A stretch of 50,760 bases of DNA from Planctomycetota bacterium (GTDB lineage: Bacteria; Planctomycetota; Planctomycetia; Pirellulales; UBA1268): positions 1 to 50,760 of the forward strand of contig VGZO01000032.1 in assembly GCA_016872555.1 (NCBI GenBank). The letters are read 5' to 3'. Positions 1 through 50,760 of this stretch are shown here, piece after piece. The notes beneath the pieces were generated by a model that did not search any database, was not told where the DNA came from, and saw only the letters and a program-made list of their open reading frames with translations. How positions within the stretch are numbered: the first letter of the stretch is position 1; each line of letters opens with the position of its first letter. The translations under genes were made by a program, and so were the position numbers.

Positions 1-24
1 GGCTCTTCAGCAGAATCTGTGGGT
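1..24 (+). repeat. Left terminal inverted repeat of the ISL3 element
   Basis: The complement of this 24-base end recurs at 1152-1175 with two mismatches. Because the right repeat also encodes the last residues of the transposase (FTHRFC), the same six residues can be read on the minus strand at the left end. Confidence 0.85.
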
Positions 25-282
25 AAAAACGGTTTCTGAATACGCCTCGGCACGATCTCCGAGAGGTGCGGGCAGTCGCGTGGCCATCGCCCAGTATGGC
101 AAGCCCTCGGTGCGTCGAGTGGTAGGCGATCTCGGGCAGGGCATCGCCGCCTCTGCGGCGTGATGCGGCCCACCGCTTTGCGCCGGTAGCCGGCATGCGG
201 CGGCGTTCCGCCGCCTGGAAGCACCGCCCTGCCGGGCGGGCCATGGAGGGAAAGAAGCATCCTGCGGCGTCGTGCGGTAAAG

Positions 283-1169
283 ATGCGGTTGCTTGGACAG
301 CCCCTTTGCCGGAGCCACCGCAGGATGCATCTCAACCGCGTCGAGCGGCACAAGTGTTTCGTCTACAAGGAGCAGCGACTCGTGGAATCCGCCGCGGGCC
401 AGCCGTTCCTCGAGGTGGATGTCGAGCCCCGGGCCAACAGCCGGGCGATCTGCTCCGGATGCGGCGAGAAGCGGCCCGGGTATGACCGGCTCGCCGCGAC
501 GGTTCCAGTTCGTGCCGTTCTGGAACATCGCGGTGTTCTTCGTCTACGCGATGCGACGGGTGGACTGCCCGACATGTGGCGTGACCGTCGAACGGGTGCC
601 GTGGAGCGACGGCAAGGAACATCTCACGACCAGCTATCGCTGGTTCCTGGCCCGCTGGGCCAAGCGGCTCTCGTGGAAGGAGACGGCGGATGCATTCAAC
701 ACGACCTGGGACAACGTGTTTCGCTCCGTAAAACACGCGGTCGAATGGGGGCTCGCCCACCGCGATCTCTCGGGCATCGAGGCCATCGGCGTCGATGCGA
801 TCCTGCAGTACAACCTCAAGAGCGTCCGGGCTCATCTGCTCCGCGAGGACTTCCAGCGGGTTCTGGGAGTACACGAGCCCCGATTGGGCCATGAAGTTCC
901 TCGATGCCTGGTGCACCCGCACCATGCGCAGCCGGATCGGCCCGATGAAGAAGATCGCCCGGAGCCTGCGGCGTCATCGGCATCTGATCCTCAACTGGTT
1001 CCGAGCTCGGGGCACGATCTCGTCGGGTGTCGTCGAGGGATTCAACGGAAAAGCGAAACTGACCACCAGAAAAGCATTCGGCTTCCGGACGCCGAAGGGC
1101 ATCGAAATCGCCCTGTTTCACGTGCTCGGCCGATTACCCGAGCCCGTGTTCACCCACAGATTCTGCTGA
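283..1169 (+). pseudogene. ISL3-family transposase, frameshifted and internally deleted
   Basis: Three successive frames give one ISL3-type transposase. The first (283 to about 495) has the N-terminal zinc-binding segment with CSGCGEKRPGYDRL. After a shift near 492-500 the second frame has FVYAMRRVDCPTCGV and the HTH-like region (LSWKETADAFNTTWDNVF). After a second shift near 860 the third frame (to 1169) has DFQRFWEYTSPDWA and SSGVVEGFNGKAK with the final catalytic glutamate. Residues equivalent to GVDEI run straight into YNLKS near 795-812, so the central DDE region with the second aspartate (probably more than 100 residues) is missing. Intact family members are about 400 residues or longer. 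This is a relic. Confidence 0.85.
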
Positions 1170-1175
1170 GGAGGC
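1152..1175 (-). repeat. Right terminal inverted repeat of the ISL3 element
   Basis: Pairs with 1-24 at 22 of 24 positions. It overlaps the last codons of the transposase reading frame, which ends FTHRFC. Confidence 0.85.
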
Positions 1176-1188
1176 TAAAAACCAAGTA

Positions 1189-1271
1189 TGCCGGAGGTGG
1201 GACTTGAACCCACACGCCATTGCTGGCAACGGATTTTGAGTCCGCCGCGTCTGCCATTCCGCCACTCCGGC
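1189..1271 (-). tRNA. tRNA-Leu(CAA)
   Basis: On the minus strand the gene folds as a class II tRNA. The acceptor stem pairs GCCGGAG with CTCCGGC. The anticodon stem GCGGA/TCCGT encloses the loop CTCAAAA, so the anticodon is CAA. A long variable arm and a T arm with GGTTCAAGTCC follow. The discriminator base is A at 1189 and CCA is not encoded. The ISL3 relic starts 13 bases beyond its 3' end. Confidence 0.93.
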
Positions 1272-1456
1272 CAGAGCGAAACCGGAGACTACGGCGTCCG
1301 GATGGCTCCCGCCAGCACCCCGGCTGATAGCGGCCGCGCCGGGCTCCCGATGTCCGTGGATATGGCGATCGCCGCGAACGCCAGCCGGCTGCCGCCAACG
1401 GCTGGCCAGCCCCCGAACCGAGGAGGGTCGTACCGATTCTGCCCGTCCTACTCCGG

Positions 1457-1485
1457 TTGTCTCTTTTGACTGCCGATGGTAGAAC
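1457..1485 (+). promoter_or_regulatory. Possible sigma70-type promoter of the RRM gene
   Basis: TTGTCT (1457-1462) and TAGAAC (1480-1485) are separated by 17 bases, each matching 4 of 6 consensus positions. Transcription from here would give a leader of about 120 bases that includes the 1504-1553 hairpin. Confidence 0.35.
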
Positions 1486-1503
1486 CAGGGCGTTCGACGG
1501 ACT

Positions 1504-1553
1504 CTCTTCTGCCCGTGTGTTTTGTGGGGGCATCGGGACGGGCGCAAGAAGAG
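1504..1553 (+). promoter_or_regulatory. Long-stem hairpin in the leader of the RRM gene
   Basis: CTCTTCT (1504-1510) pairs with AGAAGAG (1547-1553), and the adjacent GCCCGT (1511-1516) pairs with ACGGGC (1538-1543). Three unpaired bases sit on the 3' side and the loop has 21 bases. It ends 59 bases before the start codon. It has no poly-T tail, so it looks like a leader structure and not a terminator. Its function is unknown. Confidence 0.45.
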
Positions 1554-1612
1554 GGTCGATCAAGTCGATGATTTCCTGAAGCGAAGGCCCCTGGATTAAG
1601 AGGTTGTGAGTT

Positions 1613-2011
1613 ATGGCTCGGAAGATTTACGTGGGGAACCTGCCCTGGTCCACCACGTCGGCCGAACTCGAGGCAATTTTTTCGCCTCATGGTGCGGTGC
1701 GTTCGGCTGAGGTGATCTCGGACCGCGAGACCGGACGGTCGCGCGGGTTCGGGTTCGTGGAGATGGAGACCGACGAGGGTTTGCAGGCGGCGATCTCGGC
1801 CCTCAACGGGCATGAGATGAACGGCCGCCCGCTGACCGTCAACGAAGCCCGCGAACGGACTCCGCGTCCGGGTGGCGGCGGCGGTGGCGGCGGTCGTCCG
1901 GGTGGCGGCGGCCGTGGCTACGGCGGTGGTGGCGGCGGCTACGGTGGCGGCGGTGGTGGCGGCTACCGCGGTGGCGGTGGCGGCGGCTACCGCGGTGGCG
2001 ACCGCTACTGA
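1613..2011 (+). CDS. Glycine-rich RRM RNA-binding protein
   Basis: A 132-residue protein with a single RNA-recognition motif (residues about 3-82) and a glycine/arginine/tyrosine tail. RNP2 is IYVGNL (5-10) and RNP1 is RSRGFGFVEM; these aromatic residues stack on RNA bases in the family. The tail (about 85-132) is GGGGYGGG and GGYRGG repeats like those of cyanobacterial Rbp and plant GRP proteins, where it supports cold or stress responses and RNA chaperoning. That role here is by analogy. The ATG has AAGAGG 9 to 14 bases upstream. The gene stands alone with a long structured leader, which suggests post-transcriptional control or autoregulation. The repetitive tail makes antisense frames look open; those are shadows. 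Confidence 0.92.
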   Translation: MARKIYVGNLPWSTTSAELEAIFSPHGAVRSAEVISDRETGRSRGFGFVEMETDEGLQAAISALNGHEMNGRPLTVNEARERTPRPGGGGGGGGRPGGGGRGYGGGGGGYGGGGGGGYRGGGGGGYRGGDRY

Positions 2012-2237
2012 AAACCCTCGGTGAGTTCGCTTCGTCGCCGGCACGCATGGCGTGACGGGTGCCGAGGCGGATGACTGGTAAACCGAGCCTGTTCGCCTGA
2101 TCCAGGAAGATCCGCTTCGAGGTGTATCGCACTTCGAAGCCGCTTCCGCAGGAACGTTTTCACTGAAATCGATCCAGTGGCTCTCCCGCAGCGCCTTCGG
2201 CTGCGGGGCCGGGAAACGACGAATCGGGTTGTCACGC

Positions 2238-2279
2238 GGGGGACGGTCGCCATCCGCGACCGTCCCCTGCGGCACTTTT
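2238..2279 (+). terminator. Terminator-like hairpin
   Basis: A perfect 12-bp stem (GGGGACGGTCGC, 2238-2249, with its complement at 2255-2266) encloses a 5-base loop. TTTTT follows at 2275-2279. The eight bases between stem and T run are more than in a textbook intrinsic terminator, so termination is likely but not certain. It would separate the RRM transcript from rpsR. Confidence 0.55.
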
Positions 2280-2317
2280 TGACCGGCGTTCGCTCCAGCG
2301 AATCGGCGCCGGTCGCG

Positions 2318-2323
2318 TATGAT
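2318..2323 (+). promoter_or_regulatory. Possible -10 element for rpsR
   Basis: TATGAT matches 5 of 6 consensus positions and lies just after the 2238-2279 hairpin. No good -35 box is visible at 17 bases. The leader would be about 95 bases. Confidence 0.35.
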
Positions 2324-2425
2324 GACGGGCTCGTGGCTGCCCGAGGCAATGCCACGGCCACGGCGCGATTCAATTGTCCTCTCTGTGTTCGTAGTCCTCA
2401 GCAATCCTCCACGACGGGTTTTTTC

Positions 2426-2704
2426 ATGCCTCCTCCGAGTGCCAAGCCAGCCAAGGCCGCAAAGAAGAAAGCCAAGCCCCGCGCGAAGGTGAAGCGGCGG
2501 GATCCGATCTTCATCGACGGTGCCCGGCCGCGGCCGATGTATGTCGATTACAAGGACCTGGAACTGATCGGCAAAATGGTGAACCGGCAGGCCAAGATCC
2601 TGGGCCGGCGGAAGAGCGGCTGCACCGCCGCCAGCCAGCACGCCGTCACCAGCGCCATCAAGCGCGCCCGGTTCATGGCGCTGTTGCCCTACGTCGGCGA
2701 ATGA
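2426..2704 (+). CDS. rpsR: 30S ribosomal protein bS18
   Basis: A 92-residue bS18, a component of the platform of the small ribosomal subunit where it binds bS6 and 16S rRNA. A lysine/proline/alanine-rich N-terminal extension (1-25) precedes the conserved core. The core has YVDYKDLELIGKMV, then ILGRRKSGCTAASQHAVTSAIKRAR and ends FMALLPYV, all diagnostic of the family. The ATG at 2426 is chosen because conserved sequence does not extend upstream; no strong ribosome-binding site is visible. The gene is not flanked by rpsF, ssb or rplI, its usual neighbours in many bacteria. A GC-rich palindrome immediately follows the stop. Confidence 0.95.
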   Translation: MPPPSAKPAKAAKKKAKPRAKVKRRDPIFIDGARPRPMYVDYKDLELIGKMVNRQAKILGRRKSGCTAASQHAVTSAIKRARFMALLPYVGE

Positions 2705-2708
2705 GCGG

Positions 2709-2748
2709 GGCCGCGGGCCCGGGGATAGCCGCCCCGGGCCCCGCGGCC
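2709..2748 (+). terminator. GC-rich palindrome after rpsR
   Basis: The 16-base arm at 2709-2724 pairs with 2732-2748, with one bulged base and a 7-base loop (ATAGCCG). There is no T run, so it may act as a 3'-end stabiliser or a Rho-linked pause rather than an intrinsic terminator. Confidence 0.45.
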
Positions 2749-2810
2749 GTGTCCAGCCTGTGTATCCCGTGGCAGCCCCTGGCCCGTGCCGCGGCTGCAT
2801 GAGGTGATCG

Positions 2811-3278
2811 GTGACCGCGTCGGACTCAAGCGCTGGCGCATCGCTTCCGTCCGTGGCATTCCACGTCCGCCGTCGCGTCGAGTTTCGTGACACCGACGCC
2901 GCCGGGATCGCCCATTTCTCGGCGTTCTTCACCTGGATGGAGTCGGCCGAGCATGAGGTGCTCCGGGCCCTCGGCATCCCTGTCGTGGCCACGGGTGCTT
3001 CCGGCGAGACACTCAGCTGGCCGCGCGTCAGCGCGGCGTGCGATTACCGTTCGGCGGTGCGGTTCGGCGACGAGATGACGATCGCCGTCTGGGTCGCGGC
3101 GCTCGGGCGGTCGAGCGTCACCTACGCCTTTCGCTTCCTCGACGGGGAGCGCGTCGTCGCCGACGGGCGGATCGTCGCGGTCCACTGCCGGATGGAGGGG
3201 ACGGGGCGGCCCGTGCCGACGGAGCTGCCTGCGGCCGTCCGGGCGCGGCTCGAGCAACACCATCCGGCGGTGACCTGA
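2811..3278 (+). CDS. Acyl-CoA thioesterase, 4-hydroxybenzoyl-CoA thioesterase/YbgC family
   Basis: A 155-residue single hotdog-fold protein, expected to hydrolyse an acyl-CoA or aryl-CoA thioester in the cytoplasm. The family signature is clear: FRDTDAAGIAHFSAFFTWME (residues about 25-44) contains the catalytic aspartate in the D-x-D-x-x-G-x-x-x-(H/Y) pattern. This is followed by SWPRVSAACDYRSAVRFGDEM and a C-terminal beta strand with VAVHCRM. The GTG start at 2811 has GAGG 7 to 10 bases upstream. The next gene, an ABC ATPase, starts 16 bases after the stop, so the two may be co-transcribed. The substrate cannot be told from sequence. A link to the chorismate-lyase-like gene at 15.8 kb is tempting but unsupported. 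Confidence 0.85.
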   Translation: MTASDSSAGASLPSVAFHVRRRVEFRDTDAAGIAHFSAFFTWMESAEHEVLRALGIPVVATGASGETLSWPRVSAACDYRSAVRFGDEMTIAVWVAALGRSSVTYAFRFLDGERVVADGRIVAVHCRMEGTGRPVPTELPAAVRARLEQHHPAVT

Positions 3279-3294
3279 GGGGCGGGAATCGGCC

Positions 3295-3960
3295 ATGCTC
3301 GAGGTTGCCGGACTGTCGAAGACCTACCCCACGCCCAGCGGGGGGCTGGAGGTGCTCGACGACGTTTCCTTCGCGATCGCCGACGGTGGGCGCTTGGCGG
3401 TGATGGGGCCGAGTGGCTCGGGGAAGAGCACGCTGCTGTCGATCCTCGGCACACTCGAGGAACCCTCCGCCGGCAGCGTGCGTGTCGATGGCGCCGACCC
3501 CTTTGCCGGCGGGCCCGAGGAGCGGGCCCGGTTCCGCAACCGGACCGTCGGATTCGTCTTCCAGGAGCACCACCTCCTCGCCGGTTGCACGGCGCTCGAC
3601 AACGTCCTTCTCCCGGCACTGGCCACGGGGAGGCCGACGGCGGCGATCGTCGATCGCGCCCGCGCGTTGCTCGACCGCGTCGGGCTCGACCGGCGCCATG
3701 GCCACCTGCCCGGCCAGCTGTCGGGCGGCGAGCGCCAGCGCGTCGCCGTGGCGCGGGCGCTGGTCCTGGCGCCCCGGGTGGTGCTCGCCGACGAGCCGAC
3801 CGGGCAGCTCGATTCGCGCGGTGCGGCGACGGTCACCGATCTACTTGTGGAACTGGCCGGTGAGGTGGGGGGAATGCTCGTCGTCGTCACCCATGCCGAC
3901 GCCGTCGCCGAGCGGATCGGCACCGTGCGCCGGCTCGTCGATGGGCGGCTGCTCCCATGA
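3295..3960 (+). CDS. ABC transporter ATP-binding protein, LolD/MacB type
   Basis: A 221-residue nucleotide-binding subunit. Walker A is GPSGSGKST (about 40-48), the Q loop lies in FVFQEHHLL, the signature is LSGGERQRVAVARAL, Walker B is VVLADEPTGQLD and the H-loop histidine is in VVVTHAD. The LDNV and DEPTGQLDS context is typical of the LolD/MacB/FtsE branch, which pairs with FtsX-type permeases. Its stop overlaps the start of the 1150-residue permease by four bases (ATGA), so translation is coupled. Such complexes use ATP mechanically for lipoprotein release, peptide or lipid export or envelope signalling; the cargo here is unknown. Confidence 0.93.
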   Translation: MLEVAGLSKTYPTPSGGLEVLDDVSFAIADGGRLAVMGPSGSGKSTLLSILGTLEEPSAGSVRVDGADPFAGGPEERARFRNRTVGFVFQEHHLLAGCTALDNVLLPALATGRPTAAIVDRARALLDRVGLDRRHGHLPGQLSGGERQRVAVARALVLAPRVVLADEPTGQLDSRGAATVTDLLVELAGEVGGMLVVVTHADAVAERIGTVRRLVDGRLLP

Positions 3961-6900
3961 GCGGCACGGCGGGGGTGCCGACGCGTCGGCCCGGGAGCAC
4001 CGAGCCGGAGCCCGCCGCGGGTCTCGTCGCGGTGGCCTGGCGCCTGGGATGGGCCTGGCGACGGCAGCTGGCCGCCCTGGCAGCGGCTGCCGCGGTCGTC
4101 GCCGCGACGATCGCCGGAGCGCTCGGCGTGGGCGACAGCCTGTCGCGCGGGCTGGAACGCCTGGCGCTGTCGCGCCTCGGGGGAATCGCCGCGGCGGTCG
4201 TCGGCGACGAACCTTTTTCTGCTGCCCTGGCCGATGCCTTCGATCCGGCACCGGTGCCGGCGTTGGTGGTGGCGGTGACCGTCGAGGCCACCGGCGACGA
4301 CCGCCGCGCCGTCCCCGCCACGCTGCTGGCGGCCGACGGCCTCGACCGGCTCGGCTTCGCGGCGGCTCCGGCGCCGGTGCCGCCGGGAAGCGTGGTCCTC
4401 AACGCGCCCCTCGCGCGCTCGCTCGGCGTCGGTGCCGGCGGCGTCGTCGTGCTCCGCACCGTCGTTCCGGCCGACGTGCCGGCCGACCTGCCGCTCGGGC
4501 GGCGCGACGCCACCTCGGCCGGGAGGCGGTTGCGGGTCGCCGAGATCTTGCCGGAGGAGGGCCTCGGGCAGTTCGCCCTCCGCCCGACGCAGGCCACCGC
4601 CGGGCTGGCGATCGTCGGCCTCGGGGCGGCGCAGGATCTCGTCGGCCGTCCGGGGAGCGCCAACCTGCTCCTCGCGCCAACGCCGCGCGACGCCGACGGC
4701 GAGCGCGCGCTCGTCGCCCGGCTCCGCACCGCGGTCCGCCCCGCGCTTGCCGACCTCGGTCTCGAGGTGACCACCGGCACCGGTGCCGCGGTGCCGCGAC
4801 TCACGAGCCGGCGGCTGGTGATCCCCGACGAGGCGGATCGCGCCGCCCAGCGCGTGCTCGGGCCGCACGGGGGGCGGCCGTCGCTCGCGTTCCTCGCCGT
4901 GTCGCTCACCGCGCCGGCCGATGCCGCCGGCCCCGCGGCGAGCGTCCCCTATTCGACCGTCCTCGGCATCGACTCCGCCGATCTGCCCGTCGGCGGCCTC
5001 GTCGACGAGTCGGGCAGCCCGATCGCCGTTCCCGACGACGACGGCATCGTGCTGACGCGTTGGGCCGCCGACGACCTCGCCGCCCAGGGGCATCCTCTGG
5101 CCGCCGGCGCACCGATCCTCCTCCGCTGCTTCCTGCCCGAGACGCTCCACGGCGTGGTGGAGGAGACGACGGTGACGCTGCGCCTCGCCGGGATCGCCGC
5201 GATGGCGGGGCCGGCGGTGGCGCGCGACCTCGTCCCGGAGGTGCGCGGCGTGACCGACGAGGCCTCGATCGCCGACTGGGATCCCCCCTTCCCCTTCGAC
5301 CGCAGCCGCATCCGGGCGACGCCCCCCGACGACATCGACGACCGCTTCTGGAAGCTCCACGGCGCCGCGCCGAAGGGGTTCGTGTCGCTGGCCACCGCCC
5401 GGCGGCTCGCCGCGAGCCGGTTCGGACGGACCACCGCCTGGCACCTCCCGGCGACGGCCGCCGCCGCCCTGCCGGCGCTGGAGGCGGAGCTGGCCGCTGC
5501 CATCGACCCGACGGCGCTCGGCTTCCGCGTCGAGCCGCTCCGCGCCGACGCCCTCGCCGCGGCGCGCGGATCGACACCGTTCGGTGGGCTGTTCCTCGCG
5601 CTGTCGATGTTCGTCGTCGGCGCCGGGCTGATCCTCGAGTGGCTGTTGTTCAGCCTCCTCGTCGCCTCGCACCGGCGCGACATCGGCCTCCTGGCGGCGC
5701 TCGGCTGGGCCCCGCGGCGCGTGACGGCGCTGGTCGCGCTGGTCGCCCTGCCCGCCGCGCTGGTGGGGAGCGCCGTCGGCACGCTCGTCGGTCCGGTCTG
5801 GACCCGGATCCTGCTGGCCTGGCTCGGACGGGCCTGGGAAGGGAGCGTAGCGGTCGGGTCGACGCCGCTGTTCGCCGCCGCGGCCGGTGTCGGGCCGGCC
5901 ACGCTCCTGGCCGCGCTGGCCGCGAGCACCCTCCTCTCGGCCGGGGCGCTGGTCCTCGCCGCCCGGGCGGCGGCACGGCGCGATCCCCTCGGGTTGCTGC
6001 GCGGCGGCGATCAGCCGCCGTCGGCAGGGGGGGCGACGGCGTGGCTTTTGCCGGTGGCACTGGCGGCGATCGGCGCCGGGATCGGCTTGGCCTGGTGGGC
6101 GCGGAGTGCCGACGCATCGCGCGCCGTGGGCCTGTTCTTCGCCGCGGGGATTCTCTGCCTCGTGGGGATGCTGGCGCTGGTGCGCGCGTGGCTCGGCAGG
6201 CTGGCGGCGGGACGGGGCCGCGGCCTGTCGTCGCTGGGCCAGCTGGCCGGCCGCGGCTTGGCGCACGGCCCGGGGCGGGCCTTCGCCGTCGCGGCGATGG
6301 TCGCCGTCGCCGAGTTTCTCGTCGTCGCCGTGTCGGCGTTTCGCCTCGGCGACCCGGCCGTGGCCGACCGCTCGGGGCCGACCGGCGGCTGGGCGGCCTT
6401 GGCCACGTTCGGCAATCCGACCGCCGTCGATCCCTCCGCTCCGGCGACCCGCGACACGCTCGGTCTCGACGCCGCCGAGGCCGACGCCCTCGCCGGCTGC
6501 GAGGTCGCCCTGCTGCGCTCGAGCGCCGGCGACGACGCCAGCTGCACCAACCTCTACGCCAGCGTCCGTCCCGTCGTCCACGGCGTCGGCCCCGGGTTCA
6601 TCGCCCGCGGCGGCTTCCGCTTCAGCGCCGTCGCCGAACCGGTCGCCAACCCCTGGACGCTGCTCGAGCGGAGCGTGCCCGGGGAGCCGCTGCCCGCGAT
6701 CCTCGACGCCGCGACCGCACAGTGGGCGCTCGAGCTCGGCGGCGTCGGGGCGACGTTTTCCCTGCCCGATGCGACCGGCAATCCCGTCACGCTGCGGATC
6801 GTCGGCCTCCTCGACCCCGGCATCCTCCAGGGGGCGGTGATCGTCTCCGAACGGACGTTCTCCGCGCTCTTTCCCCGCGCCAGCGGCTACGCCATGGCGC

Positions 6901-7409
6901 TGGCCGCGCCGCGCCCGGGGGTCGACGGGCGCGCCTTCGAAGATGCGCTCGCCACGGCATGGGCCGACGCCGCTGTGACGATCGAACCGGCAGCCACTCG
7001 GCTGCGCCGGCTGCAGGCGGTGCAGAACACGTTTCTCGCCGGCTTCCAGTCGCTCGGGTTTCTCGGCCTGCTCCTCGGCACGCTCGGGGTCGCGGCGGTT
7101 CAGGTGCAGGGAGTGATCGAACGCTCCGCGGCCTTCGGTCTGCTCGGCGCGCTCGGGTTCGGCCGGGGGCGGATCGGCACCTTGGTCGTGACCGAGACGA
7201 TGATCATGGTCGGGCTGGGCCTGGTTGCCGGCGGGCTGGCGGGTGTCGTCGCCCTGCCCCGCGAAGTCGCCGGCGGGGCCTCGCGCACCCCCCTCGGCTG
7301 GATCCTCCTCACCTCCCTGGCCACGCTGCTGGTCGCTGCCGTCGCCGGCTGGGCGGCTGCCCGGCGCGCCGGCGGGGTCACCCCGCGCACCGCCCTGGCG
7401 GAGGGGTGA
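3957..7409 (+). CDS. Large FtsX-type ABC transporter permease
   Basis: An 1150-residue inner-membrane permease, partner of the preceding ATPase. An N-terminal membrane segment (about 30-50) precedes a large extracytoplasmic region. The first FtsX core is at about 541-630 (GGLFLALSMFVVGAGLILEW, then RRDIGLLAALGWAPRRV). Further membrane segments and a second extracytoplasmic domain follow (about 790-1000), then a second FtsX core at about 1020-1140 (FLGLLLGTLGVAAV, FGLLGALGFGRGRIG). The R-x-x-x-(I/F)-G-L-L-x-A-L-G motif is the cytoplasmic coupling helix in both copies. Two cores in one chain resemble YbbP-like or Bce-like permeases more than LolC/LolE. The loops show no recognisable domain. The N-terminus is rich in alanine. 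Confidence 0.9.
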   Translation: MSGTAGVPTRRPGSTEPEPAAGLVAVAWRLGWAWRRQLAALAAAAAVVAATIAGALGVGDSLSRGLERLALSRLGGIAAAVVGDEPFSAALADAFDPAPVPALVVAVTVEATGDDRRAVPATLLAADGLDRLGFAAAPAPVPPGSVVLNAPLARSLGVGAGGVVVLRTVVPADVPADLPLGRRDATSAGRRLRVAEILPEEGLGQFALRPTQATAGLAIVGLGAAQDLVGRPGSANLLLAPTPRDADGERALVARLRTAVRPALADLGLEVTTGTGAAVPRLTSRRLVIPDEADRAAQRVLGPHGGRPSLAFLAVSLTAPADAAGPAASVPYSTVLGIDSADLPVGGLVDESGSPIAVPDDDGIVLTRWAADDLAAQGHPLAAGAPILLRCFLPETLHGVVEETTVTLRLAGIAAMAGPAVARDLVPEVRGVTDEASIADWDPPFPFDRSRIRATPPDDIDDRFWKLHGAAPKGFVSLATARRLAASRFGRTTAWHLPATAAAALPALEAELAAAIDPTALGFRVEPLRADALAAARGSTPFGGLFLALSMFVVGAGLILEWLLFSLLVASHRRDIGLLAALGWAPRRVTALVALVALPAALVGSAVGTLVGPVWTRILLAWLGRAWEGSVAVGSTPLFAAAAGVGPATLLAALAASTLLSAGALVLAARAAARRDPLGLLRGGDQPPSAGGATAWLLPVALAAIGAGIGLAWWARSADASRAVGLFFAAGILCLVGMLALVRAWLGRLAAGRGRGLSSLGQLAGRGLAHGPGRAFAVAAMVAVAEFLVVAVSAFRLGDPAVADRSGPTGGWAALATFGNPTAVDPSAPATRDTLGLDAAEADALAGCEVALLRSSAGDDASCTNLYASVRPVVHGVGPGFIARGGFRFSAVAEPVANPWTLLERSVPGEPLPAILDAATAQWALELGGVGATFSLPDATGNPVTLRIVGLLDPGILQGAVIVSERTFSALFPRASGYAMALAAPRPGVDGRAFEDALATAWADAAVTIEPAATRLRRLQAVQNTFLAGFQSLGFLGLLLGTLGVAAVQVQGVIERSAAFGLLGALGFGRGRIGTLVVTETMIMVGLGLVAGGLAGVVALPREVAGGASRTPLGWILLTSLATLLVAAVAGWAAARRAGGVTPRTALAEG

Positions 7410-7477
7410 GGAGCGCCCGCGGGATTGGCTTTGTCGCGCGGGGCCGCGACCGGGTACCGTGCCGCCCGGAGGCGCGC

Positions 7478-8545
7478 ATGCACGTGCTGGTGATCCTGCC
7501 GAGGTGGCTCGGCGACGTCGTTCTGTCGACCCCGCTGCTGCGGTCCCTCCGCGCCCACGTCGGCCCCGGCGCGCGGATCAGCGCCGCGGTGAAGCCGGCG
7601 TTCATCCCGCTGTTTGCCGGAACCGATTGGATCGACGCGTTCGTCCCCTTCGACAAACGCGGCCGCGATCCGGCGGTGCGGGTGCGGGGCGCGGCAGCGC
7701 GGCTGCGGCGCGAGCGCCCCGACGTCGCCCTGATCGTCCCCAACTCGCTGTCCACCGGGCTGCTCGCCTGGCTCGCCGGCGCGAAGCGGCGCGTCGGCTT
7801 CGCGCGGCACGGCCGGCGCTGGTTGCTCACCGATCCGCTCGAGCCGCCGCGGCAGCGGGGGCGGATCGTGCCGGTGTCGACCGCGGCGCACGCGATGGAT
7901 CTCGGTGCCTGGATCGGCGTCCCCCGCGGCCCGTTGAGGCTCGAGCTGGCGACGACCGCGGCCGAGGAGGCGCTGGCTGACGCGGTCCTGGCCCGTCTGT
8001 TCCCCGAGTCGGCCGGCCCGCTGGTCGTGTTCAACGACAATGGGGCCTACGGACCGTCGAAGAGCTGGGGAACCGACCGGTTCGCGGCGCTGGCCCGGCT
8101 CACCGTCGAGCGCGTCCCCTCCGCCCGCGTCGTCGTCCACTGCGGTCCCGGCGACCGCGACGGCGCGCGCGACTGCGCCCGCCGGGCGGCCGACCGCCGG
8201 GTGACGAGCCTCGCCGACATCGACGACCTGCCGCTCGGTCTTTCCAAGGCGCTGCTGCGCCGCGCCGCGGTGGTGGTGACCACCGACAGCGGCCCGCGGC
8301 ACGTCGCCGCCGCGTTCGGCACGCCGACCGTCGTCCTCCACGGCCCGATGGATCCACGGCTCGGCGCGTCGGACCACCGCTGGCTGGAGGAGGTGCGCCT
8401 CGACCTCGCCTGCTCCCCGTGCGGAAGACGCGAGTGCCCGCTCGGTCACCACGATTGCATGAAGCTCGTCACGCCGGCTGAGGTGGGGCGTATCATGGTT
8501 GACCTGCTCGAGCGGTCGCGGCGGCCCGCCGACCGTGTCGCCTGA
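7478..8545 (+). CDS. Glycosyltransferase family 9, heptosyltransferase-like
   Basis: A 355-residue GT-B enzyme of the ADP-heptose:LPS heptosyltransferase family, acting on the cytoplasmic face of the inner membrane. The N-terminus VILPRWLGDVVLSTPLLRSL is the family signature (usually R-x-x-x-G-D-v-l-x-x-t-P). VVFNDNGAYGPSKSWGTDRFAALA corresponds to the mid-protein (P)G-x-x-x-x-x-K-x-W region. VVTTDSGPRHVAAAFGTPTVVLHG is the nucleotide-sugar site, normally TnDTGpxHla. A C-terminal CSPCGRRECPLGHHDCM cysteine cluster is common in WaaF-like members. The ATG at 7478 has CGGAGG 6 to 11 bases upstream. Planctomycetes with an outer membrane carry such genes; whether the donor is ADP-heptose is not shown. 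Confidence 0.88.
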   Translation: MHVLVILPRWLGDVVLSTPLLRSLRAHVGPGARISAAVKPAFIPLFAGTDWIDAFVPFDKRGRDPAVRVRGAAARLRRERPDVALIVPNSLSTGLLAWLAGAKRRVGFARHGRRWLLTDPLEPPRQRGRIVPVSTAAHAMDLGAWIGVPRGPLRLELATTAAEEALADAVLARLFPESAGPLVVFNDNGAYGPSKSWGTDRFAALARLTVERVPSARVVVHCGPGDRDGARDCARRAADRRVTSLADIDDLPLGLSKALLRRAAVVVTTDSGPRHVAAAFGTPTVVLHGPMDPRLGASDHRWLEEVRLDLACSPCGRRECPLGHHDCMKLVTPAEVGRIMVDLLERSRRPADRVA

Positions 8546-8570
8546 TCGTCCCGTCCCGGAGGCTCCCCGG

Positions 8571-9623
8571 ATGATGTCGTCTCTCGCGATGCTCGCCGCC
8601 ATCGGCCTGACGGCCTTCTGCTGGGGCGTCTACGGACCGGTGCTCCATGTCGGCAGCGGCCTGCTGGGATCGGCCCTCCGGGCCTTCATGTGCGTCGGGT
8701 TGGCCTACTTCGGGATCGCGATCGTCGTCCCCTCGGCGATCCTCGCCCGGACCGGCGAGAAGGGTGCGTGGACGCGCACCGGCATCCTCTGGAGTCTGGT
8801 CGCCGGCGTGGCCGGGGCGCTGGGCGCACTGGGTGTGATCCTGGCGCTGCGTGTCTTCGGGGGACAGGCGATCTACGTGATGCCGCTGGTGTTCGGTGGG
8901 GCGCCGGTGGTCAACACGCTCCTCAACGCGACGATGAACAAGGCGTTCGACCAACTCAAGGCGCCGTTCCTGGCCGGGCTGATCCTCGTCATCACCGGCG
9001 CCGCGACGGTGCTCGTCTTCAAGCCGCAGACGCCGGCGCACACGGCGCCCGCGAAAGCCGTCGAGGTCGCGGCGACGGCCGGGCAGCCGCAGACCGTCAC
9101 GGCGGTCAAGAAAGCGGAGAACTTCGTCGGGGTGCTCCTGGCTGCGGCGATGGCGATGCTGTCGTGGGGCGCCTACGGACCGGTGCTCCACAAGGGCCAG
9201 GTGGCGATGGCGGGGAGCCGGCTGCGCCCGCTGATCTGCATCGGGGTGTCGTATTTCCTCATCGCCGTCCTCGTCCCGTTGGCACTCCTCGGCCCGACCG
9301 GCGACACCGGTTCGTGGCATGCCGGCGGCCTGCTCTGGAGCCTGGCGGCCGGTTCGCTCGGCGCCCTCGGGGCGCTCGGCACGATCCTCGCTTTCGCCTG
9401 CGGGGGGAAGCCGTTCACGGTGATGCCGGTGGTCTTCGGGTGCGCGCCGGTGATCAACACGTTCACCACCCTGGCGATGGCCGACACGAGGCCCGAGGCG
9501 GTGAGCCCGGTGTTTATTGCCGGGCTGCTCGTCGTCGCCGCCGGCGCGGCGACGGTGCTCGCCTTCGGGCCGCGCGCCCACGCCCCGGCGCACGCGGCCC
9601 CGGCTCCCGCGACGCCGCACTGA
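8571..9623 (+). CDS. Duplicated ten-helix membrane protein, DMT-transporter-like
   Basis: A 350-residue protein made of two similar halves. Residues about 10-150 and 190-335 align: CWGVYGPVLH with SWGAYGPVLH, LWSLVAGVAGALGALGVIL with LWSLAAGSLGALGALGTIL, VMPLVFGGAPVVNT with VMPVVFGCAPVINT, and ITGAATVLVFKP with AAGAATVLAFGP. Each half has about five hydrophobic segments. An odd number per repeat implies opposite topologies, the architecture of the drug/metabolite transporter (EamA-like) superfamily. The halves are joined by an Ala/Thr/Lys linker (about 150-185). The ATG at 8571 has CGGAGG 9 to 14 bases upstream. I cannot name a substrate; the strict G-A-P-V-(V/I)-N-T motif is not one I know from characterised transporters. 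Confidence 0.72.
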   Translation: MMSSLAMLAAIGLTAFCWGVYGPVLHVGSGLLGSALRAFMCVGLAYFGIAIVVPSAILARTGEKGAWTRTGILWSLVAGVAGALGALGVILALRVFGGQAIYVMPLVFGGAPVVNTLLNATMNKAFDQLKAPFLAGLILVITGAATVLVFKPQTPAHTAPAKAVEVAATAGQPQTVTAVKKAENFVGVLLAAAMAMLSWGAYGPVLHKGQVAMAGSRLRPLICIGVSYFLIAVLVPLALLGPTGDTGSWHAGGLLWSLAAGSLGALGALGTILAFACGGKPFTVMPVVFGCAPVINTFTTLAMADTRPEAVSPVFIAGLLVVAAGAATVLAFGPRAHAPAHAAPAPATPH

Positions 9624-9637
9624 CGCTCGGCCGCCGT

Positions 9638-10354
9638 TCACGTGCCGCGCCGGTGGCCGAACCACGCCACGTGGTGCCGCGGGCCGTAGGCGAGCCCGGC
9701 GGCGGCAGCGGCGGGGCGCAGCCAGGCTCCGATCCGCTCGAGCGTCACCACGTCGATCCCCTCGGGCATGAGGAACACGCGCGAGCGGTCGAGCGGCTCG
9801 CCGTGTGCCCGCTCGAGATCGGCGAGCCAGGCGAGCGCCTCGGCGATGTCGGCTTCCGCGCCGACGACGAACTTGAGCTGCCAGGGACCGCCGGCGAGGA
9901 GGCGGAGGAGCACGTCGTCGGCGCGCCGCGCCGACAGGTGCCGGCGATGCCAGGCGGGGTGGTCGGCCGCGGCCGGTGCCGAGGAGGTGAGCTTCGGGCT
10001 GATGCTCACCAGATCGGCCCAGCCCCCCGGCGGCAGCCCGGGCGGGATCACCGTGCCGGCCGTCTCGACGGTGACGTGCAGCCCGGCGCCGCGGCAGCGG
10101 GCGACGATCTCCGGGGCGTCGGCGAACAGGAGCGGTTCACCGCCGGTGAGGACGACGTGCCGGGCACCGGTCGCGATGACGGCTCCGACGATCCGGGCGA
10201 CACTCCATTCCTCCCCTTCCGGGTGCCAGCTCGTGTAGGGCGTGTCGCACCAGGCGCAGCGGAGATTGCAGCCGCTGGCGCGGACGAACACGCTCGGCGT
10301 GCCGGCCAGCAACCCTTCCCCTTGCAGCGACGTGAACAGCTCGGCGATCCGCAC
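9638..10354 (-). CDS. queE: 7-carboxy-7-deazaguanine synthase
   Basis: A 238-residue radical SAM enzyme that converts 6-carboxy-5,6,7,8-tetrahydropterin to 7-carboxy-7-deazaguanine on the way to queuosine. The N-terminus MRIAELFTSLQGEG is the QueE signature. C29, C33 and C36 in GCNLRCAWCDTPY bind the 4Fe-4S cluster, and VLTGGEPLL is the SAM-contacting GGE motif. VETAGTV and VSISPKLTSS (substrate region) and the C-terminal FLMPEG also fit. It lies 27 bases downstream of queC in the same direction, an expected operon. It converges on the DMT-like gene with a 14-base gap. Confidence 0.95.
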   Translation of the reverse strand: MRIAELFTSLQGEGLLAGTPSVFVRASGCNLRCAWCDTPYTSWHPEGEEWSVARIVGAVIATGARHVVLTGGEPLLFADAPEIVARCRGAGLHVTVETAGTVIPPGLPPGGWADLVSISPKLTSSAPAAADHPAWHRRHLSARRADDVLLRLLAGGPWQLKFVVGAEADIAEALAWLADLERAHGEPLDRSRVFLMPEGIDVVTLERIGAWLRPAAAAAGLAYGPRHHVAWFGHRRGT

Positions 10355-10381
10355 CGTGCCTCCTGTCCGCGGCGGAGCCGC

Positions 10382-11098
10382 TCAGCCGGTGTGCGCCCGC
10401 GGATCGACCGCGCCGGCCGCGGCGAAGCCGGCGGCACGGATCTGGCAGGAGTCGCAGCGGCCGCAGGGACGGCCGTCGGGGGCGGGGTCGTAGCAGCTCG
10501 TGGTCAGGCCGTGGTCGAGGCCGAGCTCGATGCCGAGCCGGACGATGTCCGCCTTGCCGAGGTGGAGGAGCGGCGTGACGATCTCGAGCGGCGTCCCCTC
10601 GACGCCGGCCTTCGTCGCCAGCGTGGCCAGCCGGGCGAAGGCGGCGATGAACTCCGGCCGGCAGTCGGGGTAGCCGCTGTAGTCGACGGCGTTGACTCCC
10701 AGCGCGATCGCCGTCGCGCCGCGTGTCTCGGCGACGGCCAGTGCCAGCGCCAGGAAGACCGTGTTCCGCGCCGGCACGTAGGTCACGGGAATCTCCGCCG
10801 CGAGGGCCGCCGCGGGGCGGTCTTTCGGCACGGCGATCGACCGGTCGACAAGCGCGCTGCCGCCACAGGCCGCCAGATCGACGGCGAGGACGACGTGGTC
10901 GGTGATCCCGAGCGCCGCGGCGATCCGGGCGGCGGCCTCGAGCTCCACCGCGTGGCGCTGGCCGTAGTCCACCGACAGCGCCGTGACGGTGTCGCCGCGC
11001 CGTACGGCCCATGCCGCCACGGTCGCCGAGTCGAGTCCGCCCGAGAGGAGCACGACGGTGCGGCGCGCGGCGCCGTGGGGGACGGTGACCTCTTCCAT
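10382..11098 (-). CDS. queC: 7-cyano-7-deazaguanine (preQ0) synthase
   Basis: A 238-residue ATP-dependent enzyme turning 7-carboxy-7-deazaguanine and ammonia into preQ0. The PP-loop [10 protein letters not shown] lies at about 17-26, [11 protein letters not shown] follows, and [18 protein letters not shown] is strongly conserved. The C-terminal [20 protein letters not shown] has the four zinc-binding cysteines. The ATG at 11098 is preferred over longer upstream possibilities because the upstream 70 residues have no QueC similarity. queC precedes queE in one operon. QueD and QueF are not in the window. The 149-base region to the divergent sugar isomerase gene is the probable promoter region for both. 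Confidence 0.95.
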
Positions 11099-11246
11099 GC
11101 CCCCGAGCCTACCCGAGCGCCGCCGCTCCGCTGATGCCGCGGACCGCGGCCGCGCCGTCCCTTCCCTTCGACCGCGCCCGCGGTGACAATCCCCTCCGGT
11201 CCGTCGGCCGCCGGCCGGCCCTCCCCCCGCCCCTGGAACGCGCACG

Positions 11247-12263
11247 ATGGCCAAGGCAGCCCGGGTGATCCTTTCCGCCCTCGCCGACGAATCGGCCTTC
11301 CACCTCACGGCAGTCGAGCAGTTCTCGGCGCTGGCGGCGCTGGGGCTGGAGTACTACTCCCTCCGCTTCATCGACGCCGGCAAGGGGGTGAAGAACGTCA
11401 TGCAGCTGACGCTGCCGGAGATCCGCCGCATCCGTCACCTCGAGGACGAGTACGGTCTCAACGTGACCTCGATCGCCTCGCCGATCGGGAAGGTCAAGCT
11501 CCGCGACGTCGAGGACGGCACCAAGAATCGGTTCGTGCCGTTCGCCAAGTACCTCGCCAAGGACGTCGCCCGGGCGTGCGAACTGGCCCACGCCTTCGAG
11601 ACCAAGCTGATCCGCGGTTTCTCCTTCTACCATCCGCGCGGCGACCGTCCCGAGGCCCATCTCGAGGAGGCGGCCGACCGGATCGGGAAGATCGCCGAGG
11701 CCTGCCACCGCTCCGACCTGACGTTCGGCTTGGAGGTCGAGGCGAATCTCGTCGGCCAGACCGGCCAGCTGCTCGCCGACATCCACCGCCGCGTGAATCA
11801 TCCGGCGCTGGTGTTGGTGTTCGACGCCGCGAATCTCGTCGTCCAGGGGATGACCGCGGCGGAGGTCTACCGGCAGTGGGAGGCGATGAAGCCCGGCCTC
11901 GGCTGGGTCCACGTCAAGGACTACCGGAAACCGACCGCCAAGTCCCGCGACGGCCACGTCGACGAAGGTGCGCTGGCGCACTTCGTCCCCGCCGACCGTG
12001 GCGCCGGCGGGCACGAGCGGATCCTTGCCGACCTGAAGTCGATGCTGCCGGCCCTGACCCGCCGGCTCGAGCACCGCGGGATCCCGGGGGTGTTCCTCGA
12101 CCTCGAGCCGCACGTCCGTGGCGGTGGGCAGTTCGGCGGCACCAGCGGACCCGACGGGATGGGAATCGCGCTCCGCGGGCTGTGCCGCGTGCTCGACGGC
12201 GCCGGGATCGACTACCATCTCCGGGACTTCGACGACCTGCTGGCGGCGCGCGGACGGAAATGA
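11247..12263 (+). CDS. Sugar phosphate isomerase/epimerase-like TIM-barrel protein
   Basis: A 338-residue member of the xylose-isomerase-like AP endonuclease family 2 fold. Candidate metal ligands lie at the expected barrel strand ends: the glutamate in FGLEVEANL, the aspartate in LVFDAANLV, the histidine in [10 protein letters not shown] and the glutamate in VFLDLEPHV. These proteins isomerise or epimerise sugars or inositol derivatives. The reaction here is unknown. Similar proteins are very numerous in planctomycetes, where many act in carbohydrate catabolism. The start ATG at 11247 is followed at once by the conserved first strand ([11 protein letters not shown]). The next gene, a radical SAM protein, begins 44 bases after the stop and could be co-transcribed. 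Confidence 0.82.
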
Positions 12264-12307
12264 CCGGTCCGCGGCCGGCGGAACGCTGACCAGCGTGGGC
12301 TTTGCGG

Positions 12308-13600
12308 ATGGCCGAAACCACCGAACCAGGCGGCTACTTCGTCGCCAACTATCCGCCGTTCTCCCGCTGGCATGCCGGTGCCGTGCCCGAGGTGCTGGCG
12401 GCCTTCGCGGCGCCCCCCACCGACGCGGCACTGGGGCTCTACCTCCACGTGCCCTTCTGCCGCAAGCGCTGCAAGTTCTGCTACTTCCGGGTCTACACCG
12501 ACACCTCGGCCGCCGATGTCGAGCGCTACTCGCAGGCCCTCGCCGCCGAGGCGGCGCTCGTCGCCTCCCGGCCCGCCGTGGCCGGGCGCACGGTGCGCTA
12601 CGTCTACTTCGGCGGTGGCACGCCGTCGTTCCTGTCGGCCCGGCAACTCGACCGGCTCGTCACCGGGCTCCGTGGCAGCCTCGGGTGGGACGCCGCGGAG
12701 GAAGTGACGTTCGAGTGCGAGCCGGGGACGCTCTCGGAGCCGAAGGTGCGGGCGCTGCGCGACCTGGGGATGACGCGGATCTCGCTCGGCGTCGAGAACT
12801 TCGACGACGCGATCCTCGAGGCCAACGGGCGGGCCCACCTGTCCGCCGAGATCTTCCGCGCCTGGGAGTGGATCCGCACCGCCGGGTTCCCCTCCACCAA
12901 CGTCGACCTGATCGCCGGGATGCTCGGCGAGACGTTCGACAGCTGGCGGAGGACGGTCGAGCGGACGCTCGCGCTCGGTGCCGACAGCATCACGATCTAC
13001 CAGTTGGAGTTGCCGCTCAATACCGTCTTCGTCCACGACGCGAAGGCCAGCGGCGGCGCGGTGCCGGTCGCCGACTGGCCGACGAAGCGCGCCTGGGTCG
13101 ACTGGGCGTTCGACCGGGCCCTGGAAAGCGGGTACTCGATCTCCAGTGCCTACACGCTCGTCCGTGATCCGGCGCGGGTCCAGTTCCGCTACCGCGACAT
13201 GCTCTGGGAGGGAAGTGATCTGGTCGCCCTCGGCGTCGCCAGCTTCGGTCACCTGTCCGGGCTCCACTACCAGAACGCGCCGCACTGGGACGACTACCTC
13301 GGGGCGATCGACGGCGGCCGACTTCCCGTCGCCCGCGGGCTACGGCCGACGCCCCGCGAGCTCCTCCTCCGCGAGACCGTCCTCGGTCTCAAGCGGGGTA
13401 CCCTCGATGTCGACCGCCTCGGGCGGAAGTACGGCGTCGATCCCGTCGCCGCCTGGGCGCCGGTCTGGGCGGGTCTCGAGGCGGAGGGCTACCTCGACCA
13501 GCTTCGGCCGCGACCGGTCATGTCGCGCCGCGGATTGCTCATGGTGGATGCCCTGCTCCATCGCTTTTTCGAGGGGGAATCGCTGGCGGCAGCCTCCTGA
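12308..13600 (+). CDS. HemN/HemW-like radical SAM protein
   Basis: A 430-residue protein of the coproporphyrinogen III oxidase-like radical SAM group. C51, C55 and C58 in FCRKRCKFCYF bind the 4Fe-4S cluster. VYFGGGTPSFLSARQL is the GGE-equivalent motif. FECEPGTLSEPKVRALRDLG and TRISLGVENFDDAILEANGR match the HemN core (T-x-E-x-n-P and R-x-S-x-G-v-Q). A C-terminal winged-helix-like HemN domain follows (about 340-430). True HemN or heme chaperone HemW function is doubtful because the gene is paired with a prenyl synthase; HemN-like enzymes also include methyltransferases and cyclopropane-forming enzymes. ATG 12308 is used; an in-frame TTG lies two codons upstream. Confidence 0.85.
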   Translation: MAETTEPGGYFVANYPPFSRWHAGAVPEVLAAFAAPPTDAALGLYLHVPFCRKRCKFCYFRVYTDTSAADVERYSQALAAEAALVASRPAVAGRTVRYVYFGGGTPSFLSARQLDRLVTGLRGSLGWDAAEEVTFECEPGTLSEPKVRALRDLGMTRISLGVENFDDAILEANGRAHLSAEIFRAWEWIRTAGFPSTNVDLIAGMLGETFDSWRRTVERTLALGADSITIYQLELPLNTVFVHDAKASGGAVPVADWPTKRAWVDWAFDRALESGYSISSAYTLVRDPARVQFRYRDMLWEGSDLVALGVASFGHLSGLHYQNAPHWDDYLGAIDGGRLPVARGLRPTPRELLLRETVLGLKRGTLDVDRLGRKYGVDPVAAWAPVWAGLEAEGYLDQLRPRPVMSRRGLLMVDALLHRFFEGESLAAAS

Positions 13601-13796
13601 CGATCCCCTTACCGAGGGGTGGGGCCGGCAGGGTTACGGCCGGGTCCGGGCTGCGGTTTCACTTGGTGTTGGCGGAGTTCAACATGGGCTGGCGAAACGC
13701 TTCGCCGGCTCGGTACGTGAGCCCTTGTGGCATCACCAACGGTCGATCGCGCCGCCGCAGGCCGCGGTGCCAGCGGGCGACCATGAGGAGCGAAGA

Positions 13797-15641
13797 GTGC
13801 CACGATCCCCGAGCGCAACCAGCCGCACCCCTGCCGCGCCGAACGGGGTGGTCGGATCTTCCGGAACCGCGACGGCCCCCCTGGCATGTCCGTCGCGGCC
13901 GGCTCTTCGCGACCGGATCCGCGCGATGGCCGCCGATCTCGTCGCACCGTGGCGCAGCCAGGGCATCCCGGCCGGAGGCAAGTCGGCGGCGTCCCTCCGA
14001 CGGCACGCGGAGGCTCTCGTCGACCGGGCTGGTGCCGGCCGGGAAACGGTCGGCTGGACGATGGTCACGATCGTGTCGGAGTACTGGCGGCAGCGGCTCG
14101 CCTCGTTGCCCGCCGGCCGTCGCCTTCTCCTCCTCCCCGACTGCCCGGTCGCCACCCACCGCGGTACCGGTGCTTCCGCAGGCCTGCATGTCTGCGGCCC
14201 GGACTGCACGCTCGGCACCGTGGCCGCGGCTGCCCGGGAGAGTGGGTGGGCGGTCAAGCCTACGTCGGCGGCGCTCGGGGGCATCGGCGCACTGCTCACC
14301 GGTCAGACCGACGGGATCCTCGGCGTCGCGAAGTTGTCACACCTCGAGAAGGCGTTCGCGATGCTGCCCGCCTTCGCCCTGCCGATCGCCGCGGTGCCGT
14401 TCGACGCCGATGCAGCGTCGGCAGCGGCCGCGCGGGGCCTGGGCTGCGCGGAGGTCGCCTCCGCAGCGGCGCTCGATCCGGCATGGATCCTCGGGCTTCT
14501 CGGTGTCGGCGGTGGTGCGGTAACGCCGATGGGGGATTACCTTCCGGTTCTCCGCGAGGCGGCCGGCCTGTTCACCGCGCAGGGGCTGGCACGGATCGAC
14601 GAGCAACTCGGCCTCGGCACCGGCCTGGGAACCGCCGTCCCGCCGGCCTCCGGCGGTGAGCGGGCCGACGTCGCCGCGGTCGATGCCACCGCGGGAATGG
14701 CGAGCGATTTCCTCTCCCGCGGGGGGAAGTTCCTCCGGCCATTCATCACGCTGGCGGCGTTCGATGCGGTGAACGGCGACCGCCGGCAGCGTGGGGAACC
14801 GGTCGGCGATCTCGACCGGTCGGCGGTCCGCGCGGCTGCGGTGGCGATCGAGATCTTCCACAAGGCATCGCTCGTCCACGACGACATCGAGGACGACGAC
14901 GCGATGCGTTACGGTCGCCCGACGCTCCATGTCGAGCGCGGCATCCCGCTGGCGGTCAACGCCGGCGACTGGCTGCTCGGCGTCGGCTACCGGATCGTGG
15001 CGGCGCTCCCCGGCCTGGCCCCCGACGTCCACCGCGACGTCGTGCGCCTGTTGGCCGATGCCCACGTGCGCCTGGCACGCGGCCAAGGGGGCGAGCTATG
15101 GTGGCGCGAGACGCCCGGCAAGGGCCTCCTCCCCACCGAGGCCCTGGAACTGTACGGGCTCAAGACGTCGCCGGCGTTCGAGGCTGCGCTGGCGATGGGG
15201 GTGCGTTTGGCGGGCCCTGATCCCGCCGCGGTGGGCGACCTCCGTGGCTACTCGCTGCACGTCGGCACCGGGTTTCAGGTGCTCAACGACCTCAAGGATT
15301 GGCAAGGGGACGCGGTCAACGCCCGCGACGCTGCCGGCGACCTCCTCGGCGGCCGGCCGACCGTCCTCTGGGCACTGGCGATCGAACGCCTCGGCAGCGA
15401 CACGGTCAGCGGGCTGTTCGCACGGGCACGGGGCGGCGATGCCCACGAACGTGGGGCCGCCCTCGCCGATGCCCGTGAGCGGTTCGCCGCGGCGGGGGTT
15501 TTCGACAGCGCGGCGGCGATCGTCGCCGCCGAGCGTTCGGCGGCGTTGGCCGCGGCCGCCACCTGCACGCTGCCGCGGCTCCGGGACGTGCTCGAGTTCC
15601 TCCTCGATCTGGCCGTACCCGACGGCGCGGTGCCCGGCTGA
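13797..15641 (+). CDS. DUF116-polyprenyl diphosphate synthase fusion
   Basis: A 614-residue two-domain protein. Residues about 60-205 resemble DUF116: LLLPDC with C116, GLHVCGPDCTLG with C133 and C137, then GVAKLSHLEKAF and ALPIAAVPF. Residues about 290-600 are a trans-polyprenyl synthase. GGKFLRP is the isoprenyl diphosphate contact, HDDIEDDDAMRYGRPTLH (362-367 acidic) is the first Asp-rich motif and FQVLNDLKDWQGD is the second, in which the first Asp is Asn. The synthase condenses C5 units with an allylic diphosphate; chain length is not evident. The GTG at 13797 is chosen because AGGAG lies 7 to 11 bases upstream and no homology extends further. Sequence before residue 40 is low complexity. 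Confidence 0.82.
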   Translation: MPRSPSATSRTPAAPNGVVGSSGTATAPLACPSRPALRDRIRAMAADLVAPWRSQGIPAGGKSAASLRRHAEALVDRAGAGRETVGWTMVTIVSEYWRQRLASLPAGRRLLLLPDCPVATHRGTGASAGLHVCGPDCTLGTVAAAARESGWAVKPTSAALGGIGALLTGQTDGILGVAKLSHLEKAFAMLPAFALPIAAVPFDADAASAAAARGLGCAEVASAAALDPAWILGLLGVGGGAVTPMGDYLPVLREAAGLFTAQGLARIDEQLGLGTGLGTAVPPASGGERADVAAVDATAGMASDFLSRGGKFLRPFITLAAFDAVNGDRRQRGEPVGDLDRSAVRAAAVAIEIFHKASLVHDDIEDDDAMRYGRPTLHVERGIPLAVNAGDWLLGVGYRIVAALPGLAPDVHRDVVRLLADAHVRLARGQGGELWWRETPGKGLLPTEALELYGLKTSPAFEAALAMGVRLAGPDPAAVGDLRGYSLHVGTGFQVLNDLKDWQGDAVNARDAAGDLLGGRPTVLWALAIERLGSDTVSGLFARARGGDAHERGAALADARERFAAAGVFDSAAAIVAAERSAALAAAATCTLPRLRDVLEFLLDLAVPDGAVPG

Positions 15642-15778
15642 GCGCGACCCGCCGGTTCCGAAGGGCGTCTGGCCCTGGTGCGGCGGCGATCATCCACGGC
15701 TCACCGCCGGCTGGCGCGACCGTAGACTCTCCGCCACGGAGCGTACGCACGTCGCTCCGACTGCACGGGGTCTGCCAA

Positions 15779-16396
15779 GTGCCAGCCGCTACAGATCGCA
15801 CCGCCGGTCCCGTCGATCGAGGCGTGGTTCGTGCCCACGACGCCGTGGCCCGTGCCGAACGGCTCGTCGCCCTCGTCTGCCGGCCGGTGGAAGCGTTCGC
15901 GACGTTCACCGCCGTGGACGCGGCCGTCGTCCCGTCGCCGGCGCGCGAGCTGCTCGACCACGCCAGCCACATGACCGTGGTGATGGAACGATTCCACGGC
16001 CGGCCGCTCGAGCTGCGCGTCGTGGCCCGGATCGCCGAGCGCCCCGGTGTCGACGACTGGTACGCGCGCGAGATCCTCCTCGTCGATCGGGGCGGACGGG
16101 TCGTCCAGCACGGCATCGTCCGCATCGATCTGGCGCAGGTCGATCCGGACACCGCGCGGCGGATCCGCGCCGCCACCGAACCGCTGGGGCGTGTCCTCAT
16201 CGAGGCCGGCCTGCTCCGCGACGTGCGCGCCGTCGCGCTGCTCCAGCTCCATGCCGGTGCGCGGTTGGCGGCGCTGGTCGGCCTCCCCGAGACGCCCCCG
16301 CCCGTCCTCTACGGCCGGGTCGCCGAGATCGCGCTGTCGGGGAGCGCCGCCCCCGCCGTCCAACTCCTCGAGACGGTGGTGCCTGCGGTCGGCTGA
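15779..16396 (+). CDS. Chorismate lyase-like (UbiC/DUF98-type) protein
   Basis: A 205-residue soluble protein. LLDHASHMTVVMERFHGRPL (about 61-80), DDWYAREILLVDRGGRVVQ (about 96-114), HGIVRIDLAQVDP and ATEPLGRVLIEAGLLRDV resemble the order of motifs in UbiC-type chorismate lyases: the D-x-S-M-T start, W-x-R-E-x-x-L, and P-L-G-x-x-L. UbiC makes 4-hydroxybenzoate and pyruvate from chorismate. I judged the match by motif pattern only, so the reaction is tentative. The GTG at 15779 is the first plausible start; no clear Shine-Dalgarno is seen. It follows the DUF116-prenyl synthase by 137 bases in the same direction, a context that would suit prenylation of an aromatic ring. Confidence 0.5.
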   Translation: MPAATDRTAGPVDRGVVRAHDAVARAERLVALVCRPVEAFATFTAVDAAVVPSPARELLDHASHMTVVMERFHGRPLELRVVARIAERPGVDDWYAREILLVDRGGRVVQHGIVRIDLAQVDPDTARRIRAATEPLGRVLIEAGLLRDVRAVALLQLHAGARLAALVGLPETPPPVLYGRVAEIALSGSAAPAVQLLETVVPAVG

Positions 16397-16937
16397 CCGG
16401 TGGCGTCGCCCGATGGCGCGCCGCGGGTGGTGTCCGCCGACGGCAGCGACTGGCGGTCGAGCGAAGACGGGGCACATTGCCCAAGGTGTTTGGTGGAAGC
16501 CGTTTGCGCTGACTGTGGCGATATTGACTCACTGCGCAAGCTCTCTGTAGAGTTGGGCTGAGGGTAGTTTCGGAAAGCCGGGTTCCGCGTGAAGGATGGA
16601 GCTTTCACCGAAGCCGGTGTGACGGCCCCGGGCCAGAGGCGCGGGTGCCGGTTCCGGAGCGCCCCGAGGAGTCTGTGCGAAGGATTCGCCCCGTCGGTCC
16701 GCTGGAGTGGGCGGAATTCGGCACAGCGAGCGGTGTGATGACCGTGGAGCCCGTCCCGGCGTCGGCAAGGAGCGGTCCGGGACCGGCGGAAAGACGATGG
16801 ATCGGCGAGGAGGGATGGTTCAGGGAGGCAATCGCTGCACGGAGGCCTAGGCGTCGGGAGCCGCCCCGCGGATGGGGAGGAAACCGGTCGCCGTTTTGAC
16901 TAGCTGGACCACGGCTAGGGAGAGGGTGGTTGAGCAC
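16397..16937 (+). other. Long non-coding leader upstream of the HTH-receiver gene
   Basis: No gene is supported in these 541 bases. It has a possible promoter at 16524-16553, a small hairpin (CACCG-AAGC-CGGTG) near 16609-16622 and purine-rich stretches near 16800-16930. If the promoter is right, the transcript carries a leader of about 380 bases. I could not match it to a known riboswitch. Confidence 0.45.
16524..16553 (+). promoter_or_regulatory. Possible promoter for the HTH-receiver/kinase pair
   Basis: TTGACT (16524-16529, 5 of 6) and TAGAGT (16548-16553, 4 of 6) are separated by 18 bases. It is the best sigma70-like match in the gap. Confidence 0.35.
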
Positions 16938-17525
16938 ATGCAAAAGACTGTCTACACGACCGGTGAGGCGGCCAAGATCTGCAAAGTGAGCCAGCAGACG
17001 ATCATTCGCTGCTTCGACTCCGGGCAGCTCAAGGGGTTCCGCGTCCCCGGGAGCCGGTTCCGGAGAATTCCCCGTGACCAGTTGTTCCTGTTCATGCGGG
17101 ACAACGGCATCCCCACCGACGCCCTCGAGAGCGGGCGCCGGAAGATCCTCGTCGTCGACGACGACCAGGATCTCGTCGAGCTGATCACCGACGTCCTCGA
17201 GCGCGACGGCCGCTTCGAGACGCGGAGCGTCAACAACGGCTTCGATGCCGGGATGATGGTCAAGGATTACAGGCCCGACCTGATCGTCCTCGACGTCATG
17301 CTGCCCGACATCAACGGCAAGGAAGTCTGCCAGCGGGTGCGCAGCGATTCGACGATGGACGAGGTGCGGATCATCTGCATCTCGGGCATGGGCGAGCCCG
17401 ACAAGGTCGAGGAGTTGAAGGCCGCCGGTGCCAACGAGTTCCTCCAGAAGCCGTTCGAGGCCGAGGTGCTCGTCGACCGGATCTGTGGGCTGCTCGACAT
17501 CGAGTCGGTCGCGACCGGTTCCTGA
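16938..17525 (+). CDS. HTH-receiver response regulator (BldC/MerR-like HTH at the N-terminus)
   Basis: A 195-residue regulator in which the DNA-binding domain comes first. Residues 5-56 (YTTGEAAKICKVSQQTIIRC, then FRVPGSRFRRIPRDQLFLFM) form a winged helix of the BldC/excisionase/MerR type. Residues 68-188 are a receiver with acidic pocket D74-D76, phospho-acceptor D119 in LIVLDVMLPD, S149 and K171 in FLQKPF. Receiver-first order is the rule in bacterial regulators, so this inverted arrangement is notable. The ATG at 16938 is chosen because the HTH begins at once. A soluble histidine kinase follows within about 110 bases and is the likely partner. Confidence 0.88.
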   Translation: MQKTVYTTGEAAKICKVSQQTIIRCFDSGQLKGFRVPGSRFRRIPRDQLFLFMRDNGIPTDALESGRRKILVVDDDQDLVELITDVLERDGRFETRSVNNGFDAGMMVKDYRPDLIVLDVMLPDINGKEVCQRVRSDSTMDEVRIICISGMGEPDKVEELKAAGANEFLQKPFEAEVLVDRICGLLDIESVATGS

Positions 17526-17631
17526 TCCCGCGATCCGTCACGCGGCCTGCCGCGCGACGGGGTCGCCACTGCCGCCGCGCCGCGCGCCGGACCCCGTGTC
17601 CGGCGCGCGGTCGGTGGATGGGGCGTCGTCC

Positions 17632-18948
17632 GTGACCGTCTCCGCGGCTGACGTGTGTGGTTCCCTTGGCACCGGTCGTGCGGGGCACGGCAGCGGCGTG
17701 GCCGTGGTCGTCCGCGGCGTCGCCGCCGAACCGATCGCACTGCCCCTCACGCCGGCAGCCTGCCTGGCGCTCGCCGCAGACGTGCTCGCCGCGGCCGGGA
17801 GCGACGGGGACGCCGGTGCCACCAAGGGCGCGGTGGCGATCGACGATCCGGCGCTGGCGGTCTGGCTCGGCGGTACGGATCAGCGTGGGGCCGGGCTGTT
17901 GCAGGCCTTGGGCCGCGATCTTGTCGCCGTCGGCGCCCCCGCGGCGACGCTCCCGCGGGGCACCGAGTGGTCGCCCGAACGAATCGCCTGGGAGACGTTC
18001 GCAGCCGCGCTCCGGGCGCGGGGCGGCGGCACCGAGAACGTCCGCGATTGGGGGCGGCAGCTCCGCACCCGGATCTCCGCCGGCGGGCTGGCCGCGTTGC
18101 CCGTCGCCCCGCGCACCGACGCACTGTCGATCGAAGGGGTCGTCCTCGGCCGGGCGCTCGACCTGGCGGGACGGCATGCCCGCGTCGCCGACGGCCTCGC
18201 GGCCGAGGTGGAGGCGGCGCGGCTCGAGGGGCTCCGGGCGCTCGCCTACGGGGCCGGACACGAGATCAACAACCCGTTGGCCAACATCGCCGCCCGTGGC
18301 CAAGCGTTGCTCGTCGACGAGACCGATCCGCGTCGCCGCCGCCGTCTGGTGACGATCGTCGACCAAGCCTTCCGGGCCCGGGACATGATTGGTGCGTTGA
18401 TGCTCTTCGGCCGGCCTCCCCAGCCACGTTTCACCGAGTGCGACGTCGCCACGATCGTCTCTGCGGCGGTCGCCGCAGTCGCGGCCCGGGGGGCGGAGCG
18501 CGGCGTGACGATCGTCGCCCCGCCTGCCGCCGGTGTGGTGGCATGGGCCGACCGGACGCTCGTCGAGGAGTCGCTCCGCGCCGTGCTGGTCAATGCCATC
18601 GACGCCATGCCCGGTGGCGGTCGCGTGGTGATCGGTATCGACCGGGAACCCGCCCGTCACGGCCGGGAGCTGGCGGTCATCGTCGACGACGAGGGGCCGG
18701 GGATGGATGCCGAAACCCGCCGGGCGGCACTCGATCCGTTTTACAGCGGCCGCGAGGCCGGGCGCGGGATCGGCTTCGGGCTGACGAAGGCCGGTCGTTT
18801 CGTGGCGGCGTGCGCCGGTGAACTGTCGCTCGGCACGGCACCCGGCGGGGGCACCCGTGTGACGCTGCGGCTGGGCGTGCCGGAAGTCGCGGATCCGGCC
18901 GTACAGCCCCCCCAGACCACGCGGTCTGACGGGCAACGAGCGCGGTGA
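17632..18948 (+). CDS. Soluble sensor histidine kinase
   Basis: A 438-residue kinase with no membrane segment. The N-terminal 190 residues are alanine-rich and match no domain I recognise. The H box is AYGAGHEINNPLANI (phospho-histidine near residue 210), the N box is LVNAIDAMPGGG, G1 is VDDEGPGMD, F is DPFYSG and G2 is GRGIGFGLTKAGRF. The HEINNPL form is that of NtrB-like and PAS-linked kinases. The start is uncertain: GTG codons at 17596, 17614 and 17632 are all in frame; 17632 is used because GGGG lies upstream. The neighbouring HTH-receiver protein is the obvious partner. The signal must be cytoplasmic or reach the kinase through another protein. Confidence 0.87.
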   Translation: MTVSAADVCGSLGTGRAGHGSGVAVVVRGVAAEPIALPLTPAACLALAADVLAAAGSDGDAGATKGAVAIDDPALAVWLGGTDQRGAGLLQALGRDLVAVGAPAATLPRGTEWSPERIAWETFAAALRARGGGTENVRDWGRQLRTRISAGGLAALPVAPRTDALSIEGVVLGRALDLAGRHARVADGLAAEVEAARLEGLRALAYGAGHEINNPLANIAARGQALLVDETDPRRRRRLVTIVDQAFRARDMIGALMLFGRPPQPRFTECDVATIVSAAVAAVAARGAERGVTIVAPPAAGVVAWADRTLVEESLRAVLVNAIDAMPGGGRVVIGIDREPARHGRELAVIVDDEGPGMDAETRRAALDPFYSGREAGRGIGFGLTKAGRFVAACAGELSLGTAPGGGTRVTLRLGVPEVADPAVQPPQTTRSDGQRAR

Positions 18949-19001
18949 GCGTTCGTCTCCCCGGGTCGCCCGGACTGCCGATCCGCGGGTGCCGGCCGAC
19001 C

Positions 19002-19030
19002 TTGTCCGCATTCCCGTCGTTCTCTATTCT
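19002..19030 (+). promoter_or_regulatory. Probable promoter of shc-hpnH
   Basis: TTGTCC (19002-19007) and TATTCT (19025-19030) are separated by exactly 17 bases. Transcription would begin near 19037, after the in-frame GTG at 18989, which supports the ATG at 19106 as the cyclase start. Confidence 0.55.
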
Positions 19031-19040
19031 CCGGCCGGAG
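19029..19040. promoter_or_regulatory. Palindrome over the shc transcription start, candidate operator
   Basis: CTCCGGCCGGAG is a perfect 12-base palindrome that overlaps the end of the -10 box and the expected start point. A repressor bound here would block initiation. In GC-rich DNA such palindromes also arise by chance. Confidence 0.35.
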
Positions 19041-19105
19041 GTTTGGAAGTCGCTCGGCGATGGATCGCCGGGGGCGCCGGGACGTTTCGCTGCAGGGATG
19101 CGTTC

Positions 19106-21283
19106 ATGAGGCACGCCAGACTGATCGCCGGACCCGCCGACGGAGCGGTGGATGCGATCGTGGAGCCGCTCGTCGGATCGACGACGCTCGACCGCGCGAT
19201 CGATGGACCAGTGGGCGGTCGGTCCTTTCCCCGGGTGGCGGTCGTCACGCATCCGGCTGACGCCTTGCGGTCGATCGGCGCCGGCATCGACCGCGAGCGG
19301 GCGACGGTGCCCCGCGAAACCGGTCGCTCCCTCCCCCAGGCGATGCGGCTCACCGCCGACTGGCTCCGTCAGCGGCAGGCGGCCGACGGTCACTGGCGCG
19401 GACCGCTGGAAGGGGACACGATCCTCGAGAGCGAATACCTGCTGATCCTCGCGTGGGCGGGGCGCCTCGACGGCGCCGAGGTCCCGGGAGCCGCCCGGAG
19501 GATCCTCGCCGAGCAGCTCCCGCAGGGCGGCTGGTCGATCCATCCCGGTGGTCCCGTCGACGTCAGCGCGAGCGTGAAGGCCTATTTCGCCCTCAAGCTC
19601 ACCGGACACGATCCGGCATCGGAGCCGCTGCGACGCGCCCGTCGGGCGATCGACCGGGCGGGTGGACCATGGGCGGTGAACAGCTTCACCCGCTTCTACC
19701 TCGCCCTGCTCGGCCAGATTCCCTACGCAGCCTGCCCGGCGGTGCCCCCCGAGATGGTGCTGCTCCCCGACTGGTTTCCGGTCAACCTCCACCGGGTATC
19801 GGCGTGGTCGCGCACGATGATCGTGCCGCTGTCGCTGATGTGGGCGTTCAAGCCGGTGCGCGCCGTCCCGCCGGAGCGTGGGATCGGCGAACTGTTCACC
19901 GGCACCGGGCAACGTGGTGCCGCGGTCAAGTCGGGACCGTGGGCCCGGTTTTTCCGCGGCGTCGATCAGGTCATCAAGGCCTGTGAGCGGTTCGGGATCG
20001 TGCCGCTCCGTCCCCGGGCGGTGCAGGCCTGCCGGCGCTGGATGCTCGATCGTTTCGCCGGCAGTGACGGCCTCGGTGCGATCTTTCCGCCGATCGTGTG
20101 GAGCCTCGTCGCCCTCCGCGCCATGGGATGCCGCGAGGACGCGCCGGAAGTGGAGGAGTGCTGGAGGCAACTCGCCCGCCTCGTCGAGCGCGAGCCCGAC
20201 GGGACGACGCGGCTCGAGCCCTGCCGCTCGCCGGTCTGGGACACCGCGATCACCGTCATCGCGCTGGTCGAGGCGGCGCGCGGCGCCGACGGCGCGGATG
20301 TCGATCGGGGCGTCGACTGGTTGCTCGATGCCGAGGTCCGCATCAAGGGGGACTGGGTCGGGGCAGTACCCGGCGCCGAGGGGATCGAGGCCTCGGGCTG
20401 GTGTTTCCAGTACGCCAATCGCTTCTATCCCGACGTCGACGACACGGCGATGGTCGTGATCTCGCTGGTCACGTGGCGCGATGCCGCCCAACGCCGCGCG
20501 ACGGGCGATCCCGCCGCCCGGTGCCGGCTCGACCGCGTGGCCGCGGCGCTCGGCCGCGCCTGCCGGTGGCTGGCAGCGATGCAGAACTCCGACGGCGGCT
20601 GGGGTGCGTTCGACCGCGACAACGATCTGGCGCTGTTGTGCGAGGTGCCGTTCGCCGATCACAACGCGATGATCGACCCGAGCACGCCGGATCTCGCCGG
20701 CCGGGTCCTCGAGGCGTTCGGCAAGACCGGGCTCCGCATCGGTCATCCGGCAGTCGATCGGGCGGTGGCGTACCTCCGTCGCACCCAGGAATCGACCGGG
20801 GCGTGGTTCGGCCGGTGGGGCGTGAACTACGTCTACGGTACCTGGCAAGCGCTCGAGGGGCTGAGGGCAGTCGGCGTCGCGGGGACCGATCCGCTGATCA
20901 CCCGCGGTGCGGACTGGCTGGCGGGCTGCCAGCAGGCCGACGGCGGCTGGGGGGAGTCGCCCGAGAGCTACGCCGATCCGTCCCTCGCCGGCATCGGTCC
21001 GACGACGGCGTCGCAGACCGCCTGGGCGGTGGCTGGGCTGGTCGCGGCCGGACGGGCCGAGTCGCGTGCCGTCCGCCGCGGGGTGCAGTGGCTGCTCGAG
21101 CGCCAGGGGGCGGACGGTGCCTGGGAGCAGCGCGAGTTCACCGGCACCGGCTTCCCGAAGGTCTTCTACCTGCGCTACCACTACTACCCCGTCTATTTTC
21201 CGCTGCTGGCCCTGGCGCGGTGCAGTGTGGCGGCGTCCGCCGCCCGTGGTCCGGTGCCGGTGCCCGAGGAGTCGCGTGCATGA
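19106..21283 (+). CDS. shc: Squalene-hopene cyclase
   Basis: A 725-residue type II triterpene cyclase that folds squalene into hopene or hopanol at the membrane. The catalytic acid motif DVDDTA lies at about 443-448. QW repeats that brace the alpha/alpha barrels are visible in LPQGGWS, MQNSDGGWGAFDRDN, QQADGGWGES and QGADGAWEQ, and the C-terminus GTGFPKVFYLRYHYYPVYFPLLAL is typical. The start ATG 19106 has AGGGA upstream and lies inside the transcript predicted from the promoter at 19002-19030. The first 75 residues (VAVVTHPADALRSIG) are longer than in most homologues, which are about 630-680 residues. The stop overlaps the hpnH start by four bases. It is also called hpnF. Confidence 0.96.
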   Translation: MRHARLIAGPADGAVDAIVEPLVGSTTLDRAIDGPVGGRSFPRVAVVTHPADALRSIGAGIDRERATVPRETGRSLPQAMRLTADWLRQRQAADGHWRGPLEGDTILESEYLLILAWAGRLDGAEVPGAARRILAEQLPQGGWSIHPGGPVDVSASVKAYFALKLTGHDPASEPLRRARRAIDRAGGPWAVNSFTRFYLALLGQIPYAACPAVPPEMVLLPDWFPVNLHRVSAWSRTMIVPLSLMWAFKPVRAVPPERGIGELFTGTGQRGAAVKSGPWARFFRGVDQVIKACERFGIVPLRPRAVQACRRWMLDRFAGSDGLGAIFPPIVWSLVALRAMGCREDAPEVEECWRQLARLVEREPDGTTRLEPCRSPVWDTAITVIALVEAARGADGADVDRGVDWLLDAEVRIKGDWVGAVPGAEGIEASGWCFQYANRFYPDVDDTAMVVISLVTWRDAAQRRATGDPAARCRLDRVAAALGRACRWLAAMQNSDGGWGAFDRDNDLALLCEVPFADHNAMIDPSTPDLAGRVLEAFGKTGLRIGHPAVDRAVAYLRRTQESTGAWFGRWGVNYVYGTWQALEGLRAVGVAGTDPLITRGADWLAGCQQADGGWGESPESYADPSLAGIGPTTASQTAWAVAGLVAAGRAESRAVRRGVQWLLERQGADGAWEQREFTGTGFPKVFYLRYHYYPVYFPLLALARCSVAASAARGPVPVPEESRA

Positions 21284-22389
21284 GCGTGCCTGTCGGACAG
21301 ATGGTCGCCGTCGTCGGGCACGTGCTGCGGCAGCGGCTCCGCGGCAACGCCCGCTATCCGCTCGTGCTGATGCTCGAGCCGTTGTTCCGCTGCAATCTCG
21401 CCTGCGGAGGGTGCGGCAAGATCCAGCATCCCGCGGCCGTGCTCCGCCGCCACCTGTCGGTCGAGCAGTGCCTCGCGGCAGTCGACGAGTGCGGGGCACC
21501 GGTCGTGTCGATCCCGGGGGGCGAGCCACTGCTCCACCCCGACATCGAGCGGATCGTCGAGGGCATCGTCGCCCGGCGGAAGTACCTCTATCTGTGCACC
21601 AACGCGTTGAAGCTCGAGGAGATGCTGCCGCGCTTCCGGCCCTCGCCCTACCTCGCCTTCTCCGTCCACCTCGACGGACCGCGCGAGGAACACGACCACG
21701 CCGTCTGTCGGGAGGGCGTGTACGACGTCGCCGTGGCGGCCATCAAGGCGGCGCGGAGGGCCGGTTTCCGGGTGACCACGAACTCGACGCTGTTCACCGA
21801 CGCCGATCCGGTGCGCTACCGGCGGTTTTTCGACGAGGTCATGGCCCTCGGCGTCGAGGGGATGATGATCTCGCCGGGCTATCCCTACGCCAAGGCGCCG
21901 GACCAGGACCATTTCCTCCCCCGGCGCCGCAGTGAAGCGCTGTTCCGGCGGATTCTCGAAGCCGCGCCCCGTCGCTGGCGGTTCAACCAGTCGCCCGTGT
22001 TCCTCGAGTTTCTCAAGGGGGCATGGGATCTCGAGTGCCGGCCGTGGGGGACGCCGACCTACAACCTGTTCGGTTGGCAGCGCCCCTGCTACCTGCTCGA
22101 GGAGGGGTACGCGACCACGTTCCGGCAATTGATGGAAGAGACCGACTGGGACGCCTACGGCCGGGCCAGTGGCAATCCGAAGTGCGGCAATTGCATGGTC
22201 CACTGCGGCTACGAACCGGCCGCCGTCGAGGCGACGTTCGGTTCGCTCGGCGGCTTGCTGGCGACGGCGCGGCTTGTGCTCTTCGGTCCGCCGGGCGATC
22301 AGGGGCCGACCTCGGTGGATCCCCAACCAGCCGCCCGGCCCGCCGGTGCGTCGCTGCCGCAGTTACCGATCCTCGAGCAGGTCGCCTGA
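21280..22389 (+). CDS. hpnH: Adenosyl-hopene transferase, radical SAM
   Basis: A 369-residue radical SAM enzyme that adds the 5'-deoxyadenosyl radical of SAM to hopene, giving adenosylhopane, the precursor of C35 hopanoids. C38, C42 and C45 in FRCNLACGGCGKIQHP bind the cluster, and SIPGGEPLLHPDI is the GGE motif. VHLDGPREEHDHAVCREGVY, GVEGMMISPGYPYAKAPDQ and NPKCGNCMVHCGYEP, an auxiliary-cluster-like C-terminal cysteine set, match HpnH. Its ATG overlaps the cyclase stop (ATGA), so cyclisation and side-chain extension are translationally coupled. The last 40 residues are proline/alanine-rich and probably dispensable. Confidence 0.95.
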   Translation: MSVPVGQMVAVVGHVLRQRLRGNARYPLVLMLEPLFRCNLACGGCGKIQHPAAVLRRHLSVEQCLAAVDECGAPVVSIPGGEPLLHPDIERIVEGIVARRKYLYLCTNALKLEEMLPRFRPSPYLAFSVHLDGPREEHDHAVCREGVYDVAVAAIKAARRAGFRVTTNSTLFTDADPVRYRRFFDEVMALGVEGMMISPGYPYAKAPDQDHFLPRRRSEALFRRILEAAPRRWRFNQSPVFLEFLKGAWDLECRPWGTPTYNLFGWQRPCYLLEEGYATTFRQLMEETDWDAYGRASGNPKCGNCMVHCGYEPAAVEATFGSLGGLLATARLVLFGPPGDQGPTSVDPQPAARPAGASLPQLPILEQVA

Positions 22390-22436
22390 GTCGGCAGCCT
22401 CGGGCCACCGGCCTCGTCCCCGCAGCCAGCGCCCGT

Positions 22437-22901
22437 TCACCCCGCGCCGGCGGCGAGCAGGCTTTTCCGGACCCGGGCGAGGATCGCGCGGAGTCCCCGG
22501 CTGCGGAGAATCCCGAGCACTTCGGTGAGGCCGGTCCGGTCGATGAACGTATCGTCGAGGGCGGCGGCTTCGGTGGCAGGCCGTCCGGCGACGGCCTCCG
22601 CCAGCACGGCGACGAATCCTTTGACGGTCGGCGCTTCCGGGGCCACCTCGGCGACGAGCCCCGCCCGGCCGTCGATCACCTCGGGCCAGAGGAACACCGG
22701 CGTCTGGCACTCGTGGACCCGCGAGTCGCCACGCCGGGCGGCGTAGGCCGCGGGGAGCGGCGGCAGCGACGCCGCATACTCGACGAGCAACTCGAGTTTC
22801 TCACGGGAGTCGAGATCGGCGAACTCGTCTGCGATCCGCGCCAGACGCTCGGCCACGCTGTCGCCCGCCGTCCCGCCCGTCACCGCGGCTTCGTCTGCCA
22901 T
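22437..22901 (-). CDS. sufE: SufE-family cysteine desulfurase partner
   Basis: A 154-residue SufE homologue. SufE accepts a persulfide from a cysteine desulfurase and passes it to Fe-S cluster scaffolds. C65 in RVHECQTPVFLW is the sulfur-carrying cysteine, LDSREKLELLVEYAASLPPLP is the conserved N-terminal helix region, and APTVKGFVAVLAEAV and LTEVLGILRSRGLRAILARVR match the rest of the fold. The ATG at 22901 is used because it falls after the upstream sulfurtransferase stop (22927); ATG 22940 would overlap it. The gene lies 25 bases behind the sulfurtransferase on the same strand, suggesting a joint sulfur-relay operon. It converges on hpnH with a 47-base gap. Confidence 0.9.
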   Translation of the reverse strand: MADEAAVTGGTAGDSVAERLARIADEFADLDSREKLELLVEYAASLPPLPAAYAARRGDSRVHECQTPVFLWPEVIDGRAGLVAEVAPEAPTVKGFVAVLAEAVAGRPATEAAALDDTFIDRTGLTEVLGILRSRGLRAILARVRKSLLAAGAG

Positions 22902-22926
22902 CGTGGTTCCGGCCGCAGGGCCCGGT

Positions 22927-23832
22927 TCAGGATTGCCCATCGGGGGAGCCGCCGACGGCAGCCGGTCGACCGACACCGCCGGGGTGTTCCCCCTTGGCGA
23001 TCGGCACCCGCACGGCGTTGCCCCATTCGAGCCAGGATCCGTCGTAGTTCTTCACGTTCGCGAAACCGAGCAGGTACGTGAGGACGAACCAGGTGAGGCT
23101 CGAGCGTTCGCCGATCCGGCAGTAGGCGATCGTCGGCGACCGCCGCTTCAGCTTCACCTCGCGAAGGTACAGCTTCTCGAGGTCACGCACCGACTTGAAC
23201 GTGCCGTCGTCGTTGCAGGCTCGGGCCCACGGCACGTTGACCGCGCCGGGAATGTGGCCGCCCCGGATCGCGCCCTCATTGGGGTAATCGGGCATGTGCA
23301 TCCGCTCGCCGCGGTACTCCTCGGGCGACCTGACGTCGAGCAGTTGGCGGCCGGCCTTGACGTGGCGGAGGACCTCGTCGCGGAGAGCGCGGATCGAGCT
23401 GTCCTGTTCGCTCGCCGTGTAGCGGGCGGCGGGGGGCGACACCCGGTCGGTCGACCAGGGGCGGCCATCGAGCTCCCAGCGCTTCCGGCCACCGTCCATG
23501 ATCCGGCAATCGGCATGCCCGTAGAGCTTGAACACCCAGAACGTGTAACACGCCCACCAGTTGTTCTTGTCGCCGTAGAGCACGACGGTCGTGTCGTTGG
23601 CGATCCCGCGGGCGGCGCAGAGGCGCTCGAACGCGGCGCGGTCGATGTAGTCGCGCTGGAGGGGATCCTGGAGATCGACCTGCCAGTCGATCTCGACCGC
23701 CCCGGGGACGTGTCCCATCGTGTACAGCCCGCGATCCTCGTCCGATTCCACGATCCGCACGCGCGGATCGTCGAGGTGTTCGGCCACCCACGCGGTGGAC
23801 ACGAGCACTTCGGGATGGGCGTAACCGGGCAT
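22927..23832 (-). CDS. Two-domain rhodanese sulfurtransferase
   Basis: A 301-residue tandem-rhodanese enzyme of the thiosulfate/3-mercaptopyruvate sulfurtransferase family. The inactive N-terminal rhodanese (about 6-130) has [23 protein letters not shown]. The active C-terminal one (about 160-285) has [12 protein letters not shown] and the catalytic loop YCRIGERSS, whose cysteine carries the persulfide. CRIGERSS is typical of thiosulfate-type enzymes such as CysA2 of actinobacteria. GAGGAG lies 10 to 15 bases before the ATG at 23832. With sufE downstream, it may feed persulfide sulfur into Fe-S cluster building, which suits a neighbourhood with at least three radical SAM enzymes and IspH. Confidence 0.92.
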
Positions 23833-23872
23833 GATCCAGGCTCCTCGCGCGACGGGGACGATCGACGCGGGA

Positions 23873-23901
23873 ATCGTAGTCCAATCGCCGGGGGGCTGCA
23901 A
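23873..23901 (-). promoter_or_regulatory. Probable promoter of the sulfurtransferase-sufE operon
   Basis: On the minus strand TTGCAG (23901-23896) and TACGAT (23878-23873) are separated by exactly 17 bases. The start codon is 41 bases beyond the -10 box. Confidence 0.55.
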
Positions 23902-23919
23902 CGAGGCAGTCCCTCGTTG
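23899..23919. promoter_or_regulatory. Inverted repeat over the -35 box, candidate operator
   Basis: CAACGAGG (23899-23906) and CCTCGTTG (23912-23919) form a perfect 8-bp inverted repeat with a 5-base spacer. It overlaps the -35 box of the sulfurtransferase promoter and lies between two divergent genes, so it could be an operator or the stem of a leader of the ettA transcript. Confidence 0.45.
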
Positions 23920-24081
23920 GACCGCCATGGTTCGGCTACAACACAGGAACCACGCCGTCCGTGATCGGACTCTTGGTGGCGGCGGGCACGTGGCCCGCGT
24001 GGCGGTGCGAGTCGGTTCCGATTCCTGCGGCGGAGCGTCGTCTTCGACGGTGCTTCTTCCGCCCTGCTCCGGGTGCATGCG

Positions 24082-25755
24082 ATGGGTCCTGCGTTCATCT
24101 TCCAGATCACCGATCTCACCAAGAAGTTCGGGCAGCGCGAGCTTCTCAAGAACATCAACCTCGCCTTCTACCCGGGCGCCAAGATCGGGTTGCTCGGACG
24201 CAATGGCGCGGGCAAGAGCACACTGATGAAGATCATGGCGGGGATCGACCGCGACTACGACGGCGAGGCCCGGCTCGCCGATGGCTACACCGTCGGGTAT
24301 CTCGAACAGGAACCGAATCTCGACCCCGCCAAGACCGTGTTCGAAAACGTGATGGCGGCCGTCGAGCATTCCCGCTCCGTGCTCCGCCGCTTCGAGGAGA
24401 TCAATGCCCGTCTCGGCGAGCCGATCGCCGACGCCGAGATGGAGAAACTGCTCGCCGAGCAGGCGACCGTCCAGGACGAGATCGACGCCAAGAACCTGTG
24501 GGACCTCGACCGCCAGGTGGAGATCGCGATGGACGCGATGAATCTTCCCCCCGGTGACTGGGGTGTGGCGACCCTGTCCGGCGGCGAGCGGAGGCGGGTG
24601 GCACTGTGCCGGCTCCTCCTCGAGAAGCCCGACCTGCTGCTCCTCGACGAGCCCACCAATCACCTCGACGCCGAGAGCGTCGATTGGCTCGAACGGCACC
24701 TCGGAGAGTATCCGGGGACCGTCGTGGCGGTGACCCACGACCGCTACTTCCTCGACAACGTCGCCAAGTGGATCCTCGAAGTCGACCACGGCCGGGGGAT
24801 TCCCTTCGAGGGGAACTACTCGGCCTGGCTCGAGCAGAAGAAGGCGCGGCTGGTGTTGGAGGAGAAGCAGGCCAGCGCCCGGCAGAAGACCCTCGACCGT
24901 GAGCTGGAATGGGTGCGGATGTCGCCGAAGGCGCGGCAGGCGAAGAGCAAGGCGCGTCTCGCAGCCTATGAGAAACTGGCCGCCGAGCAGGCCGCCGTCC
25001 GCGACCAGGACATCGAGATCTTCATCCCCGCCAGCCGCCCGCTCGGCGACCAGGTGATCGACGTCGAGAAGATCTCAAAGGGCTACGGCGACAAGGTGCT
25101 GTTCGAGAACCTCTCCTTCCGGCTCCCGCCCGGTGGCATCGTCGGCATCATCGGGCCCAACGGCGCCGGCAAGACGACCCTGTTCCGGATCCTCGTCGGC
25201 GCCGAACAGCCCGATTCAGGGACGGTCACGATCGGTTCGACCGTCGACATCGGCTACGTCGACCAGAACCGCGACGCCCTCGATCCCGGCAAGACGGTCT
25301 TCGAGGAGATTTCCGAGGGCCACGACACGCTCGATCTGGGCAAGCGGACCGTCAACGCCCGCAGCTACGTGGCGAAGTTCAACTTCATGGGCCCCGACCA
25401 GCAGAAGAAGGTCGGGACGCTGTCGGGGGGAGAACGCAACCGCGTCCATCTCGCCAAACTGCTGCGTGGCGGAGCCAACCTCCTGCTCCTCGACGAGCCG
25501 ACCAACGATCTCGACGTCGACACGCTCCGGTCGCTCGAGGAGGGGATCACGTCGTTCGCCGGCAGCGTCGTCGTCATCACCCACGACCGCTGGTTCCTCG
25601 ACCGCCTCGCGACCCACATCATCGCCTTCGAGGGGGACGGTTACGTCCATGTCTGCGAGGGCAATTTCGAGGTCTACGAGCGGAGTCGGCGCGAGCGGCT
25701 CGGCATCGCCGCCGACGAACCCCACCGCTTCCGCTACAAGAAGCTGCAGCACTGA
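24082..25755 (+). CDS. ettA: ABC-F translation factor EttA
   Basis: A 557-residue soluble tandem ABC protein. EttA binds the ribosomal E site and gates entry into elongation according to the ATP/ADP ratio. First cassette: [44 protein letters not shown]. Second: [42 protein letters not shown]. Between them is the P-site tRNA-interaction linker (about 245-305) with [20 protein letters not shown], diagnostic of EttA. Length agrees with E. coli EttA (555). ATG 24082 fits; an in-frame GTG three codons upstream is possible. It is divergent from the sulfurtransferase and converges on ispH with 19 bases between stops. Confidence 0.95.
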
Positions 25756-25774
25756 TCCGCACGTCCGGCCGGGG

Positions 25775-26728
25775 TCAGGCCATCGGCAGCCTGGCCGCGG
25801 CGGCCGAACGCAATTCACGCGGGAGTGGGAAATAGACCTGTTCCTCGCGGATCGTGCGCTCTTCGACGGTGGCGCCGAAGCGGTCGCGGAGCCAGGCGAC
25901 GCATTCCTGCACGACGTTCTCCGGGGCGCTGGCGCCGGCGGTGACGACGACGGTCTCGTTGCCGGAGAACCACGCCGGGTCGATCTCGTGGGGCCCGTCG
26001 ATGAGATGGGCGCGGCGCCCGACATCGAGGGCCAGTTCGGCCAACCGCTGGCTGTTGGAGCTGTTGTGGCTGCCGACGACGAGGACGATGTCGGCACCCT
26101 CGGCGAGGATCCTGACCGCCTCCTGGCGGTTTTGCGTGGCGTAGCAGATGTCGTCCTTCGGCGGACCGGCGATCGCCGGAAAGCGCTGCTTGAGGCGGCC
26201 GATGATCCGGGAAGCGTCGTCCACGGAGAGCGTCGTCTGCGTCAGGTAGGCGAGCCGGTCGGCAGCGGTGAACGGCAAACGGTCGACGTCGGCCTCGGTC
26301 TCGACCAAGGTGATCGATGCCAGAGCGTGACCCATCGTGCCGATCACCTCGTCGTGCCCCTCGTGGCCGATGAGCACGATGTGGTACCCGGCCGACGCAT
26401 AACGGACCGCCTCGAGGTGGACCTTCGTCACCAGCGGGCAGGTGGCGTCGATCGCGGTCAGCCGCCGCGCCTCCGCCAAGCGCCTCACCGCGGGCGCCAC
26501 GCCATGCGCCGAGAACAGCAACACCGCCCCCTCCGGAACCTCCTCGACCGCGTCGACGAACACGACGCCCTCGCGGGTGAACCGTTCCACGACGTGCTTG
26601 TTGTGGACGATCTCGTGAAACACGTAGACCGGCTTGCCGTAGCAGCGGAGTGCGGTTTCCAGGGTTTCGATCGCCATGTTGACCCCGGCGCAAAAGCCGC
26701 GGGGGCCGGCGAGAAGGATCGTGAGCAT
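25775..26728 (-). CDS. ispH: 4-hydroxy-3-methylbut-2-enyl diphosphate reductase
   Basis: A 317-residue enzyme that makes IPP and DMAPP in the last step of the MEP pathway. Three cysteines hold its 4Fe-4S cluster: GPRGFCAGVNMAIE near residue 13, IDATCPLVTKVH, and DDICYATQNRQEAV. VYVFHEIVHNKHVV, LIGHEGHDEVIGTMG and VVGSHNSSNSQRL are the conserved substrate-binding stretches. The ATG at 26728 is used because MLTILLAGPRGFCAG is the normal N-terminus; an upstream in-frame start (26818 or 26800) would add unconserved residues. The gene is divergent from hpnC-hpnD-hpnE with a 202-base gap, so precursor supply and precursor use face each other. Confidence 0.95.
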   Translation of the reverse strand: MLTILLAGPRGFCAGVNMAIETLETALRCYGKPVYVFHEIVHNKHVVERFTREGVVFVDAVEEVPEGAVLLFSAHGVAPAVRRLAEARRLTAIDATCPLVTKVHLEAVRYASAGYHIVLIGHEGHDEVIGTMGHALASITLVETEADVDRLPFTAADRLAYLTQTTLSVDDASRIIGRLKQRFPAIAGPPKDDICYATQNRQEAVRILAEGADIVLVVGSHNSSNSQRLAELALDVGRRAHLIDGPHEIDPAWFSGNETVVVTAGASAPENVVQECVAWLRDRFGATVEERTIREEQVYFPLPRELRSAAAARLPMA

Positions 26729-26930
26729 GCGGCGTTGTCCCGTTCGGATCGCATCGAAAAACGGTCCGGCGTATCCTAGCAGGCTGCCGCTGATCGCCAT
26801 GCCACGGTCGTGCCGCACGACGCCCGGGGCCGGCCGAAAGGTTTCCCGGCGACTCGCCGGCGGTCACCATCCGTGCCAGTTACGAGGTCGGCCGATCCGC
26901 CCGCTCCCCCCGACCCGCCGACCGACGCCC

Positions 26931-27920
26931 GTGAACCCCGAGCGTTTCCATCCCGAGTTCACCCCCCGGCCCGGCCGCGACTCGGCCGCCTGGGATCTCG
27001 CGCCGCTGCCGAGGAGCCTCGATCGAGCTGCGGCCGAGGCGTACTGCCGGCAGGTCGCCGGCCGCCACTACGAGAACTTCAGCGTCGTCACGGCGCTGGT
27101 CCCGCGCCGCCTGCGGCAGGACTTCGCCACCGTCTACACGTTCTGCCGCTGGAGCGACGATCTCGCCGACGAGGCCCCCGACCCATCCGCCGGCCTCGAG
27201 GCCCTCGCGCGGTGGCGCGAAGGGCTCGACGACTGCTTCGCCGGTCGCCCCGGGCATCCGGTATTCGTGGCGCTGGCGGCGACCGCGCGACGCGGAGGCC
27301 TCGACGCCCGACCGTTTCACGATCTCCTCGACGCCTTCGCCGAGGACCTCGCGTTCGACCGCGACGGCGTCGTCGTCCGCTATCCCGACCGTCGCGCGTT
27401 GGTGGGCTACTGCCGCCGGTCGGCCGATCCGGTGGGGCGGATCGTCCTCGGTCTCGACGGCTGCCACGGCGAGGCGGAAGCACGCCACTCCGATGCGATC
27501 TGCACCGGATTGCAGCTGGTCAACTTCTGGCAGGACCTGCGCCGCGACCGCCTCGCCGGCAGGGTCTACGTGCCCGAGGAGGACCTCCGCGACCATGGTG
27601 TCACGGCCGACGACCTCGCCGCACCGCGGGCCTCGCGGGAGGTCCGCGCGCTGGTCGCGTCGCTCGTCGCCTGGGTGCACGAGTGCTTCGCCGCCGGCGC
27701 GGCGCTCGAAGCCACCGCGCCGCCCGCCCTGCGCCCGGCGATCGGCTTGTTCCGTGCCGGCGGGAAGGCGCTGGTGACCGCGATCGAACGTGCCGGGCAC
27801 GACACGCTTGCGGCGCGGCCGACGGTGTCGTCGCCGACCAAAGCCTGGCTCCTGGCGCGGGCACTGCTTACGGCGGCGTGGTGGCGGGGCCGCCCGGTCG
27901 TCACGGAGCGGGGAGCGTGA
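26931..27920 (+). CDS. hpnC: Hydroxysqualene synthase HpnC
   Basis: A 329-residue trans-prenyltransferase-like protein. In the HpnCDE route HpnC converts presqualene diphosphate to hydroxysqualene. AGRHYENFSVVTALVP is the HpnC signature (HYENF). YTFCRWSDDLADE (70-81) is the first acidic motif, and LVNFWQDLRRDRLAGRVYVPEEDL is the second region. The GTG at 26931 is taken as start because the family N-terminus lies just downstream; no Shine-Dalgarno is visible, and other starts are possible. The stop overlaps the GTG start of hpnD by four bases. Confidence 0.93.
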   Translation: MNPERFHPEFTPRPGRDSAAWDLAPLPRSLDRAAAEAYCRQVAGRHYENFSVVTALVPRRLRQDFATVYTFCRWSDDLADEAPDPSAGLEALARWREGLDDCFAGRPGHPVFVALAATARRGGLDARPFHDLLDAFAEDLAFDRDGVVVRYPDRRALVGYCRRSADPVGRIVLGLDGCHGEAEARHSDAICTGLQLVNFWQDLRRDRLAGRVYVPEEDLRDHGVTADDLAAPRASREVRALVASLVAWVHECFAAGAALEATAPPALRPAIGLFRAGGKALVTAIERAGHDTLAARPTVSSPTKAWLLARALLTAAWWRGRPVVTERGA

Positions 27921-28825
27921 CCGTGGACACCCTCGCCGCCGACCATCGCCACTGCGCCGAGGTGTTGTCGCGTTCCGGTTCGAGCTTCACGCTGCCGATC
28001 CGGCTCCTGCCGGCCGCCAAGCGGCGCGGCACGACGGCGCTGTACGCCTTCTGCCGACGGGCCGATGACATCGTCGACGACGCCGCCGACCGGCACGCCG
28101 CCGGGGTGGCGCTCGACGCCTTCGGCGCCGACGTCGACGAGGCGCTGGCCGGCCGGGTGTCGTCCGATCCGATGCTCCGCGCCCTGGCCGACACGGTGCG
28201 CCGCTTCTCGATCCCCCGCCGTCACCTCGCGGAGATCCTCGCCGGCGTCCGCATGGACCTCGATCACGCCGGCTACGAGACCTTCGACGAGTTGCGCACC
28301 TACTGCGCCCGGGTGGCGGGGGCCGTCGGGCTGGCGGCGATCCACGTCTGGGGCTTCCACTCGCCCCGTGCCCTCGAGGTGGCCCACGATTGCGGCCTCG
28401 CCTTCCAGCTCACCAACATCCTCCGCGACATCCCCGAGGACCGGGCCCGTGGCCGCCTCTACCTTCCGGCGAGCGACCTGGCCGCAGCCGGGTGCGCGGT
28501 GGAGGAGTTGACCGCCGCTGCTCCCTCGTCGGGGCTGGTGCGGCTGGCGGAGCTCGAGTGCCGCCGCGCCCGCGACTTGTTCCTCCGCGCTGCCGAGCTC
28601 GACGGCCTGCTGTCGGCCGACGGGCGCCGGGTGTTCAGGGCGATGTTCGGGGTCTACGGCTGCCTGTTCCGCGCGGTCGAACGCGCCGGCGCGGCGATCT
28701 TCCGCCAGCGTGTCCGGACCGGCAAAGCACGGGTGATGGCGGCGGCGCTGCTCACCGTGGGGATCGGTCCCCGGGCGATTCTGGCCCGTTCAATGCCACT
28801 GCAGGAGCGACACCGTCATGGGTGA
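27917..28825 (+). CDS. hpnD: Presqualene diphosphate synthase HpnD
   Basis: A 302-residue enzyme that joins two farnesyl diphosphates head to head into presqualene diphosphate. SSFTLPIRLLPAAKRRGTTALYAFCRRADDIVDD (23-55) contains the first Asp-rich motif DDIVDD. YCARVAGAVGLAAIHVWG and LAFQLTNILRDIPEDRARGRLYLP carry the second acidic motif DIPED. The GTG at 27917 has GGGAG directly upstream (27911-27915) and overlaps the hpnC stop as GTGA. The 3' end overlaps the hpnE start by eight bases. hpnC, hpnD and hpnE therefore form a tightly coupled unit. Confidence 0.94.
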   Translation: MTVDTLAADHRHCAEVLSRSGSSFTLPIRLLPAAKRRGTTALYAFCRRADDIVDDAADRHAAGVALDAFGADVDEALAGRVSSDPMLRALADTVRRFSIPRRHLAEILAGVRMDLDHAGYETFDELRTYCARVAGAVGLAAIHVWGFHSPRALEVAHDCGLAFQLTNILRDIPEDRARGRLYLPASDLAAAGCAVEELTAAAPSSGLVRLAELECRRARDLFLRAAELDGLLSADGRRVFRAMFGVYGCLFRAVERAGAAIFRQRVRTGKARVMAAALLTVGIGPRAILARSMPLQERHRHG

Positions 28826-30200
28826 GCGGCGCGTCGTCGTCGTCGGCGGCGGCCTCGCCGGACTGGCGGCGGCCGACGCCCTGGCCGGCGTCGGCGTGCC
28901 GGTGACGCTCGTCGAGGCCCGCCGCGGTGTCGGCGGCCGTGCCGCCTCGTTCGAAGATCCGGCCGGGGGCGGCGTCGTGGACGCCTGTCAGCACGTCGCC
29001 ATGGGCTGCTGCACGCACTTCCGCGATCTTTGCCGGCGGGCCGGGATCCTCGACGCGGTGCGCACCGACCGGACGCTGTGGTTCATCGGCCCCGACGGCC
29101 GAAGATCGGCGTGCACGCCGGCGCGCTGGCTGCCGGCGCCGCTCCACCTCGCGCCGCTGCTGGCCGGGATGCAGCACTTCAGCCTCGCCGAGCGCGCGAG
29201 CTTGGCAGTGGGGATGCTCCGGTTGGCGCGGCCGCTGGCGAACCCCGAGGGAATCACCGCCGCCCGCTGGTTGGCCGCGATCGGCCAGCGGGAACGGGTG
29301 GTCCGGCTGTTCTGGCAGCCGGTCATCGAAAGCGCTCTGGGGGAATCGCTCGACCTCGTCGGGCTCGGGCCGGCGCGCAAGGTGATCGTCGATGGCTTCC
29401 TCGCCCATCGCGAGGCGGTCGAGCTGCTCGTGCCCCGGCGGCCTCTCGGCGAGTTGTTCGGCGCGCGGTTGGCGGACTGGCTGGTGACGCGCGGCGTGGT
29501 GCTCCGCACCGGGGCGCCGGCGACGGCCGTTCACCGCGACGGGGCCGGGGCGGCCTGCGCCGTGGCGACCCCGGCCGGTGATCATCCCGCCACGGCGGTC
29601 GTCGCGGCGGTCCCGTGGCGCGCCGCGGCGCGGCTCGTGCCCGATGCCGTGCCCGCGGTCGCCGAGCACTTCGCCGGGTCGCCGATCACGGCGGTGCACC
29701 TGTGGTTCGACCGCGAGGTGATCGACCTCCCCCATGCGGTGCTCGTCGGGCGGACGAGCCAGTGGGTGTTCCGCCCTGACACGGGTGCCGAGGCGGAAGC
29801 ACCGGGGTATTGCCAGGTGGTGATCAGCGCGTCCCGAGGGCTGCTCGGTGGTGATCGGCAGCTGCTCGTCGACACCGTCGTCGACGAGCTCGCCGCGGTC
29901 TTTCCAGACGTCGCCGGCGCCACGGTCCGTCACGCGCGGGTGGTCACCGACCCGACGGCGGTACTCTCGGTCCGACCCGGTGTCGACGCCGTCCGGCCGC
30001 GGGCCGCGACGGGGATCCCGGGGCTGTTCCTCGCCGGCGATTGGACCGCTACCGGGTGGCCGTCGACGATGGAGGGGGCGATCCGCAGCGGACGGACGGC
30101 CGCGGTCGCCGTGGCCCGCCATCTGGGTGCCCCCCTGCCTCCCCCCGTGCCCGAGCTGCCGCGCGCCTGGTTGACCCGGATGATCGCCGGCCGCGGCTGA
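28818..30200 (+). CDS. hpnE: Hydroxysqualene dehydroxylase/FAD oxidoreductase HpnE
   Basis: A 460-residue flavoprotein of the phytoene desaturase/amine oxidase fold that reduces hydroxysqualene to squalene. The dinucleotide-binding motif VVVVGGGLAGLAAADAL lies at 6-22, followed by VTLVEARRGVGGRAASF. DACQHVAMGCC, LFWQPVIESALGES and the C-terminal FLAGDWTATGWPSTMEGAIRSGRTAA, where the flavin is held, are typical of HpnE. The start overlaps hpnD by eight bases. It converges on the hpnG-like gene with 18 bases between stops, so the two are not in the same operon. Confidence 0.94.
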   Translation: MGERRVVVVGGGLAGLAAADALAGVGVPVTLVEARRGVGGRAASFEDPAGGGVVDACQHVAMGCCTHFRDLCRRAGILDAVRTDRTLWFIGPDGRRSACTPARWLPAPLHLAPLLAGMQHFSLAERASLAVGMLRLARPLANPEGITAARWLAAIGQRERVVRLFWQPVIESALGESLDLVGLGPARKVIVDGFLAHREAVELLVPRRPLGELFGARLADWLVTRGVVLRTGAPATAVHRDGAGAACAVATPAGDHPATAVVAAVPWRAAARLVPDAVPAVAEHFAGSPITAVHLWFDREVIDLPHAVLVGRTSQWVFRPDTGAEAEAPGYCQVVISASRGLLGGDRQLLVDTVVDELAAVFPDVAGATVRHARVVTDPTAVLSVRPGVDAVRPRAATGIPGLFLAGDWTATGWPSTMEGAIRSGRTAAVAVARHLGAPLPPPVPELPRAWLTRMIAGRG

Positions 30201-30218
30201 GCGGGCCCCACGCCACGG

Positions 30219-30929
30219 TCAGGGGTCGGACACCAAGCCACACAGTGCCACGAGCGCCGAGCCGAGACGGCGCGAATCGACCACCGCGTGCTCCCACAGC
30301 CGCCAGAGATCGACCACCGCTCCGGGTCGGCGGCCGATTCCACCGACGGCGGCGCCGAGGCGACGCCACGGCGACTGCGGCCGCACCAGTGCCACGACCT
30401 CGGGGGGGAGATGCTCGTCGGCGCCGTCCGAGACGACCCGGATCCCGGCGCAGGGGATGCCGTGGGTGGCACCAGCGCTGGCGACCGCGTGGCTTTCCAT
30501 GTCGACCAGGGCCGCTCCGGTTGACTCCCGGAGAGTACGCTTGGCGGCAGGGTCGGCGACCGGCCGGTCGACCGTCAGGATCGTCCCACGGGCCTCCGCC
30601 AGGAACGGCAGCGACGCCAACTCCCGGGGCGGCTCGCCGGCGCGAAGAACGCGGTCGATCACGACCAGCACGCCGCGTTCGAATGCCGGGTCAAGCGCGC
30701 CGGCGAAGCCGGCAGTGACCAACAGACGCGGCCGATGCCCGGCGACGAGAAGCGCCGTGCCGGCGGCTGCCGCCGCGACGCCGACCCCGGCCACGGTCCA
30801 GGCCACGCGGCACCCGCCGATCGTGCCGGTGTGGATGGCGATGCCAGACGCCGTACGCAGCGCCTCGTGATCGTGGGCGTGGGGCGTCAAGCCGTCCGCC
30901 TCGATGTCGAGCGCGAACACGATCCCCAT
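30219..30929 (-). CDS. hpnG: Phosphorylase-superfamily nucleosidase, probable adenosylhopane nucleosidase
   Basis: A 236-residue protein of the MTA/SAH nucleosidase fold. GIVFALDIEADGL is the N-terminal strand, LLVTAGFAGALDPAF the glycine-rich strand, and LVDMESHAVASAG holds the ribose-contacting glutamate as in V-D-M-E-S. IRVVSDGADEHLPPEV follows. HpnG removes adenine from adenosylhopane to give ribosylhopane; with hpnH and hpnCDE nearby this is the best fit. Alternatives are an MTA/SAH nucleosidase or futalosine hydrolase. The ATG 30929 is used; a GTG at 30986 overlapping the kinase stop as GTGA would add 19 residues and suggests translational coupling to the two-component genes. Confidence 0.72.
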   Translation of the reverse strand: MGIVFALDIEADGLTPHAHDHEALRTASGIAIHTGTIGGCRVAWTVAGVGVAAAAAGTALLVAGHRPRLLVTAGFAGALDPAFERGVLVVIDRVLRAGEPPRELASLPFLAEARGTILTVDRPVADPAAKRTLRESTGAALVDMESHAVASAGATHGIPCAGIRVVSDGADEHLPPEVVALVRPQSPWRRLGAAVGGIGRRPGAVVDLWRLWEHAVVDSRRLGSALVALCGLVSDP

Positions 30930-30982
30930 CGCGACCGCCGGCCGCGGTGTCTCTCCCTGCCCCGGTCGCCTGACGGATGGAA

Positions 30983-32458
30983 TCACGGCGTGCCGGCCGC
31001 GGCGACCTCCATCCGGTCGGTCAGATCATGGTGCCCGGACTGCCGTGCCGCCTTCACGATCGGCAGTGACACCACCACCGAGGTGCCGATACCCGGTCGG
31101 CTCGACATCGTGATCGAGCCGCCGTACCGATTCACGATCGAGCGGCAGATCGCCAGACCGAGGCCCCCGCCGCGTCGGACGTCGCTCCGGTCGCGTGCCG
31201 GGTCGACCTGGTAGAAGCGATCGAAAATGAACGGCAGATGCCGGGCGTCGACGCCGATCCCGTTGTCGGTGATCGCGAGCCCGCAGGTCAGACCACTCGA
31301 TCCGACACGCAACACCACGCGGACCGCCCCGCCCGGTGCGGTGAAGCGAATCGCGTTGTCGACGAGGTTGGCGACCACCTGGCGGATGTCACCGGGTTCG
31401 ACGCGGACGGCGCACGGGCCGGCGACATCGGCGACCAGTTCGATGCTCCGGTCCTCGGCGACGACGGCGAACATCCCGACGGTCGCCTGCACGACCGGTA
31501 CGATGTCGATCGCGGCTGGTGACGGCGTCGGCGAGGCGGAGGTCGCCTCGGTGAGCAGCAGGAGGTTGTTGGCGAGTTTGGAGAGATGCCGTGACTCCGT
31601 CAGCACGTCCTCGATCGTCCGTCGGTACTCGTTCTCCGTCCGCTCCTTGGTGGCGGCGACCTCGAGCGTGCTCTGGATCGCGGTCAGTGGTCCCCGAATC
31701 TCGTGGGCCGCGTCGGCGACGAATTGCTCCTGGCGGTCGACATGGTGGGCGACGTCGTCGAGGAGGCGATTGATCTTCGCCGCCAGTCTGTCGAGCTCGT
31801 CTCCCGAGCCCTGCAAGTGAAGCCGATCGCCGAGCGTCGTCGGCGAGAGCGAGTCGGCCACCTCGAGGATGTGGGCGAGCGGACGCGTGGCGCGCAGCGC
31901 GAGCCAGTAGCCGGCCAGCGGTGTGCACAACGCGACCACAAGGCCGATCGGGACCAGCAGTGAGGTCACCGCCGACACCCGCTCGTCGATCTTGGACCGG
32001 GGCATCCCGATCCGCACGTAGAACGGCGTCGCCGCGGGGTCCGTGATGCGGCGGCGCGCCCAGACGTACCCTCCGCCCGACACCACCGCCTCGGCGCGGC
32101 TCTCGTCGACGGGGCGTGAGACGATGTAGTCGGGGCAGGTCGGGCTCTTCCAGACCGTGTCCCGGTCACCGCGCACGAGGTGGACGAACCACCCGCGGTC
32201 GACGTGCCCCGTGGCCGTGCGCCGCAACTCGGCGACGACCTGAGCGGTATCGGGGTAGGCTTCGTTGAGCGCCAGGGCCGTCGCCCGAACCTCACCGAGG
32301 AGAACGTCACCCGCTTCGTTGAACAGCGCCACCCGCACGCCGCTCCGCGCGGCGGCGAGCACGAGCAACAGGCCGGCGAGGACTGCAGCCGTGTTGACGA
32401 CGGTCAGCTGGATCCGCAGCGGCAGAGCGCGGAATCCGTCAATCGGCCGCCAGCGCAT
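30983..32458 (-). CDS. Membrane sensor histidine kinase, EnvZ/PhoR class
   Basis: A 491-residue two-helix sensor kinase. Membrane segments are at about 17-38 and 165-187, with a periplasmic domain of about 125 residues between them; this has CPDYIV and no named fold. A HAMP linker follows (188-240), then the H box VADAAHEIRGPLTAI with H252, the N box VVANLVDNAIRFTAPGG, G1 ITDNGIGVD, F FIFDRFYQVD and G2 RRGGGLGLAICRSIV. The ATG at 32458 overlaps the response regulator by 20 bases. The stop overlaps a GTG of the hpnG-like gene. The stimulus is unknown; the coupling raises the possibility of a membrane-state signal. Confidence 0.92.
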   Translation of the reverse strand: MRWRPIDGFRALPLRIQLTVVNTAAVLAGLLLVLAAARSGVRVALFNEAGDVLLGEVRATALALNEAYPDTAQVVAELRRTATGHVDRGWFVHLVRGDRDTVWKSPTCPDYIVSRPVDESRAEAVVSGGGYVWARRRITDPAATPFYVRIGMPRSKIDERVSAVTSLLVPIGLVVALCTPLAGYWLALRATRPLAHILEVADSLSPTTLGDRLHLQGSGDELDRLAAKINRLLDDVAHHVDRQEQFVADAAHEIRGPLTAIQSTLEVAATKERTENEYRRTIEDVLTESRHLSKLANNLLLLTEATSASPTPSPAAIDIVPVVQATVGMFAVVAEDRSIELVADVAGPCAVRVEPGDIRQVVANLVDNAIRFTAPGGAVRVVLRVGSSGLTCGLAITDNGIGVDARHLPFIFDRFYQVDPARDRSDVRRGGGLGLAICRSIVNRYGGSITMSSRPGIGTSVVVSLPIVKAARQSGHHDLTDRMEVAAAGTP

Positions 32459-33110
32459 AGCCGCGCCCCCGGATCGTGCGCACGAACGATTCCCCACGGC
32501 CGCGATCGATCTTCCCGCGGAGGCGGTTGATGTGGACCTCGATGACGTTCGTCGGGCCGTCCCAATCGAATCCCCAGACGTGCTCGCACAGCATCTTCCG
32601 GGTCACGACCTGACCGTGGTACCGCATCAGCAGTTCGAGCATGCTGAACTCGGTCGGTGTGAGGTCGATCGTCCGGTCGTCGATCACGACGCGCTTGTTG
32701 GCGAGGCTGAGCTGGAGAGTCCCGACACAGAGCTCCATCGCCGGACGGTGGCTCGCCCTGCGGTGGACCGCCTCGACCCGGGCGAGCAGTTCGTCCATCG
32801 CGAACGGTTTGACGAGGTAGTCGTCGGCACCGGCCTCGAATCCCGCGAGTTTGTCGGGGACCGTTCCCAGTGCGGTGAGCACGATCACCGGCGTCCGCAC
32901 GCCGCCGGCGCGGGCCTCGCGGAGCAGGTCGAGGCCCTGGCGTTTGGGGAGCATGATGTCGAGCACGACGACGTCGCTGCCCAAGAGCGCCGCGCTCTGC
33001 GTGGCCCGCTCGCCGTCCTCGAAACAGGTGCAGGAGTGCCCGGCTTCCTCGGCGGCGGTGCGGATCGCGCGGGCGACGACCGCGTCGTCTTCGATGATCG
33101 CGATCTGCAT
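32439..33110 (-). CDS. OmpR/PhoB-family response regulator
   Basis: A 223-residue regulator. The receiver (1-118) has D8-D9 in AIIEDDA, phospho-acceptor D51 in VVVLDIMLPK and a conserved lysine in YLVKPF. The C-terminal winged helix (about 125-221) has LTPTEFSMLELLM, VVTRKMLCEHVWGFDWDGPTN, VIEVHINRLRGKI and VRTIRGRGYAL, which is diagnostic of the OmpR/PhoB group. It is the first gene of a regulator, kinase and hpnG-like set on the minus strand. The ATG at 33110 is the start that places the receiver at residue 1. guaA ends 103 bases upstream. Confidence 0.94.
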   Translation of the reverse strand: MQIAIIEDDAVVARAIRTAAEEAGHSCTCFEDGERATQSAALLGSDVVVLDIMLPKRQGLDLLREARAGGVRTPVIVLTALGTVPDKLAGFEAGADDYLVKPFAMDELLARVEAVHRRASHRPAMELCVGTLQLSLANKRVVIDDRTIDLTPTEFSMLELLMRYHGQVVTRKMLCEHVWGFDWDGPTNVIEVHINRLRGKIDRGRGESFVRTIRGRGYALAAD

Positions 33111-33213
33111 GCCACGCTCCCCCGCGCCCGTCGAACCGCCCCGGTGCACGCCCGTGCGGCCGGTGAACCCGTGGCGGCGACCATCGGCCGGCGCCGACGG
33201 TCGTCCGTCGCGT

Positions 33214-34800
33214 TCACTCCCATTCTATCGTTGCCGGTGGCTTGCTGGAAATGTCGTAGACCACGCGGTTGACGCCGCGCACCTCGTTGATGACGCGTGT
33301 CGAGATCCGGCCCAGCACTTCGTAGGGGAGATGGCTCCAATCGGCGGTCATGAAGTCTTCGGTGTCGACCGCCCGGACGGCGAGGACGTCGTCGTACGTC
33401 CGTGAGTCGCCCATCACGCCGACACTCTGCACCGGAAGGAGGACGGCGAATGCCTGCCCCACCCGGCGGGTGAGCCCCGCCCTGTCGAGCTCCTCGAGGA
33501 CGATCGTGTCGGCGGCCCGGAGCGTCTCCAGTCGGCTCGTGGTGACGGGGCCGATGCAACGGACGGCCAGCCCTGGCCCGGGGAACGGATGCCGCCACAC
33601 GAGCCGCTCCGGCAGGCCGAGCTCGATCCCCAGGCGCCGGACCTCGTCCTTGAACAGGTCGCGGAGCGGCTCGACGAGCTCGAACCTGAGGTCGGCGGGC
33701 AGCCCTCCGACGTTGTGGTGGAGCTTGATCGTCGCCGCAGGTCCGTCGGCGACGGCTCCGCTCTCGATCACGTCGGGGTACAGCGTTCCCTGGGCGAGGA
33801 ACCGGGCGCCCTCGATCCGTGCCGCCTCGGCATTGAAACACTCGATGAACGCCCGACCGATGCGGCGCCGCTTCTCCTGCGGTTCAGTGATGCCGGCGAG
33901 CGCCGTGAGGAACGTCTCTTCGGCGTGGACGACGTGGAGATCGGTGTGGAAATGGGTGGTGAACTCGTCGATCACGGCGGCTGCCTCGTTGGCACGAAGC
34001 AGGCCGTTGTCGACGAGGATGCATGACAGCCTGTCACCGATGGCCCGCGAGAGAAGCGCCGCGACGACTGCCGAATCGACCCCCCCCGAGAGACCGCAGA
34101 TCACCCGCTCGTCCCCGATCTGCTCGCGAAGCCGCGCGATCGTCGCCGTGGCGAAATCGCCGATCCGCCAGTGCCCACCACAGCCACAGATCGTGCGGAC
34201 GAAGTTTCGCAGGACCGTGGCGCCGGCCGGGGTGTGGGTGACCTCGGGATGGAACTGGAGGCCGTAGACCGGCAGCCGCGCGTGCCGCACGGCGGCCAAG
34301 CCACAGGTCGGGGTCCGCGCGAGGGGCACGAAGTCGGCCGCGATCTGCTCCACCTGGTCGCCGTGGCTCATCCAGACTTCGGCGTGCGGCGGAAACCCCG
34401 CGAACAACGGATCGTCGGCGACGAGCGTGCACTCGGTGCGCCCGTACTCCCGTGCCGCGGCGCGGCTCACCCTGCCGCCGAGGACGTCACAGGCCAACTG
34501 CATCCCGTAGCAGATTCCCAGGACCGGGATTCCGAGCGCGAACACGGCCGGGTCGCAGCGCGGTGCTCCCGCTTCGTAGACGCTCGCCGGGCCACCCGAG
34601 AGGACGATCCCGCGCGGCGCCAATTCTCGGAGCCGCGCGGCGGTGATGTCGTGGCGGACGATCTCGCAGTACACCTCCTGTTCGCGGATCCGACGGGCGA
34701 TCAGCTGGGCGTACTGGGAACCGAAATCGAGGACCAGCACCCGTTCGGCGCGGGCCGCGTGGGGAGCGGCGGACGCCGGCGGGGGAGCGGGGCGGGGCAT
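33214..34800 (-). CDS. guaA: GMP synthase (glutamine-hydrolysing)
   Basis: A 528-residue enzyme converting XMP, ATP and glutamine to GMP. The N-terminal class I amidotransferase domain (about 20-205) has [14 protein letters not shown], the nucleophile loop [11 protein letters not shown] and the catalytic FHPEVTHT. The ATP pyrophosphatase domain begins with [41 protein letters not shown] and [11 protein letters not shown], plus the C-terminal dimerisation segment [18 protein letters not shown], confirm the call. The 20 residues before the core are a proline/alanine-rich addition, so the true start could be slightly later. A possible -10 element TACACT (34843-34838) lies 38 bases upstream. guaB is 7.6 kb away and not in the same operon. 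Confidence 0.97.
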
Positions 34801-34837
34801 GGGTGGAGCGGCCCGGGACCGAGAGGGAAAACCTCGG

Positions 34838-34843
34838 AGTGTA
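34838..34843 (-). promoter_or_regulatory. Possible -10 element of guaA
   Basis: TACACT on the minus strand, 38 bases before the ATG. No good -35 box is seen at the standard distance. Confidence 0.3.
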
Positions 34844-34900
34844 GCCGATCCGAACGCCGCGGCGCCATCGCCCCGCTCCCCGAGCGGAGCCGGGGGCGGC

Positions 34901-34906
34901 TATAGT
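34901..34906 (+). promoter_or_regulatory. Possible -10 element of surE
   Basis: TATAGT matches 5 of 6 consensus bases and is followed 52 bases later by the surE ATG. The upstream sequence is very GC-rich and shows no -35 box, so another sigma factor or an activator may be involved. Confidence 0.35.
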
Positions 34907-34958
34907 GATCGCTCGCGCCCCACCCCCGCTGATCCGCGGTCGCCGACCGCGCGCGACG

Positions 34959-35747
34959 ATGCTCATCCTTCTCACCAACGACGACGGGATCTTCGCCCCC
35001 GGGTTGGCGGCGCTCGAACGGGCGCTGCCCCGCCTCGGGGATGTCCGCGTCGCGGCGCCATCGACCGAGCAGAGTGGCGTCGGGCACGCGATCACCTTCC
35101 TCACGCCGCTGACGGCCAAGGAGGTGTTCGACGGGAGCCGCAGCCGGGGCTGGGCGGTGGACGGAAGTCCGGCGGACGCCGTGAAACTCGCGATCGGACA
35201 GTTCCTCCCCCGGCGGCCCGATCTCGTCGTCAGCGGCATCAACGGCGGGCTCAACGCCGGCATCAACGTCCTCTATTCGGGGACCGTGGCGGCCGCCATC
35301 GAAGGGGCGTTTTTCGGCGTCACCAGCATCGCCGTGTCGCTGGAATATGACGAGCAAGCCGATTTCGACCGGGCCGCCGAGATTGCGATCGACGTGATCC
35401 GCGCACTGCTCGCCCGGAAGCCGGCGGCGGGGAGCCTGTTCAACCTCAACATCCCGACGCGGGCACTGACCGGCACGCCGGCGCTGCGGGTGGTGCCGAT
35501 GGGGACGTCGCGCTACGGCGAAGCCTTCGAGCGCCGTCTCGATCCCCGTGGGCGCCCCTACTACTGGGCGACCAACGACCCGCCCCCCCCGCCGTCGCCG
35601 GGGGAGTCGGACGTCACCGCGCTGGCAGCCGGCATGGTGACGCTCACACCCCTCGACTACGACCTCACCCACCGCGCTTCGATCGGCCCTTTGGCCTCCG
35701 GCGCGTGGCCGATCGACCCGCCGACGGCGTCACGCCCCGGGGCGTGA
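34959..35747 (+). CDS. surE: 5'/3'-nucleotidase SurE
   Basis: A 262-residue metal-dependent phosphatase acting on nucleoside monophosphates and short polyphosphate. LLTNDDGIFAPGL places the metal-binding DD pair at about residues 8-9; APSTEQSGVGHAIT and VVSGINGGLNAGINVLYSGTVAAA are signature segments. The ATG at 34959 puts the metal motif at its usual distance from the N-terminus. The last 30 residues are proline-rich and variable. The 3' end overlaps the convergent Ser/Thr kinase gene by 18 bases. Confidence 0.95.
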   Translation: MLILLTNDDGIFAPGLAALERALPRLGDVRVAAPSTEQSGVGHAITFLTPLTAKEVFDGSRSRGWAVDGSPADAVKLAIGQFLPRRPDLVVSGINGGLNAGINVLYSGTVAAAIEGAFFGVTSIAVSLEYDEQADFDRAAEIAIDVIRALLARKPAAGSLFNLNIPTRALTGTPALRVVPMGTSRYGEAFERRLDPRGRPYYWATNDPPPPPSPGESDVTALAAGMVTLTPLDYDLTHRASIGPLASGAWPIDPPTASRPGA

Positions 35748-37709
35748 TGTGGCCTTCAGTCCCGCCGCGTCCGGCGGAGCTTTCGGCTTGGACTCGGGCG
35801 GGTTGGTGTCGGTCTTGGACTCCGGCTTTCCTCCGGGCTTGGCCCCTGCCGGGGAGGCCGGTTTGGGCTCCGGTCGCCCCTCCTGTTTCAGATCGCGCTT
35901 CGCGTCCGGCTTGCCACCCGGGGGACCGGAGGGAGCTGCCGGAGCGCTTCCCTTCGGAGGCTGGACCGGCTTGGGTTTCTCGCGGCTCTCCTCCAACACC
36001 CGATCGATCGCTCCCTTCGCCTCGCGGTCGCCGGATGCGCCGCCGGCAGCCTTCGGCTTGGCGCGTTGGGCGGAGAGATTCTTCGCCAGCAACACCCCGG
36101 CGATCGCGAGCCCGACTCCGACCAGCAGCCAGAAGAGCAACGGGAGACCGGCGACCGTCCTCTCCGCCAACGGGACGACCGGCTCGGCACGCGCCGCCGA
36201 GTCCCTCCCCGGGCTCGACGAGCCACTGCCCGCCGCCGGACCCGCGCTCTCGCGGGCTCCCGACCCCTTGCCGCCGGCGGCTCGCGACGACGCAGCCGAT
36301 CCCGACGGCCCGCCCGACTTGCGTGGCGTCGTGACGTCGATCTGCGGCAGGCCGCTCGAGTCGACGCCTCCATGACCGGCGGACGACAAAGACAGCCCCG
36401 AGAGGAGGATCTGCGATTCGTCGCCGGCCTGCGTCGCGGCACCGCGGTCGGGCCCGTGCGCCGTCGCCGACGCCGGTACCGTGTCACGACCGCCGGGGCG
36501 GACGGCGCTCCCCTGGTCGACGTCCCGGTCTTCGCGGGGACCGCTTTCGGAAGGGGTGCGGACGGTGGCCGCGGCGGCCGGCCGCCGGGGGGCGGCGGGG
36601 CTCTCGACCGAGCGGACCGGATCACCGCCGCGCCGCGGCGCCGCGCGCCGGGGCGGTTCGGACCGTGCCCGGGGCACGCTGCCCCCCGACAGCCAGTTTC
36701 CCAGGGCGTCGGCCACTTCCTGTGCCGTCTGCTGCCGGGCCTCGGGATGTTTCTCCATCATCCGGAAGTACAGCTCGACGATCGCGGTCGGGACGTCGGG
36801 CCGTTGGTCGAGGAGATTGGGTGCGGGCTGGTTCATGTGGGCCCGGATCCGTTCCGCGAGCGACCCGGCCGCGAACGGCGCCTTGCCGACGAGCAGGTAG
36901 TAGAGCGTGCACCCCAGGGCGTAGATGTCGCTGCGCCGATCGGCGAGATGACTGTCGCGCGCCTGTTCGGGTGCGAGGTAGTCGGCCGTGCCGAGGACCT
37001 TCTCGTCGTGTTCCCTCGTCAACGACGAGCGATCTTCGTCGCGGGCCAACGCCAGTCCGAGGTCGAGGATCTTGAGCGTGCCCCGTTTGTCGAGCATCAG
37101 GTTGGCAGGTTTGACGTCGCGATGGATCAGCCCTTCCTCGTGGGCGTATTGCAGCCCGAGGGCGGCCTGGCGGACGAGATCGACCGCCTCGCGGACCTCG
37201 AGCGGTCCCTCGCGCTTGACCTTGGCGTAGAGATCGACCCCTTCGATGTACTCCATGACGATGAAATGGGTCGAACCGTAGCTGTCGAGATCGAAGGCCC
37301 GGCAGATGTTGGGATGGTTGAGCCGCGCCGAGGCCTGCGCCTCACGCTCGAACCGGGCCAGGTACGAGCTCTGGTCGACGCGGTCGCTGGGCAGCACCTT
37401 GATCGCCACCTTGTGGTGGAGCGTCGAGTGCTCGGCGAGGTAGACATTGCTCATCCCGCCGGCGCCGAGGTGGCGGAGCAGCCGGTACTTGCCGAGGATG
37501 AACCCCTTGTGCTTGCCGCGGCGGAGTTGCTCCAGCTGCCAGGATGTGAGCAGCCCCCCCTCGACAAGCGCCGTCACGAGGGCGTCGGGGATCGGCCCCG
37601 ACGAGCCGCGCCACGGCTCGAGAAACCGCTGGAGCCGCTGCTCCTCCACCAGACCGCTGGCCCGCACGAGGCGGAGGAGGTGGTCGATCGTCTGCGGCGG
37701 CTCGGGCAT
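35730..37709 (-). CDS. Membrane-anchored Ser/Thr protein kinase
   Basis: A 659-residue Hanks-type kinase. A short helical region (1-70) with PDALVTALVEGGLLTSWQLE is common in planctomycete kinases. The kinase domain (about 75-335) has LGAGGMSNVYLAEH, catalytic lysine near 104 in VAIKVLP, HRDVKPANLML, the DLG form (ILDLGLA) of the DFG motif, and GTADYLAPEQARDS. A low-complexity segment (about 350-520) rich in Pro, Ser and Arg leads to one membrane segment (LLFWLLVGVGLAIAGVLLA, about 530-550) and a Lys/Pro/Gly-rich C-terminal tail with no recognisable sensor such as PASTA. The tail (about 110 residues) would lie outside the membrane. The target is unknown. Confidence 0.92.
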   Translation of the reverse strand: MPEPPQTIDHLLRLVRASGLVEEQRLQRFLEPWRGSSGPIPDALVTALVEGGLLTSWQLEQLRRGKHKGFILGKYRLLRHLGAGGMSNVYLAEHSTLHHKVAIKVLPSDRVDQSSYLARFEREAQASARLNHPNICRAFDLDSYGSTHFIVMEYIEGVDLYAKVKREGPLEVREAVDLVRQAALGLQYAHEEGLIHRDVKPANLMLDKRGTLKILDLGLALARDEDRSSLTREHDEKVLGTADYLAPEQARDSHLADRRSDIYALGCTLYYLLVGKAPFAAGSLAERIRAHMNQPAPNLLDQRPDVPTAIVELYFRMMEKHPEARQQTAQEVADALGNWLSGGSVPRARSEPPRRAAPRRGGDPVRSVESPAAPRRPAAAATVRTPSESGPREDRDVDQGSAVRPGGRDTVPASATAHGPDRGAATQAGDESQILLSGLSLSSAGHGGVDSSGLPQIDVTTPRKSGGPSGSAASSRAAGGKGSGARESAGPAAGSGSSSPGRDSAARAEPVVPLAERTVAGLPLLFWLLVGVGLAIAGVLLAKNLSAQRAKPKAAGGASGDREAKGAIDRVLEESREKPKPVQPPKGSAPAAPSGPPGGKPDAKRDLKQEGRPEPKPASPAGAKPGGKPESKTDTNPPESKPKAPPDAAGLKATSRPGA

Positions 37710-37790
37710 GCGGCGGATCCGGCGCTCTGCTCCCCACCGCGGGCGGCACACCGCCCCGGCGCTTCCGTGGTACGGTGGAGAGGGACTGCG

Positions 37791-38021
37791 ATGAGCATTG
37801 TGCTGTATTCACGACGTGGCTGCCACTTGTGCCGGGAGGCGGCCGACCTGCTGGACGCGCTCGCCGTCCCCTTCACGACCGTCGACATCGACGGCCACGG
37901 CGACTTGGTGGCCGCCTTCTGCACGCGGGTGCCGGTGATCGAGGTCGACGGCCGGATCGTCGCCGAAGGCCGGATCGATCCCGGCCTGGTGGCACGGTCG
38001 TTGGCACCGTCGTCGCGGTGA
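37791..38021 (+). CDS. Glutaredoxin-like small protein
   Basis: A 76-residue thioredoxin-fold protein with the redox motif CHLC at residues 11-14 in YSRRGCHLCREAADLL, cis-proline in TRVPVIEVDGRIVAEGRI and no further domain. It most resembles the DUF836/glutaredoxin-related group. The sequence does not say whether it uses glutathione, which planctomycetes usually lack. GGAGAGGG lies about 6 to 13 bases before the ATG. It is divergent from the Ser/Thr kinase gene (81-base gap). Confidence 0.83.
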   Translation: MSIVLYSRRGCHLCREAADLLDALAVPFTTVDIDGHGDLVAAFCTRVPVIEVDGRIVAEGRIDPGLVARSLAPSSR

Positions 38022-38038
38022 CCGGCTCGGCCCCCTGC

Positions 38039-38088
38039 TGCCGGTGGGCCGGGCCCACGATACTGCCGGTGGGCCCCGCCCACGATAC
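38039..38088. repeat. Tandem pair of 25-base palindromic repeats
   Basis: Two copies (38039-38063 and 38064-38088) differ at only two positions. Each begins TGCCGGTGGGCC and ends GCCCACGATAC. The core of copy 1, GTGGGCCGGGCCCAC, is a perfect 7-bp inverted repeat around one base; copy 2 has a 6-bp inverted repeat around three. They occupy nearly all of the gap between the convergent glutaredoxin and HAD genes. They look like REP-type elements and might act as a bidirectional terminator. Confidence 0.8.
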
Positions 38089-38089
38089 T

Positions 38090-38719
38090 TCAGAGCGACA
38101 GGGCGACGCCGCGGCGCATCAGGTCGTCGGCGAGCCGGTGTGCCGACTCGAACGGTTCGGCGTCCCAGCCGGCCGCCCTCGCGGCGGCGACGTTGGCCGG
38201 CATGTCGTCGGTGAAGAAGATCCCCTCCGGCTCGACGCCGGCCTGGATGGCGGCGGTCGCGTAAATCCCCGGCCGCGGCTTCATGCCCCCCACCTCGTGG
38301 CTGAGGACGAGACAGGCGAACGGTCCTGGCAACACGGCCCAGCGGCAGCCGAGCAGGTGGTGCCAGTGGGGCGCGCAGGTGTTGGAGAGGATGCCGATCG
38401 GGCACTGGGCGCGCTGGAGGGCGGCGATCACCGGCACCATCGCCGCATTGAGCGAGAACATGTCGCTGGCGGCGTGGGCCAGCGCCGCGGGGTCGGGGTC
38501 CGTGCCCGTCCGCCGCGCGAACTCGGCGACGTAGCCCGGCCAGTCGAGCGCGCCGCTCTCCAGCCGCTCCTGGAGGCCGTCGGCGACCGCTTCTTCGACG
38601 GTGGCCACCGTCGTTCCCGCGACCGCGGCCATCTGCCGGTGGGCGCGATCCCTGTCGAACAGGGCGATCACGTTGCCGAGGTCGAGGAACACGAACTGCG
38701 GACGGCGGAGATGGGGCAT
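38090..38719 (-). CDS. HAD-superfamily phosphatase
   Basis: A 209-residue haloacid dehalogenase-type hydrolase of the YihX-like subgroup. Motif I is VFLDLGNVI, where the first Asp is the nucleophile; note D-L-G in place of the usual D-x-D. Motif II is [11 protein letters not shown], motif III has the lysine in GMKPRPGIY, and motif IV is [14 protein letters not shown]. An alpha-helical cap is inserted after motif I. Substrates of such enzymes are small sugar phosphates or nucleotides. The ATG at 38719 is the only near start. It is divergent from ilvD with a gap of 104 bases. Confidence 0.88.
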
Positions 38720-38743
38720 GGCGAGTGGCGTGGGTGAGGGTGC

Positions 38744-38772
38744 TTTCCGGCGGTGGGGCCAGAGACTATTCT
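38744..38772 (+). promoter_or_regulatory. Possible ilvD promoter
   Basis: TTTCCG (38744-38749) and TATTCT (38767-38772) at 17-base spacing, 52 bases before the ilvD ATG. The -35 match is weak. Confidence 0.3.
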
Positions 38773-38823
38773 GCTGCCGCCGCGGCTGGAAAGGCCGGGC
38801 GTCTTCCCTCCCCGGGGCCCGGC

Positions 38824-40506
<1,683 letters not shown>

Positions 40507-40536
40507 GAGGCCTGCGGTCGGGTGAGCCGGAGGCGC

Positions 40537-41469
40537 TCAGCGCGGCACCGGCAGCGTCTCGATCGGCACCGGCGGTCCGGGGGCGATCGTCGCGCCCGGC
40601 GGCAGCTGCTCGGGAGCGATCGGCGCGCCGAACACGGGCGGCGGCAGTGGAGCCGCCGTAGCAGGTGCCGGGCCCGGCAGCGGCCCCGGCCCGAGCGTCA
40701 CGCCCGGCGGCGGGACGACGGCGGGACCGGCCGACACCGGCACGCCGAGCCGGCCGACGACGCGCGCGAGCAAGCGCTGCTCGAGGAGCGGATCACGGCC
40801 GATCGGGATCCAGCCGATCGCGGCGGTCGGATTGGCGACGGGGCGCGGCTGGTCGCCGACCTGCTGGCCGAGGGTCGGAAGCGGCGTCCCGTAGCGGTAC
40901 AGCGACGAATCGTTGCGGAAGCTGGCACCACCGGCCGTCGCGCGCATCGGCCGCGGCAGGTTCTCGAGCTCCTTGAGGACGACCACCTCGAGCCGCCAGC
41001 CTGCCGGATCGGGGATCATCCGCACCGTGGCCGCGCGGCGGATCGACTGCAGCGTGCTCTCGAGGCGCTCGCGAAACCCGATCGAGTCACCCCGCCATGG
41101 CTCGAGAAGCGTGGCACCGGTCTGGGGGTAGGTGTCGATCCGTCCCTCGGTCGGGATCCCGTCGGTGAACACCGCGCGCTGCTCGGCCTGGACCTTGAAA
41201 TAGTCGTCGACGATGTCGACGAGGTTTCCCCACACCAGCTCGGCGTCGAGCGGGGGGATGACCACGGAGTTGCCGGGCTGGGCCGGGAGACCGATCGGCG
41301 GTAGCGGGCCGGAGGCGACGGGGCCCGTGGGGGCGATCACGGTACCCGGGGGAAGCGGGGCGCGCGGGTCGAACGGCACCCCCGGCGGAGGAAGCGGCTC
41401 GCCGTCGAGGCCGCGCGGCAGGGCCACCGAGAGGGCGAGAAGCACCGCGATCGTCGCCGTCCGTGGCAT
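40537..41469 (-). CDS. Secreted proline-rich protein of unknown function
   Basis: A 310-residue protein. MPRTATIAVLLALSVALPRGLDG looks like a signal peptide with cleavage near residue 20-24. Proline/glycine-rich stretches flank a central conserved-looking part (about 75-205) with VWGNLVDIVDDYFKVQAEQR, GRIDTYPQTGATLLEPWRGD and RLEVVVLKELENLPRP. That part resembles secreted proteins that recur in planctomycete genomes, but I cannot assign a fold or function. The C-terminus (about 240-310) is nearly all Pro, Ala and Gly and is probably disordered. It probably resides in the periplasm or cell wall. Confidence 0.7.
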   Translation of the reverse strand: MPRTATIAVLLALSVALPRGLDGEPLPPPGVPFDPRAPLPPGTVIAPTGPVASGPLPPIGLPAQPGNSVVIPPLDAELVWGNLVDIVDDYFKVQAEQRAVFTDGIPTEGRIDTYPQTGATLLEPWRGDSIGFRERLESTLQSIRRAATVRMIPDPAGWRLEVVVLKELENLPRPMRATAGGASFRNDSSLYRYGTPLPTLGQQVGDQPRPVANPTAAIGWIPIGRDPLLEQRLLARVVGRLGVPVSAGPAVVPPPGVTLGPGPLPGPAPATAAPLPPPVFGAPIAPEQLPPGATIAPGPPVPIETLPVPR

Positions 41470-41561
41470 CCACCCCTCCGTTCGCGACCGGATCGGGTCC
41501 GGGGGGCGGAAGGGTCGCGGAAAGGGGTCGGTGGCTCAAGGCCAGTTGGCCCGGAGCCCCC

Positions 41562-42206
41562 TCACTCCGCGGCCAGTCGGGCCGCGAGCTCCTCGAAACG
41601 GCGGGCGAAGCGGCCGTGGGAGGCGTGGACGTGCTCCGCTTGGAACACGAACCGCAGCGTCTCGTCGGCGGGCACCCGACGGTCGCGGAGCACCTGCTCG
41701 AACGCCGTCGTGTCCGGGGCGTAGACGACGAGAAGCTTGTGGGCGTCGAACTGAACCTCGAGGGGGTGCTCGGGGTGCATCACGGCGATGCCGGTGCACC
41801 CGTCGTCGAGGAGGACGTCGTCGTACTCCCAGAGCACGCTTTCGAGCACCGTCCGCTCGATCCCGTGGCGGACGAGGTCGACGTGGCCGCTCCGCGGCCG
41901 GTCGTGCGACGTCTCGAGGATGACGTCGCACTCGCCACCGATCGGCTCGAGAAGGTCGAGGAACGTGTCGAACAGCGCTTCGCTCGAGACCGACGCCACG
42001 AGGGCCTGCAACTGCCCGCCACGGGGATCGACGTAGCGGTCGTGACGGTAGCCGGCGCGCGGCACGACCTCCAGCGGCCAGCCGGGCCGGATCGCGTCGG
42101 TGAGGGTGAACCGACCGTAACGGCGACGGGCGAGGTGCGCCTCGAGCGCCGCCGACCCGGTGTCGGGGGCAAGGCCGGCAGGAAGGAGGGGCGACGGCAG
42201 GGGCAT
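41562..42206 (-). CDS. Protein of unknown function
   Basis: A 214-residue soluble protein I do not recognise. It has mixed alpha/beta character, with [20 protein letters not shown] near the start, [29 protein letters not shown] in the middle and [24 protein letters not shown] later, and a helical, charged C-terminus. No signal peptide or membrane segment is evident and no catalytic motif stands out. The base composition and codon use match its neighbours, so the reading frame is probably real. The gene lies between a secreted protein and guaB. ATG 42206 is chosen because the upstream frame is not conserved-looking. Confidence 0.65.
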
Positions 42207-42317
42207 GATCGGCTCCGGACGAGCGGGGCGGGCGGCGGTCGAGGACCGCCCGTGCATAACCCTAGGACACGCTCCGCGGCCATGCGCCGCGGATTCACCC
42301 GACCCCGCCGCCGCTCG

Positions 42318-42347
42318 TTGCCCCGCGCGGTGGCCGTGCCGCATAAT
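42318..42347 (+). promoter_or_regulatory. Probable guaB promoter
   Basis: TTGCCC (42318-42323) and CATAAT (42342-42347) with 18 bases between them. Transcription near 42354 leaves a leader of about 25 bases containing GGGAGG (42364-42369), a good ribosome-binding site. Confidence 0.5.
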
Positions 42348-42378
42348 CCGCGGTTTTCCCACCGGGAGGTTCGCCGTC

Positions 42379-43854
42379 ATGGAAGGCAAAATCGTCGCCA
42401 CCGGGATCACCTTCGACGACGTCCTCCTCGTTCCCCGCCATTCGGCGGTCGTGCCCGCCGAGGTGGACGTCTCCACCCACCTCACCCGTGGCATCCGCCT
42501 CACGATCCCGATCGTGAGCTCGCCGATGGACACGGTGACCGAGAGCGAGATGGCGATCGCCCTCGCCCAGGAAGGCGGCCTCGGGGTGATCCACAAGAAC
42601 CTCTCCGTCGAGCGGCAGGCGGAGGAGGTCGACAAGGTCAAGCGCAGTGCCAACGGGATCATCGTCGATCCCGTCACCCTCCCCCCCGAGGCGACCGTCG
42701 ACCGGGCCCGGGAGGTGATGGATCAGCACAACATTTCCGGCGTGCCGATCACCGTCGCGGGGCGGAAGCTCGTCGGGATCATCACGCGCCGCGACCTGCG
42801 CTTCCTCGAGCGGGGCGACACGCCGATCGCCGACATCATGACCCGGACCGGGCTGGTGACCGCGACCGGGGCGGTGTCGCTCGACGAGGCCGAGAAGATC
42901 CTGATGGCCAACAAGGTGGAAAAGCTGCTCCTCGTCGACGGCGGAGGGCTGCTCACCGGGCTGATCACGATCAAGGACATCGACATGATGAAGCGGTTCC
43001 CCAACGCCTGCAAGGACCGGCAGGGCCGGCTGCGGGTCGGGGCCGCGGTCGGCGTGTTCGACTTCGAGCGCGTCGAGAGCCTGATTTCCAAGGGGGTCGA
43101 CATGGTCGTCGTCGACAGCGCCCATGGCCATTCGACCAACGTCATCGAGACCGTCGCGGCGATCAAGAGACGCTGGGCAATCGAGGTCGTCGCCGGAAAC
43201 GTGGCAACCCGGGAAGGCTGTCGCGACCTGATCCAGGCCGGCGCCGATGGGGTCAAAGTCGGGATCGGTCCCGGGTCGATCTGTACCACGCGGATCATCT
43301 CCGGCGTCGGCGTTCCCCAGATCACGGCGGTCTGGGAAGCGGCGCAGGAGGGGGCCGCCGCCGGGGTTCCGGTGATCGCCGACGGAGGGATCCGCTACTC
43401 GGGAGACATCACCAAGGCGATCGCGGCCGGAGCCCACTGCTGCATGATCGGCGGGCTCTTGGCCGGTACCGCGGAAAGCCCGGGGCAGACCGTCCTCTTC
43501 CAGGGGCGGACCTTCAAGGCCTACCGCGGGATGGGGTCGCTCGGAGCGATGGTCCAGGGATCGAGCGAGCGCTACCGTCAGCGAGCCACCGGCCGCGGCC
43601 GCGACAAACTGGTGCCGGAGGGCGTCGAGGGACGCGTCCCCTTCAAGGGGCCGCTCAGCTCGTTCGTCTATCAGCTCGTGGGCGGGCTGCGAGCCGGCAT
43701 GGGGTATTGCGGCACGCGGAACATCGAAGAACTCCGGCGCGACGGGCGCTTCATCCAGGTCTCGGCGGCCGCCGTCCGCGAAAGCCATCCCCATGACATC
43801 GCGATCACGCAGGAAGCCCCGAATTACTCGGTGGAGCACAAGCAGGGGGACTGA
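42379..43854 (+). CDS. guaB: Inosine-5'-monophosphate dehydrogenase
   Basis: A 491-residue enzyme oxidising IMP to XMP with NAD. The N-terminus [17 protein letters not shown] is standard. Two CBS domains (about 95-205) are inserted in the barrel and can bind nucleotides. The catalytic loop [15 protein letters not shown] carries the nucleophilic cysteine, [20 protein letters not shown] binds the phosphate, and [10 protein letters not shown] and [18 protein letters not shown] follow. GGGAGG lies 10 to 15 bases upstream of the ATG. The next gene may begin inside its 3' end. Confidence 0.97.
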
Positions 43855-44596
43855 CGTCAGGGCGCTGGTCGTGGCCCTGGCAGCGGGCCTGCCCTCCCTG
43901 GCCGCCGCGGCACTGTTCGATTCCCCCGAGCCGGCGACCACGGCCCGGACGTCGGCCGACCGGGTGGCCCCGCGGGCCGACGGCACCGACACCCCGCGCG
44001 GGAGCGCGGCAGGCGCGACGGACGGCCGACGGACCGGTGCGCGGGCGGGGACCACCGAGCAGCCGCGCGACGCCAATCGCGACGCCAAGCAGGCCAAGCG
44101 CGACGCCAAGAAGGATCCCTGTGCCGAGGCCGACAAGGCCTGCGCCGAGGCCCTCGCCCTCGCCCACGACGACGACCTGGCGTCGATCGACCTCGACATC
44201 CGCGTGCGCGGGAAGGCGGGCAACGATTATCCGTGCGAGTGCCGGCTGGAGGGGCAATCGTTCGAGCCGCGTCGCTTCGCTTCGACGACGATGACCTGGA
44301 AGGCGACCGGCGTCTGCCACAAGCCGCTGTACTTCGAGGATTGGAACCTCGAACGCTACGGCCACAGCTACGGCTGCCTTGCCGATCCGTTCGTGTCAGC
44401 CGCCCACTTCTTCGTCACCCTCCCCGTCCTGCCCTACAAGGCGGGGGTCGAACTGCCGTGGGAATGCGTCTATCCGCTCGGCTACTACCGGCCGGGGAGC
44501 TGCGCCCCGTGGACCTGCCCGGCGCCGCCGATCAGCCCGCGCGGATTCGCCGTCCAGGCGGCGACGGTCACGGGGCTGGTGTTCCTGCTCCCCTGA
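43793..44596 (+). CDS. Cysteine-containing secreted protein of unknown function
   Basis: A protein of up to 267 residues. A hydrophobic stretch ([20 protein letters not shown]) looks like a signal peptide, but the start is unclear: ATG 43793 would overlap guaB by 62 bases and give a long, arginine-rich leader, while GTG 43871 would lack positive charges. A Lys/Asp/Ala-rich spacer with [18 protein letters not shown] leads to a C-terminal domain. That domain has [63 protein letters not shown] and a hydrophobic end. The conserved Cys, Tyr and Trp pattern recalls a family common in planctomycetes, of unknown function. Paired cysteines suggest disulfides and export. Confidence 0.7.
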
Positions 44597-44625
44597 CCGG
44601 GCGTGGAACCGGACCCGGGGCCGTC

Positions 44626-45327
44626 TCAAGAGGGCTTGCGGACGGTGGCGATGTAGGCGTAGCGGCGGGCGACAGACTCGAACGTCACCTCGGCCCGGCC
44701 GACGCGCCCGAGGGCCGTCAGGGCCTCGTGAACCTCGGGCCGGTAATGGACGTGGAACAGCGCCAGCCAGCGCTTGAGGCCGGCGGCAAACAGCCGCGGC
44801 AACTCCTTCTGGTCCCAGAAGTCGACGATCAGCATCAGCCCGCCTGGACGGAGCGCGGCGAGCGCGGCCTCGATCGCCCCGGGCCAGGTCGGCACCATCG
44901 ACAGGCAGTAGGAGAAGAACACGGTGTCGAACGGCTCGCGACGCCCGAAGGTGCGTGCCGGATCGAGTTCCTCGGCGAGACCCTGCCGGAGGACGATCTC
45001 CCGGCCGGGGCCCTGTGCGAGTCCGGCGCGGGCGATGCTGGCCGCTGCGGTCTCGAGCATTTCCTGCGAGGCATCGAGGCCGTACAGCCGCCCCGGTTCC
45101 CGGCGCCCCGCCAGACGGATCAGGTTGCGGGCGGTGCCGCAGCCGACTTCGAGCGTGGCAGTGTCCGGGCCGGTCGGCACCCGCGCGAGCAATTGGTCAC
45201 GGCCGAGCAGGTAATAGCGCCGCGTGGCGTCGTAGACGTGCCGCGTCATGCGGTACATCCGGTCCATCGCCGCGGCCTGGTCGGCGCGGTGCGGGGCATC
45301 CCCTCCGCCGATCGCAACGCCGCTCAT
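44626..45327 (-). CDS. btaB: SAM-dependent methyltransferase BtaB (betaine lipid synthesis)
   Basis: A 233-residue class I methyltransferase. MDRMYRMTRHVYDATRRYYLLGRDQLL (about 21-47) is the BtaB-type N-terminus, LEVGCGTARNLIRLA is the SAM-binding motif I, YGLDASQEMLE motif II, and FDTVFFSYCLSMVP and LRPGGLMLIVDFWDQ follow. In this pathway BtaB methylates the nitrogen of diacylglycerylhomoserine three times to give DGTS. The start overlaps the btaA stop by four bases (ATGA), so the two enzymes are translated together. Confidence 0.92.
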   Translation of the reverse strand: MSGVAIGGGDAPHRADQAAAMDRMYRMTRHVYDATRRYYLLGRDQLLARVPTGPDTATLEVGCGTARNLIRLAGRREPGRLYGLDASQEMLETAAASIARAGLAQGPGREIVLRQGLAEELDPARTFGRREPFDTVFFSYCLSMVPTWPGAIEAALAALRPGGLMLIVDFWDQKELPRLFAAGLKRWLALFHVHYRPEVHEALTALGRVGRAEVTFESVARRYAYIATVRKPS

Positions 45328-46622
45328 GAAACTCCCGTCGGTGCGGGCACCTTCTCGTAGAGGTGGAACATCCCGTAGATCGCCGAGCGATCCTGCCCGT
45401 GAAGGCGGCGCGAGCGTTCGGGACGATAGGCGAAGTGGGCGGCCGTGGCGGGCTCGAGGGCAGTCTCGACCGGGGACTTCTCCCCCGCGGTGCGGAAGAT
45501 CACCCGTGTCTGGTCGCTGCCGACACGGGCGATTTCCCCCCACAGCTCGTCGATCACGCGCGGCGGCATCCAGTCTTGGCTGTCGAGAAGGATGAACCCG
45601 TTGAGGCTGCCCGGGGGCGCGGTGCCGAGGTAGTCGGTGAGCGAGGCGACGTGGGTCTCGACGCGGTCGACGGTCTCGCGGAGCGTCTCGAAGTTCTCCG
45701 CCTTGAGGTAGTCGGGGACGGCGCGGCGGTTCTCGTGGTCGTAGCGGCGCCCGAAGGCCTGCCAGGCGAAGTAGTTGTCGTCGAGGGGAAAGCCGCAGGC
45801 GAGGCGCTTGACGCGCTCGCGGTAGGTGTCGAACAGCCGGGCGCCGTTGTTGCCGCTCTCCTCGAGCATCGCCGCGTGCTGGCTGGGCGGAATGCCGAGG
45901 CTGTAGACCGCGACCGGCTGGCGACCGAGCCAGCGGATGATGCTGTTGCGGAACAGCGGATCGAAGACCTCGTCGAAGATCCGCTCCTGGTCGGACTGGG
46001 TGCGGGCCGTGAGCAGCCGCGACGGATCGCGGCGGATCGTCCGCGCCAGTCCGTGGACGACACGGAAGAACTGCCCGAGCTTCGCCTGGTTGTACAGGCC
46101 CCGGTGGAAGTAGGTGATCCGCTTCGGGCCGATCTTCCTCCCCGGCCAGTCGCTCGTCTCCCAGAAGGAGCGCGTCAGCGGATCGAGATGGGGGCGGAGG
46201 TAGCGTTCGTAGTTGGCGACGTTGTCGTCGTGCCGGCCGTGGCCGAAGAAGTTGTAGAACGACTCGTGGTCGGGGAGGTGGCGGACCGCGGCGAGCTTGA
46301 GCCGCAGCAGCGCCATGTGATTGGCGTTGAGATCGACGGCGACGATCTTCGCCGGGCGGTGGACGAGGTAGTTGAGGACGTTGCAGCCGCCGCTGGAGAT
46401 CGTCAGGAGGCGCGAGTGGGGGCCGAGGCCGAGCGCCTCGGCGTCGACCCGCGGATCCTCCCAGATCTGGTTGTAGACGAATCCCCGAAACCAAAGCGTG
46501 AACATCCGCTCGAGCATCCCGCGCTTGCTGGCCAGGCGGTGATGGTGTACGGCCTTGCGGAGCCGGGCCTGGTTGCCCGGGAGCGTCGAAGGGAGCGGAG
46601 CTTGCGTCGTCGTCGAGGCCAT
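45324..46622 (-). CDS. btaA: S-adenosylmethionine:diacylglycerol 3-amino-3-carboxypropyl transferase BtaA
   Basis: A 432-residue DUF3419-family enzyme that moves the 3-amino-3-carboxypropyl group of SAM to diacylglycerol, the first step to the betaine lipid DGTS. VYNQIWEDPRVDAEALGLG, LLTISSGGCNVLNYL, IVAVDLNANHMALLRLKLAA, GIPPSQHAAML, LACGFPLDDNYFAWQAFGRRY, LLDSQDWMPP and DRSAIYGMFHLYEKVP follow the BtaA pattern throughout. The ATG 46622 is used; a GTG at 46661 is possible. A candidate -10 element TACACT (46704-46699) lies upstream. These lipids replace phospholipids under phosphate limitation in several bacteria, but no Pho box was found here. Confidence 0.93.
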   Translation of the reverse strand: MASTTTQAPLPSTLPGNQARLRKAVHHHRLASKRGMLERMFTLWFRGFVYNQIWEDPRVDAEALGLGPHSRLLTISSGGCNVLNYLVHRPAKIVAVDLNANHMALLRLKLAAVRHLPDHESFYNFFGHGRHDDNVANYERYLRPHLDPLTRSFWETSDWPGRKIGPKRITYFHRGLYNQAKLGQFFRVVHGLARTIRRDPSRLLTARTQSDQERIFDEVFDPLFRNSIIRWLGRQPVAVYSLGIPPSQHAAMLEESGNNGARLFDTYRERVKRLACGFPLDDNYFAWQAFGRRYDHENRRAVPDYLKAENFETLRETVDRVETHVASLTDYLGTAPPGSLNGFILLDSQDWMPPRVIDELWGEIARVGSDQTRVIFRTAGEKSPVETALEPATAAHFAYRPERSRRLHGQDRSAIYGMFHLYEKVPAPTGVS

Positions 46623-46698
46623 GGGTGCGATTCCGGCGGAAGGGGTGGGGATCGCGGCCACGTGTGACGCTTTGGGTGGCGGTTTCGGTCCCGCGGCC

Positions 46699-46704
46699 AG
46701 TGTA
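46699..46704 (-). promoter_or_regulatory. Possible -10 element of btaAB
   Basis: TACACT on the minus strand, 77 bases before the ATG. No convincing -35 box and no PhoB-box-like tandem repeat was seen in the upstream 200 bases. Confidence 0.3.
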
Positions 46705-46909
46705 CCGGGGGGATCGAATTGGAGCCGTTGGCTCTTCCCCGCCGTGTGGGGATTGCCAAGCCGTGACCGTGCCGGTCAGGCAGGCTGTCGGGGTGACGGC
46801 GGCGCACGCGACGGAAAACCACGGCAACGGCGCCGATCGGGGCCGGCCCCCGATCCACCGGCCTGCGCCCGGTTCGGCGCCGCGGGAGTGGCGTCGCAGT
46901 CGCCGGGTG

Positions 46910-48673
46910 TCAGCGGTTGGGCAGTGCCGGCACCACCGGCGGGGGCGCGGTCTGGTCGATCGTCGCGGTCAGCGTCCGGGTGGCAGCCGACAATTCGCGG
47001 CCGAGGGCCACGATGGCCTGCTCCGCGTCGGCCAGCTCGCGGCCAGCCGCCTCGGTCCGGGCCTCGAACGAGTCCGCGGCCCGTGACGCCGCCTCCACGT
47101 CGGCCCGCCACTCGGTCTGGTCGGCCTCGAGATCGGCCAACTCCTGCCGGCGGATGCCCAACTCCATCTCGGCATTGGTCCGCGCCTTGGCGAGCTGTTC
47201 GCTCATCGAGCGGATCGACGCGATGTCGTCGCGGAGGATCTGGCGGGTGACGATCAAGCCACGGGCGGCCACGGGCAGCGCGACTCCGGCGGCATCGTAG
47301 GTGCCGGCGCCACGCAGCGCCGTGTAGCCGTCGGCGAGCGGCCGCCGGTACACCACCGTGCCGATCGTGGCGACTCCCTGGGAGGCGAGCGTGCGGGCGG
47401 TTTCCAGGTCGAACTCCGCCGTCGCTCCCACCGGGAACGTGAATGGCGCGCCCTGCGGCCGTGGGAAGGTGTGCTCCTGCGTGAACGTGACCGTCGCCCA
47501 GTACAGGCCCGGTGGGATGATCCATTCCGCCGTCACGTCGACGCCGGCGGTGCGCAGGGCGCCGAGCTGGTCGATGGGAAACGCCGAAACGGTCTCCCCC
47601 TTCCGGAATTGCGATGCCGAGCCGTCGGGCCAGACGTGTCGATGGTCGGCGTTGAAGGTCACCCGCGCCCAGCGCACGCCACGCGGCGGATCGGAAGCGG
47701 TGGCGGGGTCCGGAACCTCGACCGGTGCGGTCGCAGCCTCCGCTTCGGGAGCGGTGGCGTCGGTGGCGAGCGCGTCGGCCGGCGGGGTGGCGGGGCTCGG
47801 CTCGTCTCCGGCTGCACCGAGCGGCTTGTCGTGGAGGCGCACCTGCTCGAGGCGTTCCTCGAGGTGCCGGAGCAGTGCCTCGGGGTCGATGCGGCGCTGC
47901 GCCGGCATCACGCCGGTCCCGGGGTCGGTCGGGAGTGGATCGGCTGCCGGCGCGGTTCCGGCGTCACCCCCGGCTCCGTCCGCGGCGGGCTCGGCGCCGG
48001 CACCGGGGGGAAGCAACGTCCGCGTGAAGGCGAGCGCCCGATCGACCGGAAGGGTCTCGAAGACGTCGACGGCGTCGCGCGGCTCGGCCCACAGCTTGGC
48101 GTCGGCGGCGTCGGGCACGGCCAGCGGCGAGATCGTGAGCTGGTTGCGGTCGACCGAGTCGACGCGGAACGCACCGAGGTAGCGCCCCCCTTCCTCGACC
48201 GGGCGGCGGTCGAAGAGGTAGATTTCGGCACCGGGATTGAGCGTGGTGCTCTCGAGGCCCTCGATCGACAGCGTCGCCGGCCGCCCCTGCGCCGGCGGCG
48301 TGAAGGCCGCGTTGTCCCAGTGGCGGCCGCGCCACGTGTTGATCCGGTCACGGACACGCAGCCAACGCAACCGCTCCGCCGCGAGCGACTCGACCGACTT
48401 CAGCGCCGGGTCGGGGCGGAGCACTCCCCCGGGGCCGGCCACCAGGGCGTCGCGCTCGCGGGCGATCTTCGTCTCGTAGCCGGTGATGATGCTCCGCCAG
48501 TTGCGCTCGCGTTGGGCGAGCATGGCGATGAGGAAGATCGCCCCGAGGGCCGAGAGCAGGACCAGCCAGCCGGCGGCCACCGTTCCCCAGTTCCAGCCCT
48601 TGTGGCCGATGCCCAGGGCGATGGCGCCGAGGAGGAAGACCACGCCGACGATGGCCAGCAGGATCAGCGTCAT
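46910..48673 (-). CDS. Membrane coiled-coil protein of unknown function
   Basis: A 587-residue protein with two N-terminal membrane segments (about 3-22 and 32-52), a helical stretch to about 115, and a globular part with GAEIYLFDRRPVEEGGRYLGAFRVDSV (about 150-180) that may be a small beta domain. An Ala/Pro-rich disordered segment follows (about 225-320). Next come segments with PDGSASQFRKGETVSAFPI and FTFPVGATAEFDLETARTLA, then a predicted coiled coil (about 480-570) with ARTNAEMELGIRRQELADLE. The pattern is typical of planctomycete proteins annotated only as hypothetical. The gene is divergent from the sigma factor gene and may share its 324-base control region. Confidence 0.72.
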   Translation of the reverse strand: MTLILLAIVGVVFLLGAIALGIGHKGWNWGTVAAGWLVLLSALGAIFLIAMLAQRERNWRSIITGYETKIARERDALVAGPGGVLRPDPALKSVESLAAERLRWLRVRDRINTWRGRHWDNAAFTPPAQGRPATLSIEGLESTTLNPGAEIYLFDRRPVEEGGRYLGAFRVDSVDRNQLTISPLAVPDAADAKLWAEPRDAVDVFETLPVDRALAFTRTLLPPGAGAEPAADGAGGDAGTAPAADPLPTDPGTGVMPAQRRIDPEALLRHLEERLEQVRLHDKPLGAAGDEPSPATPPADALATDATAPEAEAATAPVEVPDPATASDPPRGVRWARVTFNADHRHVWPDGSASQFRKGETVSAFPIDQLGALRTAGVDVTAEWIIPPGLYWATVTFTQEHTFPRPQGAPFTFPVGATAEFDLETARTLASQGVATIGTVVYRRPLADGYTALRGAGTYDAAGVALPVAARGLIVTRQILRDDIASIRSMSEQLAKARTNAEMELGIRRQELADLEADQTEWRADVEAASRAADSFEARTEAAGRELADAEQAIVALGRELSAATRTLTATIDQTAPPPVVPALPNR

Positions 48674-48997
48674 GCGTCACCCTCCGGGGAATCGGAACGA
48701 AAACGCCGTCGGTCCGGTCGGTCCGAAGCGGCGCGAGTATAGCCCCCTCCCCCACCCGCGCGGCGAGCCCGATTTCCCCCGCCGGCGCGTCGTCCGGCGG
48801 CGACACGCCGGGCGACGCGTCGTCGGCGTGCGACAGGCTTCGGGCTGCCGACGGCGGCCGGTTTTTCCCGATTCACCCGGTGAATCAGGGCATTTCTCGG
48901 CGGTTGCCGCACCGCCCGCGCCGGCTGGCACCGCGGTTGCTCCCCCGGAACCGGGGCGACATCTCCGTCGCCACCGGTCCTCGCCGTGGAGCCTGCC
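48674..48997. other. Divergent control region before the sigma factor gene
   Basis: No gene is supported in these 324 bases. It contains a 17-base palindrome (48870-48886), a stem CCGCCGG with CCGGCGG around 48779-48800, and CCCCGG-AA-CCGGGG near 48944-48957. No clear sigma70 promoter was found for either flanking gene. Confidence 0.45.
48870..48886. promoter_or_regulatory. 17-base palindrome, candidate operator upstream of the sigma factor gene
   Basis: GATTCACCCGGTGAATC is a perfect 8-bp inverted repeat around one central base. Its AT-rich outer bases stand out in GC-rich surroundings. It lies 112 bases before the sigma factor ATG and 197 bases before the divergent membrane protein start. 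The form suits a dimeric repressor site, but the regulator is unknown. Confidence 0.5.
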
Positions 48998-50578
48998 ATG
49001 AGTCACGCTGGTCGCCCCCCCGTCGCCCGAGCCCCGGTCGTCGCCCGCCGCGCCGCGCGGCCAACCCCCCGGCGGGCAGCGGTGATCGACGACCCCGTCC
49101 GGGTCTACTTGCTGCAGATGGGGGGCATCCCGCTGTTGTCACGCGAGACCGAGGTGACCAACGCCCGGCGGATCGAGTCGTGGCGGCGGCAGTTCCGCGC
49201 GACGCTCTTGGGCAACGACATGGTGCTCACCGGAGCCCTTCGCCTCCTCGAGCGTGTCCACGCCGGGACGGTGCGGCTCGACCGGACGATCGAGGTCTCG
49301 GTCACCGACACCACCGAGAAGCGCCGCCTCCTCCGCCGCCTCGGCCCCAACCTCGACACGCTCCACCGGATCGAGGCGGAGAAGGACCGGCTGTTCCGCG
49401 TCGCGTTCTCGCGCCGTGCCCCGGCCGCCGCGCGGCAGGCCGCCTGGCGCCGGTTGGTGCGGCTCCGCGCCAAGGCGGTGCGGCTCGTCGAGGAGATGCA
49501 CCTCCGTATCCAGAAGCTCTACCCGCTGCTCCGCGAGCTGCGGCAGGTGGGGAGCCGGATCGCCGGCCTCGAGGCGACGCCGGCCGCGGTCCGCGAGCGC
49601 CGCCGGCTGCTGCTCCTCGCCCGTGAAAGCCGCCACACCCTCGCCCGCCGGCTGGCCCGGCTCGACACGCTGCAGCACGAGTACGACGCCGCCAAGCGCG
49701 ATCTCGCCGCCGGCAATCTCCGGCTCGTGGTCGCGATCGCCAAGCGCTACCGGAATCGCGGGCTGTCGTTCCTCGACCTCATCCAGGAGGGGAATTCGGG
49801 GCTGATGCGCGCCGTCGACAAGTTCGAGCACGCACGCGGATTCAAGTTCTCGACCTACGCCACGTGGTGGATCCGCCAGGCGATCACCCGGGCGATCGCC
49901 GACCAGAGCCGCACGATCCGCGTGCCGGTGCACATGATCGACACGATGTCGCGCCTCCGCGCGGTGGCCCGGTCTTTCCGGCAGCAGCACGGGCGCGAGG
50001 CGACGGTCGCGGAGCTCGCCGAGGCGGGTGGGATGTCGGTCGAGGAGGCGACCTGCATCTGGCGGATGTCGCGGCAGCCGGTGTCGCTCGACCAGCCGCT
50101 GTCGGACGACGACGAAGCCGGCCACGCCGACTTCCTCAAGGACCCGCGCGAGGAGGACCCGCTCCGCAACGCCAACCACCAGGCGCTGCGGCACTCGATC
50201 GCCGAGGCGCTGTCCGGGCTCACGTACCGCGAGCGCGAGATCCTCCGGCTGCGCTTCGGTCTCGCCGACGGCTATTCATACACGCTCGAGGAAGTGGGCA
50301 CGATCTTCAGCGTGACGCGCGAGCGCGTCAGGCAGATCGAGGCGAAGGCGGTCGAAAAGCTGCGGCAGCCGGGGATGCAGGGGGCGCTGGCGGGGTTCGT
50401 CAGCGATGCCGCCCTCGAACGCCTTGCCCGGCTCCCCGATCAACTCACCGACACTGGCCGTCCGCCGCGCCCCGCAGTCGCGGCGACGATCGGCCGATGC
50501 GAGACGGTCGAGGTCCGCGTGGACGGCGACGAGGATACCGCCGAGCACGGCGCGCTCGTCGCCGCCGCCGGGGGCTGA
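48998..50578 (+). CDS. RpoD-like RNA polymerase sigma factor
   Basis: A 526-residue sigma70 protein. Region 1.2 is at about 30-60 ([20 protein letters not shown]). About 170 poorly conserved, arginine-rich helical residues follow before region 2 (about 235-295) with [26 protein letters not shown] and [15 protein letters not shown]. Region 3 has [16 protein letters not shown] and region 4.2 has [21 protein letters not shown], with [20 protein letters not shown] before it. The tail of about 65 residues after region 4 is unusual. The ATG at 48998 is used; an in-frame GTG lies four codons earlier. It could be the housekeeping factor or a group 2 paralogue; the non-standard spacer suggests the latter. 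Confidence 0.88.
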
Positions 50579-50582
50579 GCCT

Positions 50583-50622
50583 GACGCCCCCGCCGCGGCC
50601 CCGGGCCGCGCGGCGGGGCGTC
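50583..50622. terminator. Bidirectional terminator-like hairpin
   Basis: GACGCCCCCGCCGCG (50583-50597) pairs with CGCGGCGGGGCGTC (50609-50622) with one bulged base and an 11-base loop. It sits between the convergent sigma factor and thioredoxin genes. There is no T run. Confidence 0.5.
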
Positions 50623-50642
50623 GGGCGCCGGCCCGGCGCCGA

Positions 50643-50760
50643 TCAGGCACCGCTGACCTCGTCGAGCACCTGCTGGAGCCGGGACTTCTGCTGGACGCCC
50701 ATCATCTGCTGCACGAGCTGGCCTCCCCGGAAGACCATCAGGGTGGGGATGCTCGACACG
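50643..50760 (-). CDS. trxA: Thioredoxin, C-terminal part (gene truncated by the window edge)
   Basis: The last 38 residues of a thioredoxin on the minus strand. The cis-proline segment SSIPTLMVFRGGQLVQQMMG and the final helix KSRLQQVLDEVSGA match the C-terminal half of TrxA, the cytoplasmic protein-disulfide reductase. The active-site CGPC and start are beyond the right edge. It converges on the sigma factor gene, separated by the hairpin at 50583-50622. Confidence 0.85.
   Translation of the reverse strand, partial: VSSIPTLMVFRGGQLVQQMMGVQQKSRLQQVLDEVSGA

Follow-up and report, generated by a model that had tools for sequence, protein, structure and literature searches.

A DUF116–prenyl diphosphate synthase fusion in Planctomycetes and the erosion of DUF116 cysteines in copies without a neighboring terpene cyclase

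To our knowledge, the DUF116 proteins of archaea and bacteria have no assigned function, which raises the question of what such a domain might do when joined in a single chain to an enzyme of isoprenoid biosynthesis. A gene of this kind is found in a planctomycete contig (VGZO01000032.1 of assembly GCA_016872555.1), positions 1 to 50,760 of which are referred to here as the window.

The fusion gene

The gene and its parts are as follows.

13786..13790, + strand: ribosome-binding site AGGAG, 6 nt 5' of the GTG, read from the sequence
13797..15641, + strand: DUF116–prenyl diphosphate synthase fusion gene, 614 aa, GTG start
13893..14615, + strand: diverged DUF116 module, residues 33-273, mean pLDDT 91.1 when modeled alone with AlphaFold2
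14016-14387, + strand: part matched by PF01976, residues 74-197
14697..15389, + strand: trans-prenyl diphosphate synthase domain, PF00348, residues 301-531, E=8e-38

The frame runs for 614 codons from the GTG at 13797 to a stop that ends at 15641; in a scan for promoters and terminators, no signal relevant to this gene exceeded those of shuffled sequences. The preliminary description read it as a DUF116 domain and a complete trans-prenyl synthase in one frame, which is confirmed by orthologs that match both families at 1e-34 or better. In the window protein itself, the PF00348 search that had been suggested recovered the synthase at 130.5 bits (cut-off 27). The corresponding search for PF01976 located a match within residues 60-205, yet this match reaches 16.2 bits (E=0.0076) and thus falls below the curated cut-off of 25, and a PF01976 scan of the whole source genome returned no match at 1e-3. 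For further copies from the window's family, the match to PF01976 reaches 19-24 bits. The DUF116 assignment is accordingly marginal on the window protein alone, and the homology is supported through intermediates. Matches to some part of the window protein were detected in all 39 relatives, with family-level copies being 51-97% identical to it and order-level orthologs 38-41% identical and aligned over nearly the full length; the assignment is secured because these full-length orthologs match PF01976 at 1e-34 to 1e-38 within one frame. The canonical copies that were scored (two order-level orthologs and one paralog of the type B subfamily described below) reach 117-129 bits against DUF116 and 134-157 bits against the synthase, again in a single frame. 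A chance open reading frame or an assembly join is ruled out by the presence of a 97% identical copy in a different genome and by conservation across many genera, and the conserved frame, being under purifying selection, argues against both as well.

Distribution and previous report of the fusion

The fusion is old and has already been reported: a DUF116-polyprenyl synthetase fusion was described with Psta_0175 of Pirellula staleyi as the named example (Makarova et al. 2015; PMC5898192). By this description, Psta_0175 resembles the window protein in having the two domains in one chain, and both Psta_0175 and the closest named matches of the fusion come from the same bacterial group, Pirellulales. 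The paper devotes one sentence to the fusion, proposing electron transfer, and includes neither the reduced-cysteine lineage, the NDxxD and DDxxD subfamilies, the cyclase neighbor nor the co-loss pattern described below. A search of the open-access literature for the terpenoid gene cluster turned up nothing other than that paper and, as far as the literature searched shows, neither the lineage with fewer cysteines nor the link to the cyclase has been described before.

Among the 294 planctomycete genomes surveyed, PF01976 is detected above the cut-off in 98 and the fusion in 70 (full fusion profile, E<=1e-60), with both domains in one chain as in the published case. The possibility that related genomes always encode the two domains separately, which had been named as an observation that would count against the fusion, is thereby excluded. 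The fused proteins fall into two subfamilies, type A (NDxxD), which includes the window copy, and type B (DDxxD), and some genomes of the window's family contain both. Separate DUF116 proteins of about 150-180 aa are typical of one planctomycete family, where they are encoded between the methionyl-tRNA formyltransferase gene (fmt) and rsmB. The window's family is monophyletic with support of 0.99-1.0 in a tree that has very long outgroup branches and an unreliable root; the latter led us to abandon a rooted tree of the subfamilies.

The archaeal DUF116 proteins (COG1852/arCOG02078) belong to the same Pfam family, PF01976, and no cysteine of the set is missing from the canonical fused copies. 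Archaeal members possess two N-terminal transmembrane segments, and their genes neighbor those for sulfite/nitrite reductases or ATPases (PMC5898192). Unlike them, the planctomycete copies are fused to a prenyl synthase, and the window copy is devoid of three of the seven cysteines.

The synthase domain

The two Asp-rich motifs are located as follows.

14880..14900, + strand: first Asp-rich motif, DDIEDDD, residues 362-368, followed by RYG where RRG is usual
15285..15299, + strand: second Asp-rich motif, NDLKD, residues 497-501

The synthase half starts its conserved set with GGKFLRP from residue 309 and contains the first Asp-rich motif and the IPP-binding K/R; GGKxxRP, DDIED, GQGxEL, KT and xDLxD are intact across the fused set, the window protein included. 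In nearly all fused proteins, RYG replaces the RRG that follows the first motif. The second motif, NDLKD instead of DDxxD, had been regarded as abnormal for the window protein. This did not hold up: N occupies that position in 102 of the 118 fused proteins, so NDLKD is a trait of the subfamily, and a defect peculiar to the window protein is ruled out by the same count. In class I terpene synthases, the N of the similarly placed NSE motif is a ligand of Mg, and an NDLKD synthase could therefore be active.

The closest solved structures of the synthase half are archaeal geranylgeranyl diphosphate (GGPP) synthases (5jfq, 1wy0), and in a whole-chain model of an order-level ortholog (mean pLDDT 80.2) the C-terminal half matches GGPP synthases. 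With these archaeal-type enzymes (PF00348) the fusion shares a DDxxD first motif without an insertion, and it differs from them by the Ala at -5 before this motif (aromatic there) and the Phe at -8, as seen in the alignment, as well as by RYG for RRG and N for D in the second motif. Judging by Ala -5 and Phe -8, the product of the fused synthase is likely C20 or longer. An ordinary farnesyl diphosphate (FPP) synthase is encoded on a different contig of the source genome, so FPP supply does not require the fused enzyme; a third synthase is encoded on contig 37, which also carries a gene of the phytoene/squalene-synthase family.

The cysteine site of the DUF116 domain

Four cysteines of the DUF116 half are retained in the window's lineage.

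14142..14207, + strand: stretch encoding C116, C133 and C137
14445-14447, + strand: codon of C217, the fourth conserved cysteine

The alignment of canonical DUF116 proteins includes seven conserved cysteines, all of which are present in the large majority of the other fused and solo copies. C116, C133 and C137 are found in the window protein as originally noted and, together with C217, are kept in all 19 copies of the window's family, all of which lack the remaining three. The four-cysteine site of this family is kept under purifying selection, with dN/dS of the DUF116 part of the window protein being about as low as that of the synthase part. It might be argued that DUF116 in the window's family has degenerated and now serves only in folding or as a linker, making the protein simply another prenyl synthase, and the sub-threshold Pfam score, the three lost cysteines and the additional ordinary FPP synthase of the source genome would all be compatible with this. 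We consider such a remnant improbable, given the strong purifying selection (omega of 0.04 against a 97% identical relative and 0.23 against a roughly 71% identical one) and the four cysteines that are invariant in 19 of 19 copies.

Further erosion was detected in G026, G038 (the type A copy), G125 and the second copy of G143. Both cysteines of the CGxC core remain in the first three of these and in the window's family; for the second G143 copy, the alignment shows none of the seven.

No solved relative of DUF116 is recognizable by sequence in the PDB, and comparison of the DUF116 model using Foldseek and VIA-align produced only weak alpha/beta matches (Z about 5), none of them above noise. 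These matches may be said to agree loosely with the flavodoxin-like fold that has been guessed for DUF116 (PMC5898192).

Gene neighborhoods of the fusion in relatives

The proposal that the fusion ties DUF116 to isoprenoid chemistry is strongly supported by gene neighborhoods. Outside the window's family, a cyclase of the squalene-hopene cyclase (SHC) superfamily lies directly upstream of the fusion, on the same strand, in 66 of the 78 type A copies (median gap of 41 bp), and in 61 of 70 the next gene downstream encodes a protein of about 185 aa. The order differs in type B: an SHC-like cyclase is found downstream in 14 of 15 copies, along with a small alpha/alpha-toroid protein, and upstream lie genes for GcvH-like, CobW-like, ferredoxin and radical SAM proteins. 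The neighboring cyclases have the DxDD motif (intact in 86 of 87) and SQHop_cyclase domains, as in the SHC superfamily, and are distinct from the true SHC carried by the same genomes, scoring 124 bits against the SHC equivalog model, which has a cut-off of 431. The identification of this neighbor of about 640 aa as an SHC-like cyclase rules out Dxs, which was considered as a candidate.

The type B run is conserved at four loci (L035, L156, L160 and L188), where a GcvH-like protein, a CobW-type GTPase, a cysteine protein of about 120 aa and a ferredoxin are followed by a radical SAM/SPASM protein, the DUF116-synthase, the toroid protein and the class II cyclase; a cysteine desulfurase is sometimes present as well. 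The GcvH-like protein of this run contains an E-x-x-K-A motif resembling that around a lipoyl lysine.

Such neighbors bring to mind the role in electron transfer that Makarova et al. 2015 (PMC5898192) suggested for archaeal DUF116: the domain might pass electrons to redox enzymes encoded in the terpenoid cluster, radical SAM proteins among them, with the fusion doing no more than placing it together with the pathway. The ferredoxin, radical SAM/SPASM, GcvH-like and CobW-type genes just upstream in type B fit this possibility, and so does the HemN-like radical SAM gene adjacent to the fusion in 19 of 19 members of the window's family; however, redox genes occur within 9 kb upstream in just 9-14 of the 78 type A copies, and we view this explanation as rather unlikely.

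Joint loss of the cyclase and the cysteines

Across the 294 genomes, the fusion is present in 70 and the cyclase in 63, with 61 containing both, 9 the fusion alone and 2 the cyclase alone (Fisher p about 1e-50, ignoring relatedness). When single copies with enough flank were counted, this cyclase was found within 9 kb of 96 of the 104 resolved cysteine-intact copies, being absent from the other 8, and of 0 of the 23 cysteine-eroded copies. The latter correspond to about four independent events as inferred from family membership, namely the window's family, where the SHC-like partner is missing from beside the fusion, G026, G038 and the G125/G143 lineage. Both states coexist in G143 and in G038, where the intact copy adjoins the cyclase and the eroded one lies elsewhere, and G026 and G125 have no such cyclase anywhere in the genome. 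In all eroded lineages, the synthase motifs are intact. The link between cysteines and cyclase is strong but not absolute. G024 and G035 retain the cyclase and the downstream gene although both the fused gene and any DUF116 are absent, which shows that the cyclase has no strict requirement for the fusion. At these two loci (L204 and L205), the fusion gene is absent from between the cyclase and the downstream gene as if cleanly deleted.

The preliminary description had suggested metal or redox control of the synthase. In this scenario, DUF116 would sense redox state or metal and so gate the synthase to which it is joined, with cluster loss or metal occupancy switching chain elongation. The permanent one-chain fusion over the whole phylum, the cysteine-rich site and the Fe-S ferredoxin and radical SAM genes of some related clusters would be in keeping with a sensor. 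Such control is nevertheless not the best fit to the erosion pattern and appears rather doubtful: the synthase motifs are conserved where the cysteines have eroded, erosion follows the absence of the cyclase and not any change in the synthase, and one planctomycete family has the separate DUF116 without a synthase between fmt and rsmB.

The explanation that we favor, while putting it slightly below an even chance, is that the fused prenyl synthase may work in a polycyclic-terpenoid pathway and that the DUF116 cysteine site would serve this pathway rather than the condensation, because the cysteines are lost only in the absence of an adjacent cyclase, with the synthase motifs undecayed. The fused enzyme would be a functional trans-prenyl diphosphate synthase, its product probably all-E and C20 or longer, and the planctomycete fusion would belong to an operon-like cluster whose class II (proton-initiated, DxDD) cyclase of the SHC superfamily forms the polycyclic terpenoid, with the DUF116 cysteines as a putative accessory site for a metal or an Fe-S cluster. 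The three cysteines missing from the window's family would have gone together with the cyclase partner; in this family, the protein probably supplies prenyl diphosphate to hopanoid or another prenyl pool, and the remaining four-cysteine site, which may bind Zn or a cluster, is most likely a structural or regulatory metal site. More tentatively, DUF116 might be a cysteine-liganded (probably Fe-S or Zn) module of an undescribed planctomycete polycyclic-terpenoid pathway that decays with cyclase loss. Its candidate partners are the divergent class II cyclase and a weakly chorismate-lyase-like protein, with radical SAM, ferredoxin, GcvH-like and CobW proteins in some lineages; once the cyclase is lost, the seven-cysteine site would decay, down to the four-cysteine core in the window's family. 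The cyclase of G024 and G035 that is maintained without the fusion and the eight cysteine-intact copies without a nearby cyclase speak against the favored explanation, as do the ordinary FPP synthase of the source genome and the small number of independent erosion events, about four, behind the 23 eroded copies.

The repeated co-loss of DUF116 cysteines and a terpene cyclase amounts to a specific claim that is genetically testable in culturable planctomycetes, and it points to a polycyclic-terpenoid gene cluster that lacks a description in the open-access literature searched. If true, it would place DUF116 in a functional context for the first time, and the (mero)terpenoid route involved might be new.

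Genes around the fusion in the window

The following genes surround the fusion.

12302..13600, + strand: HemN/HutW-like radical SAM gene, directly upstream, as in 19/19 in the window's family
15779..16396, + strand: 205 aa gene with no assigned family, weakly chorismate-lyase-like (Rv2949c/2NWI)
18989..21283, + strand: squalene-hopene cyclase (TIGR01507, 618.9 bits), DxDD present
21280..22389, + strand: HpnH, adenosyl-hopene transferase, 5' boundary approximate
26676..27920, + strand: HpnC squalene synthase
27968..28729, + strand: second SQS/PSY-family gene, matched part (PF00494, E=8.7e-71)
28818..30200, + strand: HpnE hydroxysqualene dehydroxylase

A true SHC is encoded about 3.3 kb downstream of the fusion (within 9 kb) in 14 of 17 members of the window's family. 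From its position between HpnC and HpnE, the gene at 27968..28729 is inferred to be HpnD. The hopanoid region (18989-30200) lies on one strand and has the ABC-F translation factor EttA (24073-25755) among its genes.

In most relatives, a counterpart of the gene at 15779-16396 immediately follows the fusion, and the protein family shares the conserved motifs LLxHxxHMT...E and YxRxixL...PLGRxLI. Its matches to chorismate lyase are too weak for an identification and provide a lead only: the comparison with 2NWI gave E=0.11, PF01947 was detected in 3 of 26 members (best 0.005), and a PF01947 search across the phylum found none.

Between the fusion and the SHC, positions 16872-18948 encode a response regulator containing HTH_17, kept in 16 of 17 members of the window's family, and a histidine kinase, kept in 15 of 17; this pair is a possible regulator of the hopanoid region. 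The opposite strand carries, at 9638-11308, QueC together with a radical SAM gene (QueE-like, judging by its neighbor), both of which are conserved near the fusion in the window's family.
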